Shown: piece after piece, positions 1-64,000 of the stretch
Layout of the letters: every line of letters begins with the position of its first letter
How positions within the stretch are numbered: position 1 is the first letter of the stretch
Assembly (NCBI GenBank): GCA_945902745.1
Contig: CAMDNE010000005.1
Span: forward strand, 62,001-126,000
Direction: 5' to 3'
Source of the DNA: Chitinophaga pinensis
GTDB taxonomy: Bacteria; Bacteroidota; Bacteroidia; Flavobacteriales_D; Crocinitomicaceae
DNA: 64,000 bases
Made by a program: the position numbers and the translations under genes
The notes under the pieces: model-generated
The model's database searches: none
Seen by the model: only the letters and a program-made list of their open reading frames with translations
Told to the model about the DNA's origin: nothing

Positions 1-782
1 TCCTTTGCTGTAAAAACCGGTTTTACTTCATTTAAATCAGGTGCCTTAATATTATTTTTATACCTGTGAAGGATTTCTTCTTCCTGATGTAATTCAGGAT
101 AATCTAGTTTAATTTTAAAAAGGAAACGATCTAATTGTGCTTCGGGAAGATTATATGTCCCTTCTTGCTCAATCGGATTTTGGGTTGCAACAACCAAGAA
201 AGGAAAACTCATCGGATACATTGTACCGTCATACGTTATTTGACGTTCTTCCATTACTTCAAACAACGCAGCTTGAGTTTTTGCTGGAGCTCGATTAATT
301 TCGTCAATCAAAACTATATTTGAAAAAATAGGACCTTTTTTAAAATAGAATGTTGAATCTTTCATGTTGTAAACGCTTGTCCCAAGAACATCTGAAGGCA
401 TCATATCCGGTGTGAATTGAATTCTTGAGAAGTCAACATCCAGTGCTTTCGACATCACTTTTGAAGACAAGGTTTTTGCAACTCCAGGAACTCCTTCTAA
501 CAATAGGTGACCATTTGTGAAAATTCCTGCAATCATCAATTCCACCATGTTGTGTTGACCAATAACAAATCGTGCAAGTTCAAGTCGAACATCATTCACT
601 TTTGATGCTACCCAAACTAAATCAGGATTCTGGCGCTCAAAACCGTAAGAACTAGCTTCAACTTTTTCGGTTTCCGGCAAAATTGCTTCGTTTGCTGCTT
701 CATTTGCTGGAGATTCATTTGGCATGTATTTAGAAAAATCATTTTCCTCCTGCCCTTCTGGGTTGTTCATTTCATCATTCAT
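1..782 (-). CDS. MoxR-family AAA+ ATPase (3' end beyond window)
   Basis: Translating the minus strand from the ATG at 782 gives an open frame of about 260 codons to the window edge, so the C-terminus is missing. After an acidic, Ala/Glu-rich N-terminal stretch of about 45 residues come a Walker A loop (EGVPGVAKT), a Walker B segment (VLIDEINRAPAKTQ) and the MoxR sensor region (ATQNPIEQEGTYNLPEAQLD). MoxR ATPases are cytoplasmic chaperone-like ATPases thought to act with neighbouring membrane or VWA-domain proteins. The start overlaps the stop of the DUF4350 gene by 4 bases (ATGA type), showing translational coupling in one operon with the DUF4350, DUF4129 and SpoIIM-like genes. A DUF58 gene would be expected next, outside the window. 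Confidence 0.93.
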   Translation of the reverse strand, partial: MNDEMNNPEGQEENDFSKYMPNESPANEAANEAILPETEKVEASSYGFERQNPDLVWVASKVNDVRLELARFVIGQHNMVELMIAGIFTNGHLLLEGVPGVAKTLSSKVMSKALDVDFSRIQFTPDMMPSDVLGTSVYNMKDSTFYFKKGPIFSNIVLIDEINRAPAKTQAALFEVMEERQITYDGTMYPMSFPFLVVATQNPIEQEGTYNLPEAQLDRFLFKIKLDYPELHQEEEILHRYKNNIKAPDLNEVKPVFTAK

Positions 783-2488
783 CCTATTTCTAATTGATGG
801 TGTTTGGCAATAAATTTATCGAGCTGTGTTCTATCAAAGCTACTCAATTCAAAATTTGTAATTGTTATAATTCTATTTTCTGTGAATTGCAATTGGATTC
901 CGTTACTTATGCGAGAAACATGCAACAATTCTTTTATTAAAAGTTCTTTTTTCCTTCCAAAAACAGGATGGTAAATAACTGATTCCATTTCAAAACTAAC
1001 CAGTGGAATTGTAAGTCTTCTTATTCCAAGGGCAAGAATTAATGCTCCTAATGGCCATAATATAATTCCAATGCCAATAGCTGATACCAAGTAATAAAAT
1101 CCAAGTAAGACAACAAAAATTCCACTGAGTACAAACAAATAAGAAAGCCACAAATTACGCTGAATAGTGAACGCTTGGTTTTCAATTCTTTCTAACATTT
1201 TAAAAGAAATCATTCCTGTTTGCAGATAAAATGCACGTTGTTTTTTTGCTACTTCAACAATATAGTGATCGTTAATTATTGATTTCGCAGTTGGTTCAAA
1301 TAAATTTAATAAATCTCTAACGTCTGACTCAGATAAGGTTGACTTCTCGGCTAAAATGCGAATTTCTCTTTCTCTGTCTTCCACTCTGCGGGAAATGTCG
1401 ACGAAGAAATGCTTGTTTACAGCATCATAAAAATTCTTGCGTTGCACTTGAAGAATCCCAAGTGGGTGCTGTTTTGCCAAATAAATAGATGTGATTGTTT
1501 CAGCAAACGCCAAAGACATGTTTTTCTTTTTTGGAAGATACGGAACAATTGGTTGCATTCTTTTTGCCCTGAAAAGCATAAATAAGATTAAACCTAAAAA
1601 GGTTAATCCCAGTGCTACCATGAAAGCTGGACTTTTAAGAATAAACTTTAAATAACTGCTGTCGGCCCGCTCAGCATCACCTTCTGCGTTGTCCATTGCA
1701 GAATCGTCCATAATTTCTTCATCCAAAAGCCTTCCTAATTCTAATAAATAAACAGCCTTTTCTTTTGACAAATTGTTGAGCACAAAAGAAGTATAGCGAT
1801 AACCTTCGGTTCGTTTAAGTTGATAGTTAAAAAATATTTCCGGATTTGTATGGAGAAGAATCGACCCTTTTCCTAGTTTGATGCGAATAAAATTACTCAT
1901 CTCCATAAAAGAAGACAACGATTGATAATTTGAATCTATCGGTTGAATTGCTGAAAATGCCTTCCACTCATGTGCCAACGTATCATTTTGATAGAGGTAA
2001 TACATTGGGAATTTGTTGCGTTGAATAAAAATAGTGACACTATCAGCAAAATCATAACTTATTTCATATGATTTGAAAAAGCGTTCAATCAAATTTTGGG
2101 TTAAATCGTTGTAACTGATAAACAAATCACTTCCTTCTTTAACACGGTTCAAAATTGTATCTATTTCGCGATTTTGAAGACCAAATCTATTTCCAACAAA
2201 CAGCATCGTTACGTTCTTCTTTTTGCTTAAAATTGAATCCAATTGAATCCAATCAGTAATTGGTTGAATTATTTTACCTGAATCAACATGAGCGCGCAAA
2301 AGTTGATCAAAAAGGAAAAGTCCATATGGATCCTTATCATTCGACTTAAATTGTACATCCCAATTTTCAGAAACATATGAATTTCTTATGTTTTTGACCG
2401 TCGACACTGGATTGCCTAATAGCCATACCACCATCGCGACAAAAGCCAAGATGAAAACCACTAACCCTATTTTCGTTTGCTTATTCAT
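779..2488 (-). CDS. DUF4350 domain membrane protein
   Basis: 569 residues. A single N-terminal membrane segment (about residues 7-25) is followed by an extracytoplasmic domain containing the DUF4350-type stretch SNDKDPYGLFLFDQLL. A second membrane segment lies near residues 285-305, and a hydrophobic hairpin near 445-490 precedes a PH-like C-terminal part. The family has no established biochemical role; in Bacteroidota it regularly accompanies MoxR, DUF58 and DUF4129 genes, and a membrane partner of the MoxR ATPase is the usual inference. The gene overlaps DUF4129 upstream by 8 bases and moxR downstream by 4. Confidence 0.85.
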   Translation of the reverse strand: MNKQTKIGLVVFILAFVAMVVWLLGNPVSTVKNIRNSYVSENWDVQFKSNDKDPYGLFLFDQLLRAHVDSGKIIQPITDWIQLDSILSKKKNVTMLFVGNRFGLQNREIDTILNRVKEGSDLFISYNDLTQNLIERFFKSYEISYDFADSVTIFIQRNKFPMYYLYQNDTLAHEWKAFSAIQPIDSNYQSLSSFMEMSNFIRIKLGKGSILLHTNPEIFFNYQLKRTEGYRYTSFVLNNLSKEKAVYLLELGRLLDEEIMDDSAMDNAEGDAERADSSYLKFILKSPAFMVALGLTFLGLILFMLFRAKRMQPIVPYLPKKKNMSLAFAETITSIYLAKQHPLGILQVQRKNFYDAVNKHFFVDISRRVEDREREIRILAEKSTLSESDVRDLLNLFEPTAKSIINDHYIVEVAKKQRAFYLQTGMISFKMLERIENQAFTIQRNLWLSYLFVLSGIFVVLLGFYYLVSAIGIGIILWPLGALILALGIRRLTIPLVSFEMESVIYHPVFGRKKELLIKELLHVSRISNGIQLQFTENRIITITNFELSSFDRTQLDKFIAKHHQLEIG

Positions 2489-3395
2489 TCGAAGGATTGA
2501 GTGATTTATAATACTTTAGTAATGTTGGCTGAAGTTGTTCAAAATTTTGTTTGTCGATTTCGTATTCTCCATACCAAACTAGGTCATAGATTCGAACGCA
2601 TTCCCTAAAAACATCTACTTGAGGCTTTCCATTAAGCTCCAATATATAGTGGTGATTGGTTTTATCTTTTTTCCAGTGAATCCAGTTTTTTCGAATCAAT
2701 TCTTTCAAAATAAACGTAAAATAGATTCTAATACCTTCTCTAAAATCACCTCTTTCAATTGCTTCCTCTAATCGTTGTTCGAGTTCTGTTTTGGTAATCA
2801 CTTCTGGATTCCAATCATTTTGAATGTCTTGTAATACCGTTTTATTCGACGGCTGTTTATTCTTTAACCAGAAATAAATGACAATTATTAGTCCTATAAT
2901 AAGTAGACTAAACAACAGTATTTTCCAAAAGGAAAATGGGATATTTGGACCATCAATATCAGGCAAATCTGGAGCATCAATATCTGGTGGGTCAAAGTCA
3001 GGTAAAGTTATTGGGTCTGGTTTTTGAATTTCAGGATCTGCGCCTAAAGTCCCGCCACTTTTACCTGAATTCTTACCAAATTGCTTTTCTCTATTCTGTT
3101 TTAGCTGTTGCGGATTGTATTGAATTCCTTGAGAACTTCCATTGCTCGTAGTTGAATAATTATTTTCCTCCTCCTTTAATGAGGATGGACTTGAGCCATA
3201 CCAATCTTGAGGACCTTTGTAATTTTTCTTCTTTTTGTATTTGAGGTATTCCTTTTCTTGTTTCCAGACTTTCTTTTTCAGATCTTTTCCATTAGTTTGC
3301 GAAAAACAGGATAGTGCTACTAAAAGGAACGATATGGAAAGAATAATTTTACTCAAAATCAACTGATTTTTCTTGGTATCGATTTCTTTTTCCAA
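2481..3395 (-). CDS. DUF4129 domain protein
   Basis: 304 residues. It starts with a hydrophobic export signal (LSKIILSISFLLVALSCFSQ), then a charged low-complexity region, then a run of Asp/Pro-rich repeats (about residues 118-155: DPPDIDAPDLPDIDGPNIP), one membrane segment (about 157-177) and a C-terminal cytoplasmic DUF4129 region (RIYFTFILKELIRKNWIHW). Its biochemical role is unknown. The ATG at 3395 overlaps the upstream SpoIIM-like gene by 47 bases. A TTG at 3362 would cut the overlap to 14 bases and put the start directly before the signal peptide, so the start is uncertain. Confidence 0.8.
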   Translation of the reverse strand: MEKEIDTKKNQLILSKIILSISFLLVALSCFSQTNGKDLKKKVWKQEKEYLKYKKKKNYKGPQDWYGSSPSSLKEEENNYSTTSNGSSQGIQYNPQQLKQNREKQFGKNSGKSGGTLGADPEIQKPDPITLPDFDPPDIDAPDLPDIDGPNIPFSFWKILLFSLLIIGLIIVIYFWLKNKQPSNKTVLQDIQNDWNPEVITKTELEQRLEEAIERGDFREGIRIYFTFILKELIRKNWIHWKKDKTNHHYILELNGKPQVDVFRECVRIYDLVWYGEYEIDKQNFEQLQPTLLKYYKSLNPSNE

Positions 3396-5268
3396 ATTTA
3401 AGAAACCCTTTTTTCAAACTTGCCGCTTCGGTTTTATCCACTTCTGAAAAGTAGCTGATTCCAGTCGTAATTGCCACTAGTGGAACAATTCCAAAGAAAA
3501 ACAATACGTAAAACAATTGACGAATTATGTTTCCAACGACCATATAATCATCGGTGAATTCTCTACCAATTCTTTTCGTAAAACCAGAAAGCATGTCCAA
3601 GAAATCTTTGACCGTAGGTTCTTGTTGATATCCTTCTTGAATGCTAAAAACAAATGCAATCGGCTGTGACATGATCGTCACAAAAGCTACTAAAAGAACA
3701 ATTACCAATAGCGATTTTCCAAAATAATTCTTACTAAAAGAAAATCCTTTTTTGAGTCGTTTACCAAATGGAGCATCGTCTAATCCCATTGTTGCTCCAA
3801 TTAAATAGAAAAAAGGAATAAGAACAAAAAGCCAACACAATAAATACCAAGGAAGACAAAAAACAATTGCCACTAAAAACAAATTTCCCAACCAAATTGG
3901 AATAAATCTTTTTTTACAATACTGAAAATAACTTTTCCATGAAAAAACCTCATCCATTGTTTTCATTGTCCAAAAAACAGCCGAAAAAATAATCGTAACG
4001 ATAAAAGTCCACCCAATACAAACCAAAATATCTTGTGTTGAATGGAAATCATATCCAATCATGATTGACAATTGAGAAGCCCAATCGTACCAGTATTCGA
4101 ACATCAATTCTGAGTAACGCGCATTGTCTTGCAAGAAAATTAAACCAATGGCCAGAGGAAGCGCAAGGGTAAAAATGATTTTTCCAAATTTGCCGAAATA
4201 TAGCCTATAAAACTGAAATGAATCTGCTAAAACTTGTCCGACAGTTCTAATCTTTAATAATACGAAAGGTAATGGTTTACGAAATGGTGCTGTTTCTTCT
4301 TGATCTACAAGATGAGGATATTTTCTTGCGATATAGACTGGATAAAAAACATAAACAAATAGAATTAATGCAAACGAAGCAAAGATAATTGCCCATTTCG
4401 ACCATTCTGGTAAGTCTTGGTAATTATGTGTTACATAACTTTCTAAAAAACCCGCTGCAATGATGAAAGGCACCAAACTCATCATTATTTTTAAACCTCT
4501 TTTTGCAGACAATTGCATCGATTGTAATCGTGTATATGATTTTGGAAATAACAAACCATTTCCGGCCGTTAAACCTGCTCCGCCAGCCAAAACTATTGCT
4601 GAAATTTCAAAAGACCCATGAATCCAAATTCCTAAAAAACTAGTGATTAAAAGTCCTTTCATGTAAAAGAAATACTGAAAAGCCCCAAGCATTACTCCAT
4701 TATAAAATAGGAGGATATGTGTTCCAATCGTAAAGAAAAAGCCGATAAAGAAGGTTAGAAAAGCAACTTTCATGTTATTTGTGGTGATCTGAACAAACAT
4801 ACTGAGTTGATCATCACTTTCATAAACAGCTAAAGGATTTCCGTTTTTAATATTATCGAGAGTCGTTTCGACATAGCCATCACCCATCACCATTCTTGGA
4901 AAATCAGGGTCGAAATGTGTTGTGATAACTCCAACAAAACAGTAAACTAGAAAAGCAACTAAGGCAAAAAGTAAGTTTTTTCTCGACCGATAGATTTCTA
5001 ATGGCAAGGAAATTTGCCAAACAGTAATCAATTTTTTAAGTGATTCGCCCTTTTGTTTGTGCACTCCAGTAAAAATCTTTTGTGCTAATTGATTGAGGTA
5101 AACCCGAACTGTTCTTCGTTTGTAGAATGTTTGGGCATAGCTCAAATCATCCGTTAAATCCATATACAAATTACTCAATTCTTCAGGGTCATGAGAGTTT
5201 GAAGCATACAGTTTTTCGAAGCGTGTCCACTTCTCCTTATTTTGATCTATGAAGGATGTTTCTTTCAT
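3349..5268 (-). CDS. SpoIIM-family (DUF95) membrane protein, double length
   Basis: 639 residues. The first half matches the stage II sporulation protein M family as found in Bacteroidota: a soluble N-terminal region (about 1-95), a first membrane segment (LLFALVAFLVYCFVGVITT), then further segments and the glycine-rich stretch GIWIHGSFEISAIVLAGGAG. The second half (about 330-610) holds another five to six hydrophobic segments not expected in a stand-alone SpoIIM of about 320-330 residues, so this looks like a fusion to a second polytopic domain. It is the first gene of the operon seen here, and its start at 5268 follows a repeat array. The name is historical: these bacteria do not sporulate, and the function is unknown. 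Confidence 0.82.
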   Translation of the reverse strand: MKETSFIDQNKEKWTRFEKLYASNSHDPEELSNLYMDLTDDLSYAQTFYKRRTVRVYLNQLAQKIFTGVHKQKGESLKKLITVWQISLPLEIYRSRKNLLFALVAFLVYCFVGVITTHFDPDFPRMVMGDGYVETTLDNIKNGNPLAVYESDDQLSMFVQITTNNMKVAFLTFFIGFFFTIGTHILLFYNGVMLGAFQYFFYMKGLLITSFLGIWIHGSFEISAIVLAGGAGLTAGNGLLFPKSYTRLQSMQLSAKRGLKIMMSLVPFIIAAGFLESYVTHNYQDLPEWSKWAIIFASFALILFVYVFYPVYIARKYPHLVDQEETAPFRKPLPFVLLKIRTVGQVLADSFQFYRLYFGKFGKIIFTLALPLAIGLIFLQDNARYSELMFEYWYDWASQLSIMIGYDFHSTQDILVCIGWTFIVTIIFSAVFWTMKTMDEVFSWKSYFQYCKKRFIPIWLGNLFLVAIVFCLPWYLLCWLFVLIPFFYLIGATMGLDDAPFGKRLKKGFSFSKNYFGKSLLVIVLLVAFVTIMSQPIAFVFSIQEGYQQEPTVKDFLDMLSGFTKRIGREFTDDYMVVGNIIRQLFYVLFFFGIVPLVAITTGISYFSEVDKTEAASLKKGFLKFGKRNRYQEKSVDFE

Positions 5269-5310
5269 TTTGCGTCGAGGTGTAAATATAAAAGAAATTG
5301 GTTAATTAAG

Positions 5311-5540
5311 TGTGATGAGTTTAGAGTTGATAGTTGAAAAAAGTGAGGAATGATGAATGATGAGCGATGAGCGATGAGTTGATAGTTTAGAGTTGATAGT
5401 TGATAGTTGATAGTTGAAAAAATGATGAGTGATGAGTGATGAGTTGATAGTTGATAGTTGATAGTTGATAGTTGAAAAATGATGAGTGATGAGTGATGAG
5501 TTGATAATTTAGAGTTAAAAAAAGTGATCAGTGACATGAG
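5311..5540. repeat. Heptanucleotide tandem repeat array (GATGAGT / GATAGTT units)
   Basis: This spacer is built from runs of two related 7-bp units, GATGAGT and GATAGTT, in blocks separated by short A-runs. The composite block (GATGAGT units, then GATAGTT units, then GAAAAA) occurs twice between about 5422 and 5478, with degenerate versions on both sides. An open frame across it translates to repetitive Asn/Tyr/Gln/Leu/Ser text and is not a gene. Short tandemly repeated repetitive (STRR) sequences of 7 bp are known from other phyla. The array lies just upstream of the SpoIIM-like operon start. Confidence 0.9.
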
Positions 5541-5551
5541 ATTAAATGAAT

Positions 5552-5615
5552 GTCCCTTAGGGACTAAATAGCTCTAGCAAATTTTAATTTGCGTAAATTT
5601 TTATCCCGTAGGGAT
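5552..5615. repeat. Cluster of three small palindromes (REP-like)
   Basis: Three short hairpins sit within 64 bases: GTCCCTTAGGGAC (5552-5564), GCAAATTTTAATTTGC (5577-5592) and ATCCCGTAGGGAT (5603-5615). The first and third are related (TCCC-N3-GGGA). Arrays of such palindromes are a common form of extragenic element in Bacteroidota; that identity comes from general knowledge, not from a search. They lie just past the stop of the anti-sigma-like gene and could also act as its transcript end, though no T-run follows. Confidence 0.6.
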
Positions 5616-5643
5616 TATACCATTTTTTGAATAGGTATTTCAA

Positions 5644-6645
5644 TTATTTTGAAGTTCGATGTGAAATCTCCAGTTTCCCAATTTTGAGGTAAAAACCACC
5701 AGATCTTTTTCTTGTTGCTTTGGCTGTTCTGAAATCTACTTCTTGTTTCACAACATTTGCTAATCGATTGGTAATTGGGCTGATTGGGTTATTCATGTCA
5801 TTAAATCCAAGAATTGTATAATCAGAAGGTTCTTCATTTACTCGCGGATCGACATTAGTATAAGCCATTTCATTTTCAATAATATCGTACGAGAGAGCAC
5901 TATTTTTTAACTCTTTAGGATCTCGAGGAATCAACCTTTTAATAAAGAAATTCGCTTTCTTTTCTGAAAGTACAGCGGCAAAATTTATATCTTCCGAGGT
6001 GTTTTCAAACACAGGAACATAAGAATCGGACTCTGTTTTTTGACTTTTATTGTTTGAAACATTTTTAATTTGCTCATTTTTTTGATAAGGCACTTTTTTA
6101 ATTTCTTTGTGTTTCGAAATAGAAGTTTCGTTATCTGTAATCCCATTTGTAGTTGAATTCCATAAGAAAAATAATATGGCAACACTGGCTGCAACGGCCA
6201 AAGAAATAAAAGGCCAAAGCACCATTTTTTTGGATTTCTTTAACGAATCCTTCTCTGTAAATACAATAGATTTATCTGCAAGAAGATGTGTTGCAGCATA
6301 TATTTTTTGTATTTGAATCAATTCCGGGTGTTTTGAAACAAAGTCAGTCAATTCAGCTTTCTTCTCTTCTGACAATAAATTTTCCGTTTCTGCTATTAGA
6401 AATTGTTCTGAATTATTGAGTGTTATTGCAGTTTCATTGAAAACCAATTGTTTCAAATTTGCTTTGAATGATGAATCTAAAGATGCGTTTTCAAATCCAA
6501 AAATTGGCAGTTCTTCGTCCTCAACTTTCAGATGCGGGTTTTCCTCCAAAAACGCAAGCAACAACGCAGCATCTTCCTCACTCAAATTCCCTTCAAGGAA
6601 ATCAAGGTAAAAAGCTTCGTAATTAAATATGCTTATGCGTTTCAT
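5644..6645 (-). CDS. Putative anti-sigma factor (single-pass membrane protein)
   Basis: 333 residues from the ATG at 6645. An in-frame ATG 27 bases upstream lies inside a repeat and is less likely. The N-terminus (FNYEAFYLDFLEGNLSEEDA) is the pattern seen in cytoplasmic parts of Bacteroidota anti-sigma proteins. One membrane segment (about residues 153-172, VLWPFISLAVAASVAILFFLW) is followed by a polar, probably periplasmic C-terminal half without a recognised domain. It lies 94 bases downstream of the ECF sigma factor gene on the same strand, which fits a sigma/anti-sigma pair. No zinc-binding HxxxCxxC motif was seen, so assignment rests on context and topology. Confidence 0.65.
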   Translation of the reverse strand: MKRISIFNYEAFYLDFLEGNLSEEDAALLLAFLEENPHLKVEDEELPIFGFENASLDSSFKANLKQLVFNETAITLNNSEQFLIAETENLLSEEKKAELTDFVSKHPELIQIQKIYAATHLLADKSIVFTEKDSLKKSKKMVLWPFISLAVAASVAILFFLWNSTTNGITDNETSISKHKEIKKVPYQKNEQIKNVSNNKSQKTESDSYVPVFENTSEDINFAAVLSEKKANFFIKRLIPRDPKELKNSALSYDIIENEMAYTNVDPRVNEEPSDYTILGFNDMNNPISPITNRLANVVKQEVDFRTAKATRKRSGGFYLKIGKLEISHRTSK

Positions 6646-6651
6646 ACTAAC

Positions 6652-6737
6652 AATTTGTAATTTATAATTCAATTTTTAAACACATAGACACATAGGTCAC
6701 ATAGGTTTCAAAATTTGTAATTTGTAATTTGTAATTC
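6652..6737. repeat. AATTTGT heptamer repeats with ACACATAG repeats between
   Basis: The short spacer between the sigma and anti-sigma genes carries two runs of the 7-bp unit AATTTGT (6652-6670 and 6712-6737, the latter 3.7 copies). Between them is a run of ACACATAG-like units (about 6678-6706). A close relative, AATTCGT, forms a 4.7-copy array at 40807-40839. The runs begin or end within a few bases of the start and stop codons of the two genes. Confidence 0.8.
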
Positions 6738-6739
6738 CT

Positions 6740-7225
6740 TTATACCACTAATTCTAATCGTTTGATGTAGTCTTTCAAAGCTTGTCTTGCCCGAAAAATA
6801 TACACTTTCACTTGTGATTCACTCAATGCTGTTATTTCAGCAATTTCAGCGTAATTATAACCTTCATAATCGCGCAATAAAACAACCGTTTTCTGTATTT
6901 CTGGTAATTTATCTAATGCTTCATTCAAGATTTTTTCTAAATCGAAGGAAATAGAAAATTCACTTGTTGCAGTATGTTCCACTTTTTCAAAATCACCGTT
7001 TCTTTTTTCTTTGTTTACCCAATCTACAATAGCATGATACGCCGTTGTAAACAAATATGACTTCACCTTTTCATATGCAACTTCTTCATGTTTGACCCAC
7101 ACTTTCATGAATGTTTCCTGCACCACATCCTTAGCAGACATCTCATTTTTGAGATGCTTCAAAGCGAATCGGTAGATGTTGTCCGAATACGCATCAATCG
7201 CCAAGTTGTATTCTTTGGTAGTCAT
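6740..7225 (-). CDS. ECF-type RNA polymerase sigma factor (sigma-70 family)
   Basis: 161 residues, the normal size for an extracytoplasmic-function sigma factor. Region 2 is visible near residues 30-45 (DVVQETFMKVWVKH) and region 4 with its helix-turn-helix near 120-155 (YNYAEIAEITALSESQVK, then YIFRARQALKDYIKRL). The acidic linker between them is ordinary. The product would direct RNA polymerase to a small promoter set and be held inactive by the membrane protein encoded just downstream. Its own leader contains a long imperfect inverted repeat (7247-7305). Confidence 0.94.
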   Translation of the reverse strand: MTTKEYNLAIDAYSDNIYRFALKHLKNEMSAKDVVQETFMKVWVKHEEVAYEKVKSYLFTTAYHAIVDWVNKEKRNGDFEKVEHTATSEFSISFDLEKILNEALDKLPEIQKTVVLLRDYEGYNYAEIAEITALSESQVKVYIFRARQALKDYIKRLELVV

Positions 7226-7246
7226 TTTATCTTTGGATTCCGATGT

Positions 7247-7305
7247 TATACCGAATCGCTTTCAAGTAAGGCTTTTAAAAAGCCAACAGAAAGTCGTTCG
7301 GCATA
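7247..7305 (-). other. Nested inverted repeat between the glycosyltransferase and sigma-factor genes
   Basis: An outer imperfect inverted repeat pairs 7247-7263 with 7289-7305 (17 bases each side, a few mismatches). An inner perfect hairpin, GGCTTTT / AAAAGCC, lies at 7270-7284. It is 22 bases upstream of the sigma-factor ATG in transcript sense, and about 100 bases after the glycosyltransferase stop. It could be an untranslated-leader structure or a leftover extragenic element; no T-run follows it, so it is not a standard terminator. Confidence 0.5.
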
Positions 7306-7402
7306 ATACTCCTATTTCAATTAAACCATCTTATTAGCGGTTTCGTATTAGACTAGCAAGTTACAAAAAAGTTACAGTAGGCGGAAAAATAAAATTATTC
7401 AA

Positions 7403-8863
7403 TCACATATTTGCACTTATCTCAAAAAGCTCGGCATTATGGGTGTTGTCGATGCAAATACACTTAAATGAATTTTTTAAAATCGTTTTAAGGCTGTCAT
7501 TATTTACCAGTACTTTGTCATTCACTGAAAGGGTTGAAATATCATACACCATTTCAATTTTTTCTCCTTTTGCTGCTAATTTATATTTGTAAAACAACAA
7601 AGACCCATTCCATCCTTGGTGAAATACTTTTAATCCATTTAGAGATTCATTCTTTTTGATTTTGTCAAAGAGATACATTTCTTTTGATTCTAATTTTATT
7701 TCACCGTCACTGATTGAATTTCCTTGTGACTTACTAAATTGAATTAAATAAGGATAGAGAAATAGGAGCGTTACAATCATGCTCTTTTTCAAAAAATTTA
7801 AATGCTTTTCTCCTTTTTTGATGTGTTGAACTAAATAATAAATTGGATAAGCCGCAATTAAAGCTAGATATGGAAATAGTGGCATATCGTACCAATCTAA
7901 TTTGGTAACCGAAATAGTGATTATTATCAGATAAACGACAATAAACAAGAAGACTATTTTTAGAATGTTGGTATATTGATTTTCATCTTTAAAAAAGATA
8001 AATAAGGCACCTACAACAAAGAAAGACGACCAAATTGAAAACCTTAAATTGAACAAGTTATCTAAATAAAAGAAGGTTGATTGCGAATGATTTTCTACCA
8101 CAGTTGTCATTCTTCCAGCATCTTTGAAAAAGACTTCATTTAAGTATCCAGGGGCATCTAATTCTCGCAAATACAGAAGACTTCCAATTGAAAAAACAAA
8201 AAACAGCATTCCTAAAATGAAATACCAATTTATAGTAAATGCCTTGAAGTACTTTTTATAGATTAAAATCATAATATATGCTGGAATAAAAAGAAGTCCA
8301 GCGTATAATTTTACTGAAACAGCCAGTGTTATAAATAGGAAAAACAAAATGATATTCCTTTTTTCCTTTGTGAGAATGAATTCAATAAAATAGAGGTTTG
8401 CAATTAAAACAAATAAAGTAAGTAGTGAGTCTGAATCAGCTGTTCGGGCGGTATGATAATGAACGAATCCATAAGAAGTCAACAAAATTAATGCGGCAAT
8501 CCATGCCCATAAATAATCAAAATGTTTGGCTGTAAATCTGAATAAAATCAAAACCGAACAGCAAGCCGCCATGGCTGATGGCAATCTTACAGCGAATTCA
8601 GTATATCCAAAACATTTTATACTTATGATTTGCAACCAACTGGTTAAAGGAGGTTTTGTATTGAAATAGTCAGGGGAATTATCAAAATACAAAGAAAACC
8701 ATTTCCCATTGTGCATCATTTCATAGGAATTCACCGCAAACATGGATTCGTCCCACCATCTCATGTGAAAACTTCCCAATTTCAAGAAGACAATTGGAAA
8801 AATTAAAAGTATTAATAAAAGGTAATTAAGATAAACTTTCCTTTCCTTTCCTAATGAAATCAT
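7403..8863 (-). CDS. GT39/ArnT-like membrane glycosyltransferase
   Basis: 486 residues with about ten hydrophobic segments. The first extracytoplasmic loop carries the acidic motif RWWDESMFAVNSYEM, expected in GT-C enzymes that use a polyprenyl-phosphate sugar donor. The segment NTKPPLTSWLQI a few residues later is also typical of the ArnT/PMT group. Such enzymes add a sugar to lipid A, glycans or proteins on the outer face of the inner membrane; the acceptor cannot be told from sequence. It stands alone, with the sigma-factor gene 177 bases downstream on the same strand. Confidence 0.85.
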   Translation of the reverse strand: MISLGKERKVYLNYLLLILLIFPIVFLKLGSFHMRWWDESMFAVNSYEMMHNGKWFSLYFDNSPDYFNTKPPLTSWLQIISIKCFGYTEFAVRLPSAMAACCSVLILFRFTAKHFDYLWAWIAALILLTSYGFVHYHTARTADSDSLLTLFVLIANLYFIEFILTKEKRNIILFFLFITLAVSVKLYAGLLFIPAYIMILIYKKYFKAFTINWYFILGMLFFVFSIGSLLYLRELDAPGYLNEVFFKDAGRMTTVVENHSQSTFFYLDNLFNLRFSIWSSFFVVGALFIFFKDENQYTNILKIVFLFIVVYLIIITISVTKLDWYDMPLFPYLALIAAYPIYYLVQHIKKGEKHLNFLKKSMIVTLLFLYPYLIQFSKSQGNSISDGEIKLESKEMYLFDKIKKNESLNGLKVFHQGWNGSLLFYKYKLAAKGEKIEMVYDISTLSVNDKVLVNNDSLKTILKNSFKCICIDNTHNAELFEISANM

Positions 8864-8918
8864 TTTAAAAATCGATTAGATTAAAGACAAGATAAAACAA
8901 TTTTAATCAAAATACGAT

Positions 8919-9239
8919 TTATTCTCGAATCGCCTTAATTCCAGGCAATTCAATTCCCTCCAAATATTCGAGCATTGCTCCACCACCAGTAGAAACATAG
9001 GAAACTTTATCAGCCAACTTGAATTTATTAATTGCAGCAACAGAATCACCTCCACCAATCAATGAAAAGGCACCTTTTGCTGTTGCTTCGACAATTGCAT
9101 TAGCCACGTCTTTCGTTCCTTGTTGGAAATTTTCCATTTCAAAAACACCCATTGGACCATTCCACAAGATCAATTTAGAATTTGCAATAATTTCTCTGCA
9201 GGCTTTTGAGGTTTCAGAACCTGTGTCTAATCCCATCCA
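8919..9239 (-). pseudogene. Detached second copy of the pgk 3' end
   Basis: This open segment encodes 105 residues identical to the C-terminus of the full pgk at 10419-11615, except that it ends one residue earlier. The nucleotide match (8923-9239 against 10426-10742) has no gaps and 11 differences in 317 bases, all of them synonymous. At 9240 the homology stops abruptly within the codons before MGLD. It lacks the N-terminal domain and the rest of the nucleotide-binding domain, so it cannot be an active kinase. It is best read as the displaced 3' end of an earlier resident pgk allele (inference). Confidence 0.92.
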
Positions 9240-9382
9240 TTAGGAATTTCGCTCCGATACGCAGGATATGTTATCCTTCGGTCGACGAATTGTTTATTTT
9301 TTTTCCTAATTCGTGAACAATCTAAAGAAGATTTTCAAATAGCATATCTTTCGAAGCCGCAAGTTCTGAATCACTGCGGTTA

Positions 9383-10243
9383 TCAGTCATTCAATTTTTC
9401 TAAAATGGTTGGAAGAAATTCATTCAGTTTAGAAAACCCGAACCATTTCTTCCCTAAATCCTTCAGTGAAGCACCGATATGGTATACTTCCTTTCTGTCA
9501 AGAATCAGAAATCGGTCGTGGGACGTTTTCAGCGTTTTAATATCAATTCTTGGATATTGCTCGTTGTGTTTTGCCAGATCTAATTGCAATTGAGCAGTTA
9601 ATTTTTGAGTGTAAATGGTGGCGTTAGACTTAGGATTCCGTTTGCTCAACATCAACAAGGTGGACTCGTCGACGTAATTATCAATTAGAATGATGGATTT
9701 GTTAGCACTTTTAATGAGGTCATTCGCGAAAACATACGCATCGAATAATTGCCCTTCGAAAAAAATGCCTTGGGCAGGGAGTTCATTGGTCGAAATAAAA
9801 ATTTCAATTTCATCCACTCTCTGTGTTAATTTACCGATGCCTTTATTCAATTTTAACTCGAGTTGATTGATTCGATTATTAATTGTAAAGCCTTCAAGTA
9901 AATGGTTGGTTAAAACGCGATTTGCCCAAATTCTGAAATGAATTCCTTGTTTGGACTTTACTCTGTATCCAACAGACAGAACAACATCGAGATTGTAAAA
10001 CTCAATGTTTCTTTTTACTTTTCTCTTACCTTCAAAATGAACTATCGCAAAATTTGCGACAGTTGGAATTCCTTCCAATTCTTCATTTAAAGCATTGCTA
10101 ATATGTTTACCTATTGTTTTAACATCTCTTCCAAAAAGAGTTGCAATTTGTTGACGATTCAACCAGACAGTCTCATTTTCAAGGCGAACTTCTATGTGTT
10201 CAGCTGCCTCATTTGGTCGGTAGATTATGATTTCATTCTTCAT
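9383..10243 (-). CDS. RhuM-type protein with PLD-like C-terminal half
   Basis: 286 residues. The N-terminal half matches the RhuM family: EVRLENETVWLNRQQIATLF, a region resembling a DNA-binding helix-turn-helix, then FYNLDVVLSVGYRVKSKQG and FRIWANRVLTNHLLEGF. The C-terminal half (about 155-286) resembles a phospholipase-D-like fold (IILIDNYVDESTLLML, then SHDRFLILDRKEVYHIGASL), with an HxR in place of the classical HxK. Proteins of this build occur near mobile and restriction-type loci in Bacteroidota; their function is not established. The gene lies between the two pgk 3' ends, consistent with arrival by transfer. An ATG overlapping its stop opens a 22-codon frame (9322-9390) that may be a remnant. 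Confidence 0.85.
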   Translation of the reverse strand: MKNEIIIYRPNEAAEHIEVRLENETVWLNRQQIATLFGRDVKTIGKHISNALNEELEGIPTVANFAIVHFEGKRKVKRNIEFYNLDVVLSVGYRVKSKQGIHFRIWANRVLTNHLLEGFTINNRINQLELKLNKGIGKLTQRVDEIEIFISTNELPAQGIFFEGQLFDAYVFANDLIKSANKSIILIDNYVDESTLLMLSKRNPKSNATIYTQKLTAQLQLDLAKHNEQYPRIDIKTLKTSHDRFLILDRKEVYHIGASLKDLGKKWFGFSKLNEFLPTILEKLND

Positions 10244-10255
10244 AGTTTACCTTAA

Positions 10256-10390
10256 GTTAGTGAAAATTATCATTTGAAACAGACGTTCATCGAAAACAAT
10301 CCGAAAAACAGCAAAGAATTTTTGGCTTCTCTGGGAGGACTTTTCTCAAATCATCCACCAATCGATAAACGCATCGCAATTTTAGAATGA
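10256..10390 (+). pseudogene. C-terminal remnant of an M48 (HtpX-like) metallopeptidase
   Basis: On the plus strand, a frame without a start codon ends at the TGA at 10388-10390 and reads as the end of an M48 family peptidase: an IENNPKNSKEFLASL stretch followed by LFSNHPPIDKRIAILE. The 'HPP-x(3)-RI' ending is typical of this family. A stop codon at 10253 closes the frame 5', and no catalytic HExxH is present, so only about 44 codons remain. The remnant points towards pgk and lies between the rhuM gene and the intact pgk 3' end, marking a recombination joint. Confidence 0.6.
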
Positions 10391-10418
10391 AGATTTTAAT
10401 AATTAACTTTTTGCTTTA

Positions 10419-11615
10419 TCAATGCTCTCGAATCGCCTTAATTCCAGGTAATTCAATTCCTTCCAAATATTCGAGCATCGCACCACCACCAGTAGAAACA
10501 TAGGAAACTTTATCAGCCAACTTGAATTTATTAATTGCCGCAACAGAATCACCTCCACCAATTAATGAAAAGGCACCTTTTGCTGTTGCTTCGACAATTG
10601 CATTTGCCACATCTTTTGTTCCTTGTTGGAAATTTTCCATTTCAAAAACACCCATTGGTCCATTCCACAATATCAATTTAGAATTTGCAATAATTTCTCT
10701 GCAGGCTTTTGAGGTTTCAGAACCTGTGTCTAATCCCATCCAACCATCTGGAATTTCACCAATTGGAACTTCTTTTCGGTTCGCTTCGTTGTCAAATTTA
10801 TCGGCAATAATTGCATCAGTTGGAATGTACAAATTCACACCTTTTGCTTTTGCTTCAGTAATTATTTTATTTGCCATGTCAATGTAGTCATCTTCAACTA
10901 GCGAATTTCCAACTTTTCCACCCATTGCTTTCACAAACGTGTAAGCCATTCCTCCACCAACAATCAGGTTGTCTACTTTATCCAATAAACGCTCAATAAT
11001 TGTAATTTTTGAAGAAACTTTTGCTCCTCCCACAATAGCAGTTAATGGTTTTTCATCGCTGTTCAATACTTTGTCAACACTTTTTATTTCTGCTTCTAAC
11101 AACAATCCAAACATTTTGTCATTTGGGAAAAACTTCGCAATAACAGTTGTGCTTGCATGTGCTCTGTGAGCCGTTCCAAATGCATCATTTACATACACAT
11201 CGCCGTGTTTTGCCAATTGCTCTGCAAAGCTTTCTGTTCCTGCTGTTTCCCTTTTGTGAAAACGAACATTTTCCAACATTAATACTTCGCCTGGTTTCAA
11301 GTTAGCACTCATTGCCTCTGCTTCTGGTCCAATACAATCTTCTGAAAATTGAACAGGAACACCCAATAAATCGGATGTATGTTTCACAATATGATGCAAC
11401 GAAAAGCGGTTTTCAGAACCATCTTTTGGTCGGCCTAAATGCGACATGATCACCACACTTCCTCCATTTTTCAATATACATTGAATTGTCGGCAAAGCCG
11501 CACGAATGCGCGTATCATCGGTTATCTCTAGTGTTTCTTTGTCCAAAGGAACGTTAAAATCTACGCGAATAAGGGCTCTTTTTCCTGAGAAATCGTAAGT
11601 GTGAAAGTCTGACAT
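10419..11615 (-). CDS. pgk: Phosphoglycerate kinase
   Basis: 398 residues from the ATG at 11615, the usual size (about 395). The long upstream extension in frame (to 11756) runs through a repeat and is not expected to be translated. Family motifs are present: [13 protein letters not shown], substrate-binding [26 protein letters not shown], and GGAKVSSKI. The C-terminal nucleotide domain ends in [19 protein letters not shown] and [13 protein letters not shown]. It catalyses the ATP-generating step from 1,3-bisphosphoglycerate to 3-phosphoglycerate in the cytoplasm. The gene is not in an operon here; its 3' third is duplicated at 8919-9239. Confidence 0.98.
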
Positions 11616-11712
11616 TTTATAGTTTTTTAATCGAATTGCAAAGTTAATTGAGAACATGGAAGTTAAGGCATTGAGAATAGATTTTTTTCCACATACATGT
11701 TCTATTTTGACT

Positions 11713-11804
11713 TCCTCCCTTGAGGGAGGACTGAGGAGGGTGGAAAAAACTAACAAATCGAATATTTAATATTCCACCCCCCTTTATCCCCCCTCAAGGG
11801 GGGA
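11713..11804. repeat. Facing pair of 32-bp REP-like elements
   Basis: Two copies of a 32-base element lie in opposite orientation, 28 bases apart (11713-11744 and the reverse complement of 11773-11804). Each starts with its own palindrome (TCCTCCCTTGAGGGAGGA in the first, a C-richer version in the second) and ends in AGGrGGGTGGA. The differences are mostly T/C changes that keep the pairing. The pair fills the divergent spacer between pgk and xseA and could fold into a large cruciform or a double hairpin. Likely an extragenic palindromic element; any regulatory effect is speculation. Confidence 0.8.
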
Positions 11805-11834
11805 AATAAAAAAAAATTCCTAACTTCATCCTTC

Positions 11835-13223
11835 GTGTCAGATAATCGTCAAATATTTACCTTAAAGCAAGTTGTTTCTTCTATCCGAAAAACGATTGAA
11901 GAACGCTATCAGCAAGCTTATTGGGTGAAAGCAGAGATGCACAAACTCAATTTATATCCGAGTGGGCACGCTTTTCCAGAACTGGTTCAAAAGGAAAATG
12001 ACAAGATTGAAGCACAAATAAATGGCTCTATTTGGAATCATAATTTTCAACGCATCAATAAAAAATTCATAGAAGTTGTAAAAGAACCTTTGAAAGAAGG
12101 AACAACGTTGCTATTGCAAGTGAAAGTTACTTTTCATGAGACCTTTGGATTGAGTTTGCAAATTTTGGACATTGATCCAAATTATTCGTTGGGAGAATTG
12201 CAACGCGAACGGGAAGAAACGTTGAAACGGCTTCAAAAAGAAGGAATTATCAATTTAAATCAACGATTAGATTTCCCCTTATTACCCCAACGCATTGCAA
12301 TAATATCGGCTGACACCAGCAAAGGATTGTCTGATTTTATGAAAGTTTTGAATGGAAACGGTTGGAATTACACGTTTTTCACCATGCTTTTTCATGGATA
12401 CTTGCAAGGTGATGTGGCTGTTCCTTCGATCATCAAACAATTGAGTTTGATAGAAAAAGTAAAGGATCATTTTGATATAGTTGTCATTGTGCGAGGTGGT
12501 GGTGGAGAAGTTGGACTTTCGTGCTACAACAATTATGATTTGTGTAAAGCGATAGCAACATTTCCATTACCTGTATTGACGGGAATTGGACATTCAACCA
12601 ACATGACTGTTGCCGAATTGGTTGCGTTTAGAAATGCCATTACACCAACAGAATTAGCAGACTTTTTATTGCAGACATTTCATGAATTTTCGGTTCCTGT
12701 TCAAGAAGCAAAAAAAGCAATAGTCTCTTATTCAAACAGGCTTTTAGAAGTCAACAAACAGGCTTTCACTTCAGAGACAAAACATTTTAAGAACAGCGCA
12801 CAGTTGTATTTGAACATTTCTAAAAATAAACTTGTCAGCACAAGTCAAGAATTTAAGAATGAAGCCAAAACGTTGTTGAATAGCAGGAGAGAATTAATAA
12901 AATCGGCTCAAAAAGAAACGATTTCTCAGTCAAAAAGGTTTTTAAAAGCTGAATCTGAAAAAATTGAAACGATTATTCATGATTTACCACATAAAATAGT
13001 CCACCCAATCGATTTACAAAAAAGAAACCTCTTTGAATTAGAAAACATGGTACGATTACTCAATCCATTGAGTGTTTTAAAACGTGGTTATTCGATTACA
13101 ACAGTAGATGGGAAAACAATAAATGGTGCAATGAAATTGAAAGCTGGATCAATAATCCACACAAAAACATTTGACTTAGAAATAGAATCAGAAATTAATA
13201 AAATTGAAGAATATGGCGAATGA
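11835..13223 (+). CDS. xseA: Exodeoxyribonuclease VII large subunit
   Basis: 462 residues from a GTG start at 11835; no in-frame ATG lies near. An N-terminal OB-fold region (about 1-110) is followed by the catalytic core with IAIISADTSKGLSDF, VVIVRGGGGEVGL, ITGIGHSTN-like LTGIGHSTNMTVAELVA and NAITPTELADFLL. A long coiled-coil region (about 285-410) and the terminal LLNPLSVLKRGYSIT motif complete the family pattern. With XseB it degrades single-stranded DNA to short oligonucleotides. The stop overlaps the xseB start by 11 bases. Confidence 0.96.
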   Translation: MSDNRQIFTLKQVVSSIRKTIEERYQQAYWVKAEMHKLNLYPSGHAFPELVQKENDKIEAQINGSIWNHNFQRINKKFIEVVKEPLKEGTTLLLQVKVTFHETFGLSLQILDIDPNYSLGELQREREETLKRLQKEGIINLNQRLDFPLLPQRIAIISADTSKGLSDFMKVLNGNGWNYTFFTMLFHGYLQGDVAVPSIIKQLSLIEKVKDHFDIVVIVRGGGGEVGLSCYNNYDLCKAIATFPLPVLTGIGHSTNMTVAELVAFRNAITPTELADFLLQTFHEFSVPVQEAKKAIVSYSNRLLEVNKQAFTSETKHFKNSAQLYLNISKNKLVSTSQEFKNEAKTLLNSRRELIKSAQKETISQSKRFLKAESEKIETIIHDLPHKIVHPIDLQKRNLFELENMVRLLNPLSVLKRGYSITTVDGKTINGAMKLKAGSIIHTKTFDLEIESEINKIEEYGE

Positions 13224-13410
13224 AATAAAATACACAGAAGCATTTGAAGAATTACAGCAAATTGTAAGCGATATGGAAGATGGAGAAATCACTGTTGATG
13301 AACTTTCCATTAAAGTAAAGCGTGCAGCTGAATTAATCAAAATTTGCAAAAACAAATTAACTTCAACAGAAGAAGATGTGAATCTGATTTTGAAGGAATT
13401 GGAAGGATAA
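13213..13410 (+). CDS. xseB: Exodeoxyribonuclease VII small subunit
   Basis: 65 residues from the ATG at 13213, overlapping xseA by 11 bases; a TTG at 13204 would add three residues. The sequence carries the family pattern YTEAFEELQQIVSDMEDGEI, then VDELSIKVKRAAELI and a C-terminal helix ending LILKELEG. The small subunit forms helical bundles on the coiled coil of XseA. The overlap with xseA implies coupled translation. Confidence 0.95.
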   Translation: MANEIKYTEAFEELQQIVSDMEDGEITVDELSIKVKRAAELIKICKNKLTSTEEDVNLILKELEG

Positions 13411-13637
13411 TAAATCGCCCTTCGACCCTTTCAAGTAGCTTAGGGATCGATTTTAATTTTCTAAGAAGCAATAGTGATTGAAAGGCTCAATCCTTGTGGA
13501 CATAAAAACTAGATTATTGTATCAAACCGATCCCTGATATTTCCTCTAACGAGGCTGAGCCTTAATATTGTTGGATAAAATTTCCTAAATCGGTGGAAAA
13601 AAGGAAAAGAGCACGTTGGATGTGATTTCATTAAAAA
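13411..13637. repeat. Degenerate copies of the CTTCGACAAGCTCAG-type repeat in a gene-free spacer
   Basis: No gene is seen. The first bases after xseB read AATCGCCCTTCGACCCTTTC, the same opening as units at 14659 and 14768. Later pieces (GAGGCTGAGCCTTAATATTG near 13551 and CTAAATCGGTGG near 13587) match the other end of those units. The spacer therefore looks like a worn pair of the repeat described at 14641-14876. Confidence 0.6.
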
Positions 13638-14606
13638 TTGATTTACTTTTATCAAAAATTTCCGTTGAAAAAGGCACTACTATTTTTTCTCCTTTTAGCT
13701 TGCACGACTTCCTGTAACAAAGAAGTTCAAATTGACATTCCGGGTTATGAGGAACAATTAGTAGTAGACGGAAGGATAGAAACAGGTGGTTTTCCGATTG
13801 TCTTACTTTCCAAATCTCAAAATGTTTACGCACCAACTGACATAGAAGCTTACATTTCTTCATTTATTTCAGACGCTCAAGTTTCCGTAAGTAATGGAAG
13901 TCAAACGGTGAGTCTTAGTCTATTCCCCTTGAGTTCTTTGCCGTTAGAAAGTCAAAAAACAGTTGCTGAAATGCTAAAATTGAATTTAAATGAACTTCAA
14001 TTCTTGCCCATTCAAGTTTATTCAACCACCGATCAATCAATTAAAGGAGAAGTTGGTAAAACCTACAATTTACAAATTGCATATAACGGAAAAAACTATG
14101 CTGGATCAACGAGTTTATTGACTCCCGTTGCGCTGAATAATTTGTATTGGAAAGCAGATGAATCGAATGCAGAATACGGTTATTCATGGGCAAATTTGAC
14201 TGACCCAGCAGGCGATTATAATGGCTATAAATGGGAGGCAAAGCGCATTAATATTACATCTTCTGGTGCATACTTGGATGACCTCTACAAACGTGCGGGA
14301 TATTTTGAAGACCGGTTTTTTGATGGATTAACGTTCGAGTTTTCTGTGGAAAATCCTTTAAAGCGAAAAGATACTACTCATTTAGAGGCCTATAAACGGT
14401 ATTATCGGATTGGCGACACAGTTGTAATTAAACTTTCGCGTTTGGACAAAGCAACCTATGATTTCTTTGATAAAAAGTCTACCCAATTGGGAAATGGCGG
14501 AAATCCATTCGCAAGTCCAATAAATATACCTTCAAATATTCCGGGTGCGCTAGGAATTTGGGCGGGAATATCTCCTTGGTACGATACCTTGGCGTGTCAA
14601 CCTTAG
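13638..14606 (+). CDS. DUF4249 family lipoprotein
   Basis: 322 residues as drawn. The N-terminus has a lipobox (LLLACTTSC), so the mature protein would be a lipoprotein. After it comes the DUF4249 opening VVDGRIETGGFPIVLLSKS, and the family ending with a GIWAGISPWYDTLA segment. No ATG is available: TTG at 13638 or TTG at 13665 are the candidates, and the second puts Lys-Lys directly before the hydrophobic run, as in typical signal peptides. DUF4249 proteins usually sit next to a TonB-dependent receptor and are thought to help at the outer membrane; no receptor is encoded nearby. Confidence 0.8.
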   Translation: MIYFYQKFPLKKALLFFLLLACTTSCNKEVQIDIPGYEEQLVVDGRIETGGFPIVLLSKSQNVYAPTDIEAYISSFISDAQVSVSNGSQTVSLSLFPLSSLPLESQKTVAEMLKLNLNELQFLPIQVYSTTDQSIKGEVGKTYNLQIAYNGKNYAGSTSLLTPVALNNLYWKADESNAEYGYSWANLTDPAGDYNGYKWEAKRINITSSGAYLDDLYKRAGYFEDRFFDGLTFEFSVENPLKRKDTTHLEAYKRYYRIGDTVVIKLSRLDKATYDFFDKKSTQLGNGGNPFASPINIPSNIPGALGIWAGISPWYDTLACQP

Positions 14607-14640
14607 CTTATTCTTCCTCTAAAAGCACGTTCATATTGTG

Positions 14641-14876
14641 AATGATTGGAAAATTAATAAATCGCCCTTCGACCCTTTCGACAAGCTCAAGGATCAAAAG
14701 ATTAAAAGATTAAAGGGAGCAGTTATGAATCGGTGGCTGAGCATACTAATATGATTGGAAAATTAATAAATCGCCCTTCGACAAGCTCAGTGACCGATTT
14801 TAATTTTACAATCGGTGGCTGAGCATACTAATATGGTGAAACTTTCTAAATCGGTGGCTGAGCTTGTCGAAGCCCG
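14641..14876. repeat. REP-like repeat cluster (CTTCGACAAGCTCAG core), two direct units and one inverted
   Basis: Two direct units start with ATGATTGGAAAATTAATAAA (14642 and 14751), run through a CCCTTCGAC...AAGCTCA core and end in AATCGGTGGCTGAGCATACT. A third unit, at about 14848-14876, is inverted: ATCGGTGGCTGAGCTTGTCGAAGCCC in two pieces is the reverse complement of the core. The same core recurs at 62303-62316 and 62432-62445. The inverted unit runs into the GIY-YIG gene and provides its last codons. Confidence 0.85.
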
Positions 14877-15148
14877 GATTTTGAAAGCCTCACCAACTCC
14901 TCCAACCTCCCAGAAATTAAAGCTTCTTTTTTCGCTCTACTCCATTTTTGAATTTGTTTTTCCCTATAAAACGCAAGATCTATTCTGCTAAATTCTTCAA
15001 AAAAAACTAATTCCACTGGTGCGAACTTCTTCGTATGATTCGCTCCTTCACCTAATTGGTGTAGCGCCAATCTCAGATCTAAATTGTTCGTGCTTCCAAT
15101 ATAATAACTTCCATTTGAACACCGCAACATATACATCCAACCTTTCAT
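14846..15148 (-). CDS. GIY-YIG domain nuclease (small, UvrC-N-like)
   Basis: 100 residues. It holds the GIY-YIG core: MYMLRCSNGSYYIGSTNNLDLR, then HTKKFAPVELVFFEEF, a catalytic-site Glu in REKQIQKWSRAKKEALI, and no other domain. These single-domain proteins are common in Bacteroidota, often in repeat-rich spacers, and their biological role is unknown; metal-dependent DNA strand cleavage is inferred from the fold. The last residues (GLRQAQPPI) and the stop are encoded by the adjoining repeat unit, so the original C-terminus has been replaced or extended by repeat DNA. Confidence 0.9.
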   Translation of the reverse strand: MKGWMYMLRCSNGSYYIGSTNNLDLRLALHQLGEGANHTKKFAPVELVFFEEFSRIDLAFYREKQIQKWSRAKKEALISGRLEELVRLSKSGLRQAQPPI

Positions 15149-15192
15149 TTTTGAAATTTTCTTATTTAAGTTAAGAACAAAATGGAAGAATC

Positions 15193-15415
15193 TTATTTAT
15201 TTGAACTATTCATTTTATAATATCCTCGAGAAATACGAATAAAGTATGGTGAATGTTTTCCTGGATTATCTTTCGCATGTTTACTTAAAAATGACTTACT
15301 TTTTAATAATTCATTTTTCACATTTGCTATTTAAATATTTAACTGAAAAAGGTTCATCTAATATGAATTCATCGATGGCAGTGTTGATTTTTTTAAAAAG
15401 CTTAGACTTTTTCAT
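15193..15415 (-). pseudogene. Frameshifted small gene, unknown family
   Basis: An ATG at 15415 opens a frame reading MKKSKLFKKINTAIDEFILD... that stops after 34 codons. In the next frame the sequence continues plausibly (NVKNELLKSKSFLSKHAKDN, then PGKHSPYFIRISRGYYKM) to a TAA at 15193-15195, giving about 70 residues if one extra base near 15320 is removed. Codon content looks coding throughout. It may be a recent frameshift, a sequencing error or programmed slippage. The family is not recognised. It lies between the GIY-YIG gene and the 74-residue gene on the same strand. Confidence 0.45.
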
Positions 15416-15430
15416 TTTATAAATAAATGA

Positions 15431-15655
15431 TTATTTCACTTTAGCCTTGCATACCGCGCTATCAAAACTGAAAATTCTTATACCATTATTATAATCATTA
15501 GATTCGTCTTTTGTTAGCCAAATGAGGCCGTCATTTGTGCAATCTTTTCTACCACAAATCATTGAACCATTTACATAATTTATGGGTTCTACACTTCTGA
15601 CATATTTTTTCGTCCTTCCGATTGGTGGTTGATTAATGCATCTGCAAATTGCCAT
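15431..15655 (-). CDS. Small Cys-containing hypothetical protein
   Basis: 74 residues starting with ATG at 15655. The N-terminal MAICRCINQPPIGRTKKYV and the central ICGRKDCTNDGLIWL contain two pairs of cysteines (CxC and CxxxxC) that could bind a metal. A comparable small family exists in other bacteria, from memory rather than a search, and has no known function. It has no signal peptide or membrane segment. It sits between a frameshifted gene and a membrane-protein gene in an accessory stretch. Confidence 0.65.
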   Translation of the reverse strand: MAICRCINQPPIGRTKKYVRSVEPINYVNGSMICGRKDCTNDGLIWLTKDESNDYNNGIRIFSFDSAVCKAKVK

Positions 15656-15788
15656 ATTGAATGTTTTGTATTTATTACTTCAATAAATATTTCCTCAACT
15701 GTTCTCAGATTTCAAGCAACAATTATCGAAATAATCTTTTTAGTTTGAATTTTTTGGTTCTATAATTTCTACTAATTAAATCTTATGA

Positions 15789-16238
15789 TTATTGTCTGCC
15801 AAGCCAATAATCATAAGATTTCCATTGTCCACTTTGAAAATCTGTTTGGCTTATCTCTGCTGTTGAAATTGAATTCATTCCAAAGTTTTTTGAAGATAAT
15901 CTGCAATCTTGTCCTGGCCATGAGTAACGCAATTCACTTCGATATTTATTTAATTTAGAATTATAATATACATAAACATGAATTTTTTCAGCAAGTTCTT
16001 TAGATTCAGTCATTGTGCATTCTTTAAACTCCCAATTTGATTTTATATCCTCAAAGGAATCTGCATATTTTGGAATAGTAATATCTGGAATACTGCATCC
16101 GCAATCTGAACCAGCACCTGAACCTCCAGTAATAAAATAAAAAAATATTACAAACGCAGCTATGATCGAAATTAAAATAATCTTGCCTTTTGCCGACATA
16201 TTAATAAAGCCTTCTAACATACTCATCTTTTCGCTCAT
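15789..16238 (-). CDS. Hypothetical single-pass membrane protein
   Basis: 149 residues from the ATG at 16238. A longer frame reaches 16385, but it would overlap the divergent HTH gene and its palindrome and is unlikely. After a short polar N-terminus there is one membrane segment (about residues 19-38, IILISIIAAFVIFFYFITGG), then a Cys-containing linker (SDCGCSIPDI) and a C-terminal domain of about 100 residues with a Cys and several aromatic residues (WSWP-like YSWPGQDC). The family is not recognised. It is transcribed away from the HTH regulator gene, with the operator-like palindrome between them. Confidence 0.65.
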   Translation of the reverse strand: MSEKMSMLEGFINMSAKGKIILISIIAAFVIFFYFITGGSGAGSDCGCSIPDITIPKYADSFEDIKSNWEFKECTMTESKELAEKIHVYVYYNSKLNKYRSELRYSWPGQDCRLSSKNFGMNSISTAEISQTDFQSGQWKSYDYWLGRQ

Positions 16239-16336
16239 ATTCTCTGTTTTTAGTTTAGTTATTTCATTTACAGCATACAAATATAAGATAATTTTCTCAT
16301 AAACGTGTATTAATTGAGCAAATATTTCACGTTTTG

Positions 16337-16354
16337 GGTTACAAATTTGTAACC
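16337..16354. promoter_or_regulatory. Perfect 18-bp palindrome, likely operator
   Basis: GGTTACAAATTTGTAACC is an exact inverted repeat with one base between it and the ATG (16356) of the small HTH gene. It also lies about 100 bases upstream of the divergent membrane-protein gene. Its size and symmetry fit a dimeric helix-turn-helix regulator. Binding here would block the regulator's own ribosome access or promoter, so autorepression is the simple inference. Confidence 0.6.
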
Positions 16355-16355
16355 T

Positions 16356-16703
16356 ATGCAACACCGAGGAGAAATTATGGAACATGCTGTGCGTCAGAGT
16401 GGTTATTCACTTACCAAATTGACGCAACGTTTAGGAAAAAGTCGCAGATGGATTTATCACGCATTTGAAAATCCTATTTTGTCGATTGAAGTAATTTTAG
16501 AAATTGGCAAGATAATTCACCATGATTTTTCGGATGAAATAGTTGATCTTAAAAGATATTCTGCTAAAATAGCTGAACCACTCACTTCTTTGCAAAATCA
16601 ATCTGAAAATTCAATAATTTCACAAAATGAGTATTGGAAAAACAAATACCTGCTTTTACTTGAAAAGTACAATGCTTTGTTAGAAAATAGAGGAACAGAA
16701 TAA
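16356..16703 (+). CDS. Small helix-turn-helix regulator
   Basis: 115 residues. The N-terminal 60 residues look like a Cro/C1-type DNA-binding domain: MEHAVRQSGYSLTKLTQRLG, then KSRRWIYHAFENP as the recognition helix and a closing IGKIIHHDF segment. The C-terminal part (about 75-115) is Gln/Asn/Glu-rich and probably a coiled coil (EYWKNKYLLLLEKYNALLEN), suited to dimerisation. ATG at 16356 was taken; ATG at 16377 would remove seven residues. The palindrome next to its start is the likely target. Similar stand-alone regulators occur in Bacteroidota, and their regulons are unknown. Confidence 0.72.
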   Translation: MQHRGEIMEHAVRQSGYSLTKLTQRLGKSRRWIYHAFENPILSIEVILEIGKIIHHDFSDEIVDLKRYSAKIAEPLTSLQNQSENSIISQNEYWKNKYLLLLEKYNALLENRGTE

Positions 16704-16929
16704 AGGAGTTGATTTCTGTGAAATAGCAGAAAAAAGGATTTTATTAGAAGGTAAATTTAACTCGGAGTCACATCAAAATAAGCCCTCCATTTATCCTCCA
16801 ACAAACAATAAAAAGACTAACGCGAAAAACCCGCATGAAGTGGCTTTAATTTTTTGACCAAACGGCTAACAGTATAACTGAAAAGGCGACTACCTATTGA
16901 CCCAATCCTCTTTCTGTTTTTTCTTGTGA

Positions 16930-18300
16930 TTATTTTACAATTTTTCTTGAGACAGTGATACCAACACCATTTGTGATTTTAATTTCATAAACACCTTTAT
17001 ACAAGGTCATTGCATCAATTGTCATATTAGCGTTGATAAGTTCAGCAGTGAAGACTACTCTTCCTGACATATCGCAAATAGAAATAACAGAACCGATCTG
17101 GTTTTCTGAAGTAACAAGCGTAAAATTGTCCTGAATTGGGTTCGGGAAAACTTGGAAAGAGTCCTGACCCAATTGAGTAAGACCAGTTTCGTCCAATGCT
17201 CTTAAAACAATGATGCTATGTGTGTTTGGACTGGTATTTGACCAAGAAGCACCATTTGTTGCGAGATAAATTTCTTTTTGCGGTCCAACACAAATATCTC
17301 TTAATCTTCCAAATTGATTAATTAAATAATGATCTTCATCTGCCACAGATAATCCATCAGCACTTAAATCCATTGCGATAATTCGTTTATCTTTTAATAC
17401 TGTCATTAAAACACGCCCATCAAACTCAGGGAACAAGGGGTTTTCATAGTACACCATATCAGAAGGTGCATTAGTTGGTGTCCAAGCAACCAAAGGTTCC
17501 ATCACGTTATTTGCATTACAGAATGTTTCTTCACCACCTGGGTCGCAAAATCCTTCAACACTTGGCCAACCATAATTTCTCCCAATTTCTAGAATTTGAA
17601 ACTCATCATCCGTTGAAGCTCCATGTTCAGAAACATAAATTTTTCCATTTGGATGTTGCAAAATACCTTGTACATTTCTATGTCCATATGTATAAACAGG
17701 ATTACCTGCAAATGCATTATCTGCCGGAATTGTGCCATCCAAATTTATACGTAAAACTTTACCATTCAATTCATTCACATCTTGAGGTAATGATTGATTT
17801 TGAGCATCTCCAGTTGAAAAAAGCAAGGTGTTATCAGGAAGAATTGCTATTCTTGCACCATTATGAGTAGTGTTTCCAATAATATTATCAATCAAAATAA
17901 CTTCATTTACTAAACTTGTTCCGTTGTAAGTGTATTTTACAACTTTCTCTTTTATGTTTGAAAATGAACCGTAAGTATACGCTAGAAATACTTCTGGTGT
18001 ATTAAAAAAATCGGGGTGAAGTGCCATTCCAAGTAATCCTGATTCAGAATTTTGGTAAACGGAAGAAACAATGTTTAGAATCACCGTTTTCGTTTCTGCC
18101 ACTGGATCAATTCTACTAATGATTCCTTTGCGTTCAGTTGTCCAAATAAAACCATCTGGTCCATAAATGATTTCCCAAGGAATGTCTAATCCCGTATAAA
18201 TTGTATCAACCTCTACAGTTGTCGAACCAACCGTGATATTGCTTTGAGAAAATAGATGAAAGGAGAGAAAGCCTAGACTTACAGCAAGAATTTTTTTCAT
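16930..18300 (-). CDS. Secreted PQQ-dependent sugar dehydrogenase with T9SS sorting domain
   Basis: 456 residues from the ATG at 18300, which directly precedes the signal peptide (KKILAVSLGFLSFHLFSQ). The six-bladed propeller of the glucose/sorbosone dehydrogenase family is visible: IPWEIIYGPDGFIWTTERKG, LGMALHPDF, THNGARIAILPD, VYTYGHRNVQGI, YVSEHGAS and GRNYGWPSV. Such enzymes oxidise aldoses using pyrroloquinoline quinone. The last 75 residues (FQVFPNPIQDNF, ICDMSGRVV, YKGVYEIKI) are a T9SS type A C-terminal sorting domain, so it is exported and anchored or released at the surface. Confidence 0.88.
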   Translation of the reverse strand: MKKILAVSLGFLSFHLFSQSNITVGSTTVEVDTIYTGLDIPWEIIYGPDGFIWTTERKGIISRIDPVAETKTVILNIVSSVYQNSESGLLGMALHPDFFNTPEVFLAYTYGSFSNIKEKVVKYTYNGTSLVNEVILIDNIIGNTTHNGARIAILPDNTLLFSTGDAQNQSLPQDVNELNGKVLRINLDGTIPADNAFAGNPVYTYGHRNVQGILQHPNGKIYVSEHGASTDDEFQILEIGRNYGWPSVEGFCDPGGEETFCNANNVMEPLVAWTPTNAPSDMVYYENPLFPEFDGRVLMTVLKDKRIIAMDLSADGLSVADEDHYLINQFGRLRDICVGPQKEIYLATNGASWSNTSPNTHSIIVLRALDETGLTQLGQDSFQVFPNPIQDNFTLVTSENQIGSVISICDMSGRVVFTAELINANMTIDAMTLYKGVYEIKITNGVGITVSRKIVK

Positions 18301-18366
18301 TTTAATTTGATTAAGTATGCTCAAATATACAAAATCATACTATCAATGTGAATAATATCCTCAAAA

Positions 18367-19026
18367 TCACTCATTTATTAATAAATCAACGTCTCTGATT
18401 AAACGATCAACCTCTTTGATAGATGTTCCATCGTAATAGCCTCTGATTCTCATTTTTTTATCTACTAAAACAAAGTTGTTGGTATGGATAAAATCGCTCC
18501 CAACATCCCCTTGATTTTCTGCTTCAGATGGTTTTAGTACAAAAAATGATTTTCGAGCCAGCGCATATAAATCTTCTTGTTTTCCTGTCAAAAAATGCCA
18601 TTGATTGCCGTCGGCTTGATGCTCGTCGGCGTATCTTTTCATTTGTTCAACCGTATCCACTTTCGCATCTACTGTAAAACTTAGAATTTTCACTTGAGTA
18701 TTTCCTTTAAAGGCCGTTTGAACGCGTTGCATTTGTTGGTTCATTTTCGGACAAATAGTTCCACAGGTGGTGAAAAAATATTCTGCGACAAAGACCTTTC
18801 CTTTCACCTCTTCTTGGGTGATTGTTTTATTGTTTTGGTCTTTAAAAGCAAAATTGCCGATGGTGTGACCATTACCAATTCTTAGCAGTTCGGGATCAAC
18901 CATTTCTTCATTCACATCAATGGGATTGATAATAGGAAGTGGTTTTTCTTTGACCGACGTGTTAATGAAATAAAAAATTGTTACTCCAGTAATGAAAAAC
19001 AGAAATAAAAAAAGCGTGCGTTTCAT
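18367..19026 (-). CDS. SCO1/SenC family copper-binding thioredoxin-fold protein
   Basis: 219 residues with an N-terminal membrane anchor (about 4-22). The metal site of the family is present: the CxxxC motif in FFTTCGTICPKMNQQM and a distal His in GSDFIHTNNFVLVD. SCO proteins deliver copper to the Cu-A site of cytochrome c oxidase or act as thiol reductases in the periplasm. No oxidase genes lie nearby. The stop is 66 bases from the start of the secreted dehydrogenase gene on the same strand. Confidence 0.93.
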   Translation of the reverse strand: MKRTLFLFLFFITGVTIFYFINTSVKEKPLPIINPIDVNEEMVDPELLRIGNGHTIGNFAFKDQNNKTITQEEVKGKVFVAEYFFTTCGTICPKMNQQMQRVQTAFKGNTQVKILSFTVDAKVDTVEQMKRYADEHQADGNQWHFLTGKQEDLYALARKSFFVLKPSEAENQGDVGSDFIHTNNFVLVDKKMRIRGYYDGTSIKEVDRLIRDVDLLINE

Positions 19027-19043
19027 ATCTACTTTTTACAAAT

Positions 19044-20273
19044 CTAAGAATTCGTCGGACTTTCCTTGCGTGGACCTTTAAATTTTGGTCGTTTATTAAA
19101 TGGTTTTCTTTTTTGAGGAGAAGACATTTGAAATATTGGTCCAGCGCCTAATTCTTCTGGCATAGGAATTTGTGTAATTTCTGCTTCAATCAAACGCTGA
19201 ATTTGAGCTAATTTACGCATGTCCTTTTCATTCACAAGTGTAATTGCCTCGCCTTTTGTATTCGCTCGTGCTGTTCTACCTACTCGATGCACATAATCTT
19301 CTGCATCAAATGGAGTATCGTAATTGATTACGAGGTTGATTTCTTTGATATCAATTCCACGACTCATAACATCTGTTGCAACAACAATTCGAATGCGTTT
19401 GGAACGGAAACCACGTAATACTTCTTCTCTCTGTTCTTGATCTAAGTTGGAAGAAACACCTTGTGCTTTGAATCCATTTTTTCGCAAAGAAGTAACTATT
19501 TCATTCACTTTACTTTTAGACGAAGTGAATATAATGATACTCGTATAATCAGGTCGTTCGGTAAGGATTTGTTTAATTAAAGGAGCTTTTTGATTGTCAA
19601 AGGTCAAATAAACAGATTGTTTTACGCCTTCAGCAGGTTTGGAAATTGAAAGTGTAATTTCCTCTGGATTGACTAATATTTTTTTCGCTAATTCTCTAAT
19701 TTTATTGGGCATTGTAGCACTAAACATCAATGTTTGTCGCTTTTCTGGCAATTTAGAAATGATTGTTAAAAGATCATCCGCAAAACCCATGTCGAGCATT
19801 TTATCTGCTTCATCAAGCACTAAATGTTTCACTTTTGAAAAGTCTACGTACCCTTGTTGAATATGCGATAATAATTTACCAGGAGTTGCAACAATGATAT
19901 CAGTCCCGTCTTTTAATGCATCTTTTTGAACATCCCAATCTTTTCCACTTCCACCACCATAAATTGCTTTGGAACCGACTGACACAAAGTAGGAAAGTCC
20001 TTGAATTTCTTGTTCAATTTGAACAGCTAGTTCTCTAGTTGGAACAATAATTAAGGTATCGATGGACGTATCTTCCTTTCCAGTTAGTTTATTCAAAATA
20101 GGAAGAATGAATGCTGCTGTTTTTCCAGTGCCCGTTTGAGCGCAAGCAATTAAATCCCTGTTATTTAAAACTTGAGGAATTGCCAATTGCTGAATTGGTG
20201 TTGCATTAACGAATCCCATGTGAGAAATAGCTTCTAACAATTGTTCGTTTAAGTGTAATTCTGTGAATTTCAT
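19044..20273 (-). CDS. DEAD-box RNA helicase (RhlE-like)
   Basis: 409 residues from the ATG at 20273; the frame extends 51 bases further upstream, into a terminator stem, and is not expected to be used. All main motifs are present: Q motif (GFVNATPIQQLAIP), motif I (AQTGTGKT), PTRELA, motif II DEAD (LVLDEADKMLDMGF), motif III SAT, and motif VI (YVHRVGRTAR). A short basic tail (KRKPFNKRPKFKGPRKE) would contact RNA. It remodels RNA or ribosomal particles in the cytoplasm. The sequence is closest in style to RhlE; the exact subgroup is not certain. Confidence 0.95.
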   Translation of the reverse strand: MKFTELHLNEQLLEAISHMGFVNATPIQQLAIPQVLNNRDLIACAQTGTGKTAAFILPILNKLTGKEDTSIDTLIIVPTRELAVQIEQEIQGLSYFVSVGSKAIYGGGSGKDWDVQKDALKDGTDIIVATPGKLLSHIQQGYVDFSKVKHLVLDEADKMLDMGFADDLLTIISKLPEKRQTLMFSATMPNKIRELAKKILVNPEEITLSISKPAEGVKQSVYLTFDNQKAPLIKQILTERPDYTSIIIFTSSKSKVNEIVTSLRKNGFKAQGVSSNLDQEQREEVLRGFRSKRIRIVVATDVMSRGIDIKEINLVINYDTPFDAEDYVHRVGRTARANTKGEAITLVNEKDMRKLAQIQRLIEAEITQIPMPEELGAGPIFQMSSPQKRKPFNKRPKFKGPRKESPTNS

Positions 20274-20290
20274 ATTGGCTGTTAAATTAC

Positions 20291-20322
20291 AAAAAAAAGG
20301 CGAGTTCATGAATGAACCCGCC
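20291..20322 (-). terminator. Rho-independent terminator of the 69-residue gene
   Basis: In minus-strand sense an 11-bp stem (GGCGGGTTCAT / ATGAACTCGCC, one mismatch) with a two-base loop is followed by eight T residues. It lies 34 bases after the stop of the small gene at 20356 and before the helicase gene, so it separates the two transcripts. Confidence 0.9.
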
Positions 20323-20355
20323 AAATCTCTTTGAATCTAAAATACGTTTTGAGGA

Positions 20356-20565
20356 TTATCCTGCGTAACTTCTTTTTCCCCAATTAGCGCACGCTTTTTT
20401 ACGTCGTTTGTTCATTCTTTTGTGGCGTCTTGCTTTTTTCCCGTCTATATGAGTAGATACTGCGGTTGTTTCAAAAGAAACTGATTCTTTTTTACAAGTA
20501 TCCAGGCTCTTGGCATTTAGCGTAAGGGATGAGAACACAACAATAAGGGCGATTAGAAATTTCAT
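20356..20565 (-). CDS. Small basic secreted protein, unknown
   Basis: 69 residues: a clear signal peptide (KFLIALIVVFSSLTLNA) and then a mature part of about 50 residues that is very rich in Lys and Arg (KKARRHKRMNKRRKKA). It has two cysteines (SLDTCKK and KKACANWG) that could form a disulfide. It has its own terminator, which supports it being a real gene. No family is recognised; an envelope or nucleic-acid/LPS-binding role would be a guess. Confidence 0.7.
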   Translation of the reverse strand: MKFLIALIVVFSSLTLNAKSLDTCKKESVSFETTAVSTHIDGKKARRHKRMNKRRKKACANWGKRSYAG

Positions 20566-20706
20566 TCGTTATTCAAGTTAAATGTTAGGAGCACGAAATT
20601 ATACTATCTAAAACGAATTACCAAAAAATTATTGTTTTAAACAGTAAAAAAAATAACAGCGTCACTTAATAATTCAATTGATTAATTTCAGACCTTCGCA
20701 AAAGCA

Positions 20707-21312
20707 ATGGAAATTCTTAAACAAGTTTTATTAGCAATATTGGAAACCTCATTATGGGAATGGCTTGCTGTTCTTTCAAGTTTACTCTACGTAATTTTAA
20801 TTTCCTACAAACATATTTCAGCATGGGCTTTTGCGATTATTAGTTCTGCCCTTTACATTTATGTTTGTTTTCAAGGACAATTATTTTTAGAATCTTTACT
20901 AAATGGATTCTTTCTTATCATGGGGGTTTACGGTTGGTATTTATGGGCTAACGAAAAAACTGAAGAATCGCATAAAATAATTAAATGGAGTAAAAAAACA
21001 CATTTTCTGAATATCGGAGTAAGTTTGATTTTTGTGGTAGTGATTGGATTTATATTTGATGCTTATACAAACCAAGCCAATCCGTATACCGATTCATTTA
21101 CGTCCATTTTTAGTTTAGTTGCAACATTTATGGTTACTAAAAAAGTCTTGGAAAATTGGATTTACTGGATCATTATAGACAGTGTTTCCGTGTATTTATT
21201 CGCATCAAGGGAACTTTATATGACATCCATTTTATTCCTACTCTATACCGGAATTGCAATTTTTGGTTATTTTAAATGGAAAAAGCAGTTTAACCAACAT
21301 TTCGTAGCATGA
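20707..21312 (+). CDS. pnuC: Nicotinamide riboside transporter PnuC
   Basis: 201 residues with seven hydrophobic segments. Family features include WEWLAVLSSLLYVILISYK near the start, LNGFFLIMGVYGWYLWANE in the middle, and NWIYWIIIDSVSVYLFASRE towards the end. PnuC carries nicotinamide riboside across the inner membrane by facilitated diffusion, driven by phosphorylation of the substrate inside. The next gene encodes such a kinase and overlaps pnuC by four bases (ATGA), so the two form a salvage unit for NAD. Confidence 0.94.
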   Translation: MEILKQVLLAILETSLWEWLAVLSSLLYVILISYKHISAWAFAIISSALYIYVCFQGQLFLESLLNGFFLIMGVYGWYLWANEKTEESHKIIKWSKKTHFLNIGVSLIFVVVIGFIFDAYTNQANPYTDSFTSIFSLVATFMVTKKVLENWIYWIIIDSVSVYLFASRELYMTSILFLLYTGIAIFGYFKWKKQFNQHFVA

Positions 21313-21806
21313 GATTCGCTATAACTGGACCAGAATCTTCTGGCAAAACGACGTTGGCAAAAGAGTTGGCATTAAGAAACGATGGTGTTTGGATTCCTGA
21401 ATTTGCAAGGGAATATTTAGAGAATTTGCCCTATGATTATCAATTAGAAGATTTAGACAAAATTGCGCTAGGTCAGCTTACATTATGGGAAAAATCAAAT
21501 GACAAAATTCTAACATTCTTTGATACGGAAATGCTTGTCATGAAAATTTGGTCTGAATTCAAATACAATTCGTGTTCTGCATTCATTCTTACAGCGCTAG
21601 AAAACCAATCTTTCGATCATTATTTTTTGTGTCGACCAGACATTGAATGGGAAGAAGATCCTTTGCGTGAGCATCCTGAAAAACGGGAAGAATTATTTGA
21701 ACTTTATTTAAATGAATTAATTGAACGTAAACTTCCGTTTACACTTGTTGAAGGTGATTTGGAGAATCGAATTCGGGTTTGCCAACTTGTTATTTCTGAC
21801 AAATAA
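21309..21806 (+). CDS. NadR-like ATPase, probable ribosylnicotinamide kinase
   Basis: 165 residues. A P-loop near the N-terminus (FAITGPESSGKTTLAKEL) is followed by the NadR/AAA_28-type segment EFAREYLENLPYDYQLEDL and a lid region around WEEDPLREHPEKREELF. In NadR the kinase domain phosphorylates nicotinamide riboside to NMN; here the adenylyltransferase and regulatory domains are absent. Coupled translation with pnuC supports a role in trapping imported riboside. The stop is directly followed by the stop of the convergent PLP-enzyme gene. Confidence 0.88.
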   Translation: MRFAITGPESSGKTTLAKELALRNDGVWIPEFAREYLENLPYDYQLEDLDKIALGQLTLWEKSNDKILTFFDTEMLVMKIWSEFKYNSCSAFILTALENQSFDHYFLCRPDIEWEEDPLREHPEKREELFELYLNELIERKLPFTLVEGDLENRIRVCQLVISDK

Positions 21807-23063
21807 TTATATCCTATTTAATGCTTGTTCAATATCAGCGATTAAATCAGAATAATGCTCCACCCCAACTGAAACTCGAACTAGCTTTTCAGAAATAAAC
21901 ATGACGCGTTTATCTTCTGCAGGCACATCTGCATGCGTCATTGTTTGTGGATGTTCGGCCAAACTTTCTGTCCCACCAAGAGAAACTGCCAACTTGATTA
22001 ATTTCAATGAATCCAAGAATTGAAAAGCTTCTTTTTCTCCTCCTTTTATGTCAAATGCTATCATTGCACCAGCACTTGTGTATTGACGGTTAAAGATTTC
22101 TTTTTCTCGTTCATTACCTACTTCATTGATGAATCCCAAATAATATACTTTTTCCACTTTCGGATGATTTCTCAGGTATTCTGCTACATATTTCGCTGTT
22201 GTAGCTTGTTGATCCATTCTAACTTTAAGCGTTTCCAAGCTTCTCATCAACAACCAACCTGTCCATGGTCCTGCCATGTTTCCTAAGAACGTTCTTAAAC
22301 CTTTTACACGGCCCATCAATGCTTTTGACCCCAAACAAGCTCCGGCAATAACATCAGAATGACCACCAATATATTTTGTAGCTGAATACAATACTAAATC
22401 AGCTCCATGTTTTAAAGGATGTTGCCAAATTGGACCCATGTATGTATTGTCAACAGATAAGATAACAGGTTTTTCAGCAGTTGTAAAATGTGTTTTTATT
22501 TCAGCACACATTTCAATATCAATCAGCGCATTTGTAGGATTTGCTGGCGTTTCAATATGAATCATAGTTAAACGATCTCCCTTTCCAGTTGCATTGATAC
22601 GGGCAATAATTTCTTCTTTTGTATCTGTTGCATGAAAACCAATAGATTCAATTTTCATTTTCTTTAAGAAATGGTTGATAAAATGATCTGTTCCACCATA
22701 AACTGGTCTGCTGTATAATAACAAATCTCCTGGCTCCATAAATTCCATCATTGCAGTTGATATTGCCGACATTCCACTTTCAAAAACTGCGCAATCTTCA
22801 GCACCATCCCATAAACACAATCTGTTTTCAAGAATTTCTAAATCTGGATTATTCAATCGACTATAAATTAAGCCAAGCTCTTCTCCTTGTTCTTTTTCAC
22901 GCAATCCATACGCTAATTCAAAAAACCGTTTCCCCTCCATTGCTGTATTAAACACGAAGGTTGAAGTTTGAAAAATTGGACATTTAATCGCACCTTCAGA
23001 CAATGAAGGTTTGTATCCGTAACTCATCATTAAACTTTCTGGTTGCATTTTAGAATAATCCAT
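21807..23063 (-). CDS. Cys/Met-metabolism PLP enzyme (methionine gamma-lyase / cystathionine gamma-synthase type)
   Basis: 418 residues. The PLP-binding Lys is in YSATKYIGGHSDVIAGA (about residue 212), and other family motifs are clear: YSRLNNPDLEILENRL, FESGMSAISTAMMEF, LLYSRPVYGGTDHF, MIHIETPANPTNALID and the substrate site VSLGGTESLAEHP. The fold is shared by gamma-synthases, gamma-lyases and O-acetylhomoserine sulfhydrylases, and sequence alone does not settle the reaction. The divergent Lrp-type regulator 144 bases away fits an amino-acid-induced lyase, as known for mdeA-type systems. Confidence 0.85.
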   Translation of the reverse strand: MDYSKMQPESLMMSYGYKPSLSEGAIKCPIFQTSTFVFNTAMEGKRFFELAYGLREKEQGEELGLIYSRLNNPDLEILENRLCLWDGAEDCAVFESGMSAISTAMMEFMEPGDLLLYSRPVYGGTDHFINHFLKKMKIESIGFHATDTKEEIIARINATGKGDRLTMIHIETPANPTNALIDIEMCAEIKTHFTTAEKPVILSVDNTYMGPIWQHPLKHGADLVLYSATKYIGGHSDVIAGACLGSKALMGRVKGLRTFLGNMAGPWTGWLLMRSLETLKVRMDQQATTAKYVAEYLRNHPKVEKVYYLGFINEVGNEREKEIFNRQYTSAGAMIAFDIKGGEKEAFQFLDSLKLIKLAVSLGGTESLAEHPQTMTHADVPAEDKRVMFISEKLVRVSVGVEHYSDLIADIEQALNRI

Positions 23064-23207
23064 TGTTTTGGTTTTTGATATGATGTAAACATATAAAAAA
23101 ATCTTTCATTAGTTTAAATGGTAGATTATTATTCTATACTTATTACTTTTGACTATATTTAATTCTTATATTTCTCATTTTAGCACTATAATTTAGAAAA
23201 AAATTCT
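23064..23207. promoter_or_regulatory. Divergent promoter region, PLP enzyme / Lrp regulator
   Basis: This AT-rich 144-base spacer separates two divergent genes and must hold both promoters. Lrp-family regulators usually bind here and control the facing enzyme gene. Individual boxes could not be fixed by eye. Confidence 0.5.
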
Positions 23208-23654
23208 ATGGAGATTCAATTAGATCAAATTGACAAAAAAATAATTTCGATTTTGAGTGCGAATTCAAAATTAGGAAACAAAGAAATTGCTTCAGAAATT
23301 GGATTATCAGTCACTCCAACATTTGAACGGATTAAACGGTTGGAAAGGCATGGCGTAATAAAAAATTATGTGGCCATTTTAGATAAAAAAAAAATTGACA
23401 AAGGATTACATGTCTTATGTCAAGTTTCATTAAAAGCACATAATTTGGATTTATTGCTGGGCTTTGAAGATGAAATTGTACATCTTCATGAAGTAAGTTC
23501 CTGCTATCATATTGCTGGAAATTATGATTATTTACTTTCTATAGAAGTAAAAGATATGGATGAATATCAAGAATTTTTAAAACAAAAACTAGCTTCAATT
23601 CCAAATATTGCGAATGTTCAAAGTTCGTTTGTGATGAGTACGTTAAAATCGTGA
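23208..23654 (+). CDS. Lrp/AsnC-family transcriptional regulator
   Basis: 148 residues, the normal size. An N-terminal winged helix (DQIDKKIISILSANSKLG, then NKEIASEIGLSVTPTFERIKRL) is followed by the RAM/AsnC ligand-binding domain (about 65-145; VCQVSLKAHN-like LCQVSLKAHNLDLL, YHIAGNYDYLLSIEV). These regulators form octamers that sense amino acids. The divergent neighbour is an amino-acid gamma-elimination or synthase enzyme, its most likely target. Confidence 0.95.
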   Translation: MEIQLDQIDKKIISILSANSKLGNKEIASEIGLSVTPTFERIKRLERHGVIKNYVAILDKKKIDKGLHVLCQVSLKAHNLDLLLGFEDEIVHLHEVSSCYHIAGNYDYLLSIEVKDMDEYQEFLKQKLASIPNIANVQSSFVMSTLKS

Positions 23655-23701
23655 GTTGTAAAGTAGAATTTGCTTCAACACTACTTATTATAGGTCTAGT
23701 T

Positions 23702-23747
23702 TTTATTAAAAAATAGAATAACCTAGTTTAAAACCAGGTTATTCTAT
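23702..23747 (-). terminator. Terminator of the T9SS protein gene at 23765-25384
   Basis: A perfect 12-bp stem pairs 23713-23724 (ATAGAATAACCT) with 23736-23747. In minus-strand sense it is followed by a T-rich run (complement of 23701-23712). It lies 18 bases after the minus-strand stop at 23765 and also in the path of plus-strand transcripts from the Lrp gene. Confidence 0.8.
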
Positions 23748-23764
23748 TATAAAATGATATATAC

Positions 23765-25384
23765 TTACTGTTTTACTACAGTAACAAGTATCTTTCTTTC
23801 TTCGATTTTTAAATAATAATTCCCGGGAGCAATAGCTTCTAAGTTTACACTTGTTTGATATCCTTTCAACGCATTACTCAAAACGATTCTTCCTTGGTTA
23901 TCAATTAATTCGTAAGACGAAAATAATTCGATTTCAGAATTAATAAAGATTATATCACGACTTGGATTTGGATAAATTGAAATTTCAAAATTCTTCATTT
24001 CATTAATTCCTGTATAATTCATGGTTAAATTCAATGTAATAGTACTATCGCAACCAGCCGCATTTGGAATTACTTGCGTGTACGTTCCACTTTGAGTATA
24101 CGTTTGGCCATTAAGTGTATATGAATCTAAAGCAGTTTGAGTAAGAGTGGAAAATGAAGGAGTGTTAACGATTACTTGAACACTGTCAGTGTCTTGGCAT
24201 CCATTTACATCGATTCCTTGCAAATGATAAATTTCTGTTGCAGTTGGAACAAATGAAACACCATTAATTACAGAATTATCCCAAGAATAAGTAGCTGCAC
24301 CAGTTCCAAAAAGAGTTACAGTTGTTCCAGCACATACAGTTTGGTCATTCCCAGCATTTACAGTTGGAAGCGCATTAATTACAATATCTAAAGGATTATT
24401 TGATCCTGTAACAGAAGGTGCTGAACTGATTACTCGCACCCGATACATTGAGCCAGAAGCCGTATTACATGGAATTGCACAAGAAATTGTTCCACTATTT
24501 GCTGTACTTGCCAATGTTCCTATCGTTACTGGAGCAGCAAAACTTCCAGCTGAATTTGAAAGTTGGGCAGTATATATATTTCCTGCTGTAAAAGTTCCTG
24601 TACTCGTAAAAGGCACGTTTACTGCTGCACAAGCACAAAATGGACTTCCAGTAACGCTGCCTGTTGTAAGCGTATTTGGTGCAGTAACAGCTGACAATGT
24701 AATATCATCTACTGCAAATGACGGATCTGTTCCGGCGCCATCGTCATCATTGACCCATCGAAAACCAATTTTTACATTTGGGTTATTATTCGCCCCAGCT
24801 GGTAAAACAACCGAATATGCTGTCCACAATCCTTGACCGCTGCAAAGTGGCGTTTTAGCCAAATCAAATAGCTGCGCCCAAATAGTTCCATTGAACCACC
24901 ATAAAGTTGCATTGTCTAGTGCTAAATTTCCATTTTCAATATAGTTAAATGCCAACGTAATAGTTGTATACGGTGCACAATTAATCGTTGGTGACTCTGC
25001 ACGTTTATCAGTAGTTGTTCCATCTCCAAAACCTCCTAATCCAAAAGAGCACCAGCCACCTGCGTCATAAGAAGCACCCATATCGCCAAGGGTCACTGAA
25101 CCAACATGAAGAGATTCATCTGATCCACATCCCGCACCACAAACTCCAGCCGCTTGACCATTTTCTGCACAGCTAACATACCATGTATTCGGAACTAATG
25201 TATACCCACAAAGATCAAGCGCTGGCCCTGAATCAGTGACTGTCCATGCACCATTTCCTGTATTTGAGCCCGCCGCCAAAGCACCACCGGTATTACTGTT
25301 TTCAAAAGCTTCAGTCCAAAAAATTTGTGCTTGTAGTGCATGCGAGAATAAAATCGCAATAGTAGTATAGAATATTTTTTTCAT
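23765..25384 (-). CDS. Secreted T9SS type A surface protein
   Basis: 539 residues from the ATG at 25384. The signal peptide (KKIFYTTIAILFSHALQAQ) leads to a Cys-rich N-terminal jelly-roll-like domain of about 220 residues (WTEAFENSNTGG, FAVDDITLSA). This is followed by an Ig/PKD-like Cys-containing stretch, and one copy of a 48-residue motif (TLNGQTYTQSGTYTQVIPNA, AGCDSTITLNLT) that also appears four times in the protein at 54817-61143. The last 75 residues (FEISIYPNPSRDIIF, LIDNQGRIVL, APGNYYLKI) are a type A sorting domain. The ligand or role is unknown; adhesion is the usual assumption. Confidence 0.85.
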   Translation of the reverse strand: MKKIFYTTIAILFSHALQAQIFWTEAFENSNTGGALAAGSNTGNGAWTVTDSGPALDLCGYTLVPNTWYVSCAENGQAAGVCGAGCGSDESLHVGSVTLGDMGASYDAGGWCSFGLGGFGDGTTTDKRAESPTINCAPYTTITLAFNYIENGNLALDNATLWWFNGTIWAQLFDLAKTPLCSGQGLWTAYSVVLPAGANNNPNVKIGFRWVNDDDGAGTDPSFAVDDITLSAVTAPNTLTTGSVTGSPFCACAAVNVPFTSTGTFTAGNIYTAQLSNSAGSFAAPVTIGTLASTANSGTISCAIPCNTASGSMYRVRVISSAPSVTGSNNPLDIVINALPTVNAGNDQTVCAGTTVTLFGTGAATYSWDNSVINGVSFVPTATEIYHLQGIDVNGCQDTDSVQVIVNTPSFSTLTQTALDSYTLNGQTYTQSGTYTQVIPNAAGCDSTITLNLTMNYTGINEMKNFEISIYPNPSRDIIFINSEIELFSSYELIDNQGRIVLSNALKGYQTSVNLEAIAPGNYYLKIEERKILVTVVKQ

Positions 25385-25529
25385 GTTCAAAAAATTCGCC
25401 TTCAAAATTAAAGAAGGAAGGAATAAATAATTAGTGTGACTAGTTACAAGTAAATTTAACCTATTTTTTAATTAGGCACGAAAAAAAAAGAACAATTTGA
25501 TCTTATTCTTAACTTTGAGTCAAATTGAT

Positions 25530-26000
25530 ATGAAAAATTTATTAATCAAACTTATTGATTCTTTCTATTTCTTGTTTAAGAGCTTTCTTCCTCTGAAAAC
25601 ATATCGGTATGCTGTATGCGGCGGTGGTAACTTAGTTCTTGATACAGTTCTCTATTTTGTTTTTTACAATTTTATTTTTCTAAAGCACAACGTTGATTTG
25701 CGATTCGTTGTATTAAGTCCTCATATTGCATCTTTGTTTGTCGTTTTTCCTATAACCTTTGTGATTGGATTTTTATTAAACAAATACATTACCTTTCAAG
25801 ATTCGATTTTGCCTGGGAGGGTTCAATTATTCAGGTATTTTGTCGTTGGTTTAGGTGCTATTATTATAAGTTATTTTACACTCAAAATTTTAGTTGATCA
25901 TTTTCATTTTTACCCAACACCATCTAGATTCATTGCCATTTTGCTCTCAGTAACTTACAGTTATATTTTACAAAGTAAATTTAGTTTTAAGGTTGCATAA
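25530..26000 (+). CDS. GtrA-family membrane protein
   Basis: 156 residues from the ATG at 25530; an in-frame upstream start would add 11 residues. Four membrane segments are visible. The family signatures are RYAVCGGGNLVLDTVLYFV in the first, FLLNKYITFQD after the second or third, and SYILQSKFSFKV at the end. GtrA proteins are thought to flip or hold polyprenyl-linked sugars for cell-surface glycan synthesis. The gene stands alone, convergent with the PorP/SprF gene, and a shared terminator lies between. Confidence 0.88.
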   Translation: MKNLLIKLIDSFYFLFKSFLPLKTYRYAVCGGGNLVLDTVLYFVFYNFIFLKHNVDLRFVVLSPHIASLFVVFPITFVIGFLLNKYITFQDSILPGRVQLFRYFVVGLGAIIISYFTLKILVDHFHFYPTPSRFIAILLSVTYSYILQSKFSFKVA

Positions 26001-26028
26001 AAAAAGGAGGTCATTTCTGAACTCCTTT
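25998..26028 (-). terminator. Terminator between GtrA and PorP/SprF genes
   Basis: In minus-strand sense an AAAGGAG / CTCCTTT stem (26022-26028 with 26003-26009) is followed by a run of T (complement of 25999-26005). It ends the porP/sprF transcript 30 bases after its stop. The hairpin lies directly after the GtrA stop, so it may act on both strands. Confidence 0.75.
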
Positions 26029-26057
26029 CCAATACTAGTTTTAATGTTTATCGATAA

Positions 26058-27089
26058 TTAAATCCGCGACCTAAATCCTCCTCCATCGCCCATATTGAAT
26101 CTTAAGAAAAATTCGAAACCTCCTTTGGCTCTAGAAACTTCGGTTAAACTAGAGATGTTTATGTCATATGCAAAACCAGCAGAATACTGATCCCATTCAA
26201 ACATTACTTTTCCTATAAAAGCATCTTTGAACCGATTAAACAATCCAATGGAAAATGTCATAGGTCGTGTAAAACCTGTTGCCATTGATCCTTCTGAAAT
26301 TTTATATTGGTAATATGTCCCATATAGAATTTCCATTGAAGACTTTTGTCTTTGGAAATAGATGCCAGGCAAGAAAGAACCTCGTGTATTGTCTATTCCA
26401 ATTGTACCATTTACAAATAATGACCAACGCATGTATAATTTTTCAGTGCTTTGATCCACATAAGAGAATCCTGGATTATTCACATGATAAAAGGCTACGC
26501 CACCGTTAAACGCACGCTGGTTATTCTGAGTCATGTATCCATTGTTCTTTTTGTAGGTGTATACCATCCCAGCACCTGCATCTAAATAATTAAAACTTGC
26601 TGAATTAAATGTTTCATTGCTTGATGCTGAATTGTTATAAGCCATCCCATCGTATTGACTTGCCCAACGACCACCATTTGGATCAATTGACCTTTGTCCA
26701 AAACCAGAATAAATCCCTAATCCCAACGTACTTGTTCTATCTAATATTAGATGGTATGCTAAATTTACATTCACATTATTCGTTGTGACTTTCATTTCCC
26801 CAGCCTTGTCATTAAAAAAATTAATTCCACCGGCCATTATTCCATTTTTATTTCGTTTTTTTTCATTGAACCGTGCATCAAATGATGCAGCCATTGTTTG
26901 ATAAGGAATGGCCACGCTGTTCCATTGGCTACGATAATTTAAAGTAGCTTGCATAGGTGAATTTGCTCCAGCTAATGCTGGATTTAAAGTAAGTGGAGAA
27001 TACTCCATGTGTGAAAAATGAATGTCTTGGGCAATTAAAGTTGAATTGAAAACAACAATAACAACTAGTACTTTAATATACTTTTTCAT
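26058..27089 (-). CDS. PorP/SprF family T9SS outer-membrane protein
   Basis: 343 residues with a signal peptide (KKYIKVLVVIVVFNSTLIAQ). The family opening DIHFSHMEYSPLTLNPALAG and NYRSQWNSVAIPYQTMAASF is present, followed by alternating beta strands typical of an outer-membrane barrel (GIMAGGINFFNDKAGEMK, FLPGIYFQRQ). In Bacteroidota, copies of this family are encoded beside large T9SS substrates with type B C-termini and help that partner's secretion or anchoring, as SprF does for SprB. Here it follows the 1703-residue adhesin gene with a 16-base gap, so the pair is almost certainly one transcript. Confidence 0.93.
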   Translation of the reverse strand: MKKYIKVLVVIVVFNSTLIAQDIHFSHMEYSPLTLNPALAGANSPMQATLNYRSQWNSVAIPYQTMAASFDARFNEKKRNKNGIMAGGINFFNDKAGEMKVTTNNVNVNLAYHLILDRTSTLGLGIYSGFGQRSIDPNGGRWASQYDGMAYNNSASSNETFNSASFNYLDAGAGMVYTYKKNNGYMTQNNQRAFNGGVAFYHVNNPGFSYVDQSTEKLYMRWSLFVNGTIGIDNTRGSFLPGIYFQRQKSSMEILYGTYYQYKISEGSMATGFTRPMTFSIGLFNRFKDAFIGKVMFEWDQYSAGFAYDINISSLTEVSRAKGGFEFFLRFNMGDGGGFRSRI

Positions 27090-27105
27090 AAATTCAATTA
27101 TAAAA

Positions 27106-30100
27106 TTATCTAATTAATGTTAGATTTCCTGATTCCTCAACTGTTGTTCCATCAAATAAAGTAGCAACTAATTTGTAAGCAAAAACTCCAGAATTCATAG
27201 GCTTACCTTTATAAGTTCCATCCCAACAAACTAGCGGATCTGTTGTTTCAAATACTTTTTCTCCCCATCTGTTATAAATAGCATAACTTAACTCCGCTAT
27301 ACAAGTTCCATAGACACATTGTGTATTGTTCACATCAGGTCCAGTTCCATTTGGAGAGAATACAGTTGGTACATATACCTCTCCGCATATTACTTGAATT
27401 ACTATCGTCACATTATCCGTTCCAGTGCAGCCAGAAGCATCTGTTCCAGTAACTGTATAAATTGTTGTTGAAGATGGAGTTGCAATTGGATTAGCACAAT
27501 CAGTGCAACTCAATCCATTTGATGGTGTCCAGCTATAAGTTGTAGCACCTGTAGCATTTAATTGAACAGATTCCCCTTGTTGAATTGTTGTTGAAACAGG
27601 TGTTGAAACAATTACTAATGACCCAGTTGAAACAACCGTATAATTTTCTGTTACTATGCAACCAGTTCCGTCAGTTACAGTAACAGAATAAAGCCCTGCT
27701 ATTAAATTTGAAATTGACGAAGTCGTTTCTCCGTTCGGATTCCATAGGTATGCATAGCTACCCGAACCACCGCTAACTGCAGTGCTAATTTGACCATTTG
27801 TTGAACCGCAAATAATATCTGTAACTGTTTCAGTTATTACTATTTGAGTTGGTCCTCCAATTGTTACCAACAATGAACTAGAACATCCGGCTCCGTCAGT
27901 AACAGTAGCTGTATAATTCCCCGCAGTCAAACCTGTAGCTGAGGCCGAAGACCCTCCAGTTGGTGTCCAAGCATACGTTAATACACCTGTCCCACCCGAC
28001 CCTAAAACAACAGCTGCTCCATCATTATCATTGAAACAAGTAACATTTGTTGATGATGTTAATGAAATTGCAGGCGCTCCAACTGGAGCTGAAATTACAG
28101 TAACTGTTGCGGTAGAAGTACAACCGCTAACAGTAGTTACAACATCATATGTTCCAACAGTTAAACCGCTAAAGACTCCACTTGTATTTGTTTGAGCTGC
28201 AACCACAGGAGATGTGCCCGTTACGGTGTAAGTTGTTCCTGCTGCTGGAGCAGGAACTGTAACAGATATTGTACCTGTTGGCACTGCACAAGTAGGTAAA
28301 GTTGTTACACTTGATGTTGGCGCCGTCGGATTTGAAGGTTGAGCATTTATAGTAATTAAAGTTGCTGTTGACGTGCATCCTCCAACTGTTGTTATTATAG
28401 AATAATCACCAGATGCAAGACCTGTAAACACACCTGTAGTATTTGTTTGTGATGCAACAACTGGTGCTGTTCCTGTAATCGTATAAGTAGTACCTGCAGC
28501 TGGAGTTGGCACTGAAACTGTGGCTGTTCCAGTTGCAATAATACAAGTAGGTTGTATAAGAGTTGCCGTCGGCGCACTTGGCGTTAAAGGTTGGGCATTT
28601 ACAGTTAATGGTGTTGGAGAAGAATTACATCCTGCAATTGTCACAATAAGGGTATAATCTCCAGAATTTAAAGGGTTAAAAATACCTGTTGCATTTGTTT
28701 GTGCAGCAACCACTGGAGTAATTCCAGTTAAGGTAAAGGTTGTTCCTACGGCTGGCACAGGTGCTGTAACAGTTACTATTCCTGTAGCAGAAACACAAGT
28801 TGGCTGAGTTATAGTTGCTGTTGGAGCTGTTGGAGCTCCTATTGCTGCATTAACAGTTAACGCAGTAGTTGTTGAAATACAACCATTAATAGTAGTTATT
28901 ACCGTGTAATTTCCAGTTGCAAGACCACTAAATATTCCTGTAGCATTTGTTTGAGCAACAACAACCGGGGCCGTTCCAGTTACTGTATATGTAATACCGG
29001 CTGCTGGAGCTGGAGCTGTGACAGTAATTGTACCCGTTGAAATTGAACAAGTAGGTTGAGCAGTTACACTTGCTGTAGGTGCAACAGGATTTGCTGGCAC
29101 AGCATTAACAGTTAAAGAAGTCACCGATGAAATACAGCCATTCACCGTAGTAATTATTGAATAGGTTCCTGGTGCTAATCCACTAAATATTCCTGTAGAA
29201 TTTGTTTGAGCAGCAACAACTGGAGTAGTTCCCGTTATCGTATATGTAACACCGATTGCAGGTGCTGGAACTGTAACAGTTAATATTCCTGCTGGTGCCA
29301 CACAAGTCGGCTGAGAAGTTACACTTGCAGTTGGTGCGGCAGGATTCGCTGGCACAGCATTAACACTCACAGAAGTAAATGGCGTATTACAACCACTAAC
29401 TGTTGCCATAACTGAATAAGTTCCGGGAGCTAATCCACTAAATATTCCTGTCGCATTTGTTTGAGCTGCAACAACGGGAGAAGTTCCAGTTACCGTATAA
29501 GTAAGTCCGGCTACTGGAGCTGGAGCTGTAACAGTAATTGTTCCTGTAGTAAGAATACAAGTCGGTTGAGTTGTAATAGTTGCTGTTGGTGCAGTCAGTG
29601 CAGCAGGTTGAGTGATCGTAACAGTAGTTGTGCCAGGACAAAGATTTGCATCTACAACATTAATAGTATAAGCGCCTGCAGACAAATTCGTTTGTGTTGG
29701 CCCATTCAAACTCCCAGAAACCCATGTATAAGTGTAAGGAGCAAGTCCACCACTAGCTGATACTGTTGCAGAACCCGTTGAGTTTCCATTACATAAAACG
29801 TTCGTTTGAGCTGTTGTTGTTAATGTAATTGTTGGACAAATAACAATCGTACAAGCAGGAATGGCAGCTAAATTTGCATAGGTAACTAGTGTTCCTAAAT
29901 TATCAACAACCTGAATAGGATATGTAGCTGGTGCCGGTATATTTGAGCCAGTGGCAAATGTTGTCCATGAAGACACTGGAGTTCCAGCAACAGTAAAAAT
30001 TCCACAATAAGAGCCAAAACCAGCAATACATGGTGTGGTAAGGACAGAATTCTGCCAAGAATATGTTGGTATTCCATTGGAAGCAGTTAACGTCCCATTT

Positions 30101-32217
30101 GTTTCAACACAAACTGCTAAGGGAGCACATGTATTTACAGTTATAGAAATTGAACTTGAGCCACATGCCAATGTATATGTAATTACGAAAATGCCTGGTC
30201 CCGAAACAGCAGGATTGAAAACTCCTGATGCATTCACACCAGTCCCACTCCAAGTTCCTCCGGCAGTTGCAGCAGTTAACGTAACAGAAGGGGCCGTTGC
30301 ACACATTGCACTTGGGACACAAACTGTTGCATCACAGCACGTTATTGCTAATGGGACACATGCAGAAGCTGCAAAAGATTGCACACCTCCAGAACGTGCT
30401 CCGGCACTACTGCTATTTCCTGTACCACCGCAAGCCACAACATCACCTGCCGCACTAACTCTAACATCGTAAACTACAAAGGTTGTTGGATAAAACGCTT
30501 GTTGTACTAAACTAGAATTAAATTTATATACTCCCGTTTTAGATCCAACATAAATGTTACCACAATTATCAATATCGATACCCGCATTTTCAGTTTCATT
30601 ATCACTTAAAAAAGGAGTCGAAAGTACTCCGCCAGGAATAGTTACACTTCCAATTATAGAAAAATCTACTAATGATCTTTTTTGTAAAGCATTCCCTTTG
30701 TGGGTATAAACAAAATTAGCATCAGCTCTAATTACTTTAATCCCAGTATTATTTAATCTCCAATTTTCACTTTTATATCCCCAATTTACGCCATGATTTT
30801 TTCTAAAAAGAGAGGTTGATCCACCAGGGCAGAGGGCAAGATTATCATTTAAATAACCAATTGTATCTAGTGTTACAAAATAATATTTACCATTTGGTGC
30901 AGCACACATTGCGCGAACTTCTTGAATTTGAGGAGGTATACCAAACAATGCCCCTGCAGCAGTAACTTGAACAGATGATGTGATATTTCCAGAATTCATG
31001 TCTATTTCATAGATTTTTCCATGGATATCTAGATTACCACCTGTTCCACCAACAATCAATTTTGTTTGGTCGCAGTTAAATGCTATGTTCCAAAACTCTG
31101 TACTGAGCTGTCCACCTGAAGGGTTCAAGTTGTTCCAAACTAATCCACCAGCAGTGTTCACCTTAAGAATACGGTAATCTGTTCCTTCCGTCACATATGA
31201 ATTACCTGCATCATCTGTCGCCATTGTACCAAGCCATTCTGTTGTATCGTATGGAGTATCATATGACCATTGAAGAACTCCAGTACTGTTGTATTTTTTT
31301 AATTGCAATGGATCAACTCCACCAATAATATATACATTTCCTGCAGCATCAGTATCTAATTCCCATACGCAATCCCAATCTAATGGAAAAACTGGTGTTT
31401 GAACCCATGGATCAATTACAATCGTTTTAGTCTTATCAAAGTCACTTACATCAAACGATATTTGATTGTTATTCAATCCATATTTTGATTCAATGGATAA
31501 CGTATTATTCTCTTGATAGAAACTTAAAGGTGCATGATCTATAATGTCTCCGAAAAGCGTTGGGATTGCAATTTCTCCATTTCTTAACGTCACATCTCTA
31601 TCGTAAATCATTTTGATTTGTTTTGGATCTGCTCCAGGATGAACAGTAAACGCATATTTCACACCTATAATTGGGTGAATTTCATACTTCAAATCAATAT
31701 TTGGATAGATGTTTTTGTAAATGATATACTTATATCCTTTTACATAATTGATGTTCTCAGTTTCATTATTTTCATTCTGAAAGGTATAACTATGATAATC
31801 AGATGCAACTTCAAAAGCCTTCATTTCAAGAGAACTGTTTGGGTTCCCCCATGTCATATTAACTTGATCTTTTTTTATTAAGAATTTCCCAACTAAACGT
31901 TCCTTTTGTTTATGATCGTCAAACGACTTTGTCGGTTGATTCATAATTTGAGTGCGCTCTTCTTTCGTTTTTTTTATGACTTCATGAAAATTATAACACA
32001 CCCCTTTTTCTCCAAAAAATATTTTTGTAGTTCCAAGATCGATTACGTAATGAATTTTACCAGTAGCAGCTGTTTCAGATTGGTCAAACTGACCCAAATT
32101 TTCAATGAAAGATTTACTCTTTGAATTCTCTGCTGACCAAGACGGTTTTTGAATATTTTGAGAATATAAGTGACCAACACCTATGAGCAGGAAGAATGAA
32201 AGTTGTAATAGTTTCAT
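27106..32217 (-). CDS. Giant T9SS type B surface protein with six tandem repeats
   Basis: 1703 residues. In order: signal peptide; a DUF7948-type N-terminal domain (about 30-290; FIENLGQFDQ, YHSYTFQNEN, TIVIDPWVQTP); a propeller-like region (about 295-640; DAAGNVYIIGGVDPL); Cys-rich Ig-like segments; six repeats of 84-85 residues (about 870-1375); SprB-like repeats with CFNDNDGAAVVLGSGG; and a 'gliding motility-associated' type B C-terminus (about 1610-1703: VYVPTVFSPNG, IYNRWGEKVFETTD, VCWDGTYKGKPMNSGVFAYK). It is exported by T9SS and probably held at the surface with the PorP/SprF partner encoded next to it. Likely an adhesin; no ligand can be named. Confidence 0.9.
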   Translation of the reverse strand: MKLLQLSFFLLIGVGHLYSQNIQKPSWSAENSKSKSFIENLGQFDQSETAATGKIHYVIDLGTTKIFFGEKGVCYNFHEVIKKTKEERTQIMNQPTKSFDDHKQKERLVGKFLIKKDQVNMTWGNPNSSLEMKAFEVASDYHSYTFQNENNETENINYVKGYKYIIYKNIYPNIDLKYEIHPIIGVKYAFTVHPGADPKQIKMIYDRDVTLRNGEIAIPTLFGDIIDHAPLSFYQENNTLSIESKYGLNNNQISFDVSDFDKTKTIVIDPWVQTPVFPLDWDCVWELDTDAAGNVYIIGGVDPLQLKKYNSTGVLQWSYDTPYDTTEWLGTMATDDAGNSYVTEGTDYRILKVNTAGGLVWNNLNPSGGQLSTEFWNIAFNCDQTKLIVGGTGGNLDIHGKIYEIDMNSGNITSSVQVTAAGALFGIPPQIQEVRAMCAAPNGKYYFVTLDTIGYLNDNLALCPGGSTSLFRKNHGVNWGYKSENWRLNNTGIKVIRADANFVYTHKGNALQKRSLVDFSIIGSVTIPGGVLSTPFLSDNETENAGIDIDNCGNIYVGSKTGVYKFNSSLVQQAFYPTTFVVYDVRVSAAGDVVACGGTGNSSSAGARSGGVQSFAASACVPLAITCCDATVCVPSAMCATAPSVTLTAATAGGTWSGTGVNASGVFNPAVSGPGIFVITYTLACGSSSISITVNTCAPLAVCVETNGTLTASNGIPTYSWQNSVLTTPCIAGFGSYCGIFTVAGTPVSSWTTFATGSNIPAPATYPIQVVDNLGTLVTYANLAAIPACTIVICPTITLTTTAQTNVLCNGNSTGSATVSASGGLAPYTYTWVSGSLNGPTQTNLSAGAYTINVVDANLCPGTTTVTITQPAALTAPTATITTQPTCILTTGTITVTAPAPVAGLTYTVTGTSPVVAAQTNATGIFSGLAPGTYSVMATVSGCNTPFTSVSVNAVPANPAAPTASVTSQPTCVAPAGILTVTVPAPAIGVTYTITGTTPVVAAQTNSTGIFSGLAPGTYSIITTVNGCISSVTSLTVNAVPANPVAPTASVTAQPTCSISTGTITVTAPAPAAGITYTVTGTAPVVVAQTNATGIFSGLATGNYTVITTINGCISTTTALTVNAAIGAPTAPTATITQPTCVSATGIVTVTAPVPAVGTTFTLTGITPVVAAQTNATGIFNPLNSGDYTLIVTIAGCNSSPTPLTVNAQPLTPSAPTATLIQPTCIIATGTATVSVPTPAAGTTYTITGTAPVVASQTNTTGVFTGLASGDYSIITTVGGCTSTATLITINAQPSNPTAPTSSVTTLPTCAVPTGTISVTVPAPAAGTTYTVTGTSPVVAAQTNTSGVFSGLTVGTYDVVTTVSGCTSTATVTVISAPVGAPAISLTSSTNVTCFNDNDGAAVVLGSGGTGVLTYAWTPTGGSSASATGLTAGNYTATVTDGAGCSSSLLVTIGGPTQIVITETVTDIICGSTNGQISTAVSGGSGSYAYLWNPNGETTSSISNLIAGLYSVTVTDGTGCIVTENYTVVSTGSLVIVSTPVSTTIQQGESVQLNATGATTYSWTPSNGLSCTDCANPIATPSSTTIYTVTGTDASGCTGTDNVTIVIQVICGEVYVPTVFSPNGTGPDVNNTQCVYGTCIAELSYAIYNRWGEKVFETTDPLVCWDGTYKGKPMNSGVFAYKLVATLFDGTTVEESGNLTLIR
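28093..29610 (-). repeat. Six in-frame 252-255 bp tandem repeats within the giant surface protein
   Basis: A conserved ATTTGTTTG box recurs at 28186, 28441, 28693, 28945, 29200 and 29455, giving steps of 255, 252, 252, 255 and 255 bases. Each unit encodes an 84-85 residue domain with the pattern QPTC ... YTVTG-x(2)-PVVAAQTN ... GC. The step length always stays a multiple of three, so copy-number change would keep the frame. Confidence 0.9.
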
Positions 32218-32245
32218 GTAATTGAATAATAAAATTGAACATACA

Positions 32246-32275
32246 TTTATTCACAGTCCGAAGACTGTGAATAAA
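32246..32275. other. 13-bp hairpin in the leader of the giant surface-protein gene
   Basis: A perfect stem TTTATTCACAGTC / GACTGTGAATAAA with a CGAA loop lies 29 bases upstream of the ATG at 32217. No T-run follows on the minus strand (AAATGTATG), so it is unlikely to be a simple terminator. It could be a leader structure or an operator. Confidence 0.5.
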
Positions 32276-32340
32276 AAAGTAACAGTAAGTTAATTTGTTA
32301 GTACAAATTATTCGCAAAGTTATGGAACTATAAACTCATT

Positions 32341-32364
32341 TTTTGAGGGGGCAGCCCCTCAAAA
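32341..32364 (-). terminator. Hairpin after gpmI, probable transcript end
   Basis: A 10-bp perfect stem (TTTTGAGGGG / CCCCTCAAAA) with a four-base loop sits 29 bases after the gpmI stop. The T-run expected of a classical terminator is weak in the minus sense, but position and strength suggest this is where the gpmI/kinase/purF transcript ends. Confidence 0.55.
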
Positions 32365-32392
32365 TCAATAAATTATTACAATTGGTTATAAA

Positions 32393-33910
32393 TTAAACAA
32401 GAGAAATCCCTGTCATTTCCATTGGCGATGCAATGCCTAATCTATTTAGTATTGTTGGCGCAACATCAGCCAATATTCCATCTTTAATCGATAAATTCTT
32501 TTCATTACTCACTAAAACCACTGGAACAGGATTTAAGGAATGAGCAGTATTAGGAGTTCCATCTGCATTGATGACAAAATCTGCATTACCATGATCTGCA
32601 ATTATTAAAAACTCATAATTCAATTCTAAACCTGCTGTTACGACATCTTTCAGACAATTATCAACCGTTTCAACAGCTTTGATTATAGCTTCGTAAACGC
32701 CAGTATGACCAACCATATCTGGATTAGCGAAATTAAGACAAAAGAAATTTGGATGCGCTGTTTTCATGCAATTCACAATAGTGTCACGCACTTCGAATGC
32801 ACTCATTTCTGGCTGAAGATCATAGGTTGCAACTTTTGGGGAGTTAACCATTAATCGTGATTCAAGAGGAAAATTTTCTTCTCTTCCTCCGCTAAAAAAG
32901 AATGTCACATGAGGATATTTTTCTGTTTCTGCTATTCTAACCTGCGTTTTATCAACTTTAGAAAGCACCTCACCAAGTGTATTAAACAAATTATCTTTTT
33001 CGAAAACTATGTTTACATTTTCAAAAGTTGAATCGTAGTTTGTCATGGTTACGTAATGCACGTTTAATCGATGCATATTGTATTCATGAAAATCTTTTTG
33101 AGTCAATACTGTAGAAATTTCTCTTGGTCGATCAGTTCTAAAATTAAAACAGATAACTACATCTTCATTTTCAATTTTTGCAAGTGGTGATCCATTAGCA
33201 GTAATGACTATTGGGTCAATAAATTCGTCTGTAATCCCTTTTTCATAAGAAGATTTTATTCCTTCAGCAGCAGAATCAAAAGAAGCTCCAATTCCATTGA
33301 CCATTAAATCGTAAGAATGTTTAATGCGTTCCCAACGATTATCGCGATCCATGGCATAATATCGTCCTATAACACTAGCTATTTTCCCAGTAGATTTCTT
33401 TAATTCAACTTCCAATTCTTGAATAAATTCTAACCCACTTTTTGGATCACAATCTCTTCCATCAGTAAAAGCATGAATAAAAACATCTTCTAAATCATTG
33501 TCTTTGGCCATTTTACACAATGCATAAATATGCTCTTGTGAACTATGAACGCCACCCTTCGAGACTAAACCCATCAAATGCAATTTCACATTTTTTTCTT
33601 TGGCGTTTTTCATGGCAGCTAATAGGACCGGATTTGTGAAAAAATCGCCCTCACGAATAGATTTATTGATCCGCGTTAATTCTTGATACACAATTCTACC
33701 AGCACCAATGTTCAAATGTCCAACTTCAGAATTCCCCATTTGACCATTAGGTAGCCCAACATCCTCTCCGCATGTTTTCAATTTGGCATTTGGACGATTC
33801 GCTAATAATTCATCCATAAAAGGAGTATTTGCATTGAAAACTGCATCCGATTTAGAATGGTCACCAATTCCCCAACCATCAAGAATTATTAGTCCGAAGT
33901 GATTTGTCAT
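32393..33910 (-). CDS. gpmI: 2,3-bisphosphoglycerate-independent phosphoglycerate mutase
   Basis: 505 residues, the standard length. The N-terminal metal site (GLIILDGWGIGDHSKSDAV), the catalytic Ser in GQMGNSEVGHLNIGAGR, the phosphatase-domain signatures HAFTDGRDCDPKSG and VICFNFRTDRPREIS, and the C-terminal metal ligands in FANPDMVGHTG and IADHGNAD are all present. It interconverts 3- and 2-phosphoglycerate with manganese. The start lies one base past the stop of the histidine-kinase gene, so the genes are one operon. Confidence 0.97.
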   Translation of the reverse strand: MTNHFGLIILDGWGIGDHSKSDAVFNANTPFMDELLANRPNAKLKTCGEDVGLPNGQMGNSEVGHLNIGAGRIVYQELTRINKSIREGDFFTNPVLLAAMKNAKEKNVKLHLMGLVSKGGVHSSQEHIYALCKMAKDNDLEDVFIHAFTDGRDCDPKSGLEFIQELEVELKKSTGKIASVIGRYYAMDRDNRWERIKHSYDLMVNGIGASFDSAAEGIKSSYEKGITDEFIDPIVITANGSPLAKIENEDVVICFNFRTDRPREISTVLTQKDFHEYNMHRLNVHYVTMTNYDSTFENVNIVFEKDNLFNTLGEVLSKVDKTQVRIAETEKYPHVTFFFSGGREENFPLESRLMVNSPKVATYDLQPEMSAFEVRDTIVNCMKTAHPNFFCLNFANPDMVGHTGVYEAIIKAVETVDNCLKDVVTAGLELNYEFLIIADHGNADFVINADGTPNTAHSLNPVPVVLVSNEKNLSIKDGILADVAPTILNRLGIASPMEMTGISLV

Positions 33911-33911
33911 T

Positions 33912-34802
33912 TTATAAAGTTATTTCAAAATTTGCACCTGAAGGTGAATTTTCTTTATAAAGTATTTTCCCATTGTGAATTCTCACTAATTCAGCAACTA
34001 TAAACAACCCTAATCCTGTGCCTTTTTGCATACGCGTTTCTTCATTTCCTATACGATAGAATTTTTTAAACATTTCAACACGCTCATTTTTTGGAATTCC
34101 TGAGCCTTCGTCTTTTACCCCAAAAACAACGTTTGAATTTTCATTTCTTAGATAAACCACAATTTTAGAATTTACTCCAGCATATTTAACTGCATTTTCA
34201 ATCAAATTATTAATAATTGTTTCAAAGAAAAAGATGTCAATTTCAACATGGATTTCCTGTTGAATTTCTCTTTGAATGAGATCAATTTGATGTCTTTTAT
34301 GAAACCTATCAATTAATTGATTCAACAATTCTGACAGGTCAATTTTTTCTTTATGTGGTTTTAGAGCATTATTTTCTAACCTAGAAGCATTCAAAATATT
34401 ATCAATCATCATTTCAAGTCGAATGTTCTCTTGAATAGCTTTCTCCATGAGGTCATTTCGTTTGGCTTCATCAAGTTTCCTCTTTTGAATAGTTTGCAAA
34501 TACAATTTATTTGCTGCTAAAGGTGTTTTTAATTCGTGGGTTACGGACAATAAGAAATTTGTTAACCGCTGAGACAGTTGTAATTCCTTTTTGATTGATG
34601 ATCTGATTTTCCAAAGACCAAATAAGAGAATAATAAAAAATACAAGTCCCTCTCCAATGACCATTACGACTCGTTTAGTAACATCGTTGGGTTCTTTTTT
34701 GAGTCCTCCTGTCAGTTCAATTAAATGAAATCCCCACCATGCAAATTGCAAAACAACATAAATCCCGAGTAAATAGAAAAATATGGCTGTTTGTCTTTTC
34801 AT
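33912..34802 (-). CDS. Sensor histidine kinase (orphan)
   Basis: 296 residues. Two membrane segments (about 7-25 and 45-63) enclose a very short periplasmic loop of about 20 residues. The catalytic parts follow: H box (FLLSVTHELKTPLAANKLYL), N box (INNLIENAVKYAGV), G1 (VKDEGSGIPKNERVEMF) and G2 (KGTGLGLFIVAELV). With so small a sensor loop it may sense through the membrane or a partner. No response regulator gene is near; it lies between gpmI and purF with 1- and 18-base gaps. Confidence 0.92.
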   Translation of the reverse strand: MKRQTAIFFYLLGIYVVLQFAWWGFHLIELTGGLKKEPNDVTKRVVMVIGEGLVFFIILLFGLWKIRSSIKKELQLSQRLTNFLLSVTHELKTPLAANKLYLQTIQKRKLDEAKRNDLMEKAIQENIRLEMMIDNILNASRLENNALKPHKEKIDLSELLNQLIDRFHKRHQIDLIQREIQQEIHVEIDIFFFETIINNLIENAVKYAGVNSKIVVYLRNENSNVVFGVKDEGSGIPKNERVEMFKKFYRIGNEETRMQKGTGLGLFIVAELVRIHNGKILYKENSPSGANFEITL

Positions 34803-34820
34803 TAAATGAATTGGTATATA

Positions 34821-36722
34821 TTAATATGCACGTTCGTTTTTACCTTCCATCCAATTGATAAAAGCCTTATTGACAACTTTGTTTCCTCCAGGAGTTGGAT
34901 AATTTCCAGTAAAATACCAATCTCCAAGATTATTTGGACATGATTTATGCAAATTTTCCACTGTTTGATAGATGATTTCAACCTTTGCCTTTAAATCCGC
35001 AGGAGTTAATAATTCCGCAATTTTAGCTGAGACTTCCTCATTTGTAAACGCAGTGTAAATCTCCTTCACATAATTTTTAATTTGCTCTTTTGGAAGCTCA
35101 ACTTGTTCTTTACATTTCTTGTAAACGTTTTTGATAACATCGCTCATTCCTCGTTCTTCAAGTAAACTAATTGCAGCTTCGAATGCTATAAAATCACCCA
35201 TTTTCGCCATGTCGATTCCATAACAATCAGGAAAGCGAATTTGTGGAGCAGAAGAAACAACCACAATCTTTTTAGGGTCTAAACGATCTAGAATTTTAAG
35301 AATACTTTGTTTCAGTGTTGTCCCTCGAACAATTGAATCATCGATAATAACCAAGTTATCTTTGTTTCGATTCACACTTCCATAAGTAATATCATAAACA
35401 TGCGCTACGAGATCATTTCTAGAATCATCTTGTGTAATGAAAGTTCTAAGTTTTGCATCCTTGATTGCAATTTTTTCTATTCGTGCTCTTTGATAAATAA
35501 TCTCTTGTAACTGTTCATCCGTGATTTCTTTCCCTAAATCTTTAATTGCTTTGAATTTTCTATCATTCAAATAATCTTCTAATCCTTTAATCATTCCATA
35601 GAAAGATACTTCGGCTGTATTTGGGATAAAAGAGAAAACTGAATTATCAAGATCATGATCTATCGCTTCCAAGATTTGAGGAACGACATAATTTCCTAAT
35701 AGTTTTCTTTCGTTATAAATTTCAATATCATTTCCTCTTGAGAAATAAATTCGTTCAAATGAACACTTTAAAGCTTCTTTCGGCTCATTAATTAACGTTT
35801 CTTTTACGTCCCCGTTTTTTCGAACGATTAACGCATGCCCTGGAGTTAACTCTCTAATTTGCTCACTTTTCAGATTGAAGGCAGTTTGAATAACTGGTCG
35901 TTCTGAAGCAACAACACACACTTCATCGTCTTCATACCAATACGCCGGACGAATTCCTGAAGGATCTCTTAAAACAAATGCATCTCCATGACCAAAAAGT
36001 CCAGCCATCGCATAGCCACCATCCCAATCGCCAGAAGCTTTTTTTAAGATTTTTTCAATGTCAATCTTGTTGGCAATTTTAGCATATATTTCAGGTTTTG
36101 AATAACCTTGTGGCTTTAGTTGAGCATACAATTCTTCGTTTTCTACATCTAAAAAATGTCCGATTTTCTCAAGCACAGTAACAGTATCAGACTTTTCTTT
36201 TGGATGTTGACCTAAACCAACTAAAACGTCAAAAAGCTCATCAACATTCGTTAAATTAAAATTACCTGCAACAACCAAATTTCTTGTTATCCAGTTATTT
36301 TGTCTTAAAAACGGATGACAACTTTCGATTGAATTTCTTCCAAAAGTTCCATATCTCAAGTGTCCCAAGAATAATTCACCTGTAAAACCAGCATTTTTTT
36401 TCAGATACTCAACATTCTTTAAAAGGGCAGGGTCTTCTTTTTCAATTTCTCTAAATCGGTCATTGATATGGTCAAAAATATCTTGAAGCGGTTTACTATC
36501 GATAGATCTATATCTTGAAATATATCGATCACCTGGATCCATATCCAATTTAATATTTGCAACACCTGCTCCGTCTTGACCTCTATTGTGTTGCTTTTCC
36601 ATCAGTAAATGCAACTTGTTTAACCCATAAAAAGCAGTTCCGTATTTGTCTAAATAATACTGTAGTGGCTTCTTTAATCTTAGAAGTGCAATGCCGCACT
36701 CATGTTGTATTGGATCGCTCAT
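34821..36722 (-). CDS. purF: Amidophosphoribosyltransferase (long Bacteroidota form)
   Basis: 633 residues, longer than the roughly 500 of E. coli PurF but usual for Bacteroidota. The class II glutaminase begins at Cys9 (HECGIALLRLKKP), with EKQHNRGQDGAGVAN and FLGHLRYGTFG following. The phosphoribosyltransferase loop is VIIDDSIVRGTTLKQS. It makes 5-phosphoribosylamine from PRPP and glutamine, the first step of purine synthesis. A short propeptide of eight residues precedes the Cys and may be cleaved. It is the first gene of a three-gene operon. Confidence 0.93.
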   Translation of the reverse strand: MSDPIQHECGIALLRLKKPLQYYLDKYGTAFYGLNKLHLLMEKQHNRGQDGAGVANIKLDMDPGDRYISRYRSIDSKPLQDIFDHINDRFREIEKEDPALLKNVEYLKKNAGFTGELFLGHLRYGTFGRNSIESCHPFLRQNNWITRNLVVAGNFNLTNVDELFDVLVGLGQHPKEKSDTVTVLEKIGHFLDVENEELYAQLKPQGYSKPEIYAKIANKIDIEKILKKASGDWDGGYAMAGLFGHGDAFVLRDPSGIRPAYWYEDDEVCVVASERPVIQTAFNLKSEQIRELTPGHALIVRKNGDVKETLINEPKEALKCSFERIYFSRGNDIEIYNERKLLGNYVVPQILEAIDHDLDNSVFSFIPNTAEVSFYGMIKGLEDYLNDRKFKAIKDLGKEITDEQLQEIIYQRARIEKIAIKDAKLRTFITQDDSRNDLVAHVYDITYGSVNRNKDNLVIIDDSIVRGTTLKQSILKILDRLDPKKIVVVSSAPQIRFPDCYGIDMAKMGDFIAFEAAISLLEERGMSDVIKNVYKKCKEQVELPKEQIKNYVKEIYTAFTNEEVSAKIAELLTPADLKAKVEIIYQTVENLHKSCPNNLGDWYFTGNYPTPGGNKVVNKAFINWMEGKNERAY

Positions 36723-36921
36723 TTAACTATTTGCTGAATTGAAGTGCAAAATTACGGTTTTTAATTAACCGATTTATCGAAAAAATTTATTCTTATTCAC
36801 CAAAAAAAGCAACTTATATTAAAATTTTGAGTTTTATAGCTAATGATTAATTAAAATGACTGATTTATAGCTTTTACCGTTTTAAAAAGAATTAGATTTA
36901 TTGTACATTCGAAGACTCAAC

Positions 36922-39900
36922 GTGAAATTCTTTCTAACCATATTATCCCTTTTGACTTTTGCATCTGCGATTTATTCCCAGAATGTATGGTTGAACCCGA
37001 ATAATGGTCAGTGGGACAAAGAAATTGAATATTCCGTTGATCTTTCAAATGGACATTTATATGTGGACCAAAAAGGCTTTACGTATGATTTGAACAATGC
37101 AATGGCTCATCATCATGAATTGGAAGAAAATCATGCTTCAGAATCAGATAAAATCGAATGTCAAGTAATCAAAGCTCATTTTGAAAATTCTACGTGGAAA
37201 GGAATTAAAAAGGAAGAAAATCTGAGTTCTTTCTATAGAAATTATTTCATAGGAAATGATAAATCTCGGTGGAAATCTAAAGTTTATAGTGTCGAACAAG
37301 CTACAATGATTGATTTTTATGACGGAATTGACTTGGTGTTAAATGGCGCCTCAGAAAAATTAAAATATTCGTTCATTGTAAAACCTGGAATTGATATTTC
37401 AATCATTGATTACTCAATAAAAGGGAGCGATAAAGTTTCACTTATAGACGGAGCTCTTCACATACAAACTCGTTTTGGTGAAATTATAGAAGAAAAACCA
37501 ACAGCTTGGAATGAAAAAGATGGCAAAAAAACACGCGTTGAAGTCGAATTCATATTAGTTAATGATCATGTAAAATTTCACTTCCCAAAAGGATATGACG
37601 AAACTCAAACATTGGTAATTGACCCATATCTTGTTTTTTCAACTTTTTCGGGTTCAACAGCAGATAACTGGGGCATGACAGCCACACCAGATACTCAAGG
37701 GAATTTATATGCCGGTGGAATCGTTATACAAGCAGGTGGCAATTATCCAACTACTCCAGGAGCTTTTGACCTAACTTTTAATGGTGGTTTTGTTGGTCTT
37801 CAAGTTGGTGGTTTTGATAGTGCACTTTCGAAATTTAATCCAACCGGAACTTCACTCATTTTCTCAACCTATTTTGGTGGTTCACAAAACGAAGCACCTC
37901 ATAGTTTGGTAACAGATGAAAATGATAATTTATTTGTTTTAGGTGTCACAAGCTCCCCAAATTTTCCTGTTATTGCGGGTTGTTATGATGTTAGTCATAA
38001 TGGAGGCCCAACTGTAGAAGTAAATGAATTGGGCTACAATGGTGCTGATATATATGTTGCTCATTTTAATGCTTCAGGATCTTCACTTGTTGGTTCTACT
38101 TTTGTTGGTGGATCAGGAAATGATGGTATCAATACTGGAGCTTTAAATTACAATTACGGTGACCCTTTTAGAGGTGAAATAATTGTTGAAAATGGTTTTG
38201 TTTACGTCTCTAGTTCAACCCAATCTTCTGATTTCCCAACATTTGGAGCTTCTCAAGGCTCATTGAATGGAGCTCAAGATGCAGTAATTTTCAAGATCAA
38301 CAGTGCTTTAACAACAATGTCGTGGTCAACATATTTTGGTGGTTCGGGTCTGGAATCTGGAAATTCCATACAGTTAGCATCCAATGGAAATGTTTATGTT
38401 GCTGGTGGAACTAACTCAAACAGTTTGCCAATCATTTCTGGAAATGATTTAACCTTTAATGGTGGAGTAGCAGATGGATACATTGTAAAGCTACAAGGTG
38501 GAACTTCTGTGATTATGGCAGGAACCTTCATGGGACTAAGTGAATATGATCAAGCTTATTTCGTTCAGTTAGATAATTTGAATGAAGTTTATGTTTATGG
38601 ACAATCTGAAAGTGCTTGGCCAATAAGTGCCGGTGTTTACGGTAATCCAAACTCAGGACAATTTATCCGCAAATATTCCAACAATTTAAATACAATTGTT
38701 TGGACGACAATGATTGGCGCAGGTACAGGACATGCGGAAATTTCACCAACAGCATTTTTGGTTTCAGATTGTTTTGATATTTATATTTCTGGTTGGGGAG
38801 GATATATAAACTATTCTTATAGTACTCAAGCCACATTCAGCACTTCTAATGGCTTTCCTGTAACAGGAGATGCATATCAAAATGTTACAACTGGTTCAAA
38901 TTTCTATATTGCTGTTTTAGATCAGGATGCTGCATTTTTGAAATATGCAACATATATGGGAGGCACAAGTAGTTCGTATAATCATGTTGATGGAGGAACC
39001 TCTCGCTTTGATAAAACAGGAAGAATTTATCATGCAGTTTGTGGTGCTTGTGGAGGTCAAGATTATGGGTTTACAAGCACTCCTGGAGTTTGGTCACCAA
39101 CCAACCAAAGTTCAAATTGTAACTTAGCAGCATTCAAATTTGAGTTAAGTACGATAGATGCCGTTGTTGCTGCGCCTGATCCACTTATCTGTTTACCTGA
39201 TCCTGTCATTTTTAACAATAACAGTGCGAATGGGAATGCCTTTTATTGGGATTTTGGTGACGGTTCAACATCTACATTAGTTAACCCTTCTCATTTATAT
39301 CCAGGAGCTGGTAATTATACTGTTACGCTTGTTGTAACGGATACAAATGGTTGTTTTTCCCCAGATTCTATTGAGTTTTTGATAAATATTGGAGATTTTG
39401 AAGGAGGAGTCATTAATCCTAATGGAGCAATTTGTCCTGGAATTCCTTTTCAACTTGAAGCTTATGGTGGAGCAACTTACGAATGGACACCAGCCAATGT
39501 TTTAGACGATCCAACAAGCGCTACACCTATAGCAACAGTGAATGTGACAACAGTTTTTACTGTCATTGTTTCAGATAGTTGCGGGGCTGATACGCTTCAA
39601 CTAACATTGCCTGTTTTTCCAACTAACCCCTCAATTTCAACTGATACTTCCGTATGCATTGGAAATAGTTTACCACTTTTTGCAGGTGGTGGCGGAACTT
39701 ACCTTTGGTCTCCAGCAACAACTTTAGACGATCCAACAAGTGCAAATCCTATCGCTACTCCATTGATTAATACAACATATTCTGTTGTTATAACTTCACC
39801 CGATGGCTGCATCAATAATGAATCGGTGTTAGTTAGTGTTTTTTATACACCACCAATCCCAGTTATACCTGATTCAGTTCAGATGTGTGTCGGTAGTTCT

Positions 39901-40803
39901 ATTGGAATAACCGTTTCTGGAGGTGACTCATATAGCTGGTCACCGAATTACCAAATAAATCAATTAACAGGTCCGAGTGTAATTGTTTCTCCAGCAGATG
40001 ATTTCACATACTACTGCAACTTTATTAATGCTTGTGGATTTGTTTTAGACAGTGTTTTGGTAAAGGTAGTCGAAGCGACCATCTTTGCTGGGAATGATAC
40101 AATTATTTGTCCTGGAGAATCTGCAATCTTATGGGCAAGCGGAGGAATTAGTTATTCATGGTCACCATCGTCTAGTTTAAATAATTCAACTATTTCTCAA
40201 GTAATTGCAACGCCTACATCATCAACATTATACACTGTTATTGGTATTGATCTAACAGGTTGTACAGATACAGCTTTTGTTCAAGTTGATTTATATCCTC
40301 AACCATTTATCCAAACATCACCAGACGTTTATGCATTTTATGGAGATGTCATACAACTTTCTGCTACAAGTACAACAAATGGGCCTTATATTTGGTCTCC
40401 AGCTGAATTTTTAAGTTGTGTTTCCTGTCCTAGTCCTGCAGCAAATCCAAATCAAAATACTACCTATATTGTAACGTATACAGATGAAAATGGTTGTTCA
40501 GCATCGGATAATGTACATATTTACTACGATCCAATTGTTTATGTTCCAAATACATTTACGCCAAATGGTGATGAAACGAATCAAGGTTTTCACATAGTTG
40601 CACACAACATTAAATCCTTCGAATTATTGATTTTCGATCGTTGGGGTGAATTAATTTTTACAATGACCGACTTAAATGATTATTGGGACGGAACATACAA
40701 AGATTATAATTGCCAAGACGGAACCTACGTTTGGAAGTTGGTGTATTATGATTTCTTAGATAAGGAATACAATTTAACGGGACACGTCAATTTGTTAAGG
40801 TAA
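36922..40803 (+). CDS. T9SS type B surface protein with DUF7948 and PKD-like domains
   Basis: 1293 residues from the GTG at 36922, which sits directly before a standard signal peptide (KFFLTILSLLTFASAIYSQ); a TTG at 36901 would add seven residues. In order: DUF7948-type domain (about 20-240; NPNNGQWDKEIEYSVDL, LVIDPYLVFSTF), SBBP-like propeller repeats (about 240-740; STYFGGSQNE, TFVGGSGNDG, TYFGGSGLES), a PKD domain (FYWDFGDGSTSTLVNPSHLY), three Cys-rich Ig-like repeats (SCGADTLQL, TSPDGCINN) and a type B C-terminus (YVPNTFTPNGDE, IFDRWGELIFTM, DYWDGTYKDYNC). No PorP/SprF gene is adjacent. It shares its N- and C-terminal domains with the 1703-residue protein. Confidence 0.87.
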   Translation: MKFFLTILSLLTFASAIYSQNVWLNPNNGQWDKEIEYSVDLSNGHLYVDQKGFTYDLNNAMAHHHELEENHASESDKIECQVIKAHFENSTWKGIKKEENLSSFYRNYFIGNDKSRWKSKVYSVEQATMIDFYDGIDLVLNGASEKLKYSFIVKPGIDISIIDYSIKGSDKVSLIDGALHIQTRFGEIIEEKPTAWNEKDGKKTRVEVEFILVNDHVKFHFPKGYDETQTLVIDPYLVFSTFSGSTADNWGMTATPDTQGNLYAGGIVIQAGGNYPTTPGAFDLTFNGGFVGLQVGGFDSALSKFNPTGTSLIFSTYFGGSQNEAPHSLVTDENDNLFVLGVTSSPNFPVIAGCYDVSHNGGPTVEVNELGYNGADIYVAHFNASGSSLVGSTFVGGSGNDGINTGALNYNYGDPFRGEIIVENGFVYVSSSTQSSDFPTFGASQGSLNGAQDAVIFKINSALTTMSWSTYFGGSGLESGNSIQLASNGNVYVAGGTNSNSLPIISGNDLTFNGGVADGYIVKLQGGTSVIMAGTFMGLSEYDQAYFVQLDNLNEVYVYGQSESAWPISAGVYGNPNSGQFIRKYSNNLNTIVWTTMIGAGTGHAEISPTAFLVSDCFDIYISGWGGYINYSYSTQATFSTSNGFPVTGDAYQNVTTGSNFYIAVLDQDAAFLKYATYMGGTSSSYNHVDGGTSRFDKTGRIYHAVCGACGGQDYGFTSTPGVWSPTNQSSNCNLAAFKFELSTIDAVVAAPDPLICLPDPVIFNNNSANGNAFYWDFGDGSTSTLVNPSHLYPGAGNYTVTLVVTDTNGCFSPDSIEFLINIGDFEGGVINPNGAICPGIPFQLEAYGGATYEWTPANVLDDPTSATPIATVNVTTVFTVIVSDSCGADTLQLTLPVFPTNPSISTDTSVCIGNSLPLFAGGGGTYLWSPATTLDDPTSANPIATPLINTTYSVVITSPDGCINNESVLVSVFYTPPIPVIPDSVQMCVGSSIGITVSGGDSYSWSPNYQINQLTGPSVIVSPADDFTYYCNFINACGFVLDSVLVKVVEATIFAGNDTIICPGESAILWASGGISYSWSPSSSLNNSTISQVIATPTSSTLYTVIGIDLTGCTDTAFVQVDLYPQPFIQTSPDVYAFYGDVIQLSATSTTNGPYIWSPAEFLSCVSCPSPAANPNQNTTYIVTYTDENGCSASDNVHIYYDPIVYVPNTFTPNGDETNQGFHIVAHNIKSFELLIFDRWGELIFTMTDLNDYWDGTYKDYNCQDGTYVWKLVYYDFLDKEYNLTGHVNLLR

Positions 40804-40806
40804 CCG

Positions 40807-40839
40807 AATTCGTAATTCGTAATTCGTAATTCGTAATTC
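40807..40839. repeat. AATTCGT heptamer tandem repeat (4.7 copies)
   Basis: Between the stop codons of two convergent genes lies a 33-base run of the 7-bp unit AATTCGT, with no other sequence of note. It differs by one base from the AATTTGT unit at 6652-6737. Confidence 0.9.
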
Positions 40840-40842
40840 TAT

Positions 40843-41367
40843 TTATACAAATCGTTCGTCTACTTCCATTTCATGTCCACATTCACTGCAAGTTCTTAAG
40901 TCTTGTGAAGAATAGAATTCTTTGAAACGAGAAAGAAAATCATGTTCAATATTGACTAAAGGAAAACGGAATTCATGCAATTTGTTATTACATTCCTCAC
41001 AAAACCACATTAAACCATCAACTAGGTCAGTTCCTTTGCGCACTTTCTCGATTACAAGTCCAACAGTATTTGCTCCTCGAATTGGAGAATGGGGTATGTT
41101 TCCCGGCAATAAGAAAATATCACCTTCTTTTATTGTAATATCCTTCGCTTTACCATCCAATTGAACACGAACTGTTACATCACCTTCAATTTGATAGAAA
41201 AGCTCTTCACTCTCGTTAAAATGATAATCTTTGCGGGCATTTGGTCCACCTACAATCATCACGATAAAATCTCCTGCTTGAACATAAAGATTTTTATTTC
41301 CGATAGGCGGTTTTAATAAATCCCGGTTATCATTTATCCACTGTTGTAAATTGAAAGGAGCTAACAT
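40843..41367 (-). CDS. nbaC: 3-hydroxyanthranilate 3,4-dioxygenase
   Basis: 174 residues. The cupin core holds the iron ligands in DYHFNESEELFYQIEG and LLPGNIPHSPIRG. The substrate-site Arg appears in GPNARKDYHF. The C-terminal rubredoxin-like site has two CxxC pairs (MWFCEECNNKLHEF and LRTCSECGHEME), as in the bacterial enzymes of this length. It opens the ring of 3-hydroxyanthranilate to give the precursor of quinolinate, in tryptophan breakdown and NAD synthesis. It stands alone here; kynurenine-pathway partners are not in the window. Confidence 0.95.
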   Translation of the reverse strand: MLAPFNLQQWINDNRDLLKPPIGNKNLYVQAGDFIVMIVGGPNARKDYHFNESEELFYQIEGDVTVRVQLDGKAKDITIKEGDIFLLPGNIPHSPIRGANTVGLVIEKVRKGTDLVDGLMWFCEECNNKLHEFRFPLVNIEHDFLSRFKEFYSSQDLRTCSECGHEMEVDERFV

Positions 41368-41444
41368 AATGCGTATATTTTTGATAAAGATAAAAAGTCT
41401 TTCAGATTTTATCTTCTTAAATGTGTTAGAAAATTCACTTTATT

Positions 41445-41479
41445 GAAAATAAAAAAGGGAAGCCTTTCGACTTCCCTTT
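41445..41479 (-). terminator. Terminator of the 1483-residue T9SS gene
   Basis: In minus-strand sense a 9-bp stem (AAAGGGAAG / CTTCCCTTT; 41471-41479 with 41454-41462) is followed by a T-rich run ending at 41445. It lies 18 bases after the stop codon. Confidence 0.88.
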
Positions 41480-41497
41480 CAAATGTATTGTTAATTT

Positions 41498-44400
41498 TTA
41501 TTGAAGAACTACTCGGAATACTTTCATTGCGTTGTCATTGTAAACGCGAATCATGTACATTCCTGTAACTTTTCCATTCAAATTAATTTCAGTTGTTGTT
41601 GAACCATTAATTGCAGCCATTTTAGTTGCAATAACTCGTCCATCAACATCTGTTATTTCATAATTAAATACTTCAGAAGAACCTGAATTAGAAACGTATA
41701 CCAAACCATTTGTTGGATTAGGAGATAAAGACATCTCACCAAAGTACATTTCTTGAATATCCAAGTAATCACAAGCTGGATTAACTGTTACTAGCACATT
41801 TGATGTGTCATTAGGACAAACTCCGTTTCCAGCAATATAATCATAATTAAACATACCTGGGATGCTACTTGCAGTAACCAAACCTGAAACTGGATTGTTT
41901 GAAGGGTCATACCATTGACCACTTAAATCTATTATTCCAGATAAAGCTGTAAATAAATCTGTTGGCTCATTTTTACAAACAGTTAAAGCTCCATCAATAC
42001 CAGCTTGTGATGGTGGGTAAATTTCAACTTGTGAAATAATTGTATCATAAGCACAACCATCGGTCATTCTGTATTCGAAATCGAATATTTGGTAAGCCAA
42101 TCCAGAAGAAACAAATGAACTGTCAAATACTTGCGTGTTCGCAGAAGGCAAAATTGCACTCCAAACACCATTTGCATCATAACCAGTAATTGTAGTAAAC
42201 AAGTTAGTTGTATCACCAGTACAAACATCAGCCATAGAAGCAACAGATCCAGCTTGTAATACAATAGGAGTCATTTTGATAGAGTACTGACCGAAATTTG
42301 GTAACCCTCCAAAACCATTACTCCATGCATCGTGCAATACATAATATGTATTACCTGGTGTTAATCCACAAATTGTGAAGTTAGGAGCAACTTTAGTCGT
42401 AATTCCAGCATCAGTTTGATCCGAAGCAGCAACTAAACTAAATGTAGTGAAATCTGAACAGCTTGTTAACTCATAGATTGCAATCTGACTTGCAAAGAAT
42501 GCTTCATCTTCACCACTAAAACGGATGCTTCCTGAAGCTGGCGCTACGAAAGTATACCAGTTTGAACCTTCAACAATAGGAACTCCCCAAGTCATCATAG
42601 GTAATTCAGTAGGGTTATAACCAGCAGGATTAGAACCTGTAATTAATGCACTTTCACCCGGTTGAGCAGTAGCACCTGTATTGTTAAATACATAAACAGT
42701 ACCATCAACTTGTAACATTTCTGCTCCACATACTGAATCGTTCGTTAAAGGCATTACGAAAGTAAATGGTCCCATATAGTTTGAAGTATCAGTTCCACAA
42801 ACAGCTTGAACATATACCTCATAAACTCCACCTGCTAAAAATGCAGCATTTGCCGTTGTATCAGTAAAGTCGTTATCAGCATTTACTACTGTACCAGTCC
42901 ATAAATCAAAACCAGTTGTTCCATATTGCAAGTTGAATCCTGTTGAAGGATAAGCAGGCGATGTTTCAACCCAACTCCAAGAAGTGAACAATGAATCTAA
43001 AGCAGTTGCAGTATTGATTCCCGTTGGATTTGAACACAAAGGTAACGTTTCAACAGTAACCAATAAACCACCTGAAGTTAAGTTGTCTAAAGTACATTCA
43101 GAATAAATGTAGAAATCATATGTTGTCAATTGATTCAACCCTAAGATATCTGCAAACGGTAAACTTGTAGTAATTGTCGTTCCGCTCGTTGCAGGATTAA
43201 ATCCTGTTGGGCCATAAATTACAGTCCAATCTGTTTCTCCATACAAACCTGCCGACCATGTTAAAATAACTTCATTGGTAAATACTTGAGAAACTATATT
43301 TACAGGATTTGGGCATAACGCATTGTAGAAGTGAACACATGAATTGTTTGTTAAATAAGTTGCATTATTGGTACTTACTGTTGTATTACCTGCAATTACG
43401 TTACAAGCAATTTCTGCATCTGCACCATAGTCATAAGCAACGTTACCCATGATTACATCATCATAAACATAATAAATCTCTCCTGACGCTTCATCAACGA
43501 TAATTTCAAAAGAAGCATCACCTGTTGTTGATGGCCAATGAGGTAAAGCATCCCACATAATAACAAATTGTCTATTAGGAGCAACACCCATATTTTGGTA
43601 ATAAACACCTCCAATTGGAGTATTTAAATCTTGACTAAAAATGGAGAAACCATTAGCTACAGCATTATAGTAAATTCCTGCTGTCAATGTATTAAAAGCA
43701 ACACCACCATTGTTTCCAATCGTTATTGTGTTAACAGTTGTACCATTAACTAACCAAGGCCAAGGTAAAGTTACACCAGTACTTGAATCATCCGTCAAAT
43801 TACAATCTGTTCCTGTTCCAGAAATATCCATAAATCCAGGTCCACAAGCATTATCAAACGTAAAGAATCCTGTGTTTGTGCAGAAGTTAATCATACTTGT
43901 AGCAGAAGTAACTCCACATACAGCACTTACATAAACATCATAACATGTTTCAGCAGTTAAACCTGATAAAGAAAGATTTGTTGCATTTTCAACAGAAGAA
44001 GTTCCAGTTCCAGGTGTAAATCCTGTTGGACCATATTCTACATTCCATTGTGTTTCATTTCCTGAAGCTGTCCAAGAAAGATCAGCTGTAAAATAAAGAA
44101 CATTTGAAGCAGCAAGAGCAGTAGGAGCCCCTGGCTGAGTAACAACAATTGAAATTGTAGAACCCATTAACCCCGTATTATCCATTATAACAACCGAATA
44201 TGTTCCAGCAGTTAAGTTTGTTGGAATAGCACCATAAGCACCACCATTAACCGAATAAGTGAAAGGTAAAGCACCACATTCTACAGTTCCTAAAGTAAAT
44301 GAACCATTGTTCCCACCATTACAAGTTGCGTTTACAGGTGAAAGTACTGCATTAACATTAGCAACATAAACTGTAACTAATGAATTTGAAGCGCTTTGAC

Positions 44401-45949
44401 ATCCATTAAGGGTTGTACCAACATAAAATTCATATGTTCCAAATGAGGCTGTAGGCATAACGCTTGAACCAACAGCTTCTAAAGGAGACCCTGTACCCAA
44501 AACGTTTCCACCACTTGCAGCATTATACCAAGCAAGGTTATAAACTGGAGCAGGTGAATTTAATGTTACAGTAGCATTTATTACGATTTGATCTGAGTAA
44601 GTATCACCATTATGAGCAATAACTGTTACTGATGTTAATGGTAAATATGTTGTAAGATCAAAATTAGTTAAGTCACATTGAGCGAAAGCAACAGTAGTGC
44701 CATTTACAACTATGTCATAATTGAACCAGCCATATATACAATAACCAGGAGTACCGTAATATGTTATTTCAGCAGCTAAAAATGCACTTGAAACAGATCC
44801 TGCAGCACAACTAAAATTTGTAATAGTTGCTGTTGGGTTTGAAATATCCAATCCAGAAGCACTTGCCGTTGTTGTACATGAGGAAGCACTTGAAGGAGGA
44901 GTAGTCGCTGTAATTGGGACACTTACAACACCTGAACATTGATTATAAACTGATTGAGTAACAATCGGAGCTGGAGGGATAATGGAGCTTACTGAAACAG
45001 CTGTTCCAACAGTATTAGACCAACATTGAGTAGCTGTTTCATAAGCAGCTAAATAATATGTGCCAGATGCAGTGTACGCGTATGGTGTTGTTGCTGGTAA
45101 TAAAGTTGAACTACCACCAGAAACTGTCCCTTGCCAATAATAGCTATATCCAGGAGGTGCCGCAGCAGCTGTCAAAGTTGAACCAGCAGGAGCACATGAT
45201 GGATTTACCGCTGCAACCGCAGATGGCGGAGCAGATGCAGTTAAGAAATTAGTTACTACTACAGAAGAAGCAGTAGACCATAGTGAAGACGAAGTAGAGT
45301 ATGCATTAACATAATATGTCCCATTAGCAAAAATTGGTAAAGGACCTGTAACAGCATTTAATTGACTCGTCCCAGTAGAAGTCGTTTGCCAGTACCACGT
45401 TTCATTTGCCGGAGCAGATCCCGCAACTGTTAAAGTTGAGCCGAGAGCACAAGTTGGAGTTCCTGCAGCTTGAATTGGTGCAGCTGGAGCATTTGGAGGA
45501 GGAATCGTTTGTTTCATTCTAATATTTGAACAAACAGTATTAGCCGCACAAGAATATTGACTTAGATGAATTTGAACAACACCAGTATAAGTAGCCGTCC
45601 AAGAAACATACGATTGCACACCACAATAATCATCGCTATAAGCAATATAACCACCAACATTATCACGAAGCGTTAATTGTGAGTCATATGTAATTGTAGA
45701 ACCATTTGCCGAACACGTTGAAAATTCAACAAGAGCACCGGATACAACATTTACTAATGCATATTCACCAGCATAATTACAACTATTTACATCCGACCAA
45801 ACAGAGGTAGGATTAACAGCTGAGGACGGATACAAACTTGTTGATGTGCATTGAGCATAAGCGCTATTTACCGAAAACATTGCAAAAAGCAACAAGGCAA
45901 ATAAAGCACTACATTCTTTGATTAAATTTTTAGGTATTTTTTTTTTCAT
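41498..45949 (-). CDS. Large T9SS type A surface protein (first of the paralogue cluster)
   Basis: 1483 residues. A signal peptide (ALFALLLFAMFSVNSAYAQ) is followed by a Cys-containing domain (about 35-145; STCSANGSTITYDSQLTLRD), Ig-like repeats with Trp pairs (ETWYWQTTSTG, YSYYWQGTVSGG), one SprB-like repeat (CNGGNNGSFTLGTVECG), fibronectin III domains (AASNVLYFTADLSWTASGNE), a jelly-roll-like module ending TYLTNNSCVHFYNALC, and a PPC-like domain (ESALITGSNPAG). The last 75 residues form a type A sorting domain (MSLSPNPTNGLVYVSNSGSS). The tail is close to those of the next two genes. Probably surface-anchored adhesin or hydrolase scaffold; no catalytic motif was seen. Confidence 0.88.
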   Translation of the reverse strand: MKKKIPKNLIKECSALFALLLFAMFSVNSAYAQCTSTSLYPSSAVNPTSVWSDVNSCNYAGEYALVNVVSGALVEFSTCSANGSTITYDSQLTLRDNVGGYIAYSDDYCGVQSYVSWTATYTGVVQIHLSQYSCAANTVCSNIRMKQTIPPPNAPAAPIQAAGTPTCALGSTLTVAGSAPANETWYWQTTSTGTSQLNAVTGPLPIFANGTYYVNAYSTSSSLWSTASSVVVTNFLTASAPPSAVAAVNPSCAPAGSTLTAAAAPPGYSYYWQGTVSGGSSTLLPATTPYAYTASGTYYLAAYETATQCWSNTVGTAVSVSSIIPPAPIVTQSVYNQCSGVVSVPITATTPPSSASSCTTTASASGLDISNPTATITNFSCAAGSVSSAFLAAEITYYGTPGYCIYGWFNYDIVVNGTTVAFAQCDLTNFDLTTYLPLTSVTVIAHNGDTYSDQIVINATVTLNSPAPVYNLAWYNAASGGNVLGTGSPLEAVGSSVMPTASFGTYEFYVGTTLNGCQSASNSLVTVYVANVNAVLSPVNATCNGGNNGSFTLGTVECGALPFTYSVNGGAYGAIPTNLTAGTYSVVIMDNTGLMGSTISIVVTQPGAPTALAASNVLYFTADLSWTASGNETQWNVEYGPTGFTPGTGTSSVENATNLSLSGLTAETCYDVYVSAVCGVTSATSMINFCTNTGFFTFDNACGPGFMDISGTGTDCNLTDDSSTGVTLPWPWLVNGTTVNTITIGNNGGVAFNTLTAGIYYNAVANGFSIFSQDLNTPIGGVYYQNMGVAPNRQFVIMWDALPHWPSTTGDASFEIIVDEASGEIYYVYDDVIMGNVAYDYGADAEIACNVIAGNTTVSTNNATYLTNNSCVHFYNALCPNPVNIVSQVFTNEVILTWSAGLYGETDWTVIYGPTGFNPATSGTTITTSLPFADILGLNQLTTYDFYIYSECTLDNLTSGGLLVTVETLPLCSNPTGINTATALDSLFTSWSWVETSPAYPSTGFNLQYGTTGFDLWTGTVVNADNDFTDTTANAAFLAGGVYEVYVQAVCGTDTSNYMGPFTFVMPLTNDSVCGAEMLQVDGTVYVFNNTGATAQPGESALITGSNPAGYNPTELPMMTWGVPIVEGSNWYTFVAPASGSIRFSGEDEAFFASQIAIYELTSCSDFTTFSLVAASDQTDAGITTKVAPNFTICGLTPGNTYYVLHDAWSNGFGGLPNFGQYSIKMTPIVLQAGSVASMADVCTGDTTNLFTTITGYDANGVWSAILPSANTQVFDSSFVSSGLAYQIFDFEYRMTDGCAYDTIISQVEIYPPSQAGIDGALTVCKNEPTDLFTALSGIIDLSGQWYDPSNNPVSGLVTASSIPGMFNYDYIAGNGVCPNDTSNVLVTVNPACDYLDIQEMYFGEMSLSPNPTNGLVYVSNSGSSEVFNYEITDVDGRVIATKMAAINGSTTTEINLNGKVTGMYMIRVYNDNAMKVFRVVLQ

Positions 45950-46077
45950 AGCATACTATTGTTAAGTTAATTAGGTAACGAATGTAGTTAATTCATATCC
46001 AACAAAACAAGTTTATTTTAAAAAATCATTAACAAATTAAATTGAATGATAATTTAACTAGTATTACTCGAATATTT

Positions 46078-46320
46078 ACGTGGTTCTATCGAATATTTTT
46101 AAATTAAAATAAATAAATTTTTTAAATATGAATTTAAGTTTAATAAATAAAACGGCCCTTGTTTGTGGAAGTACCCAAAGAATAGGAAAAGCAAAAGGTT
46201 TAGAACTAGCTTCTTTGTGAGCCAATATTGTTCTTTTAGCTCGAAATGAAGATAAATTAACTGAATTAGATTCATCTCAAGGTCAAAAGCATGGATTTTT
46301 AGTTGCTGATTTTTCATAAA
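46078..46320 (+). pseudogene. Dead copy of the SDR oxidoreductase gene
   Basis: The segment from 46128 matches the start of the SDR gene at 61317 over about 190 bases: NKTALVCGST, then KA-x-ELAS, ANIVLLARNE, and LVADFS. It has an in-frame TGA where Gly31 should be, a small deletion after the ARNE motif, a +1 shift near 46317, and no C-terminal two-thirds. Homology extends upstream over the promoter region (GTGGTTCTATCGAATATTT at 46080-46098 against 61268-61286). It lies divergent from a large T9SS gene, exactly as the intact SDR gene does at the other end of the cluster. Confidence 0.9.
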
Positions 46321-46497
46321 TAGCTAGTTTAGGTTAGGTTATTAAGCTAAAACTTTAAATTGTGGTAACATAATGAAAAACTAAAACTTACCTTTTTGTT
46401 CTATAAAAAAGATATATAGAATATTAATACTTTATCTGTTTCCAAATAAATCTTCACAAAATCGGAATAAACAAAAATGGAATAAATTACTGAAAAT

Positions 46498-46529
46498 AAA
46501 AAAGGGAAGTCTTTCGACTTCCCTTTTTT
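46498..46529 (-). terminator. Terminator of the 1265-residue T9SS gene
   Basis: A perfect stem pairs GGGAAGTC (46504-46511) with GACTTCCC (46516-46523) across a four-base loop, flanked by six A residues on one side and six T on the other. It would work in both directions. It lies 15 bases after the stop codon. Confidence 0.9.
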
Positions 46530-46544
46530 ATTAAGGTTTAATTC

Positions 46545-49500
46545 TTATTGAAGAATTACACGGAACACTTTCATTGCGTTGTCATTATAAACGCGAATCA
46601 TATACATTCCTGAAACTTTTCCAGTCAAATTAACTTCAGTTGTTGTTGTTCCATTAATCGCAGCAGCTTTTGTTGCAATAACACGTCCATCAACATCTGT
46701 AACTTCATAATTGAATATTTCTGTTGAACCTGAATTCGAAATGTAAACCAACCCATTCGTTGGATTTGGTAACAATGACATTGCTGCAAAGTACATTTCT
46801 TCAATATTCAAGTAATCACAAGCTCCATTTACAGTTAATAAAACATTCGCTGTGTCATTTGGACAAACTCCATTTCCTGTGATGTAATCGTAATTAAACA
46901 TACCAGGAATGTTGCTTGAAATGATTTCAGAATTGGATAAAAGGTTATTACTTGGATCATACCAAGAACCACCAAAATCAACATTACCAGTTAAACCAGC
47001 TAATAAATCGATTGGTGCATTTCTACAAACTGTGATTGATCCATCATCTCCAGCAGATGAAGGTTGGTAAATCTCTACTTGGCTAACAATCGAATCATAA
47101 GCACAACCATCAGTCATTCTGTATTCAAAGTTGAACACTTGGAAAGCCAATCCAGCTGATGCAAATAAACTATCAGTAATTCCTGTTTCTGCAGATGCTA
47201 ATTCCGCTGTCCATAATCCTCCTTGATCATTTCCAGTAATTCCATTAAATAAGTTAACTGTATCTCCAGCACAAACATTAATGATATTAGCAAATGAACC
47301 AGCTTCCAAGTTGATTGGTGTAACTGAAATTGAATAGTTACCAACTGTTGCTGTACTACCGTCATTTATTAAATAGTAGTAATCACCCGGTATCAACCCA
47401 CAAACTGTATAGTTTGGAGCAACACTTGTTCCGCCAATTGCATTATCATTTGCCGCCATCAACGTGAAATTAGCATAATCACTACAACCTGTTGAAGCAT
47501 AAACTGCCGATTGACCAGCGTAGTTAATTGCTGTGTTATTTACACGAACATTTCCAGATGCTGGAGCAATAAATCTGAACCATGTTGTATTGTTCAATGT
47601 TGAATTAATCCAACCTGTTGTTGTTTGAGCTCCAGTTGCTGGCGGCGCAATGATTGTTTCTCCTATTGTTACTGTTGCTCCTGTATTATTAAATGTATAA
47701 ACAGTTCCATCTGCCATAATAACTTCTGCTCCACAAACTGTATCATTTGTTAGAGGCATTGTAATAGAAAATGGTCCAACATACAAAGAAGTATCTACTC
47801 CACAAACAGCTTGTAAATAAACTTGGTAAACTCCACCTGCTAAAAACGAACTATTTGCAATCGTATCTGTAAAGTTATTATCTGCATTGATAACAGTTCC
47901 TGCTGCTGAATAAGGACTAAATCCACTCATACCATATTGAATATTAAATCCAGTTGATGGATATGCTGGTGAACTTTCAGCCCATGTCCATGCAGTGAAA
48001 ATTGAATCAACAGCATTAGTATTTAAAATTGCACTTGGATTTGAACAAAATGGTGTTGTCATAAATGTTGCAAACAAACCATTACTTTGAAGTGAAGCAT
48101 TACAATCTGCATAAATATAAACATCATATTGTGTCAATTGAGTTAAACCTGGAAGAACTGCTCCTGCCATGGTAGTTGTGATTGTTGTTCCGCTTGTTAG
48201 TGGATCAAATCCTGCTGGTCCATAAATTACTGTCCATGCAGTTTCGGCAGCTAAACCTGCTGACCAAGTAAATCCAACCTCATCTTGAAATAGATATGTA
48301 ATTGTAAATGCTGTCGGCTTTGGACAATCTGTGTAGTATAAGTGTGCACAAGAATTATTTGTCAAATAAGATGCATTGTTATAAGAAATAAGAATGTCTT
48401 GATTTGTTCCAGCTGCACCTATTGTAGTACTAAGACCATTATTGTACAAAGGATTCCCACAATCTACGTCATCATAAACATAGAATATCTCCATTGTCGC
48501 TTCGTCAATAATAAGCTCAACGTTTACATTATTATTACTATTCAGAACACTATTATCCTTTTGCCATTGAACAATAAATTGTCGATTTGGCGCTGTTCCT
48601 ATTGTTTCTGACCAAACACCAGTTCCAGATGTTTGAAGAGCATCCCAAAAAGGATACAAACCAACAGCAGTCGTTGCATTGATTGTTGCATTGAAACTTG
48701 ATATTGTTCCGGTTGTTGTACCTAAACGAATAGCACCAGAATTACCTAGTGTTGCTTGCGTGTACAATACACCTTGGTAAAGTAATGGGAAAGGTAATAC
48801 TAAAGGTACAATTGAACCTATTGTCATTGTGTACGACAAACCTGTTGTACTGATATCAATAAAATCAGAAACTGGACAAGCATTATCTGCTTCCATATAT
48901 TGATCTTGATTGTATGTATTCCAAGAAATTGATCCAGCCCAATAAGATGAATCACCAGGTGTGCAAATTCCACGAACGTATGCCTGGTAAAATGAGTTAT
49001 TGATAAGTGGCGTAATTGTGTAAGGATTCAAAGAAGTTGTTACTAATGTTCCAGTACCTAACGCAAAACCAACTGGTCCATATTCAATTTGCCATTCAGT
49101 TTCTGTTCCACCTGCTGTCCATTGTATTGTTGCAGATGTTAAATCAGCCGTAACCAATGCCAATGAAGTCGGTTGAGGACATGTTGGAACTGGTGCAATA
49201 TTCACTAAATAGTCTTCAGTTTCACCCCAAGTGTAAGTTCCACAAGGATTAACTGATGCTGCAGAGGAAGTTTCAACATTTACAACACGCATTTTTGTTA
49301 TACCAACAGTTGCAGTAGCTGGTACAGTAAATGATCCTGTTTCAGTATGTGGTCCATTTGTAAATGTTGGAGACACATAAACATTTTCTCCTGGATCAGT
49401 AAACGTTCCATTTTGATTATAATCAATAAAAATTTTCGTCATATTATTAAAATTCCCACCACATGTTCCAATACCAACTGATAAATTATAAGAAGCACTT

Positions 49501-50342
49501 GCTGCCATAATAGGCGCAGGAACAAGAGTAGTATAATCAGAATATTGACTTTGAATAGAACCTGGTCCTCCGGTAGATGTACACGTTGAACTATTATTCA
49601 AAGTACTTACAGTAACATTTAATATTTCCTCATCAGCGGTACTTGTTGCATTACTTGTACAATAACAATTTGTAAAGGTGTTTAATGTTACTAAAACTGG
49701 TGTTGACGTAACTGCAGCACCTGCACCACAGGTTACGATACATTGATAATAGGTAACTACTGTTTGATTTCCAGTATAGGATGAATTCGTTGCAGTTGGA
49801 ATATTTGCGTAAACAACCCCATCTAGCGAAGATTGCCATTGATAGGTTAATCCAGATCCTATAGAAGCGCCAGATAAAGTCAAAGAGAAATTTTGACTTG
49901 GGCAAGCAATTGCTGGCGATGAAACCGTAGCGCCAGCAGCAGCCGGGTTAATACACGGAGAACCTGGGCTTATATAAGTAATTGTTGATGTTAAACAACT
50001 TGACGCTTGGCCACATGCTGCATTTGTTGTCCAATGGGCATAGTATGTTCCTGCCACTGTAGAATTCCAATTCAATGGACTACTACCGAATGCGATTACC
50101 GGTCCAGCTGGCGTACCTTGGTGAATTGTAACATAACCACCTGTAATTGCGCATTGATAAATTGTTGCCGCAGCCACTCCATTTATTGTTGAATATTCTG
50201 AAAGAAATGAACAAGTCGAAATCGTCACTGATCCTGCAGCCGGCGCAGTCGCCGTTCCAAACGCAGCTGTATTCGTGCATTGAGCATTTGCAACAATAGA
50301 AGTCATGGCAAATGCTATAAGTATTAATATTATTTTTTTCAT
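46545..50342 (-). CDS. Large T9SS type A surface protein with GEVED domain (paralogue 2)
   Basis: 1265 residues. In order: signal peptide (IILILIAFAMTSIVANAQ), a Cys-rich N-terminal domain (about 20-130), an Ig-like stretch (GSGLTYQWQSSLDGVVYANI), a GEVED domain (about 230-380; IDYNQNGTFTDPGENVY, GTYTWGETEDYLVNI), a fibronectin III domain (IQWTAGGTETEWQIEYGP), a jelly-roll-like module (about 490-655), a second Fn3, a PPC-like domain (TWFRFIAPASGNVRVNN), and a type A sorting tail. From the Fn3 after the jelly-roll to the end it is nearly identical to the next gene, while the jelly-roll module is quite different. Confidence 0.88.
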   Translation of the reverse strand: MKKIILILIAFAMTSIVANAQCTNTAAFGTATAPAAGSVTISTCSFLSEYSTINGVAAATIYQCAITGGYVTIHQGTPAGPVIAFGSSPLNWNSTVAGTYYAHWTTNAACGQASSCLTSTITYISPGSPCINPAAAGATVSSPAIACPSQNFSLTLSGASIGSGLTYQWQSSLDGVVYANIPTATNSSYTGNQTVVTYYQCIVTCGAGAAVTSTPVLVTLNTFTNCYCTSNATSTADEEILNVTVSTLNNSSTCTSTGGPGSIQSQYSDYTTLVPAPIMAASASYNLSVGIGTCGGNFNNMTKIFIDYNQNGTFTDPGENVYVSPTFTNGPHTETGSFTVPATATVGITKMRVVNVETSSAASVNPCGTYTWGETEDYLVNIAPVPTCPQPTSLALVTADLTSATIQWTAGGTETEWQIEYGPVGFALGTGTLVTTSLNPYTITPLINNSFYQAYVRGICTPGDSSYWAGSISWNTYNQDQYMEADNACPVSDFIDISTTGLSYTMTIGSIVPLVLPFPLLYQGVLYTQATLGNSGAIRLGTTTGTISSFNATINATTAVGLYPFWDALQTSGTGVWSETIGTAPNRQFIVQWQKDNSVLNSNNNVNVELIIDEATMEIFYVYDDVDCGNPLYNNGLSTTIGAAGTNQDILISYNNASYLTNNSCAHLYYTDCPKPTAFTITYLFQDEVGFTWSAGLAAETAWTVIYGPAGFDPLTSGTTITTTMAGAVLPGLTQLTQYDVYIYADCNASLQSNGLFATFMTTPFCSNPSAILNTNAVDSIFTAWTWAESSPAYPSTGFNIQYGMSGFSPYSAAGTVINADNNFTDTIANSSFLAGGVYQVYLQAVCGVDTSLYVGPFSITMPLTNDTVCGAEVIMADGTVYTFNNTGATVTIGETIIAPPATGAQTTTGWINSTLNNTTWFRFIAPASGNVRVNNTAINYAGQSAVYASTGCSDYANFTLMAANDNAIGGTSVAPNYTVCGLIPGDYYYLINDGSTATVGNYSISVTPINLEAGSFANIINVCAGDTVNLFNGITGNDQGGLWTAELASAETGITDSLFASAGLAFQVFNFEYRMTDGCAYDSIVSQVEIYQPSSAGDDGSITVCRNAPIDLLAGLTGNVDFGGSWYDPSNNLLSNSEIISSNIPGMFNYDYITGNGVCPNDTANVLLTVNGACDYLNIEEMYFAAMSLLPNPTNGLVYISNSGSTEIFNYEVTDVDGRVIATKAAAINGTTTTEVNLTGKVSGMYMIRVYNDNAMKVFRVILQ

Positions 50343-50354
50343 AATTGTATTTAT

Positions 50355-50389
50355 TTAAAAATAACCAAGAGTATTGAATACTCTTGGTT
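50355..50389 (-). terminator. Terminator of the 1358-residue T9SS gene
   Basis: A 12-bp perfect stem (AACCAAGAGTAT / ATACTCTTGGTT; 50363-50374 with 50378-50389) with a three-base loop is followed in minus sense by an AT-rich run containing five T. It ends 13 bases before the start codon of the next gene at 50342. Confidence 0.85.
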
Positions 50390-50397
50390 GATTATTA

Positions 50398-53300
50398 TTA
50401 TTGAAGAATAACTCTGAATACTTTCATTGCGTTGTCATTGTAAACGCGAATCATGTATATTCCTGAAACTTTTCCTGTCAAATTTACTTCAGTTGTTGCT
50501 GTTCCATTAATTGCAGCTGCTTTAGTTGCAATTACACGTCCATCAACATCTGTTACTTCGTAATTGAATACTTCAGAAGATCCTGAATTAGAAATGTAAA
50601 CCAATCCATTTGTTGGATTTGGAGACAATGACATTGAGCCAAAATACATCTCTTGAATATCCAAGTAATCACAAGCACCGTTGACTGTCAACAAAACATT
50701 CGCTGTGTCATTTGGACAAACTCCATTTCCTGTGATGTAATCGTAATTAAACATACCAGGAATGTTACTTGAAACAATCCAAGAAGAACCTAATAAATTG
50801 TTACTTGGGTCATACCAATTACCTTGTGTGTCGACATTTCCACTTAAACCAGACAACAAATCAACTGGTTCATTTCTACAAACTGTGATTGCTCCATCAT
50901 TTCCAGCTGATGAAGGTTGGTAAATCTCTACTTGTGATACAATTGTATCATAAGCACAACCATCAGTCATTCTGTATTCGAAGTTGAACACTTGGAAAGC
51001 CAATCCTGCAGATGCAAACAAACTATCCGTGATTCCAGTTTCTGCAGATGCTAATTCTGCTGTCCATAATCCTCCTTGATCATTTCCAGTAATTCCATTA
51101 AATAAGTTAACTGTATCTCCAGCACAAACATTAATGATATTAGCAAATGAACCAGCTTCCAAGTTGATTGGTGTAACTGAAATTGAGTAATTACCAGCGG
51201 TTGCTGTACTACCGTCATTTAATAAATAGTAATAATCCCCAGGTATCAACCCACATATTGTATAGTTTGGAGCAACACTTGTGCTTCCTATTGCATTATC
51301 ATTTGCTGCTATCAAAGTGAAGTTAGCATAATCACTACATCCTGTTGAGGAATAAACTGCGGATTGACCAGCGTAATTGATTGCTGTATTATTTACTCGA
51401 ACATTTCCTGAAGCTGGTGCAATGAATTTGAACCATGTTGTATTGTTCAATGTTGAATTAATCCAACCTGTAGTTGTTTGAGCTCCAGTTGCTGGTGGTG
51501 CAATAATTGTTTCTCCTATTGATACTGTTGCTCCTGTATTATTAAATGTATAAACAGTTCCATCTGCCATGATAACTTCTGCTCCACAAACTGTATCGTT
51601 CGTTATTGGCATTGTGATTGAAAATGGTCCAACATACAAAGAAGTATCTACTCCACAAACAGCTTGTAAATAAACTTGGTAAACTCCACCTGCTAAAAAT
51701 GCTGTGTTTGCTATAGTGTCTGTATAATTATTATCCGCATTAATTACAGTTCCTGCTGATGAATACATCGCAAATCCTGCAGCTCCATATTGGATGTTAA
51801 AAGCTGTTGAAGGATATGTTGGTGAACTTTCAACCCAAGTCCAAGCTGTAAAAATTGAATCTACATCACTTGTATTCAGAATTGCACTTGGATTTGAACA
51901 GAACGGTGTTGTCATAAATGTTGCAAACAAACCATTACTTTGAAGTGAAGCATTACAATCTGCATAAATATAAACATCGTATTGTGTCAATTGAGTTAAA
52001 CCTGGAAGAACTGCTCCTGTCATGGTAGTTGTGATTGTTGTTCCACTTGTTAGTGGATCAAATCCTGCTGGTCCATAAATCACTGTCCATGCAGTTTCGG
52101 CAGCTAAACCTGCTGACCATGTAAATCCAATCTCCTCTTGTAAAAGGTAAGTAATTGTAAATGCCGTAGGTTTTGGACAATCTGTGTAGTAAAAATGAGC
52201 ACAAGAATTGTTAGCTAAATAAGTACTGTTATTCATTGAAACATTGATGTTTTGATTTGATCCACGAACACCAATTTCAGCATCACCACCGTTATCATAA
52301 GTTGCTGTACCAGGGCTATGAATTACGTCCTCATACACGAAATAAATTTCTTGAGTTGCCTCATCCAATATAACTTCGAAAGTAGTTCCATCTGTCAATA
52401 AAGAAGAAAAATAATGAGCAAGATCAGACCACATAACAATAAATTGACGATTAGGGGCTGTTCCAATTGTTTTATGAAAAACGTTTCCTAAAGGTGCATA
52501 AGGTGTATTCATATCTTGAACATAAGGATATAAACCATTTCCTCCAACCATTGTATAATCAACATTTGCAGTCAAAGTTCCAAGCACAATTCCTCCATTA
52601 TTTCCAACAGTAATTTGATTTATCAATGTACCTTGATATAAAAACGAAAAAGGTAAAGTGACACCTGCTTCAGAATCATCTGTGGTGTTAAGTGCAGTAC
52701 CTGTTGCAGAGATATCAATAAAATTTGAAGCTGGACAAGCATTGTCAGCTTCCATATATTGATCTTGATTATACGTATTCCAAGAAATAACTCCAGCCCA
52801 ATAAGATGAATCACCAGGTGTACAAATACCACGAACGTAAGCTTGATAAAATGAATTTTGATTTAAACCTATAATTGTGAAAGGATTTGAAGAGGCAGAT
52901 ACAAGCGTACCAGTGCCAATTGCAAAGCCAGCTGGTCCATATTCAATTTGCCATTGCGTTTCAGAACCACCAGCAGTCCATTGCAATGTTGCTGTTGTTA
53001 GATCTGCACTTGACAATGATAAAGCAGTCGGTTGAGGACATGTTGGAACTGGTGCAATATTCACCAAATAATCTTCCGTTTCTCCCCATGTATATGTACC
53101 ACAAGAATTTATAGTTGACATTGTTGCAGTCTCAACATTCACAATACGCATTTTTGTTAAACCAACTGTTGCTGTCATTGGAATTACAAAAGAACCCGTT
53201 TCTGTATGCGGACCTGCAGTACCTGCAGCTGAAGTATAGACAGTTTCTCCTGGATCCGTAAAAAGTCCATTTTGATTATAATCAATAAATATTTTAACTC

Positions 53301-54474
53301 CATTTGTAAAGTTTCCTCCACATGTTCCAATTTGAACAGAAAAAGAATAACCTGCACTTGCTGCCAATATTGGAGCCGGAACTAATGTAGTGTAGTCAGA
53401 ATATTGACTTTGAATAGAACCTGGCCCACCTGTTGTGCCACATGTAGAAGCATTATTTAAAGTACCAACTGATACATTCAATATTTCCTCATCTGCAGTA
53501 TTTGTCGCATTACTTGTGCAATAACAATTTAAAAATGAATTGGTAGTCACAAAAACAGGGGTAGAAATATCTTGTAATCCACTGCCTGTGCAAATAATTA
53601 CACATTGATAATACGTATCAGTCATTTGTGAGGTAGAATAACCAGGATTTGTTGCTAATGGGATATTAGTATAACTAACCCCGTCAGCAGAAGATTGCCA
53701 TTGGTATGTTAATCCAGAAGCTGCTGTAGCTCCAGTTAATCCTAAACTAAAATTTATTGAAGGGCAAATTGATGCTGAAGAACTAGAAGTAATTCCAGCC
53801 TCAGGTGCTCCTGTACAACCAGCACCTGCAGTATATGTCAATTGCATTTGTGGTCTTTGTGCTTGCAAAGCCATTGTAATTGCTGATGATGAATTTGAAC
53901 CACCAAATACTTGGCTGGCCACAGCATCTTGTTTCCAAGTAAATCCTCCATCTGTTGGACTACCAGCAAACAAACTACAATTCCATTCTGAGCCAATTTC
54001 AAGATTTCCTCCTAAATAAACAAATGGTGTTGTTAACGTCAAAGTAACATATCCCGTTGTTGTTGGAATAACTTGTGCAAGATTCTGATAAACAAGCAAA
54101 GCTCCAGAGGACTGTGTTGCAAAACTTGAACTACTCCATGTAGGCGAAGGCGCTGTTCCTGTTTCTTTCATATAAACATTCCAAATGCTTTGTAAATTCG
54201 TAACTGAGGTTCCAAAAGCGTTTGCCTTATTCCATGCAATTGAAGTAATTGTAGAACCTGGAGTAATACCAGCTGTTGCAAGCTCAGCAGCAGTATATAA
54301 AAAATAATGACTAGAAAAATCAAAAGCACTTCCTGCAGTAGATCTGTATATTGGTCCAACATTTGAGCCAGTACCACTTGTGTTAACACCTGCTCCCAAG
54401 GTAATTGTTTGAGCATCCGCTAAGAACGGAAGAATCAATCCAACTATTAAGAGTAATTTGTAAACTTTTTTCAT
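50398..54474 (-). CDS. Large T9SS type A surface protein with GEVED domain (paralogue 3)
   Basis: 1358 residues. It has a signal peptide (KLLLIVGLILPFLADAQ) and an N-terminal module unlike that of its neighbour (about 20-215; GAGVNTSGTGSNVGPIYRST, WKQDAVASQVFGG). The rest follows the same plan: Ig-like stretch, GEVED domain (IDYNQNGLFTDPGETVYTS), Fn3 (LQWTAGGSETQWQIEYGP), a jelly-roll-like module (about 590-755), Fn3, PPC-like domain, and type A sorting tail (MSLSPNPTNGLVYISNSGSS). No catalytic motif was seen. The paralogy with 46545-50342 is direct, with only 55 bases between the two genes. Confidence 0.88.
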   Translation of the reverse strand: MKKVYKLLLIVGLILPFLADAQTITLGAGVNTSGTGSNVGPIYRSTAGSAFDFSSHYFLYTAAELATAGITPGSTITSIAWNKANAFGTSVTNLQSIWNVYMKETGTAPSPTWSSSSFATQSSGALLVYQNLAQVIPTTTGYVTLTLTTPFVYLGGNLEIGSEWNCSLFAGSPTDGGFTWKQDAVASQVFGGSNSSSAITMALQAQRPQMQLTYTAGAGCTGAPEAGITSSSSASICPSINFSLGLTGATAASGLTYQWQSSADGVSYTNIPLATNPGYSTSQMTDTYYQCVIICTGSGLQDISTPVFVTTNSFLNCYCTSNATNTADEEILNVSVGTLNNASTCGTTGGPGSIQSQYSDYTTLVPAPILAASAGYSFSVQIGTCGGNFTNGVKIFIDYNQNGLFTDPGETVYTSAAGTAGPHTETGSFVIPMTATVGLTKMRIVNVETATMSTINSCGTYTWGETEDYLVNIAPVPTCPQPTALSLSSADLTTATLQWTAGGSETQWQIEYGPAGFAIGTGTLVSASSNPFTIIGLNQNSFYQAYVRGICTPGDSSYWAGVISWNTYNQDQYMEADNACPASNFIDISATGTALNTTDDSEAGVTLPFSFLYQGTLINQITVGNNGGIVLGTLTANVDYTMVGGNGLYPYVQDMNTPYAPLGNVFHKTIGTAPNRQFIVMWSDLAHYFSSLLTDGTTFEVILDEATQEIYFVYEDVIHSPGTATYDNGGDAEIGVRGSNQNINVSMNNSTYLANNSCAHFYYTDCPKPTAFTITYLLQEEIGFTWSAGLAAETAWTVIYGPAGFDPLTSGTTITTTMTGAVLPGLTQLTQYDVYIYADCNASLQSNGLFATFMTTPFCSNPSAILNTSDVDSIFTAWTWVESSPTYPSTAFNIQYGAAGFAMYSSAGTVINADNNYTDTIANTAFLAGGVYQVYLQAVCGVDTSLYVGPFSITMPITNDTVCGAEVIMADGTVYTFNNTGATVSIGETIIAPPATGAQTTTGWINSTLNNTTWFKFIAPASGNVRVNNTAINYAGQSAVYSSTGCSDYANFTLIAANDNAIGSTSVAPNYTICGLIPGDYYYLLNDGSTATAGNYSISVTPINLEAGSFANIINVCAGDTVNLFNGITGNDQGGLWTAELASAETGITDSLFASAGLAFQVFNFEYRMTDGCAYDTIVSQVEIYQPSSAGNDGAITVCRNEPVDLLSGLSGNVDTQGNWYDPSNNLLGSSWIVSSNIPGMFNYDYITGNGVCPNDTANVLLTVNGACDYLDIQEMYFGSMSLSPNPTNGLVYISNSGSSEVFNYEVTDVDGRVIATKAAAINGTATTEVNLTGKVSGIYMIRVYNDNAMKVFRVILQ

Positions 54475-54761
54475 AAAAACATTTATTTTAATAAAATTCT
54501 TTAATAAGCGGCGAAATTAAGTTAGTTCCATTGAAATTCAAAACAAAAATAAGGCTATCCTTTAAATGATAAAATCAATAATCAACCTTAAATCGTTGAA
54601 ATAATAGAAAAATGACCGTTAATATTCAATTCATAGCCTCTTTCAATAGATTCATAGATTTTTTTTTAATCCTATTATTGGATTCCTAAATTGAGGAATA
54701 AATTCATATTTTTTTAACAAATTGTTACATTATTGAATTAAATAAAAAATTATTGAACAAT
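54475..54761. other. Gene-free AT-rich spacer
   Basis: With the terminator that follows, about 340 bases separate two large T9SS genes. No open frame, repeat or RNA was recognised. It must contain the promoter of the 50398-54474 gene near its left end. Confidence 0.6.
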
Positions 54762-54796
54762 AAAAAAAAGCCACCCCAATACGGGGTGGCTTTTTT
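54762..54796 (-). terminator. Terminator of the 2108-residue T9SS gene
   Basis: A GC-rich stem GCCACCCC / GGGGTGGC with a five-base loop is flanked by runs of A on the left and six T on the right, so it can act on either strand. It lies 20 bases after the stop codon. Confidence 0.93.
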
Positions 54797-54816
54797 CATT
54801 GAAATAATCAAAGTAC

Positions 54817-57800
54817 TTAGTTTTTAACGACTCTTTGAATCATTGTATTATCTGCAGATTTCATATGAATCATATAGACACCTGTTTCTACATTTTTCAA
54901 ATCAATCATTGATCCGTTTGTTAAACCATTAATTTCCGAAATTAATTTCCCTTGAGCATCATAGATCAATGCATCAACAAATTCAATTTCTGATAATGTA
55001 ACAAACAAATCACCATTAGTAGGATTAGGATATAAGAAAACTCCTTTATCGTTGCTAATAACATCGAATCCAACTTCATCAACAATAGCACATGCCGATG
55101 TATCTACGCAACCACCATTTGATGTAACGATCACAGCATAAGAACCATTTTGTGTAGCATTAAATGTTGGATTTGTTGCGCCAACTATTTCTGCATTCGT
55201 AGCACAATCAATCCATTGATAAGACTCATTCGAAGGCGTTGCAGTTAAAGTTAATGCGTCAACTGAAGTAATCGTCGCAACTGGAATAGCATTGATTGTA
55301 ACATTTACGATATCTGTATTAGAACAACCATAAGTATCAACACCCGTCAAAATGTAAGATGTTGTTCCAAAAGGTGAGTTAAATGCAACACCATCAAGCA
55401 CACCATTGTTCCAAGTATATACAAATGCACCTGAACCATTTAACGTTAAGTTTTGATCTCCACATTGTGTGATATTCGCACCAGCATCAACAGTTGGAAC
55501 TGGTATAGCTGTAATTGTTACTGCGTCTGTTGCAATACATCCAGCTGCACTTGTTCCTGTAACAGTATAAGTTGTGGTTCCTAAAACTACAAATGAAACA
55601 CCATTTGTTATTCCATTGTCCCAAGTATAAGTTGAAGCACCTGAACCAGATAAATTCGCTTGTCCATTTTGACAAACAGTTAAATCATTTCCTGCAAAAA
55701 CAGCTGGAGTGTAATTAACTGTAAGGTTGATTGTAATAATTGAATCACACCCTATGAAGTTTGGAATTGTATTCATATACATTCCAGACGCAGTGTAAAC
55801 AGAACCATCAGGCGAAGTATAAGTATCACATACAACAGGGTTCAATGTACTTGTTGAAGAACCATATACTGAAAGCATGATCATAATGTTTGAATCACAA
55901 CCTGCAGCATTAGGAATTGTATTCATGTACATTCCTGATATTGTATAAATAGATCCATCAGGTGAAGTATATGAATCACAAACGATAGGATTTAATGTAC
56001 TTGATGTTGAATAATTAACAGTTAAGTTAATTGTAATTGTACTATCACAACCAACAGCATTTGGAATAACATTCACATAAGTACCTGAAGCAGTATAAAC
56101 TGATCCATTTGGTGATGTGTATGTATCACAAACCGTAGGAGCAATTGTACTCGTTGTTGGTTGATTAATAGTCAAGTTAATCGTAATTGTACTATCACAA
56201 CCAGCAGCATTTGGAATAACATTTACGTATGTTCCTGACATTGTATACACAGATGCATCAGGAGATGTATAAGTCACACAAGCAACTGGATTTATTGTAC
56301 TAGTTGTTGGTTGATTAACTGTTACTGTAGCAGAACCAGAAGCAATACAACCACCAGATGTTGTTGCTGTTAATGTGTATGCTGTAGTTCCTGTCATAGC
56401 CGTTGCAGTTGTTGCAGCAGTTGTAGTTGAACTCAAGAAAGTTGTTGGAGTCCAAGCATAAGACAAAGGATCTACACCACCTGAAATAGTTACATCATAA
56501 TCCTGAGTTTCTCCCCATGGACTAGATGAAACACCACACGCTTGTGTTGCTAAAACAGCAGCATCATTTCCACCCACTATTCTCATACGAGTAACACCAT
56601 TTAAAGCTGTTAAAGGAACACTGAATGAAACTGCAATAGTACCATTAGCTCCTGCATTAGTGGAAGCCCCTAAGAATTCAGATGCATCAAATGAACCATT
56701 TTTATCATAATCAATCCAAGCACCAAAATATTGATTACCATCTGTACCAAATGTTAAGCTCAAAGAGTATGGCCCGCCAGAGGTAGCTAAGATAGTTGTT
56801 GTCGTTGCACTTGGTGCGAAATAAGCATAATGTGATGCCCCACCACAAGCTGCAGCTGTTGCATTAGATATACTTCCCAACGAAACATTAGAAATATTAT
56901 CACCTGAACAACCATTTGCATGCGTTGAAACACAATAAACGGTAGGAGAATTTAAAATTGCCGTTCCAACCAAAGCAGAATTTTCACCGTTACATATTGT
57001 AGAAGGAGCAGCAGTCACTGAACTCATTGTAACAGAAACTGAATTGTTAATTGTTGCTGATGCTGTCGCAGTACAACCAAATGTTGTAGTACCTGTTACT
57101 GTGTAAATAGTATTTGTAGCAGGTGATGCATCAACAGTAATTCCAGTTGTTGCAGACAAACCAGCTGCAGGTGACCAAGAATAAGTTGAAGCTCCTGAAG
57201 CAGTCATCGTGATTGGCGTACCTGGAGCACAATACAATGCTGTCAATGGAGTAACTCCCATAACTGGAAGTGGGTTGACAGTCAAAGTAACAGTACTTGT
57301 ACTTGTAGATCCACAATTGTCTGAAATAATTACTGTATAAATACCGTCTTCCAATGCAGTAACTGCTGTTAAGATTGGGTTTTGAATTGTAGACGTAAAT
57401 GCATTTGGACCTGACCATGCATACGTGTATGGAGCACCACCGTCAATAGGCGTAGCTTGCAGAGTAACATTAGTGCCTGCACAAATAGCGGCATTTGGAG
57501 AAGCAGATGTTGAACTCGTTAATTGAGCTCCTTGAGAAACTGTCACTATTCCTGTCGTAGAACAAGTGCTAGAAGATGTTGCAGTTACAGTGTATGCTGT
57601 TGTCCCAATGATTCCTGAAGCCAAAGGATTTGCAATCGCAATGTTATCAAGGAATGTTGCAGGAGTCCAAGAATATGAAATTGTACCTGGATTGTTATAG
57701 ATTGCATCGTATGTGCCAATTGTTTGAAGATTTGCAGCACCTGAAGCAGTCCAGTCAGTTCCTAAGTTATTATCAACAGAAACTGTTCTTCTCGTTCCCG

Positions 57801-60800
57801 CTAAACCTGATGCATTCGGAGCGAATCCAGAGAAATCTCCTACTGTCACACCTGTTCCGGCGTTAAACGTATAACTTCCTGTTAATGACCCTCCTGTACC
57901 AACAGCATCAACAACTGCTGTCCCATTTTTTAGAACAACTCCAACTCGTCCAGCTGAACTATAAAAATCGCTTGTTCCTCCAGTGTTGAAATATCTATTT
58001 GCTAAATCATCAGTACCAGTACCTATACATACAACCACTACTGAATTTCCAGGAATGATCGTACCAATTGGGAAGGTAACAGTATGAGAAGCAACACCAT
58101 TGTCATTAGCATAAGCAGACAGTGTATAACCACTGATATCCAACGCACCTGCAGTAATATTCGATATTTCCACTAAATCTTGACCCGTTACATAAGCAGG
58201 GTAAACAGCTGTTGATCCAGTACCAGTTCTGAAAACTGTAACTTCAGAAATCAGTAATGCTGGTAAAACTGCACTAGCATTTAATTGAGAAGAACCTCCC
58301 AAACAAACAGCGTTTGGTGTTGCCGTAAGTGATGTCATTATCGGGTTTTGAGCAACCGTAATCACTGACGATGCAGTAGATATGCAACCAACTGCATCCA
58401 CACCTGTCACAACATATGTTGTAGTTGATGTAGGACTAGCAACAGTTGAAGTTCCAGTTGTTGCGGATAATCCATTAACTGGTGACCATGTATACGTTGT
58501 AGCATTACCTGCAGCAGTTAAAGGAATCGAAGCCCCGCCAGGTAAACAAATTAATCCTGTTGTAGGAGAAACCGAAACTGTTGGCAATGCATTAACACTA
58601 ATTGCTTGTTCATTTGAAATAGCAGATAAACCACTTACAGAACATGTAACAGTAACTGTATAATATGTTGGAGTTGTAAGTGCACCTGTATTTTGAGTTA
58701 ACCCAGTGCCCATTAATGTTCCATAAGGACCACCTGGAGTATTTGAAGATGCCCATTGGTATGAAGTACCTGCTTCTGAAGATGCTCCAGCTAAAGTCAA
58801 TGTTGTTGAAAGATTGCTACAAACAGCAGAAGCACCAGAGATTAATCCAGCAGTTGGTACACCAACACATGCTGTTAAAATATATGCACCCATATCATTA
58901 TCAGGAGTACGTATAGCACAATCTAAATCATTCGTTACAAACGCTGGAGGAGCAACACCTGTTGCATTTAACCCTACAGCAGCTGAATGAAGATTTGATG
59001 TATTACTTAAATACGAAGGATTTAAAGATAACGAAACAGCATCTAACGTAGTTGCCGTTGTCCAGTTAACTACGGTTGTGTAAGTCGTTGCATTCCCAAG
59101 AGCAGCAAAACCAGTAACACCAGCATCATTAGCAACAAAAATATCATTGTTATTTGACACAGTTCCTGCGGCCCCTAACAAAGTCGCACTTGTTGATACT
59201 AAACCAAAATGCCTCGCTATACCAGCTTGAGTAGCTGTAAAATTGGCAAAAATGTTATTTCCCAAATTATAAACAGGACCAGATGAAGTTCCAACTTCAA
59301 AACAAGCACTACTTAAATTCGGTGATGCAGAACCATCAATACTAACACTGTTATTATATATTTGATAAAGTTGTGTTGTTGTTCCTCCTGTTCCAGAAAT
59401 GTGAATTCCTTTTAACGTTCTAGTAGCAATTGCAGCTCCTGTATATCCTGAAGTAATTTCAGAAACAGCATTGTTATAAATTCTTAAAGTATGAGTCCCA
59501 GTTGCAGGATGAGTTGCTCGAATTCCAGCAATTGAAGTTGTAGAAGCTGCTCCAGCATTTCTAATACCTTGTACTTTATTATTGTAAACCGATGATGTAC
59601 CTTGGAATGTTTCAACTAAAATACCATCTGCAGTTCCACCAGTATTGGTAACATTTCTAATAGAATTATTAAAGATGTTAATACCACTTTGGTTCGCTGC
59701 ACGAATACCATAAGTTTGTGTTGTTGAATTCCCAATATCATTGGCAGTTGAAGGATCACCAATAGTATTAAATGCTGTACATAATGAAGTTCCTACTGAA
59801 TTATTTACATCCGGAAATAATGCATTTCCTGTTAATTGAATTCCACCATATACATTCTTAATAGTAAAATCTCTGAAAGTATTCAATGAATTAGCTCCTA
59901 AAGCAGAAGCCGGTGTTGAAGGAACAGCAGATGCAAAACCTCTTGAGGAAGTATTTGCTCTACTCATCGTTACAGTAACATTTTGAATAATATTATTTGT
60001 GGCACCGTCTAATGTTGAGCTGTTATACAAACCAACACCATAATCTGAAGTTCCAATTTCAGTGCTTCTGATGTCAAGATTATTTAAAGTAACATAATCT
60101 GCACCAATTAAACCAATAATCGGTTCAGCTGAAAGACCACTAATTGCTGTTGCAGAAACTTGATGGCCGATAGATCCAGCAGTTGTTCCAGCATATTGGA
60201 TAATCGCTGGAACACCAATTTTGGTAATTGTTAATGGATTTGAAACATTTAATCCAGTAACTGGACCTACCAAAACAGGGAAAAAGTTACTTCCACCTGC
60301 AGGTGTAATATCATATTGAGCATCGGTTAAAGTAAGTGTCACTGGGCCAGAAATTCCTTTATGGTTCAATTCAGCAACAGCTTCATTTAAATTAGGGTAT
60401 GTTTGACCAGCACCAACCGTATAGTTTCCACCAGCAATAACTGAAGGAGCACCAGGTGTAAATCTGAAGCAATAAGAAGGCCAACGAGTAGCTTGCAATG
60501 TTGAATTACTAATAAATGATGAGCCAGAAACAGCATCAATGTACTGATTATTTCCACCTGTAGCATTTTCGATACCGATAGAAGCCGATTCAGAAGTACT
60601 TCCTATCCCTGTTGGGGCAGCTCCATAATAGAATTCTATCACATTTGTTCCTTCGTACAACCAAACTTGATACTGTATTGTTTTCGTTGAAACGGAAAAA
60701 TATGAAAGAGAAGTCCATTGAACTATTGTGATTTGAGACCCAGGAGTTCCTGTAGTTTGATAAAGGACTTCAGAAGAACTAAGGTCATCAAACCAAGGTG

Positions 60801-61143
60801 CTAATGTTGCATTCGGTGCTGTTGTTGTAAAAAGGTTGGTGTTTGCAGCTGTCCCAGCAATGGCTGTAAAACTCATCCATCCATTTGAACTCACACCAAA
60901 AGATGTGTAACTAGAACCAGTATAACCAAAGGAAAACCCTATTGGCAATGCAGCAGCAAAAACGTCATCTCCTTGAGCTGCAGTTGCTGCAGTTGCTCCA
61001 CCTAAAACTGTAATTGGAATAAAATCTCCGACAAAGATTGATCTAGTCATTGCTACTTGAGCAGATGCTTGATTTAAACTTGACATTGCAAAACCAACAA
61101 AGAGTAAAGTTTTAAATGTAAATTTTAGTAATCGATTTTTCAT
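54817..61143 (-). CDS. Very large mosaic T9SS type A surface protein
   Basis: 2108 residues. In order: signal peptide; an N-terminal jelly-roll-like domain (about 30-230; IGFSFGYTGSSYTSFGVSSN); a right-handed beta-helix-like region rich in 'NN' turns (about 240-680; ATNNIIQNVTVTM, IYNNAVSEITSGY); Ig-like segments (NAICAGTNVTLQATP); a lamin-tail-like domain (about 950-1100; LISEVTVFRTG, DLVEISNITAGALDISGYTL); a GEVED domain (about 1405-1555; IDYDKNGSFDASEF, SPWGETQDYDVTI); four 49-residue repeats (about 1610-1810); Ig-like repeats; and a type A sorting tail (GVFLYPNPTNGDLF, VETGVYMIHM). Beta-helix domains often bind or cut polysaccharides, but no catalytic residues were identified. Its C-terminal tail differs from the three neighbours. 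Confidence 0.87.
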   Translation of the reverse strand: MKNRLLKFTFKTLLFVGFAMSSLNQASAQVAMTRSIFVGDFIPITVLGGATAATAAQGDDVFAAALPIGFSFGYTGSSYTSFGVSSNGWMSFTAIAGTAANTNLFTTTAPNATLAPWFDDLSSSEVLYQTTGTPGSQITIVQWTSLSYFSVSTKTIQYQVWLYEGTNVIEFYYGAAPTGIGSTSESASIGIENATGGNNQYIDAVSGSSFISNSTLQATRWPSYCFRFTPGAPSVIAGGNYTVGAGQTYPNLNEAVAELNHKGISGPVTLTLTDAQYDITPAGGSNFFPVLVGPVTGLNVSNPLTITKIGVPAIIQYAGTTAGSIGHQVSATAISGLSAEPIIGLIGADYVTLNNLDIRSTEIGTSDYGVGLYNSSTLDGATNNIIQNVTVTMSRANTSSRGFASAVPSTPASALGANSLNTFRDFTIKNVYGGIQLTGNALFPDVNNSVGTSLCTAFNTIGDPSTANDIGNSTTQTYGIRAANQSGINIFNNSIRNVTNTGGTADGILVETFQGTSSVYNNKVQGIRNAGAASTTSIAGIRATHPATGTHTLRIYNNAVSEITSGYTGAAIATRTLKGIHISGTGGTTTQLYQIYNNSVSIDGSASPNLSSACFEVGTSSGPVYNLGNNIFANFTATQAGIARHFGLVSTSATLLGAAGTVSNNNDIFVANDAGVTGFAALGNATTYTTVVNWTTATTLDAVSLSLNPSYLSNTSNLHSAAVGLNATGVAPPAFVTNDLDCAIRTPDNDMGAYILTACVGVPTAGLISGASAVCSNLSTTLTLAGASSEAGTSYQWASSNTPGGPYGTLMGTGLTQNTGALTTPTYYTVTVTCSVSGLSAISNEQAISVNALPTVSVSPTTGLICLPGGASIPLTAAGNATTYTWSPVNGLSATTGTSTVASPTSTTTYVVTGVDAVGCISTASSVITVAQNPIMTSLTATPNAVCLGGSSQLNASAVLPALLISEVTVFRTGTGSTAVYPAYVTGQDLVEISNITAGALDISGYTLSAYANDNGVASHTVTFPIGTIIPGNSVVVVCIGTGTDDLANRYFNTGGTSDFYSSAGRVGVVLKNGTAVVDAVGTGGSLTGSYTFNAGTGVTVGDFSGFAPNASGLAGTRRTVSVDNNLGTDWTASGAANLQTIGTYDAIYNNPGTISYSWTPATFLDNIAIANPLASGIIGTTAYTVTATSSSTCSTTGIVTVSQGAQLTSSTSASPNAAICAGTNVTLQATPIDGGAPYTYAWSGPNAFTSTIQNPILTAVTALEDGIYTVIISDNCGSTSTSTVTLTVNPLPVMGVTPLTALYCAPGTPITMTASGASTYSWSPAAGLSATTGITVDASPATNTIYTVTGTTTFGCTATASATINNSVSVTMSSVTAAPSTICNGENSALVGTAILNSPTVYCVSTHANGCSGDNISNVSLGSISNATAAACGGASHYAYFAPSATTTTILATSGGPYSLSLTFGTDGNQYFGAWIDYDKNGSFDASEFLGASTNAGANGTIAVSFSVPLTALNGVTRMRIVGGNDAAVLATQACGVSSSPWGETQDYDVTISGGVDPLSYAWTPTTFLSSTTTAATTATAMTGTTAYTLTATTSGGCIASGSATVTVNQPTTSTINPVACVTYTSPDASVYTMSGTYVNVIPNAAGCDSTITINLTINQPTTSTIAPTVCDTYTSPNGSVYTASGTYVNVIPNAVGCDSTITINLTVNYSTSSTLNPIVCDSYTSPDGSIYTISGMYMNTIPNAAGCDSNIMIMLSVYGSSTSTLNPVVCDTYTSPDGSVYTASGMYMNTIPNFIGCDSIITINLTVNYTPAVFAGNDLTVCQNGQANLSGSGASTYTWDNGITNGVSFVVLGTTTYTVTGTSAAGCIATDAVTITAIPVPTVDAGANITQCGDQNLTLNGSGAFVYTWNNGVLDGVAFNSPFGTTSYILTGVDTYGCSNTDIVNVTINAIPVATITSVDALTLTATPSNESYQWIDCATNAEIVGATNPTFNATQNGSYAVIVTSNGGCVDTSACAIVDEVGFDVISNDKGVFLYPNPTNGDLFVTLSEIEFVDALIYDAQGKLISEINGLTNGSMIDLKNVETGVYMIHMKSADNTMIQRVVKN
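55710..56310 (-). repeat. Four 49-residue in-frame repeats in the 2108-residue protein
   Basis: Four consecutive units of about 147 bases encode the pattern TxxPxxCDxYTSPxGSxY, then SGxYxNxIPN, and GCDSxITINLTxN. The first and second units are closest, and the third and fourth share 'GMYMNTIPN'. A single copy of the same motif is present in the T9SS protein at 23765-25384. Confidence 0.9.
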
Positions 61144-61316
61144 AAATTGTTTTTTAATTTAGCGACAAAGGTAGTTACTAATCATTCAACAATACAAATT
61201 TAATCTCTTCTTGTTCATTTTTTAACACACTAAATGAAAATTGATATAGGTTTTTCTGAATAATGATGTGGTTCTGTCGAATATTTATAATTTTGAATTT
61301 TAAATTATTTAGAATC

Positions 61317-62105
61317 ATGGATTTAAGTTTATCAAATAAAACAGCCCTTGTTTGTGGAAGTACGCAAGGGATTGGAAAAGCAACAGCAATAGAGCTAGCG
61401 TCTTTAGGAGCTAATATTATTCTTTTAGCACGAAATGAAGAAAAACTAAATGCGACTTTAGCTGATCTCGATTCATCTAAAGGACAAACACATTCTTATC
61501 TAGTTGCTGATTTTTCAAATCCAACTGACTTGAAATCAACAATACAAAAATATATTCAAGCTGGAAATAAAATTCATATCCTAATAAATAACTCTGGTGG
61601 ACCAAAAGGCGGAGCAATTAAAGACGCAGCTCCTGAAGAATTTTTATTGGCTTTTAACCAACATTTGATTTGTAACCACATTCTAGTTCAAGCAATTTAT
61701 CCTGTTATGAAAGAAGAAGGTTATGGAAGAATCATCAATGTGATTTCAACATCTGTGAAACAACCGTTACCAAATTTAGGTGTTTCAAATACTATTCGTG
61801 GGGCTGTTGCAAATTGGAGTAAAACTTTAGCAAATGAATTAGGTGGTTTCGGAATTACTGTTAACAATGTCCTTCCAGGGGCAACAAATACAGCACGTCT
61901 TCAAAGCATTGCACAAATTAAAGCAGATCAATTCAATGAAACTGTCGAAGATGTCTTTATTGAAATGGCTTCTGAAACACCAATGAAAAGAATTGCTCAA
62001 CCAGAAGAAATTGCTGCAGCAATAGCATTTTTAGCATCTCCAGCAGCTGCATATATTAATGGAATCAATGTTCCTGTTGATGGCGGACGGACAAAATCAC
62101 TCTAA
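61317..62105 (+). CDS. SDR-family oxidoreductase lacking the usual Tyr-Lys pair
   Basis: 262 residues from the ATG at 61317; the frame is open 54 bases further upstream but that part aligns with the promoter region of the dead copy. The cofactor loop (TALVCGSTQGIGKATAIEL), the NNSGGPKGG segment, the catalytic-region IINVISTSV and the C-terminal VPVDGGRTKSL are typical of classical SDRs. At the active-site position the YxxxK motif is replaced by Ser157-x3-Arg161 (GVSNTIRGAV), as in a known subgroup annotated as SDR or 3-oxoacyl-ACP reductase-like. Its substrate is unknown. It is divergent from the giant T9SS gene, and a dead copy lies at 46078. Confidence 0.88.
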   Translation: MDLSLSNKTALVCGSTQGIGKATAIELASLGANIILLARNEEKLNATLADLDSSKGQTHSYLVADFSNPTDLKSTIQKYIQAGNKIHILINNSGGPKGGAIKDAAPEEFLLAFNQHLICNHILVQAIYPVMKEEGYGRIINVISTSVKQPLPNLGVSNTIRGAVANWSKTLANELGGFGITVNNVLPGATNTARLQSIAQIKADQFNETVEDVFIEMASETPMKRIAQPEEIAAAIAFLASPAAAYINGINVPVDGGRTKSL

Positions 62106-62445
62106 AGAGAGCATTGACCGCTTCGCTGATAGAACTTAGAGCATAGACTTATTCCCGAGAACCAATCTACTACTTTTGATTTTTATAAAGTATTTAGAAT
62201 GGAATTTATTTTAGTTCTATTGAACAAGTCTCAATTCTCGGCTCTAGCTTCTCTGTTCTAAAGAGAGCATTGACCGCTTCGCTGATAGAACATAGCGATG
62301 CACTGAGCTTGTCGAAGTGAGCATAGACTTATTCCCTAGAACCAATCTATTACTTTTGATTTTTATAAAGAAATTAGTTAGAATAGAGATTATATAATGT
62401 AATTGGAACGGTGACTGAGCTTGCCGGTGACTGAGCTTGTCGAAG
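62101..62445. repeat. Direct repeats and CTGAGCTTGTCGAAG elements in a gene-free spacer
   Basis: A 90-base unit (62101-62190) is repeated at 62257-62370 with two single-base differences and one insertion of 24 bases. The insertion contains CTGAGCTTGTCGAAG, the core of the repeat seen at 14641-14876. Two more cores, one altered, follow in tandem (CTGAGCTTGCCGG at 62414 and CTGAGCTTGTCGAAG at 62431). The first unit overlaps the end of the SDR gene by five bases. No gene is seen. Confidence 0.88.
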
Positions 62446-64000
62446 TCAGCGGATTATATTGACGTGTCCAACTAGTTTTTCTTCTCTTCCTGAACGAGTG
62501 ATATAAGAAATTTTCCAAGAGTATGTTCCATCTTGCATTAAAACACCTTTATACGTTCCATCCCATTCAAAATCCATTTCATCTGAAGTAAAGATAAGCT
62601 CACCCCAACGATTATAAATCCTCACTTGTAGAGATTTTACACCAACCGTGCTTGCTTTGAAAACATTATTGAATCTCAATCCGTCAGGTGTAAACGTATT
62701 TGGAACATAAACATAATATGCTTCTTCTATTGAAATTGGTTTTGAAATAGTATCTGTACAACCCTTTTCATCCGTGGCAATAAGTGTTATTAAATAAGTT
62801 CCTGGGTCTTCATACGTATTATTTGGGTGAACTACCGTTGAAGTATTTCCATCCCCAAAAAACCATTGATAAGTATCTCCATTTACCGTTGTATTTTGAA
62901 ATGTAACCGGTAAATCATCAAACAAAGTGTGGCTTGAAATTTCAAAATTAGCAATCGGATGAATAACATAAACATTCGTGGTACCGCTAACTGTAAAGGT
63001 TTGACATTCATCTGAAACTATCACTTGATAGGATGTTGATTCTGTCGGATGCACCCAAATTGTAGGAGTACTCGCACCAGTTTGAGGCCATAAATAATAA
63101 TATTGACCATAGCCTCCAGTAGCAGAAACGCTTATTTGAGCGCTGTCACCAGGACAAATTTCCACATTTGGACTCAATGTTATTAATAAAGGTGGACTTG
63201 TAATGGTATAAAGAACATTTGCGGTTTGTTGAATCCCACATTGATCAGTTACAATAACAGTGTATGTCGTTGTTGTTGATGGCGTTACAGATTGCGTATA
63301 CAAATTCCCTAATTGTTGTCCAAGATTTGAACTCCAACTATAAGAATAATTTCCAGCACCACCAGTTACAACTGCTTCTAATTGAGCCGTTATATAAGGG
63401 CAAATTTCTGTAATGTCTGGTGTTTCAGTAATTACAATTGGGGCATAAACCGGAACAGTTACGGTGCCAGATCCAGTTGCCGTTTCATTTAAACAATTGT
63501 CAGTAACAGAGACAGTATATGTTTGATTCGTTAGAGGCGCTACTGAAATACTAGGTGTTGTTGCACCGGTATCCCAACTATATGTGTATGGAGGTACTCC
63601 TCCACTTGGGATTGCAGTTAATGAAACATTATCACCAGGACATAAAACACTCACATTTGCAACAGTAACAGCCACAGGTTGAACATCAGAAATTCCCAAA
63701 TTTATTACTATCGGTGTTACGTTTCCACAAGGATCTGTAATAGGAAAATTAAAAATAATAGTTTCTTGACCTTCAACTAGTATATCGGCAAACGCACTTA
63801 AACTAAACGTAACGGTTGTTTGACCAGCAGGAAAAGTAATAGAATTAGGAATATTTGTATAATCCACCCCTTCAGTTGCACTTCCCGAAACATTAATTGG
63901 GATTGTCATAGGTGAAGCTAAATCATTTAATCCACGGGTTAAAGTAACAGTTGCAGAAACGCACCCTTCAGCCATAAGATTTGGATTCGAAAATACTTGT
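62446..64000 (-). CDS. T9SS type B surface protein (5' end beyond window)
   Basis: At least 518 codons; the frame stays open to the window edge (QVFSNPNLMAEGCVSATV), so the internal ATG at 63975 is not the real start. The N-terminal visible part is a Calx-beta-like domain (VDYTNIPNSITFPAGQTTVT, LVEGQETIIFNFPI), which in Bacteroidota usually follows a choice-of-anchor L domain. Then come three Cys-rich Ig-like repeats (CPGDNVSLTAIPSGG, YTVSVTDNCLNE), a PKD domain (YQWFFGDGNTSTVVHPNNTY) and the type B C-terminus (VYVPNTFTPDGLRFNNVF, IYNRWGELIF, FEWDGTYKGVLMQDGTY). It is exported through T9SS; partner PorP/SprF, if any, is not adjacent downstream. Confidence 0.9.
   Translation of the reverse strand, partial: QVFSNPNLMAEGCVSATVTLTRGLNDLASPMTIPINVSGSATEGVDYTNIPNSITFPAGQTTVTFSLSAFADILVEGQETIIFNFPITDPCGNVTPIVINLGISDVQPVAVTVANVSVLCPGDNVSLTAIPSGGVPPYTYSWDTGATTPSISVAPLTNQTYTVSVTDNCLNETATGSGTVTVPVYAPIVITETPDITEICPYITAQLEAVVTGGAGNYSYSWSSNLGQQLGNLYTQSVTPSTTTTYTVIVTDQCGIQQTANVLYTITSPPLLITLSPNVEICPGDSAQISVSATGGYGQYYYLWPQTGASTPTIWVHPTESTSYQVIVSDECQTFTVSGTTNVYVIHPIANFEISSHTLFDDLPVTFQNTTVNGDTYQWFFGDGNTSTVVHPNNTYEDPGTYLITLIATDEKGCTDTISKPISIEEAYYVYVPNTFTPDGLRFNNVFKASTVGVKSLQVRIYNRWGELIFTSDEMDFEWDGTYKGVLMQDGTYSWKISYITRSGREEKLVGHVNIIR

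What the first reader, a model, noticed from the sequence alone, without database searches (positions are those of the whole stretch)
8919..10742. Duplicated pgk 3' end differs only at synonymous sites, flanking a transferred rhuM segment
The copies (8923-9239 and 10426-10742) align without gaps and have 11 differences, yet the encoded residues are the same in both. A dead duplicate made inside this genome should also collect amino-acid changes. Synonymous-only divergence means the two sequences separated while both were still in working pgk genes. So one 3' end probably came from a related strain with the rhuM segment, leaving the old end displaced. This resembles how some integrating elements restore the gene they enter, but with a protein-coding gene and no integrase in view.
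Basis: partly seen in the sequence, partly recalled or inferred. Interest (0 to 1): 0.72.

Follow-up and report, generated by a model that had tools for sequence, protein, structure and literature searches.

The report
Recombination scar beside the pgk gene
This bacterium carries a second copy of the end of its pgk gene, most likely because DNA from two related strains with different genes behind pgk was spliced together, trapping a suspected phage-defence gene between the two ends; it looks like ordinary strain-to-strain recombination with one ragged joint, not a new kind of mobile element.

Summary
In detail: 8923-9239 and 10426-10742 match over 317 ungapped bases with 11 differences, all synonymous third-position changes. 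The copies have different histories. Copy A, its flank and the glycosyltransferase (GT) are nearly those of congeners G021 (1/317) and G006 (0/165); the full pgk (B) differs from G021 at 12/317 and 42/1191. G021, G023 and G006 have pgk followed directly by GT, without rhuM. Congener G003 has pgk followed by an array of rhuM-like and AAA/DUF4143 genes. Two arrangements behind pgk exist, and this genome holds pieces of both.

From 7600 to 9239 it is 99.6% identical to G021 against a 92.2% local mean, and this tract ends at the A/insert joint. Best reading: recombination with one homologous and one illegitimate end. No tyrosine integrase matches this contig, and the pgk body lacks A's affinity, against site-specific integration. 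The 317-base tree alone does not reject A+B as sisters (p 0.206). New example of a known kind.

The parts
6740..7225 (-). ECF-type sigma factor gene; left limit of the G021-like tract lies in or beside it
   Evidence: Pfam Sigma70_r4_2/r2; differences to G021 fall from 9 per 100 bases at 6700 to 1 at 7000
7403..8863 (-). glycosyltransferase (PMT_2) gene, part of the G021-like tract
   Evidence: 98.5% aa to G021
8919..9239 (-). copy A: displaced, truncated pgk 3' end with the G021/G006-type stop and flank
9239..9253 (.). joint between copy A and the rhuM segment; short imperfect similarity GGAATTTC / GGACTTTTC
   Evidence: not significant alone
9254..9382 (.). trailer of the rhuM segment, shared with the G003 array
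   Evidence: 9242-9771 matches L032 3338-3866 at 94%
9383..10243 (-). RhuM-family gene (286 aa), PADLOC candidate PDC-S05
10262..10390 (+). relic of the end of an M48 peptidase gene, convergent with pgk
   Evidence: 59% to the L155 protein over 39 residues, E 8.1e-7; reading frame; no Pfam hit for the 42-aa piece itself
10419..11615 (-). full-length pgk (copy B is its 3' end, 10426-10742)

Best explanation
Two arrangements behind pgk exist among these strains: pgk-GT-sigma factor, and pgk followed by a rhuM (defence-candidate) array. This genome is a recombinant of the two. Most likely its resident locus was pgk(B), M48 relic, rhuM. A fragment from a G021-like strain, holding the end of pgk (A), GT and the sigma factor, recombined homologously near the sigma gene (about 6.7-7.0 kb) and was joined at its other end, without real homology, to the rhuM segment, as in homology-facilitated illegitimate recombination (HFIR). 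The fragment's end lay 317 bases inside pgk, which leaves a truncated extra pgk end; the working pgk was never interrupted and A is debris. Shown: different affinities of A and B, the two arrangements in relatives, the tract and its end at the joint. Inferred: the direction, a linear incoming DNA, a joint made by microhomology, and that tract and joint are one event.
For: A is 1/317 from G021 and 0/165 from G006, B 12/317 from G021. The A-type flank after the stop is in G021 and G006. pgk-GT without rhuM there in G021, G023 and G006. G003 has pgk followed by rhuM-like and DUF4143 genes, and the two long matches of the window's insert to that array have 88% and 94% identity. Identity to G021 is 99.2% over 6990-9239 against a mean of 92.2% for 214 overlapping windows; it falls left of about 7.0 kb and ends at the joint. 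The M48 relic beside B sits where L154 and L155 have an intact convergent M48 gene, so B keeps an old flank. In HFIR most illegitimate joints show 3-10 bp microhomology (PMC3240628, introduction read).
Against: Direction is not shown: G021, G006 and G023 share pgk-GT, so by parsimony pgk-GT is the older state of this clade and rhuM the newcomer. HFIR usually deletes recipient DNA; no deletion can be seen. The similarity at the joint is weak (543 of 5000 random 25-mers as good). The 312 columns do not reject A+B as sisters (AU p 0.206), and relative-rate counts with G003, G002, G008, G013 and G018 as outgroup show no significant difference, three of them with more states unique to A. No mechanism of DNA uptake is shown: one dprA match, but that family also rings in control genomes such as E. 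coli. No reads to check the assembly.
Confidence: 0.45

Rival explanations
1. Same kind of recombination, opposite direction: the resident locus was pgk-GT, and a fragment carrying pgk(B), M48 relic and rhuM from another strain came in, recombining homologously on the pgk/xseA side and joining illegitimately inside the resident pgk, which left A displaced.
For: pgk-GT is shared by G021, G006 and G023, so it is the likely older state of this clade; a pgk-rhuM haplotype that could donate exists in G003.
Against: The G021-like tract would then be a separate event that by chance contains the joint; only a small part of the surveyed contig lies in such tracts. No right-hand limit of an incoming tract was found.
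Confidence: 0.33
2. Decayed site-specific element that integrated in the end of pgk and supplied a replacement end, as e14 does in icd.
For: Anatomy: displaced gene end with mostly silent changes, functional gene kept (e14/icdC: 165 bp, 12 changes; PMC11148124, passages).
Against: pgk body 29/873 from G021, displaced side 7/1640; no PF00589 match on the contig; no second pgk end in 100 tested loci. Serine recombinases were not searched.
Confidence: 0.05
3. In-genome duplication of the pgk end with the insert, followed by replacement of A-GT or of pgk(B) by homologous recombination with another strain.
For: The segment alone does not reject A+B as sisters (AU p 0.206); exchange tracts are present.
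Against: Needs an extra event, and the recombination must end at the edge of the duplicate.
Confidence: 0.08
4. Assembly chimera of two coexisting strains.
For: A-GT is nearly G021-like in a 92% background; the near genomes include metagenome bins (titles).
Against: The joint is at non-homologous sequence, where assemblers rarely switch (general knowledge); other G021-like tracts lie in the same contig without such joints.
Confidence: 0.09

Closest known systems
Homology-facilitated illegitimate recombination (HFIR)
   Same: One homologous end and one end joined with little or no homology, small size (PMC3240628, abstract and introduction read).
   Different: Inferred from anatomy; no recipient deletion can be seen and the microhomology is imperfect and not significant.
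Prophage e14 in icd of E. coli (icdC)
   Same: Displaced 3' end of a central-metabolism gene: 165 bp, 12 nucleotide changes, two conservative replacements, gene kept functional (PMC11148124, passages; PMC6379469 gives 163 bp, passages).
   Different: Here no integrase or prophage; gene body and displaced end differ in affinity, which e14-type integration does not predict.
PADLOC defence candidates PDC-S05 and PDC-S01 in a variable interval between conserved genes
   Same: The rhuM-like protein matches PDC-S05 and the two G003 AAA/DUF4143 proteins match PDC-S01; gene content between pgk and the sigma factor varies.
   Different: No defence function tested; such candidates were found by guilt-by-embedding and most are unvalidated (PMC12988326, passages).

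Membership tests
HFIR product | one side joined by homologous recombination | tested here: inconclusive
   G021-like collinear tract with a fall in identity at about 6.7-7.0 kb; that this limit belongs to the same event as the joint is inferred.
HFIR product | other side joined at none or 3-10 bp of homology | tested here: inconclusive
   GGAATTTC against GGACTTTTC at the joint; 543 of 5000 random 25-mers as similar.
HFIR product | recipient deletion of similar size | not testable with these tools
   The pre-event locus of this strain is unknown.
Site-specific integrating element at a gene end | integrase gene in the element | tested here: not met
   PF00589: six matches in the genome, none on contig C5. 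Serine recombinases not searched.
Site-specific integrating element at a gene end | gene body and displaced end both belong to the host allele | tested here: not met
   Differences to G021: 29 of 873 in the body, 7 of 1640 on the A side; Fisher p 7.6e-9, with 30 entered for the body in the script.
Site-specific integrating element at a gene end | same duplication recurs in relatives | tested here: not met
   No second pgk end in 23 near and 80 named loci by tblastn, nor in the 100 of 103 tested by blastn; three near contigs end inside pgk (G003, G006, G010).
RhuM family | Virulence_RhuM domain | tested here: met
   PF13310, E 2.1e-21, residues 61-145.
PADLOC PDC-S05 | near full-length profile match | tested here: met
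   PDLC04879, residues 2-284, E 5.6e-120.
PADLOC PDC-S05 | anti-phage activity | not testable with these tools
   No assay; candidate family.

The most novel reading that the evidence does not exclude
The end of pgk is a preferred landing place in these bacteria for integrase-free defence cassettes (RhuM or ORF6N front ends on a shared C-terminal part, with AAA/DUF4143 partners) that spread between strains by carrying along the 3' ends of neighbouring genes (pgk, M48 peptidase), so that core-gene ends act as homology handles for reshuffling.
Probability: 0.08. Interest if true: 0.6.

Novelty: new member of a known kind. Interest (0 to 1): 0.3.

Why it matters
It is a readable case in which a partial gene duplication with only silent changes is best explained by splicing of two strain haplotypes, not by a dead in-genome duplicate or an integrating element. 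It also shows that the interval behind pgk in this genus and near relatives is a variable slot that takes up different cargo, defence candidates included.

Tried and rejected
Integrase-type insertion: disfavoured by the affinity of the pgk body and the lack of PF00589 on the contig. Simple in-genome duplication: disfavoured, but not rejected by the tree (AU p 0.206); relative-rate tests were significant with G021 (11 against 0) and G023 (7 against 1) and not with five other outgroups. Homology of A past 9239: not significant. An intact M48 gene in the genus: the L155 protein matched 1 of 26 genomes, the relic itself; G003 holds a short M48-like DNA piece (89% over 74 bases). Four of the loci from weak DNA hits to the relic showed no M48 end. 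rhuM behind pgk elsewhere: 1 of 21 near loci with at least 1500 bases downstream (G003) and 0 of 71 named loci; some named loci are the same genomes as unnamed ones. Phage link: three viral contigs encode relatives at 52-57%, not followed; PHROGs gave one weak hit for the window protein and anti-repressor families for the G003 ORF6N protein. tRNA target: none in the window. pgk as a known insertion site: one literature search listed two unrelated papers; no wider claim is made.

Full report
Observation. The segments 8923-9239 and 10426-10742 align over 317 bases without gaps and differ at 11 places, all third codon positions, with the same residues encoded. B is the end of a full-length pgk (11615-10419, minus strand); A is an isolated end that stops one codon earlier (IRE* against IREH*). 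A random set of 11 changes would be all synonymous with a chance of about 1e-7 to 1e-6. The same segment in other working pgk genes is nearly as silent (B against G003: 40 synonymous and 0 non-synonymous; G002: 40 and 1; G023: 30 and 3; G008: 47 and 6).

Where each copy belongs. The closest congener with a complete locus, G021, has pgk followed directly by the glycosyltransferase, and so have G023 and, on a contig that begins inside pgk, G006. A DNA search with the insert found nothing in these three genomes and six matches in G003. A differs from G021 at 1 of 317 sites and from G006 at 0 of 165, and its flank after the stop is theirs; B differs from G021 at 12 of 317 and over the whole gene at 42 of 1191, spread along the gene. 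In a tree of 25 rows (three of them partial) A groups with G021 and G006 (94/81, not starred) and B stands apart; the test of A+B as one clade gives p 0.206, so this segment alone does not reject it. Relative-rate counts depend on the outgroup: with G021 11 states are unique to B and 0 to A, with G023 7 and 1; with G003, G002, G008, G013 and G018 the difference is not significant, and with G002, G008 and G018 more states are unique to A. Many B alleles are thus found elsewhere in the genus.

An exchanged tract ends at the joint. Against G021, 214 overlapping windows of 2250 bases (those with over 2000 aligned bases, from 20 kb left of the window to its end) average 92.2%, and 6990-9239 has 99.2%. 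The other windows among the 15 most similar begin 12-15.5 kb left of the window; shorter stretches near 22 and 30-31 kb also reach 98-99.6%. From 7600 to 9239 there are 7 differences in 1640 bases; between 6000 and 6799 there are 5-23 per 100 bases, and there (5501-6500) this genome is nearer to G006 (94-96%). To the right, the pgk body differs from G021 at 29 of 873 sites. The G021-like tract therefore ends where copy A meets the rhuM segment.

The other arrangement. On a G003 contig that ends inside pgk, pgk is followed by a RhuM-family gene, an AAA/DUF4143 gene, an ORF6N gene with the same C-terminal part, a second AAA/DUF4143 gene and a rhuM fragment. The two long matches of the window's insert to this array have 88% and 94% identity. 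PADLOC profiles call the two rhuM-like proteins tested PDC-S05 and the two ATPases PDC-S01; such candidates are mostly unvalidated (PMC12988326, passages). Beside B the window has a relic of the end of an M48 peptidase gene, convergent with pgk. In L154 and L155 an intact M48 gene stands in that place, and in L150, L161 and L172 further along; Pfam confirms M48 in all five, and LemA for the next gene in L155, the only one tested. The interval between pgk and the sigma factor is short (64-157 bases) in six near genomes (G010, G024, G015, G007, G013, G014) and holds other genes in several relatives.

Mechanism. One event can join the two arrangements: homologous on one side, illegitimate on the other. 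At the joint pgk has GGAATTTC and the G003 array GGACTTTTC, which would fit the 3-10 bp microhomology of HFIR (PMC3240628, introduction) but is not significant alone. Which DNA came in is open. The tract argument favours A-GT as newcomer (my 0.45); gene-order parsimony favours rhuM and B (0.33). Integrase-type origin would leave pgk body and displaced end with one affinity, which they do not have, and no PF00589 match lies on the contig. A chimeric assembly cannot be excluded without reads.

Conclusion. The nearest precedents, e14 in icd and HFIR, are known, so this is a new example of a known kind.

Noticed in passing
L032 (G003 C129) 3473-4407 and 6067-6920: Two genes of one array share a C-terminal part (300 bases at 95%) but have front ends of different families (ORF6N and RhuM), as if front ends were swapped on one back end.
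   Followed up: partly
L090 (G020 C18) 1161-4090: A second place in the genus with rhuM genes on both sides of a gene that looks like the AAA/DUF4143 ones (not run through Pfam). The 5' end of the window's rhuM matches copies in G020 and G009 at 91% over 147 bases.
   Followed up: partly
window 11705-11812: Palindromic repeat (arms of 41 nt, 80% complementary) between pgk and xseA, not covered by the alignments to G021 and G023; five further partial matches in this genome. Possibly a small mobile repeat.
   Followed up: partly
window 22001-22500 and 30001-31000, and 10-18.5 kb left of the window: Further stretches of about 98-99.6% identity to G021 in a 92% background, with a dip near 16 kb left: exchange between the lineages.
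   Followed up: partly
pgk-sigma interval in L038, L039, L042, L150, L154, L155, L159, L161, L164, L172: Different genes fill the interval in different relatives (for example a VWA/YfbK protein in L038, M48 in L154 and L155), so it is a variable slot.
   Followed up: partly
L032 end, L033 start, L034 end: Contigs of G003, G006 and G010 break inside pgk; the G003 break lies about 10 bases from the end of the 317-base repeat, so a similar duplication there cannot be ruled out.
   Followed up: no
window 5265-5537: Low-complexity open frame made of short repeats (STHHSSLIIFQLSTINYQL...), probably not a gene.
   Followed up: no
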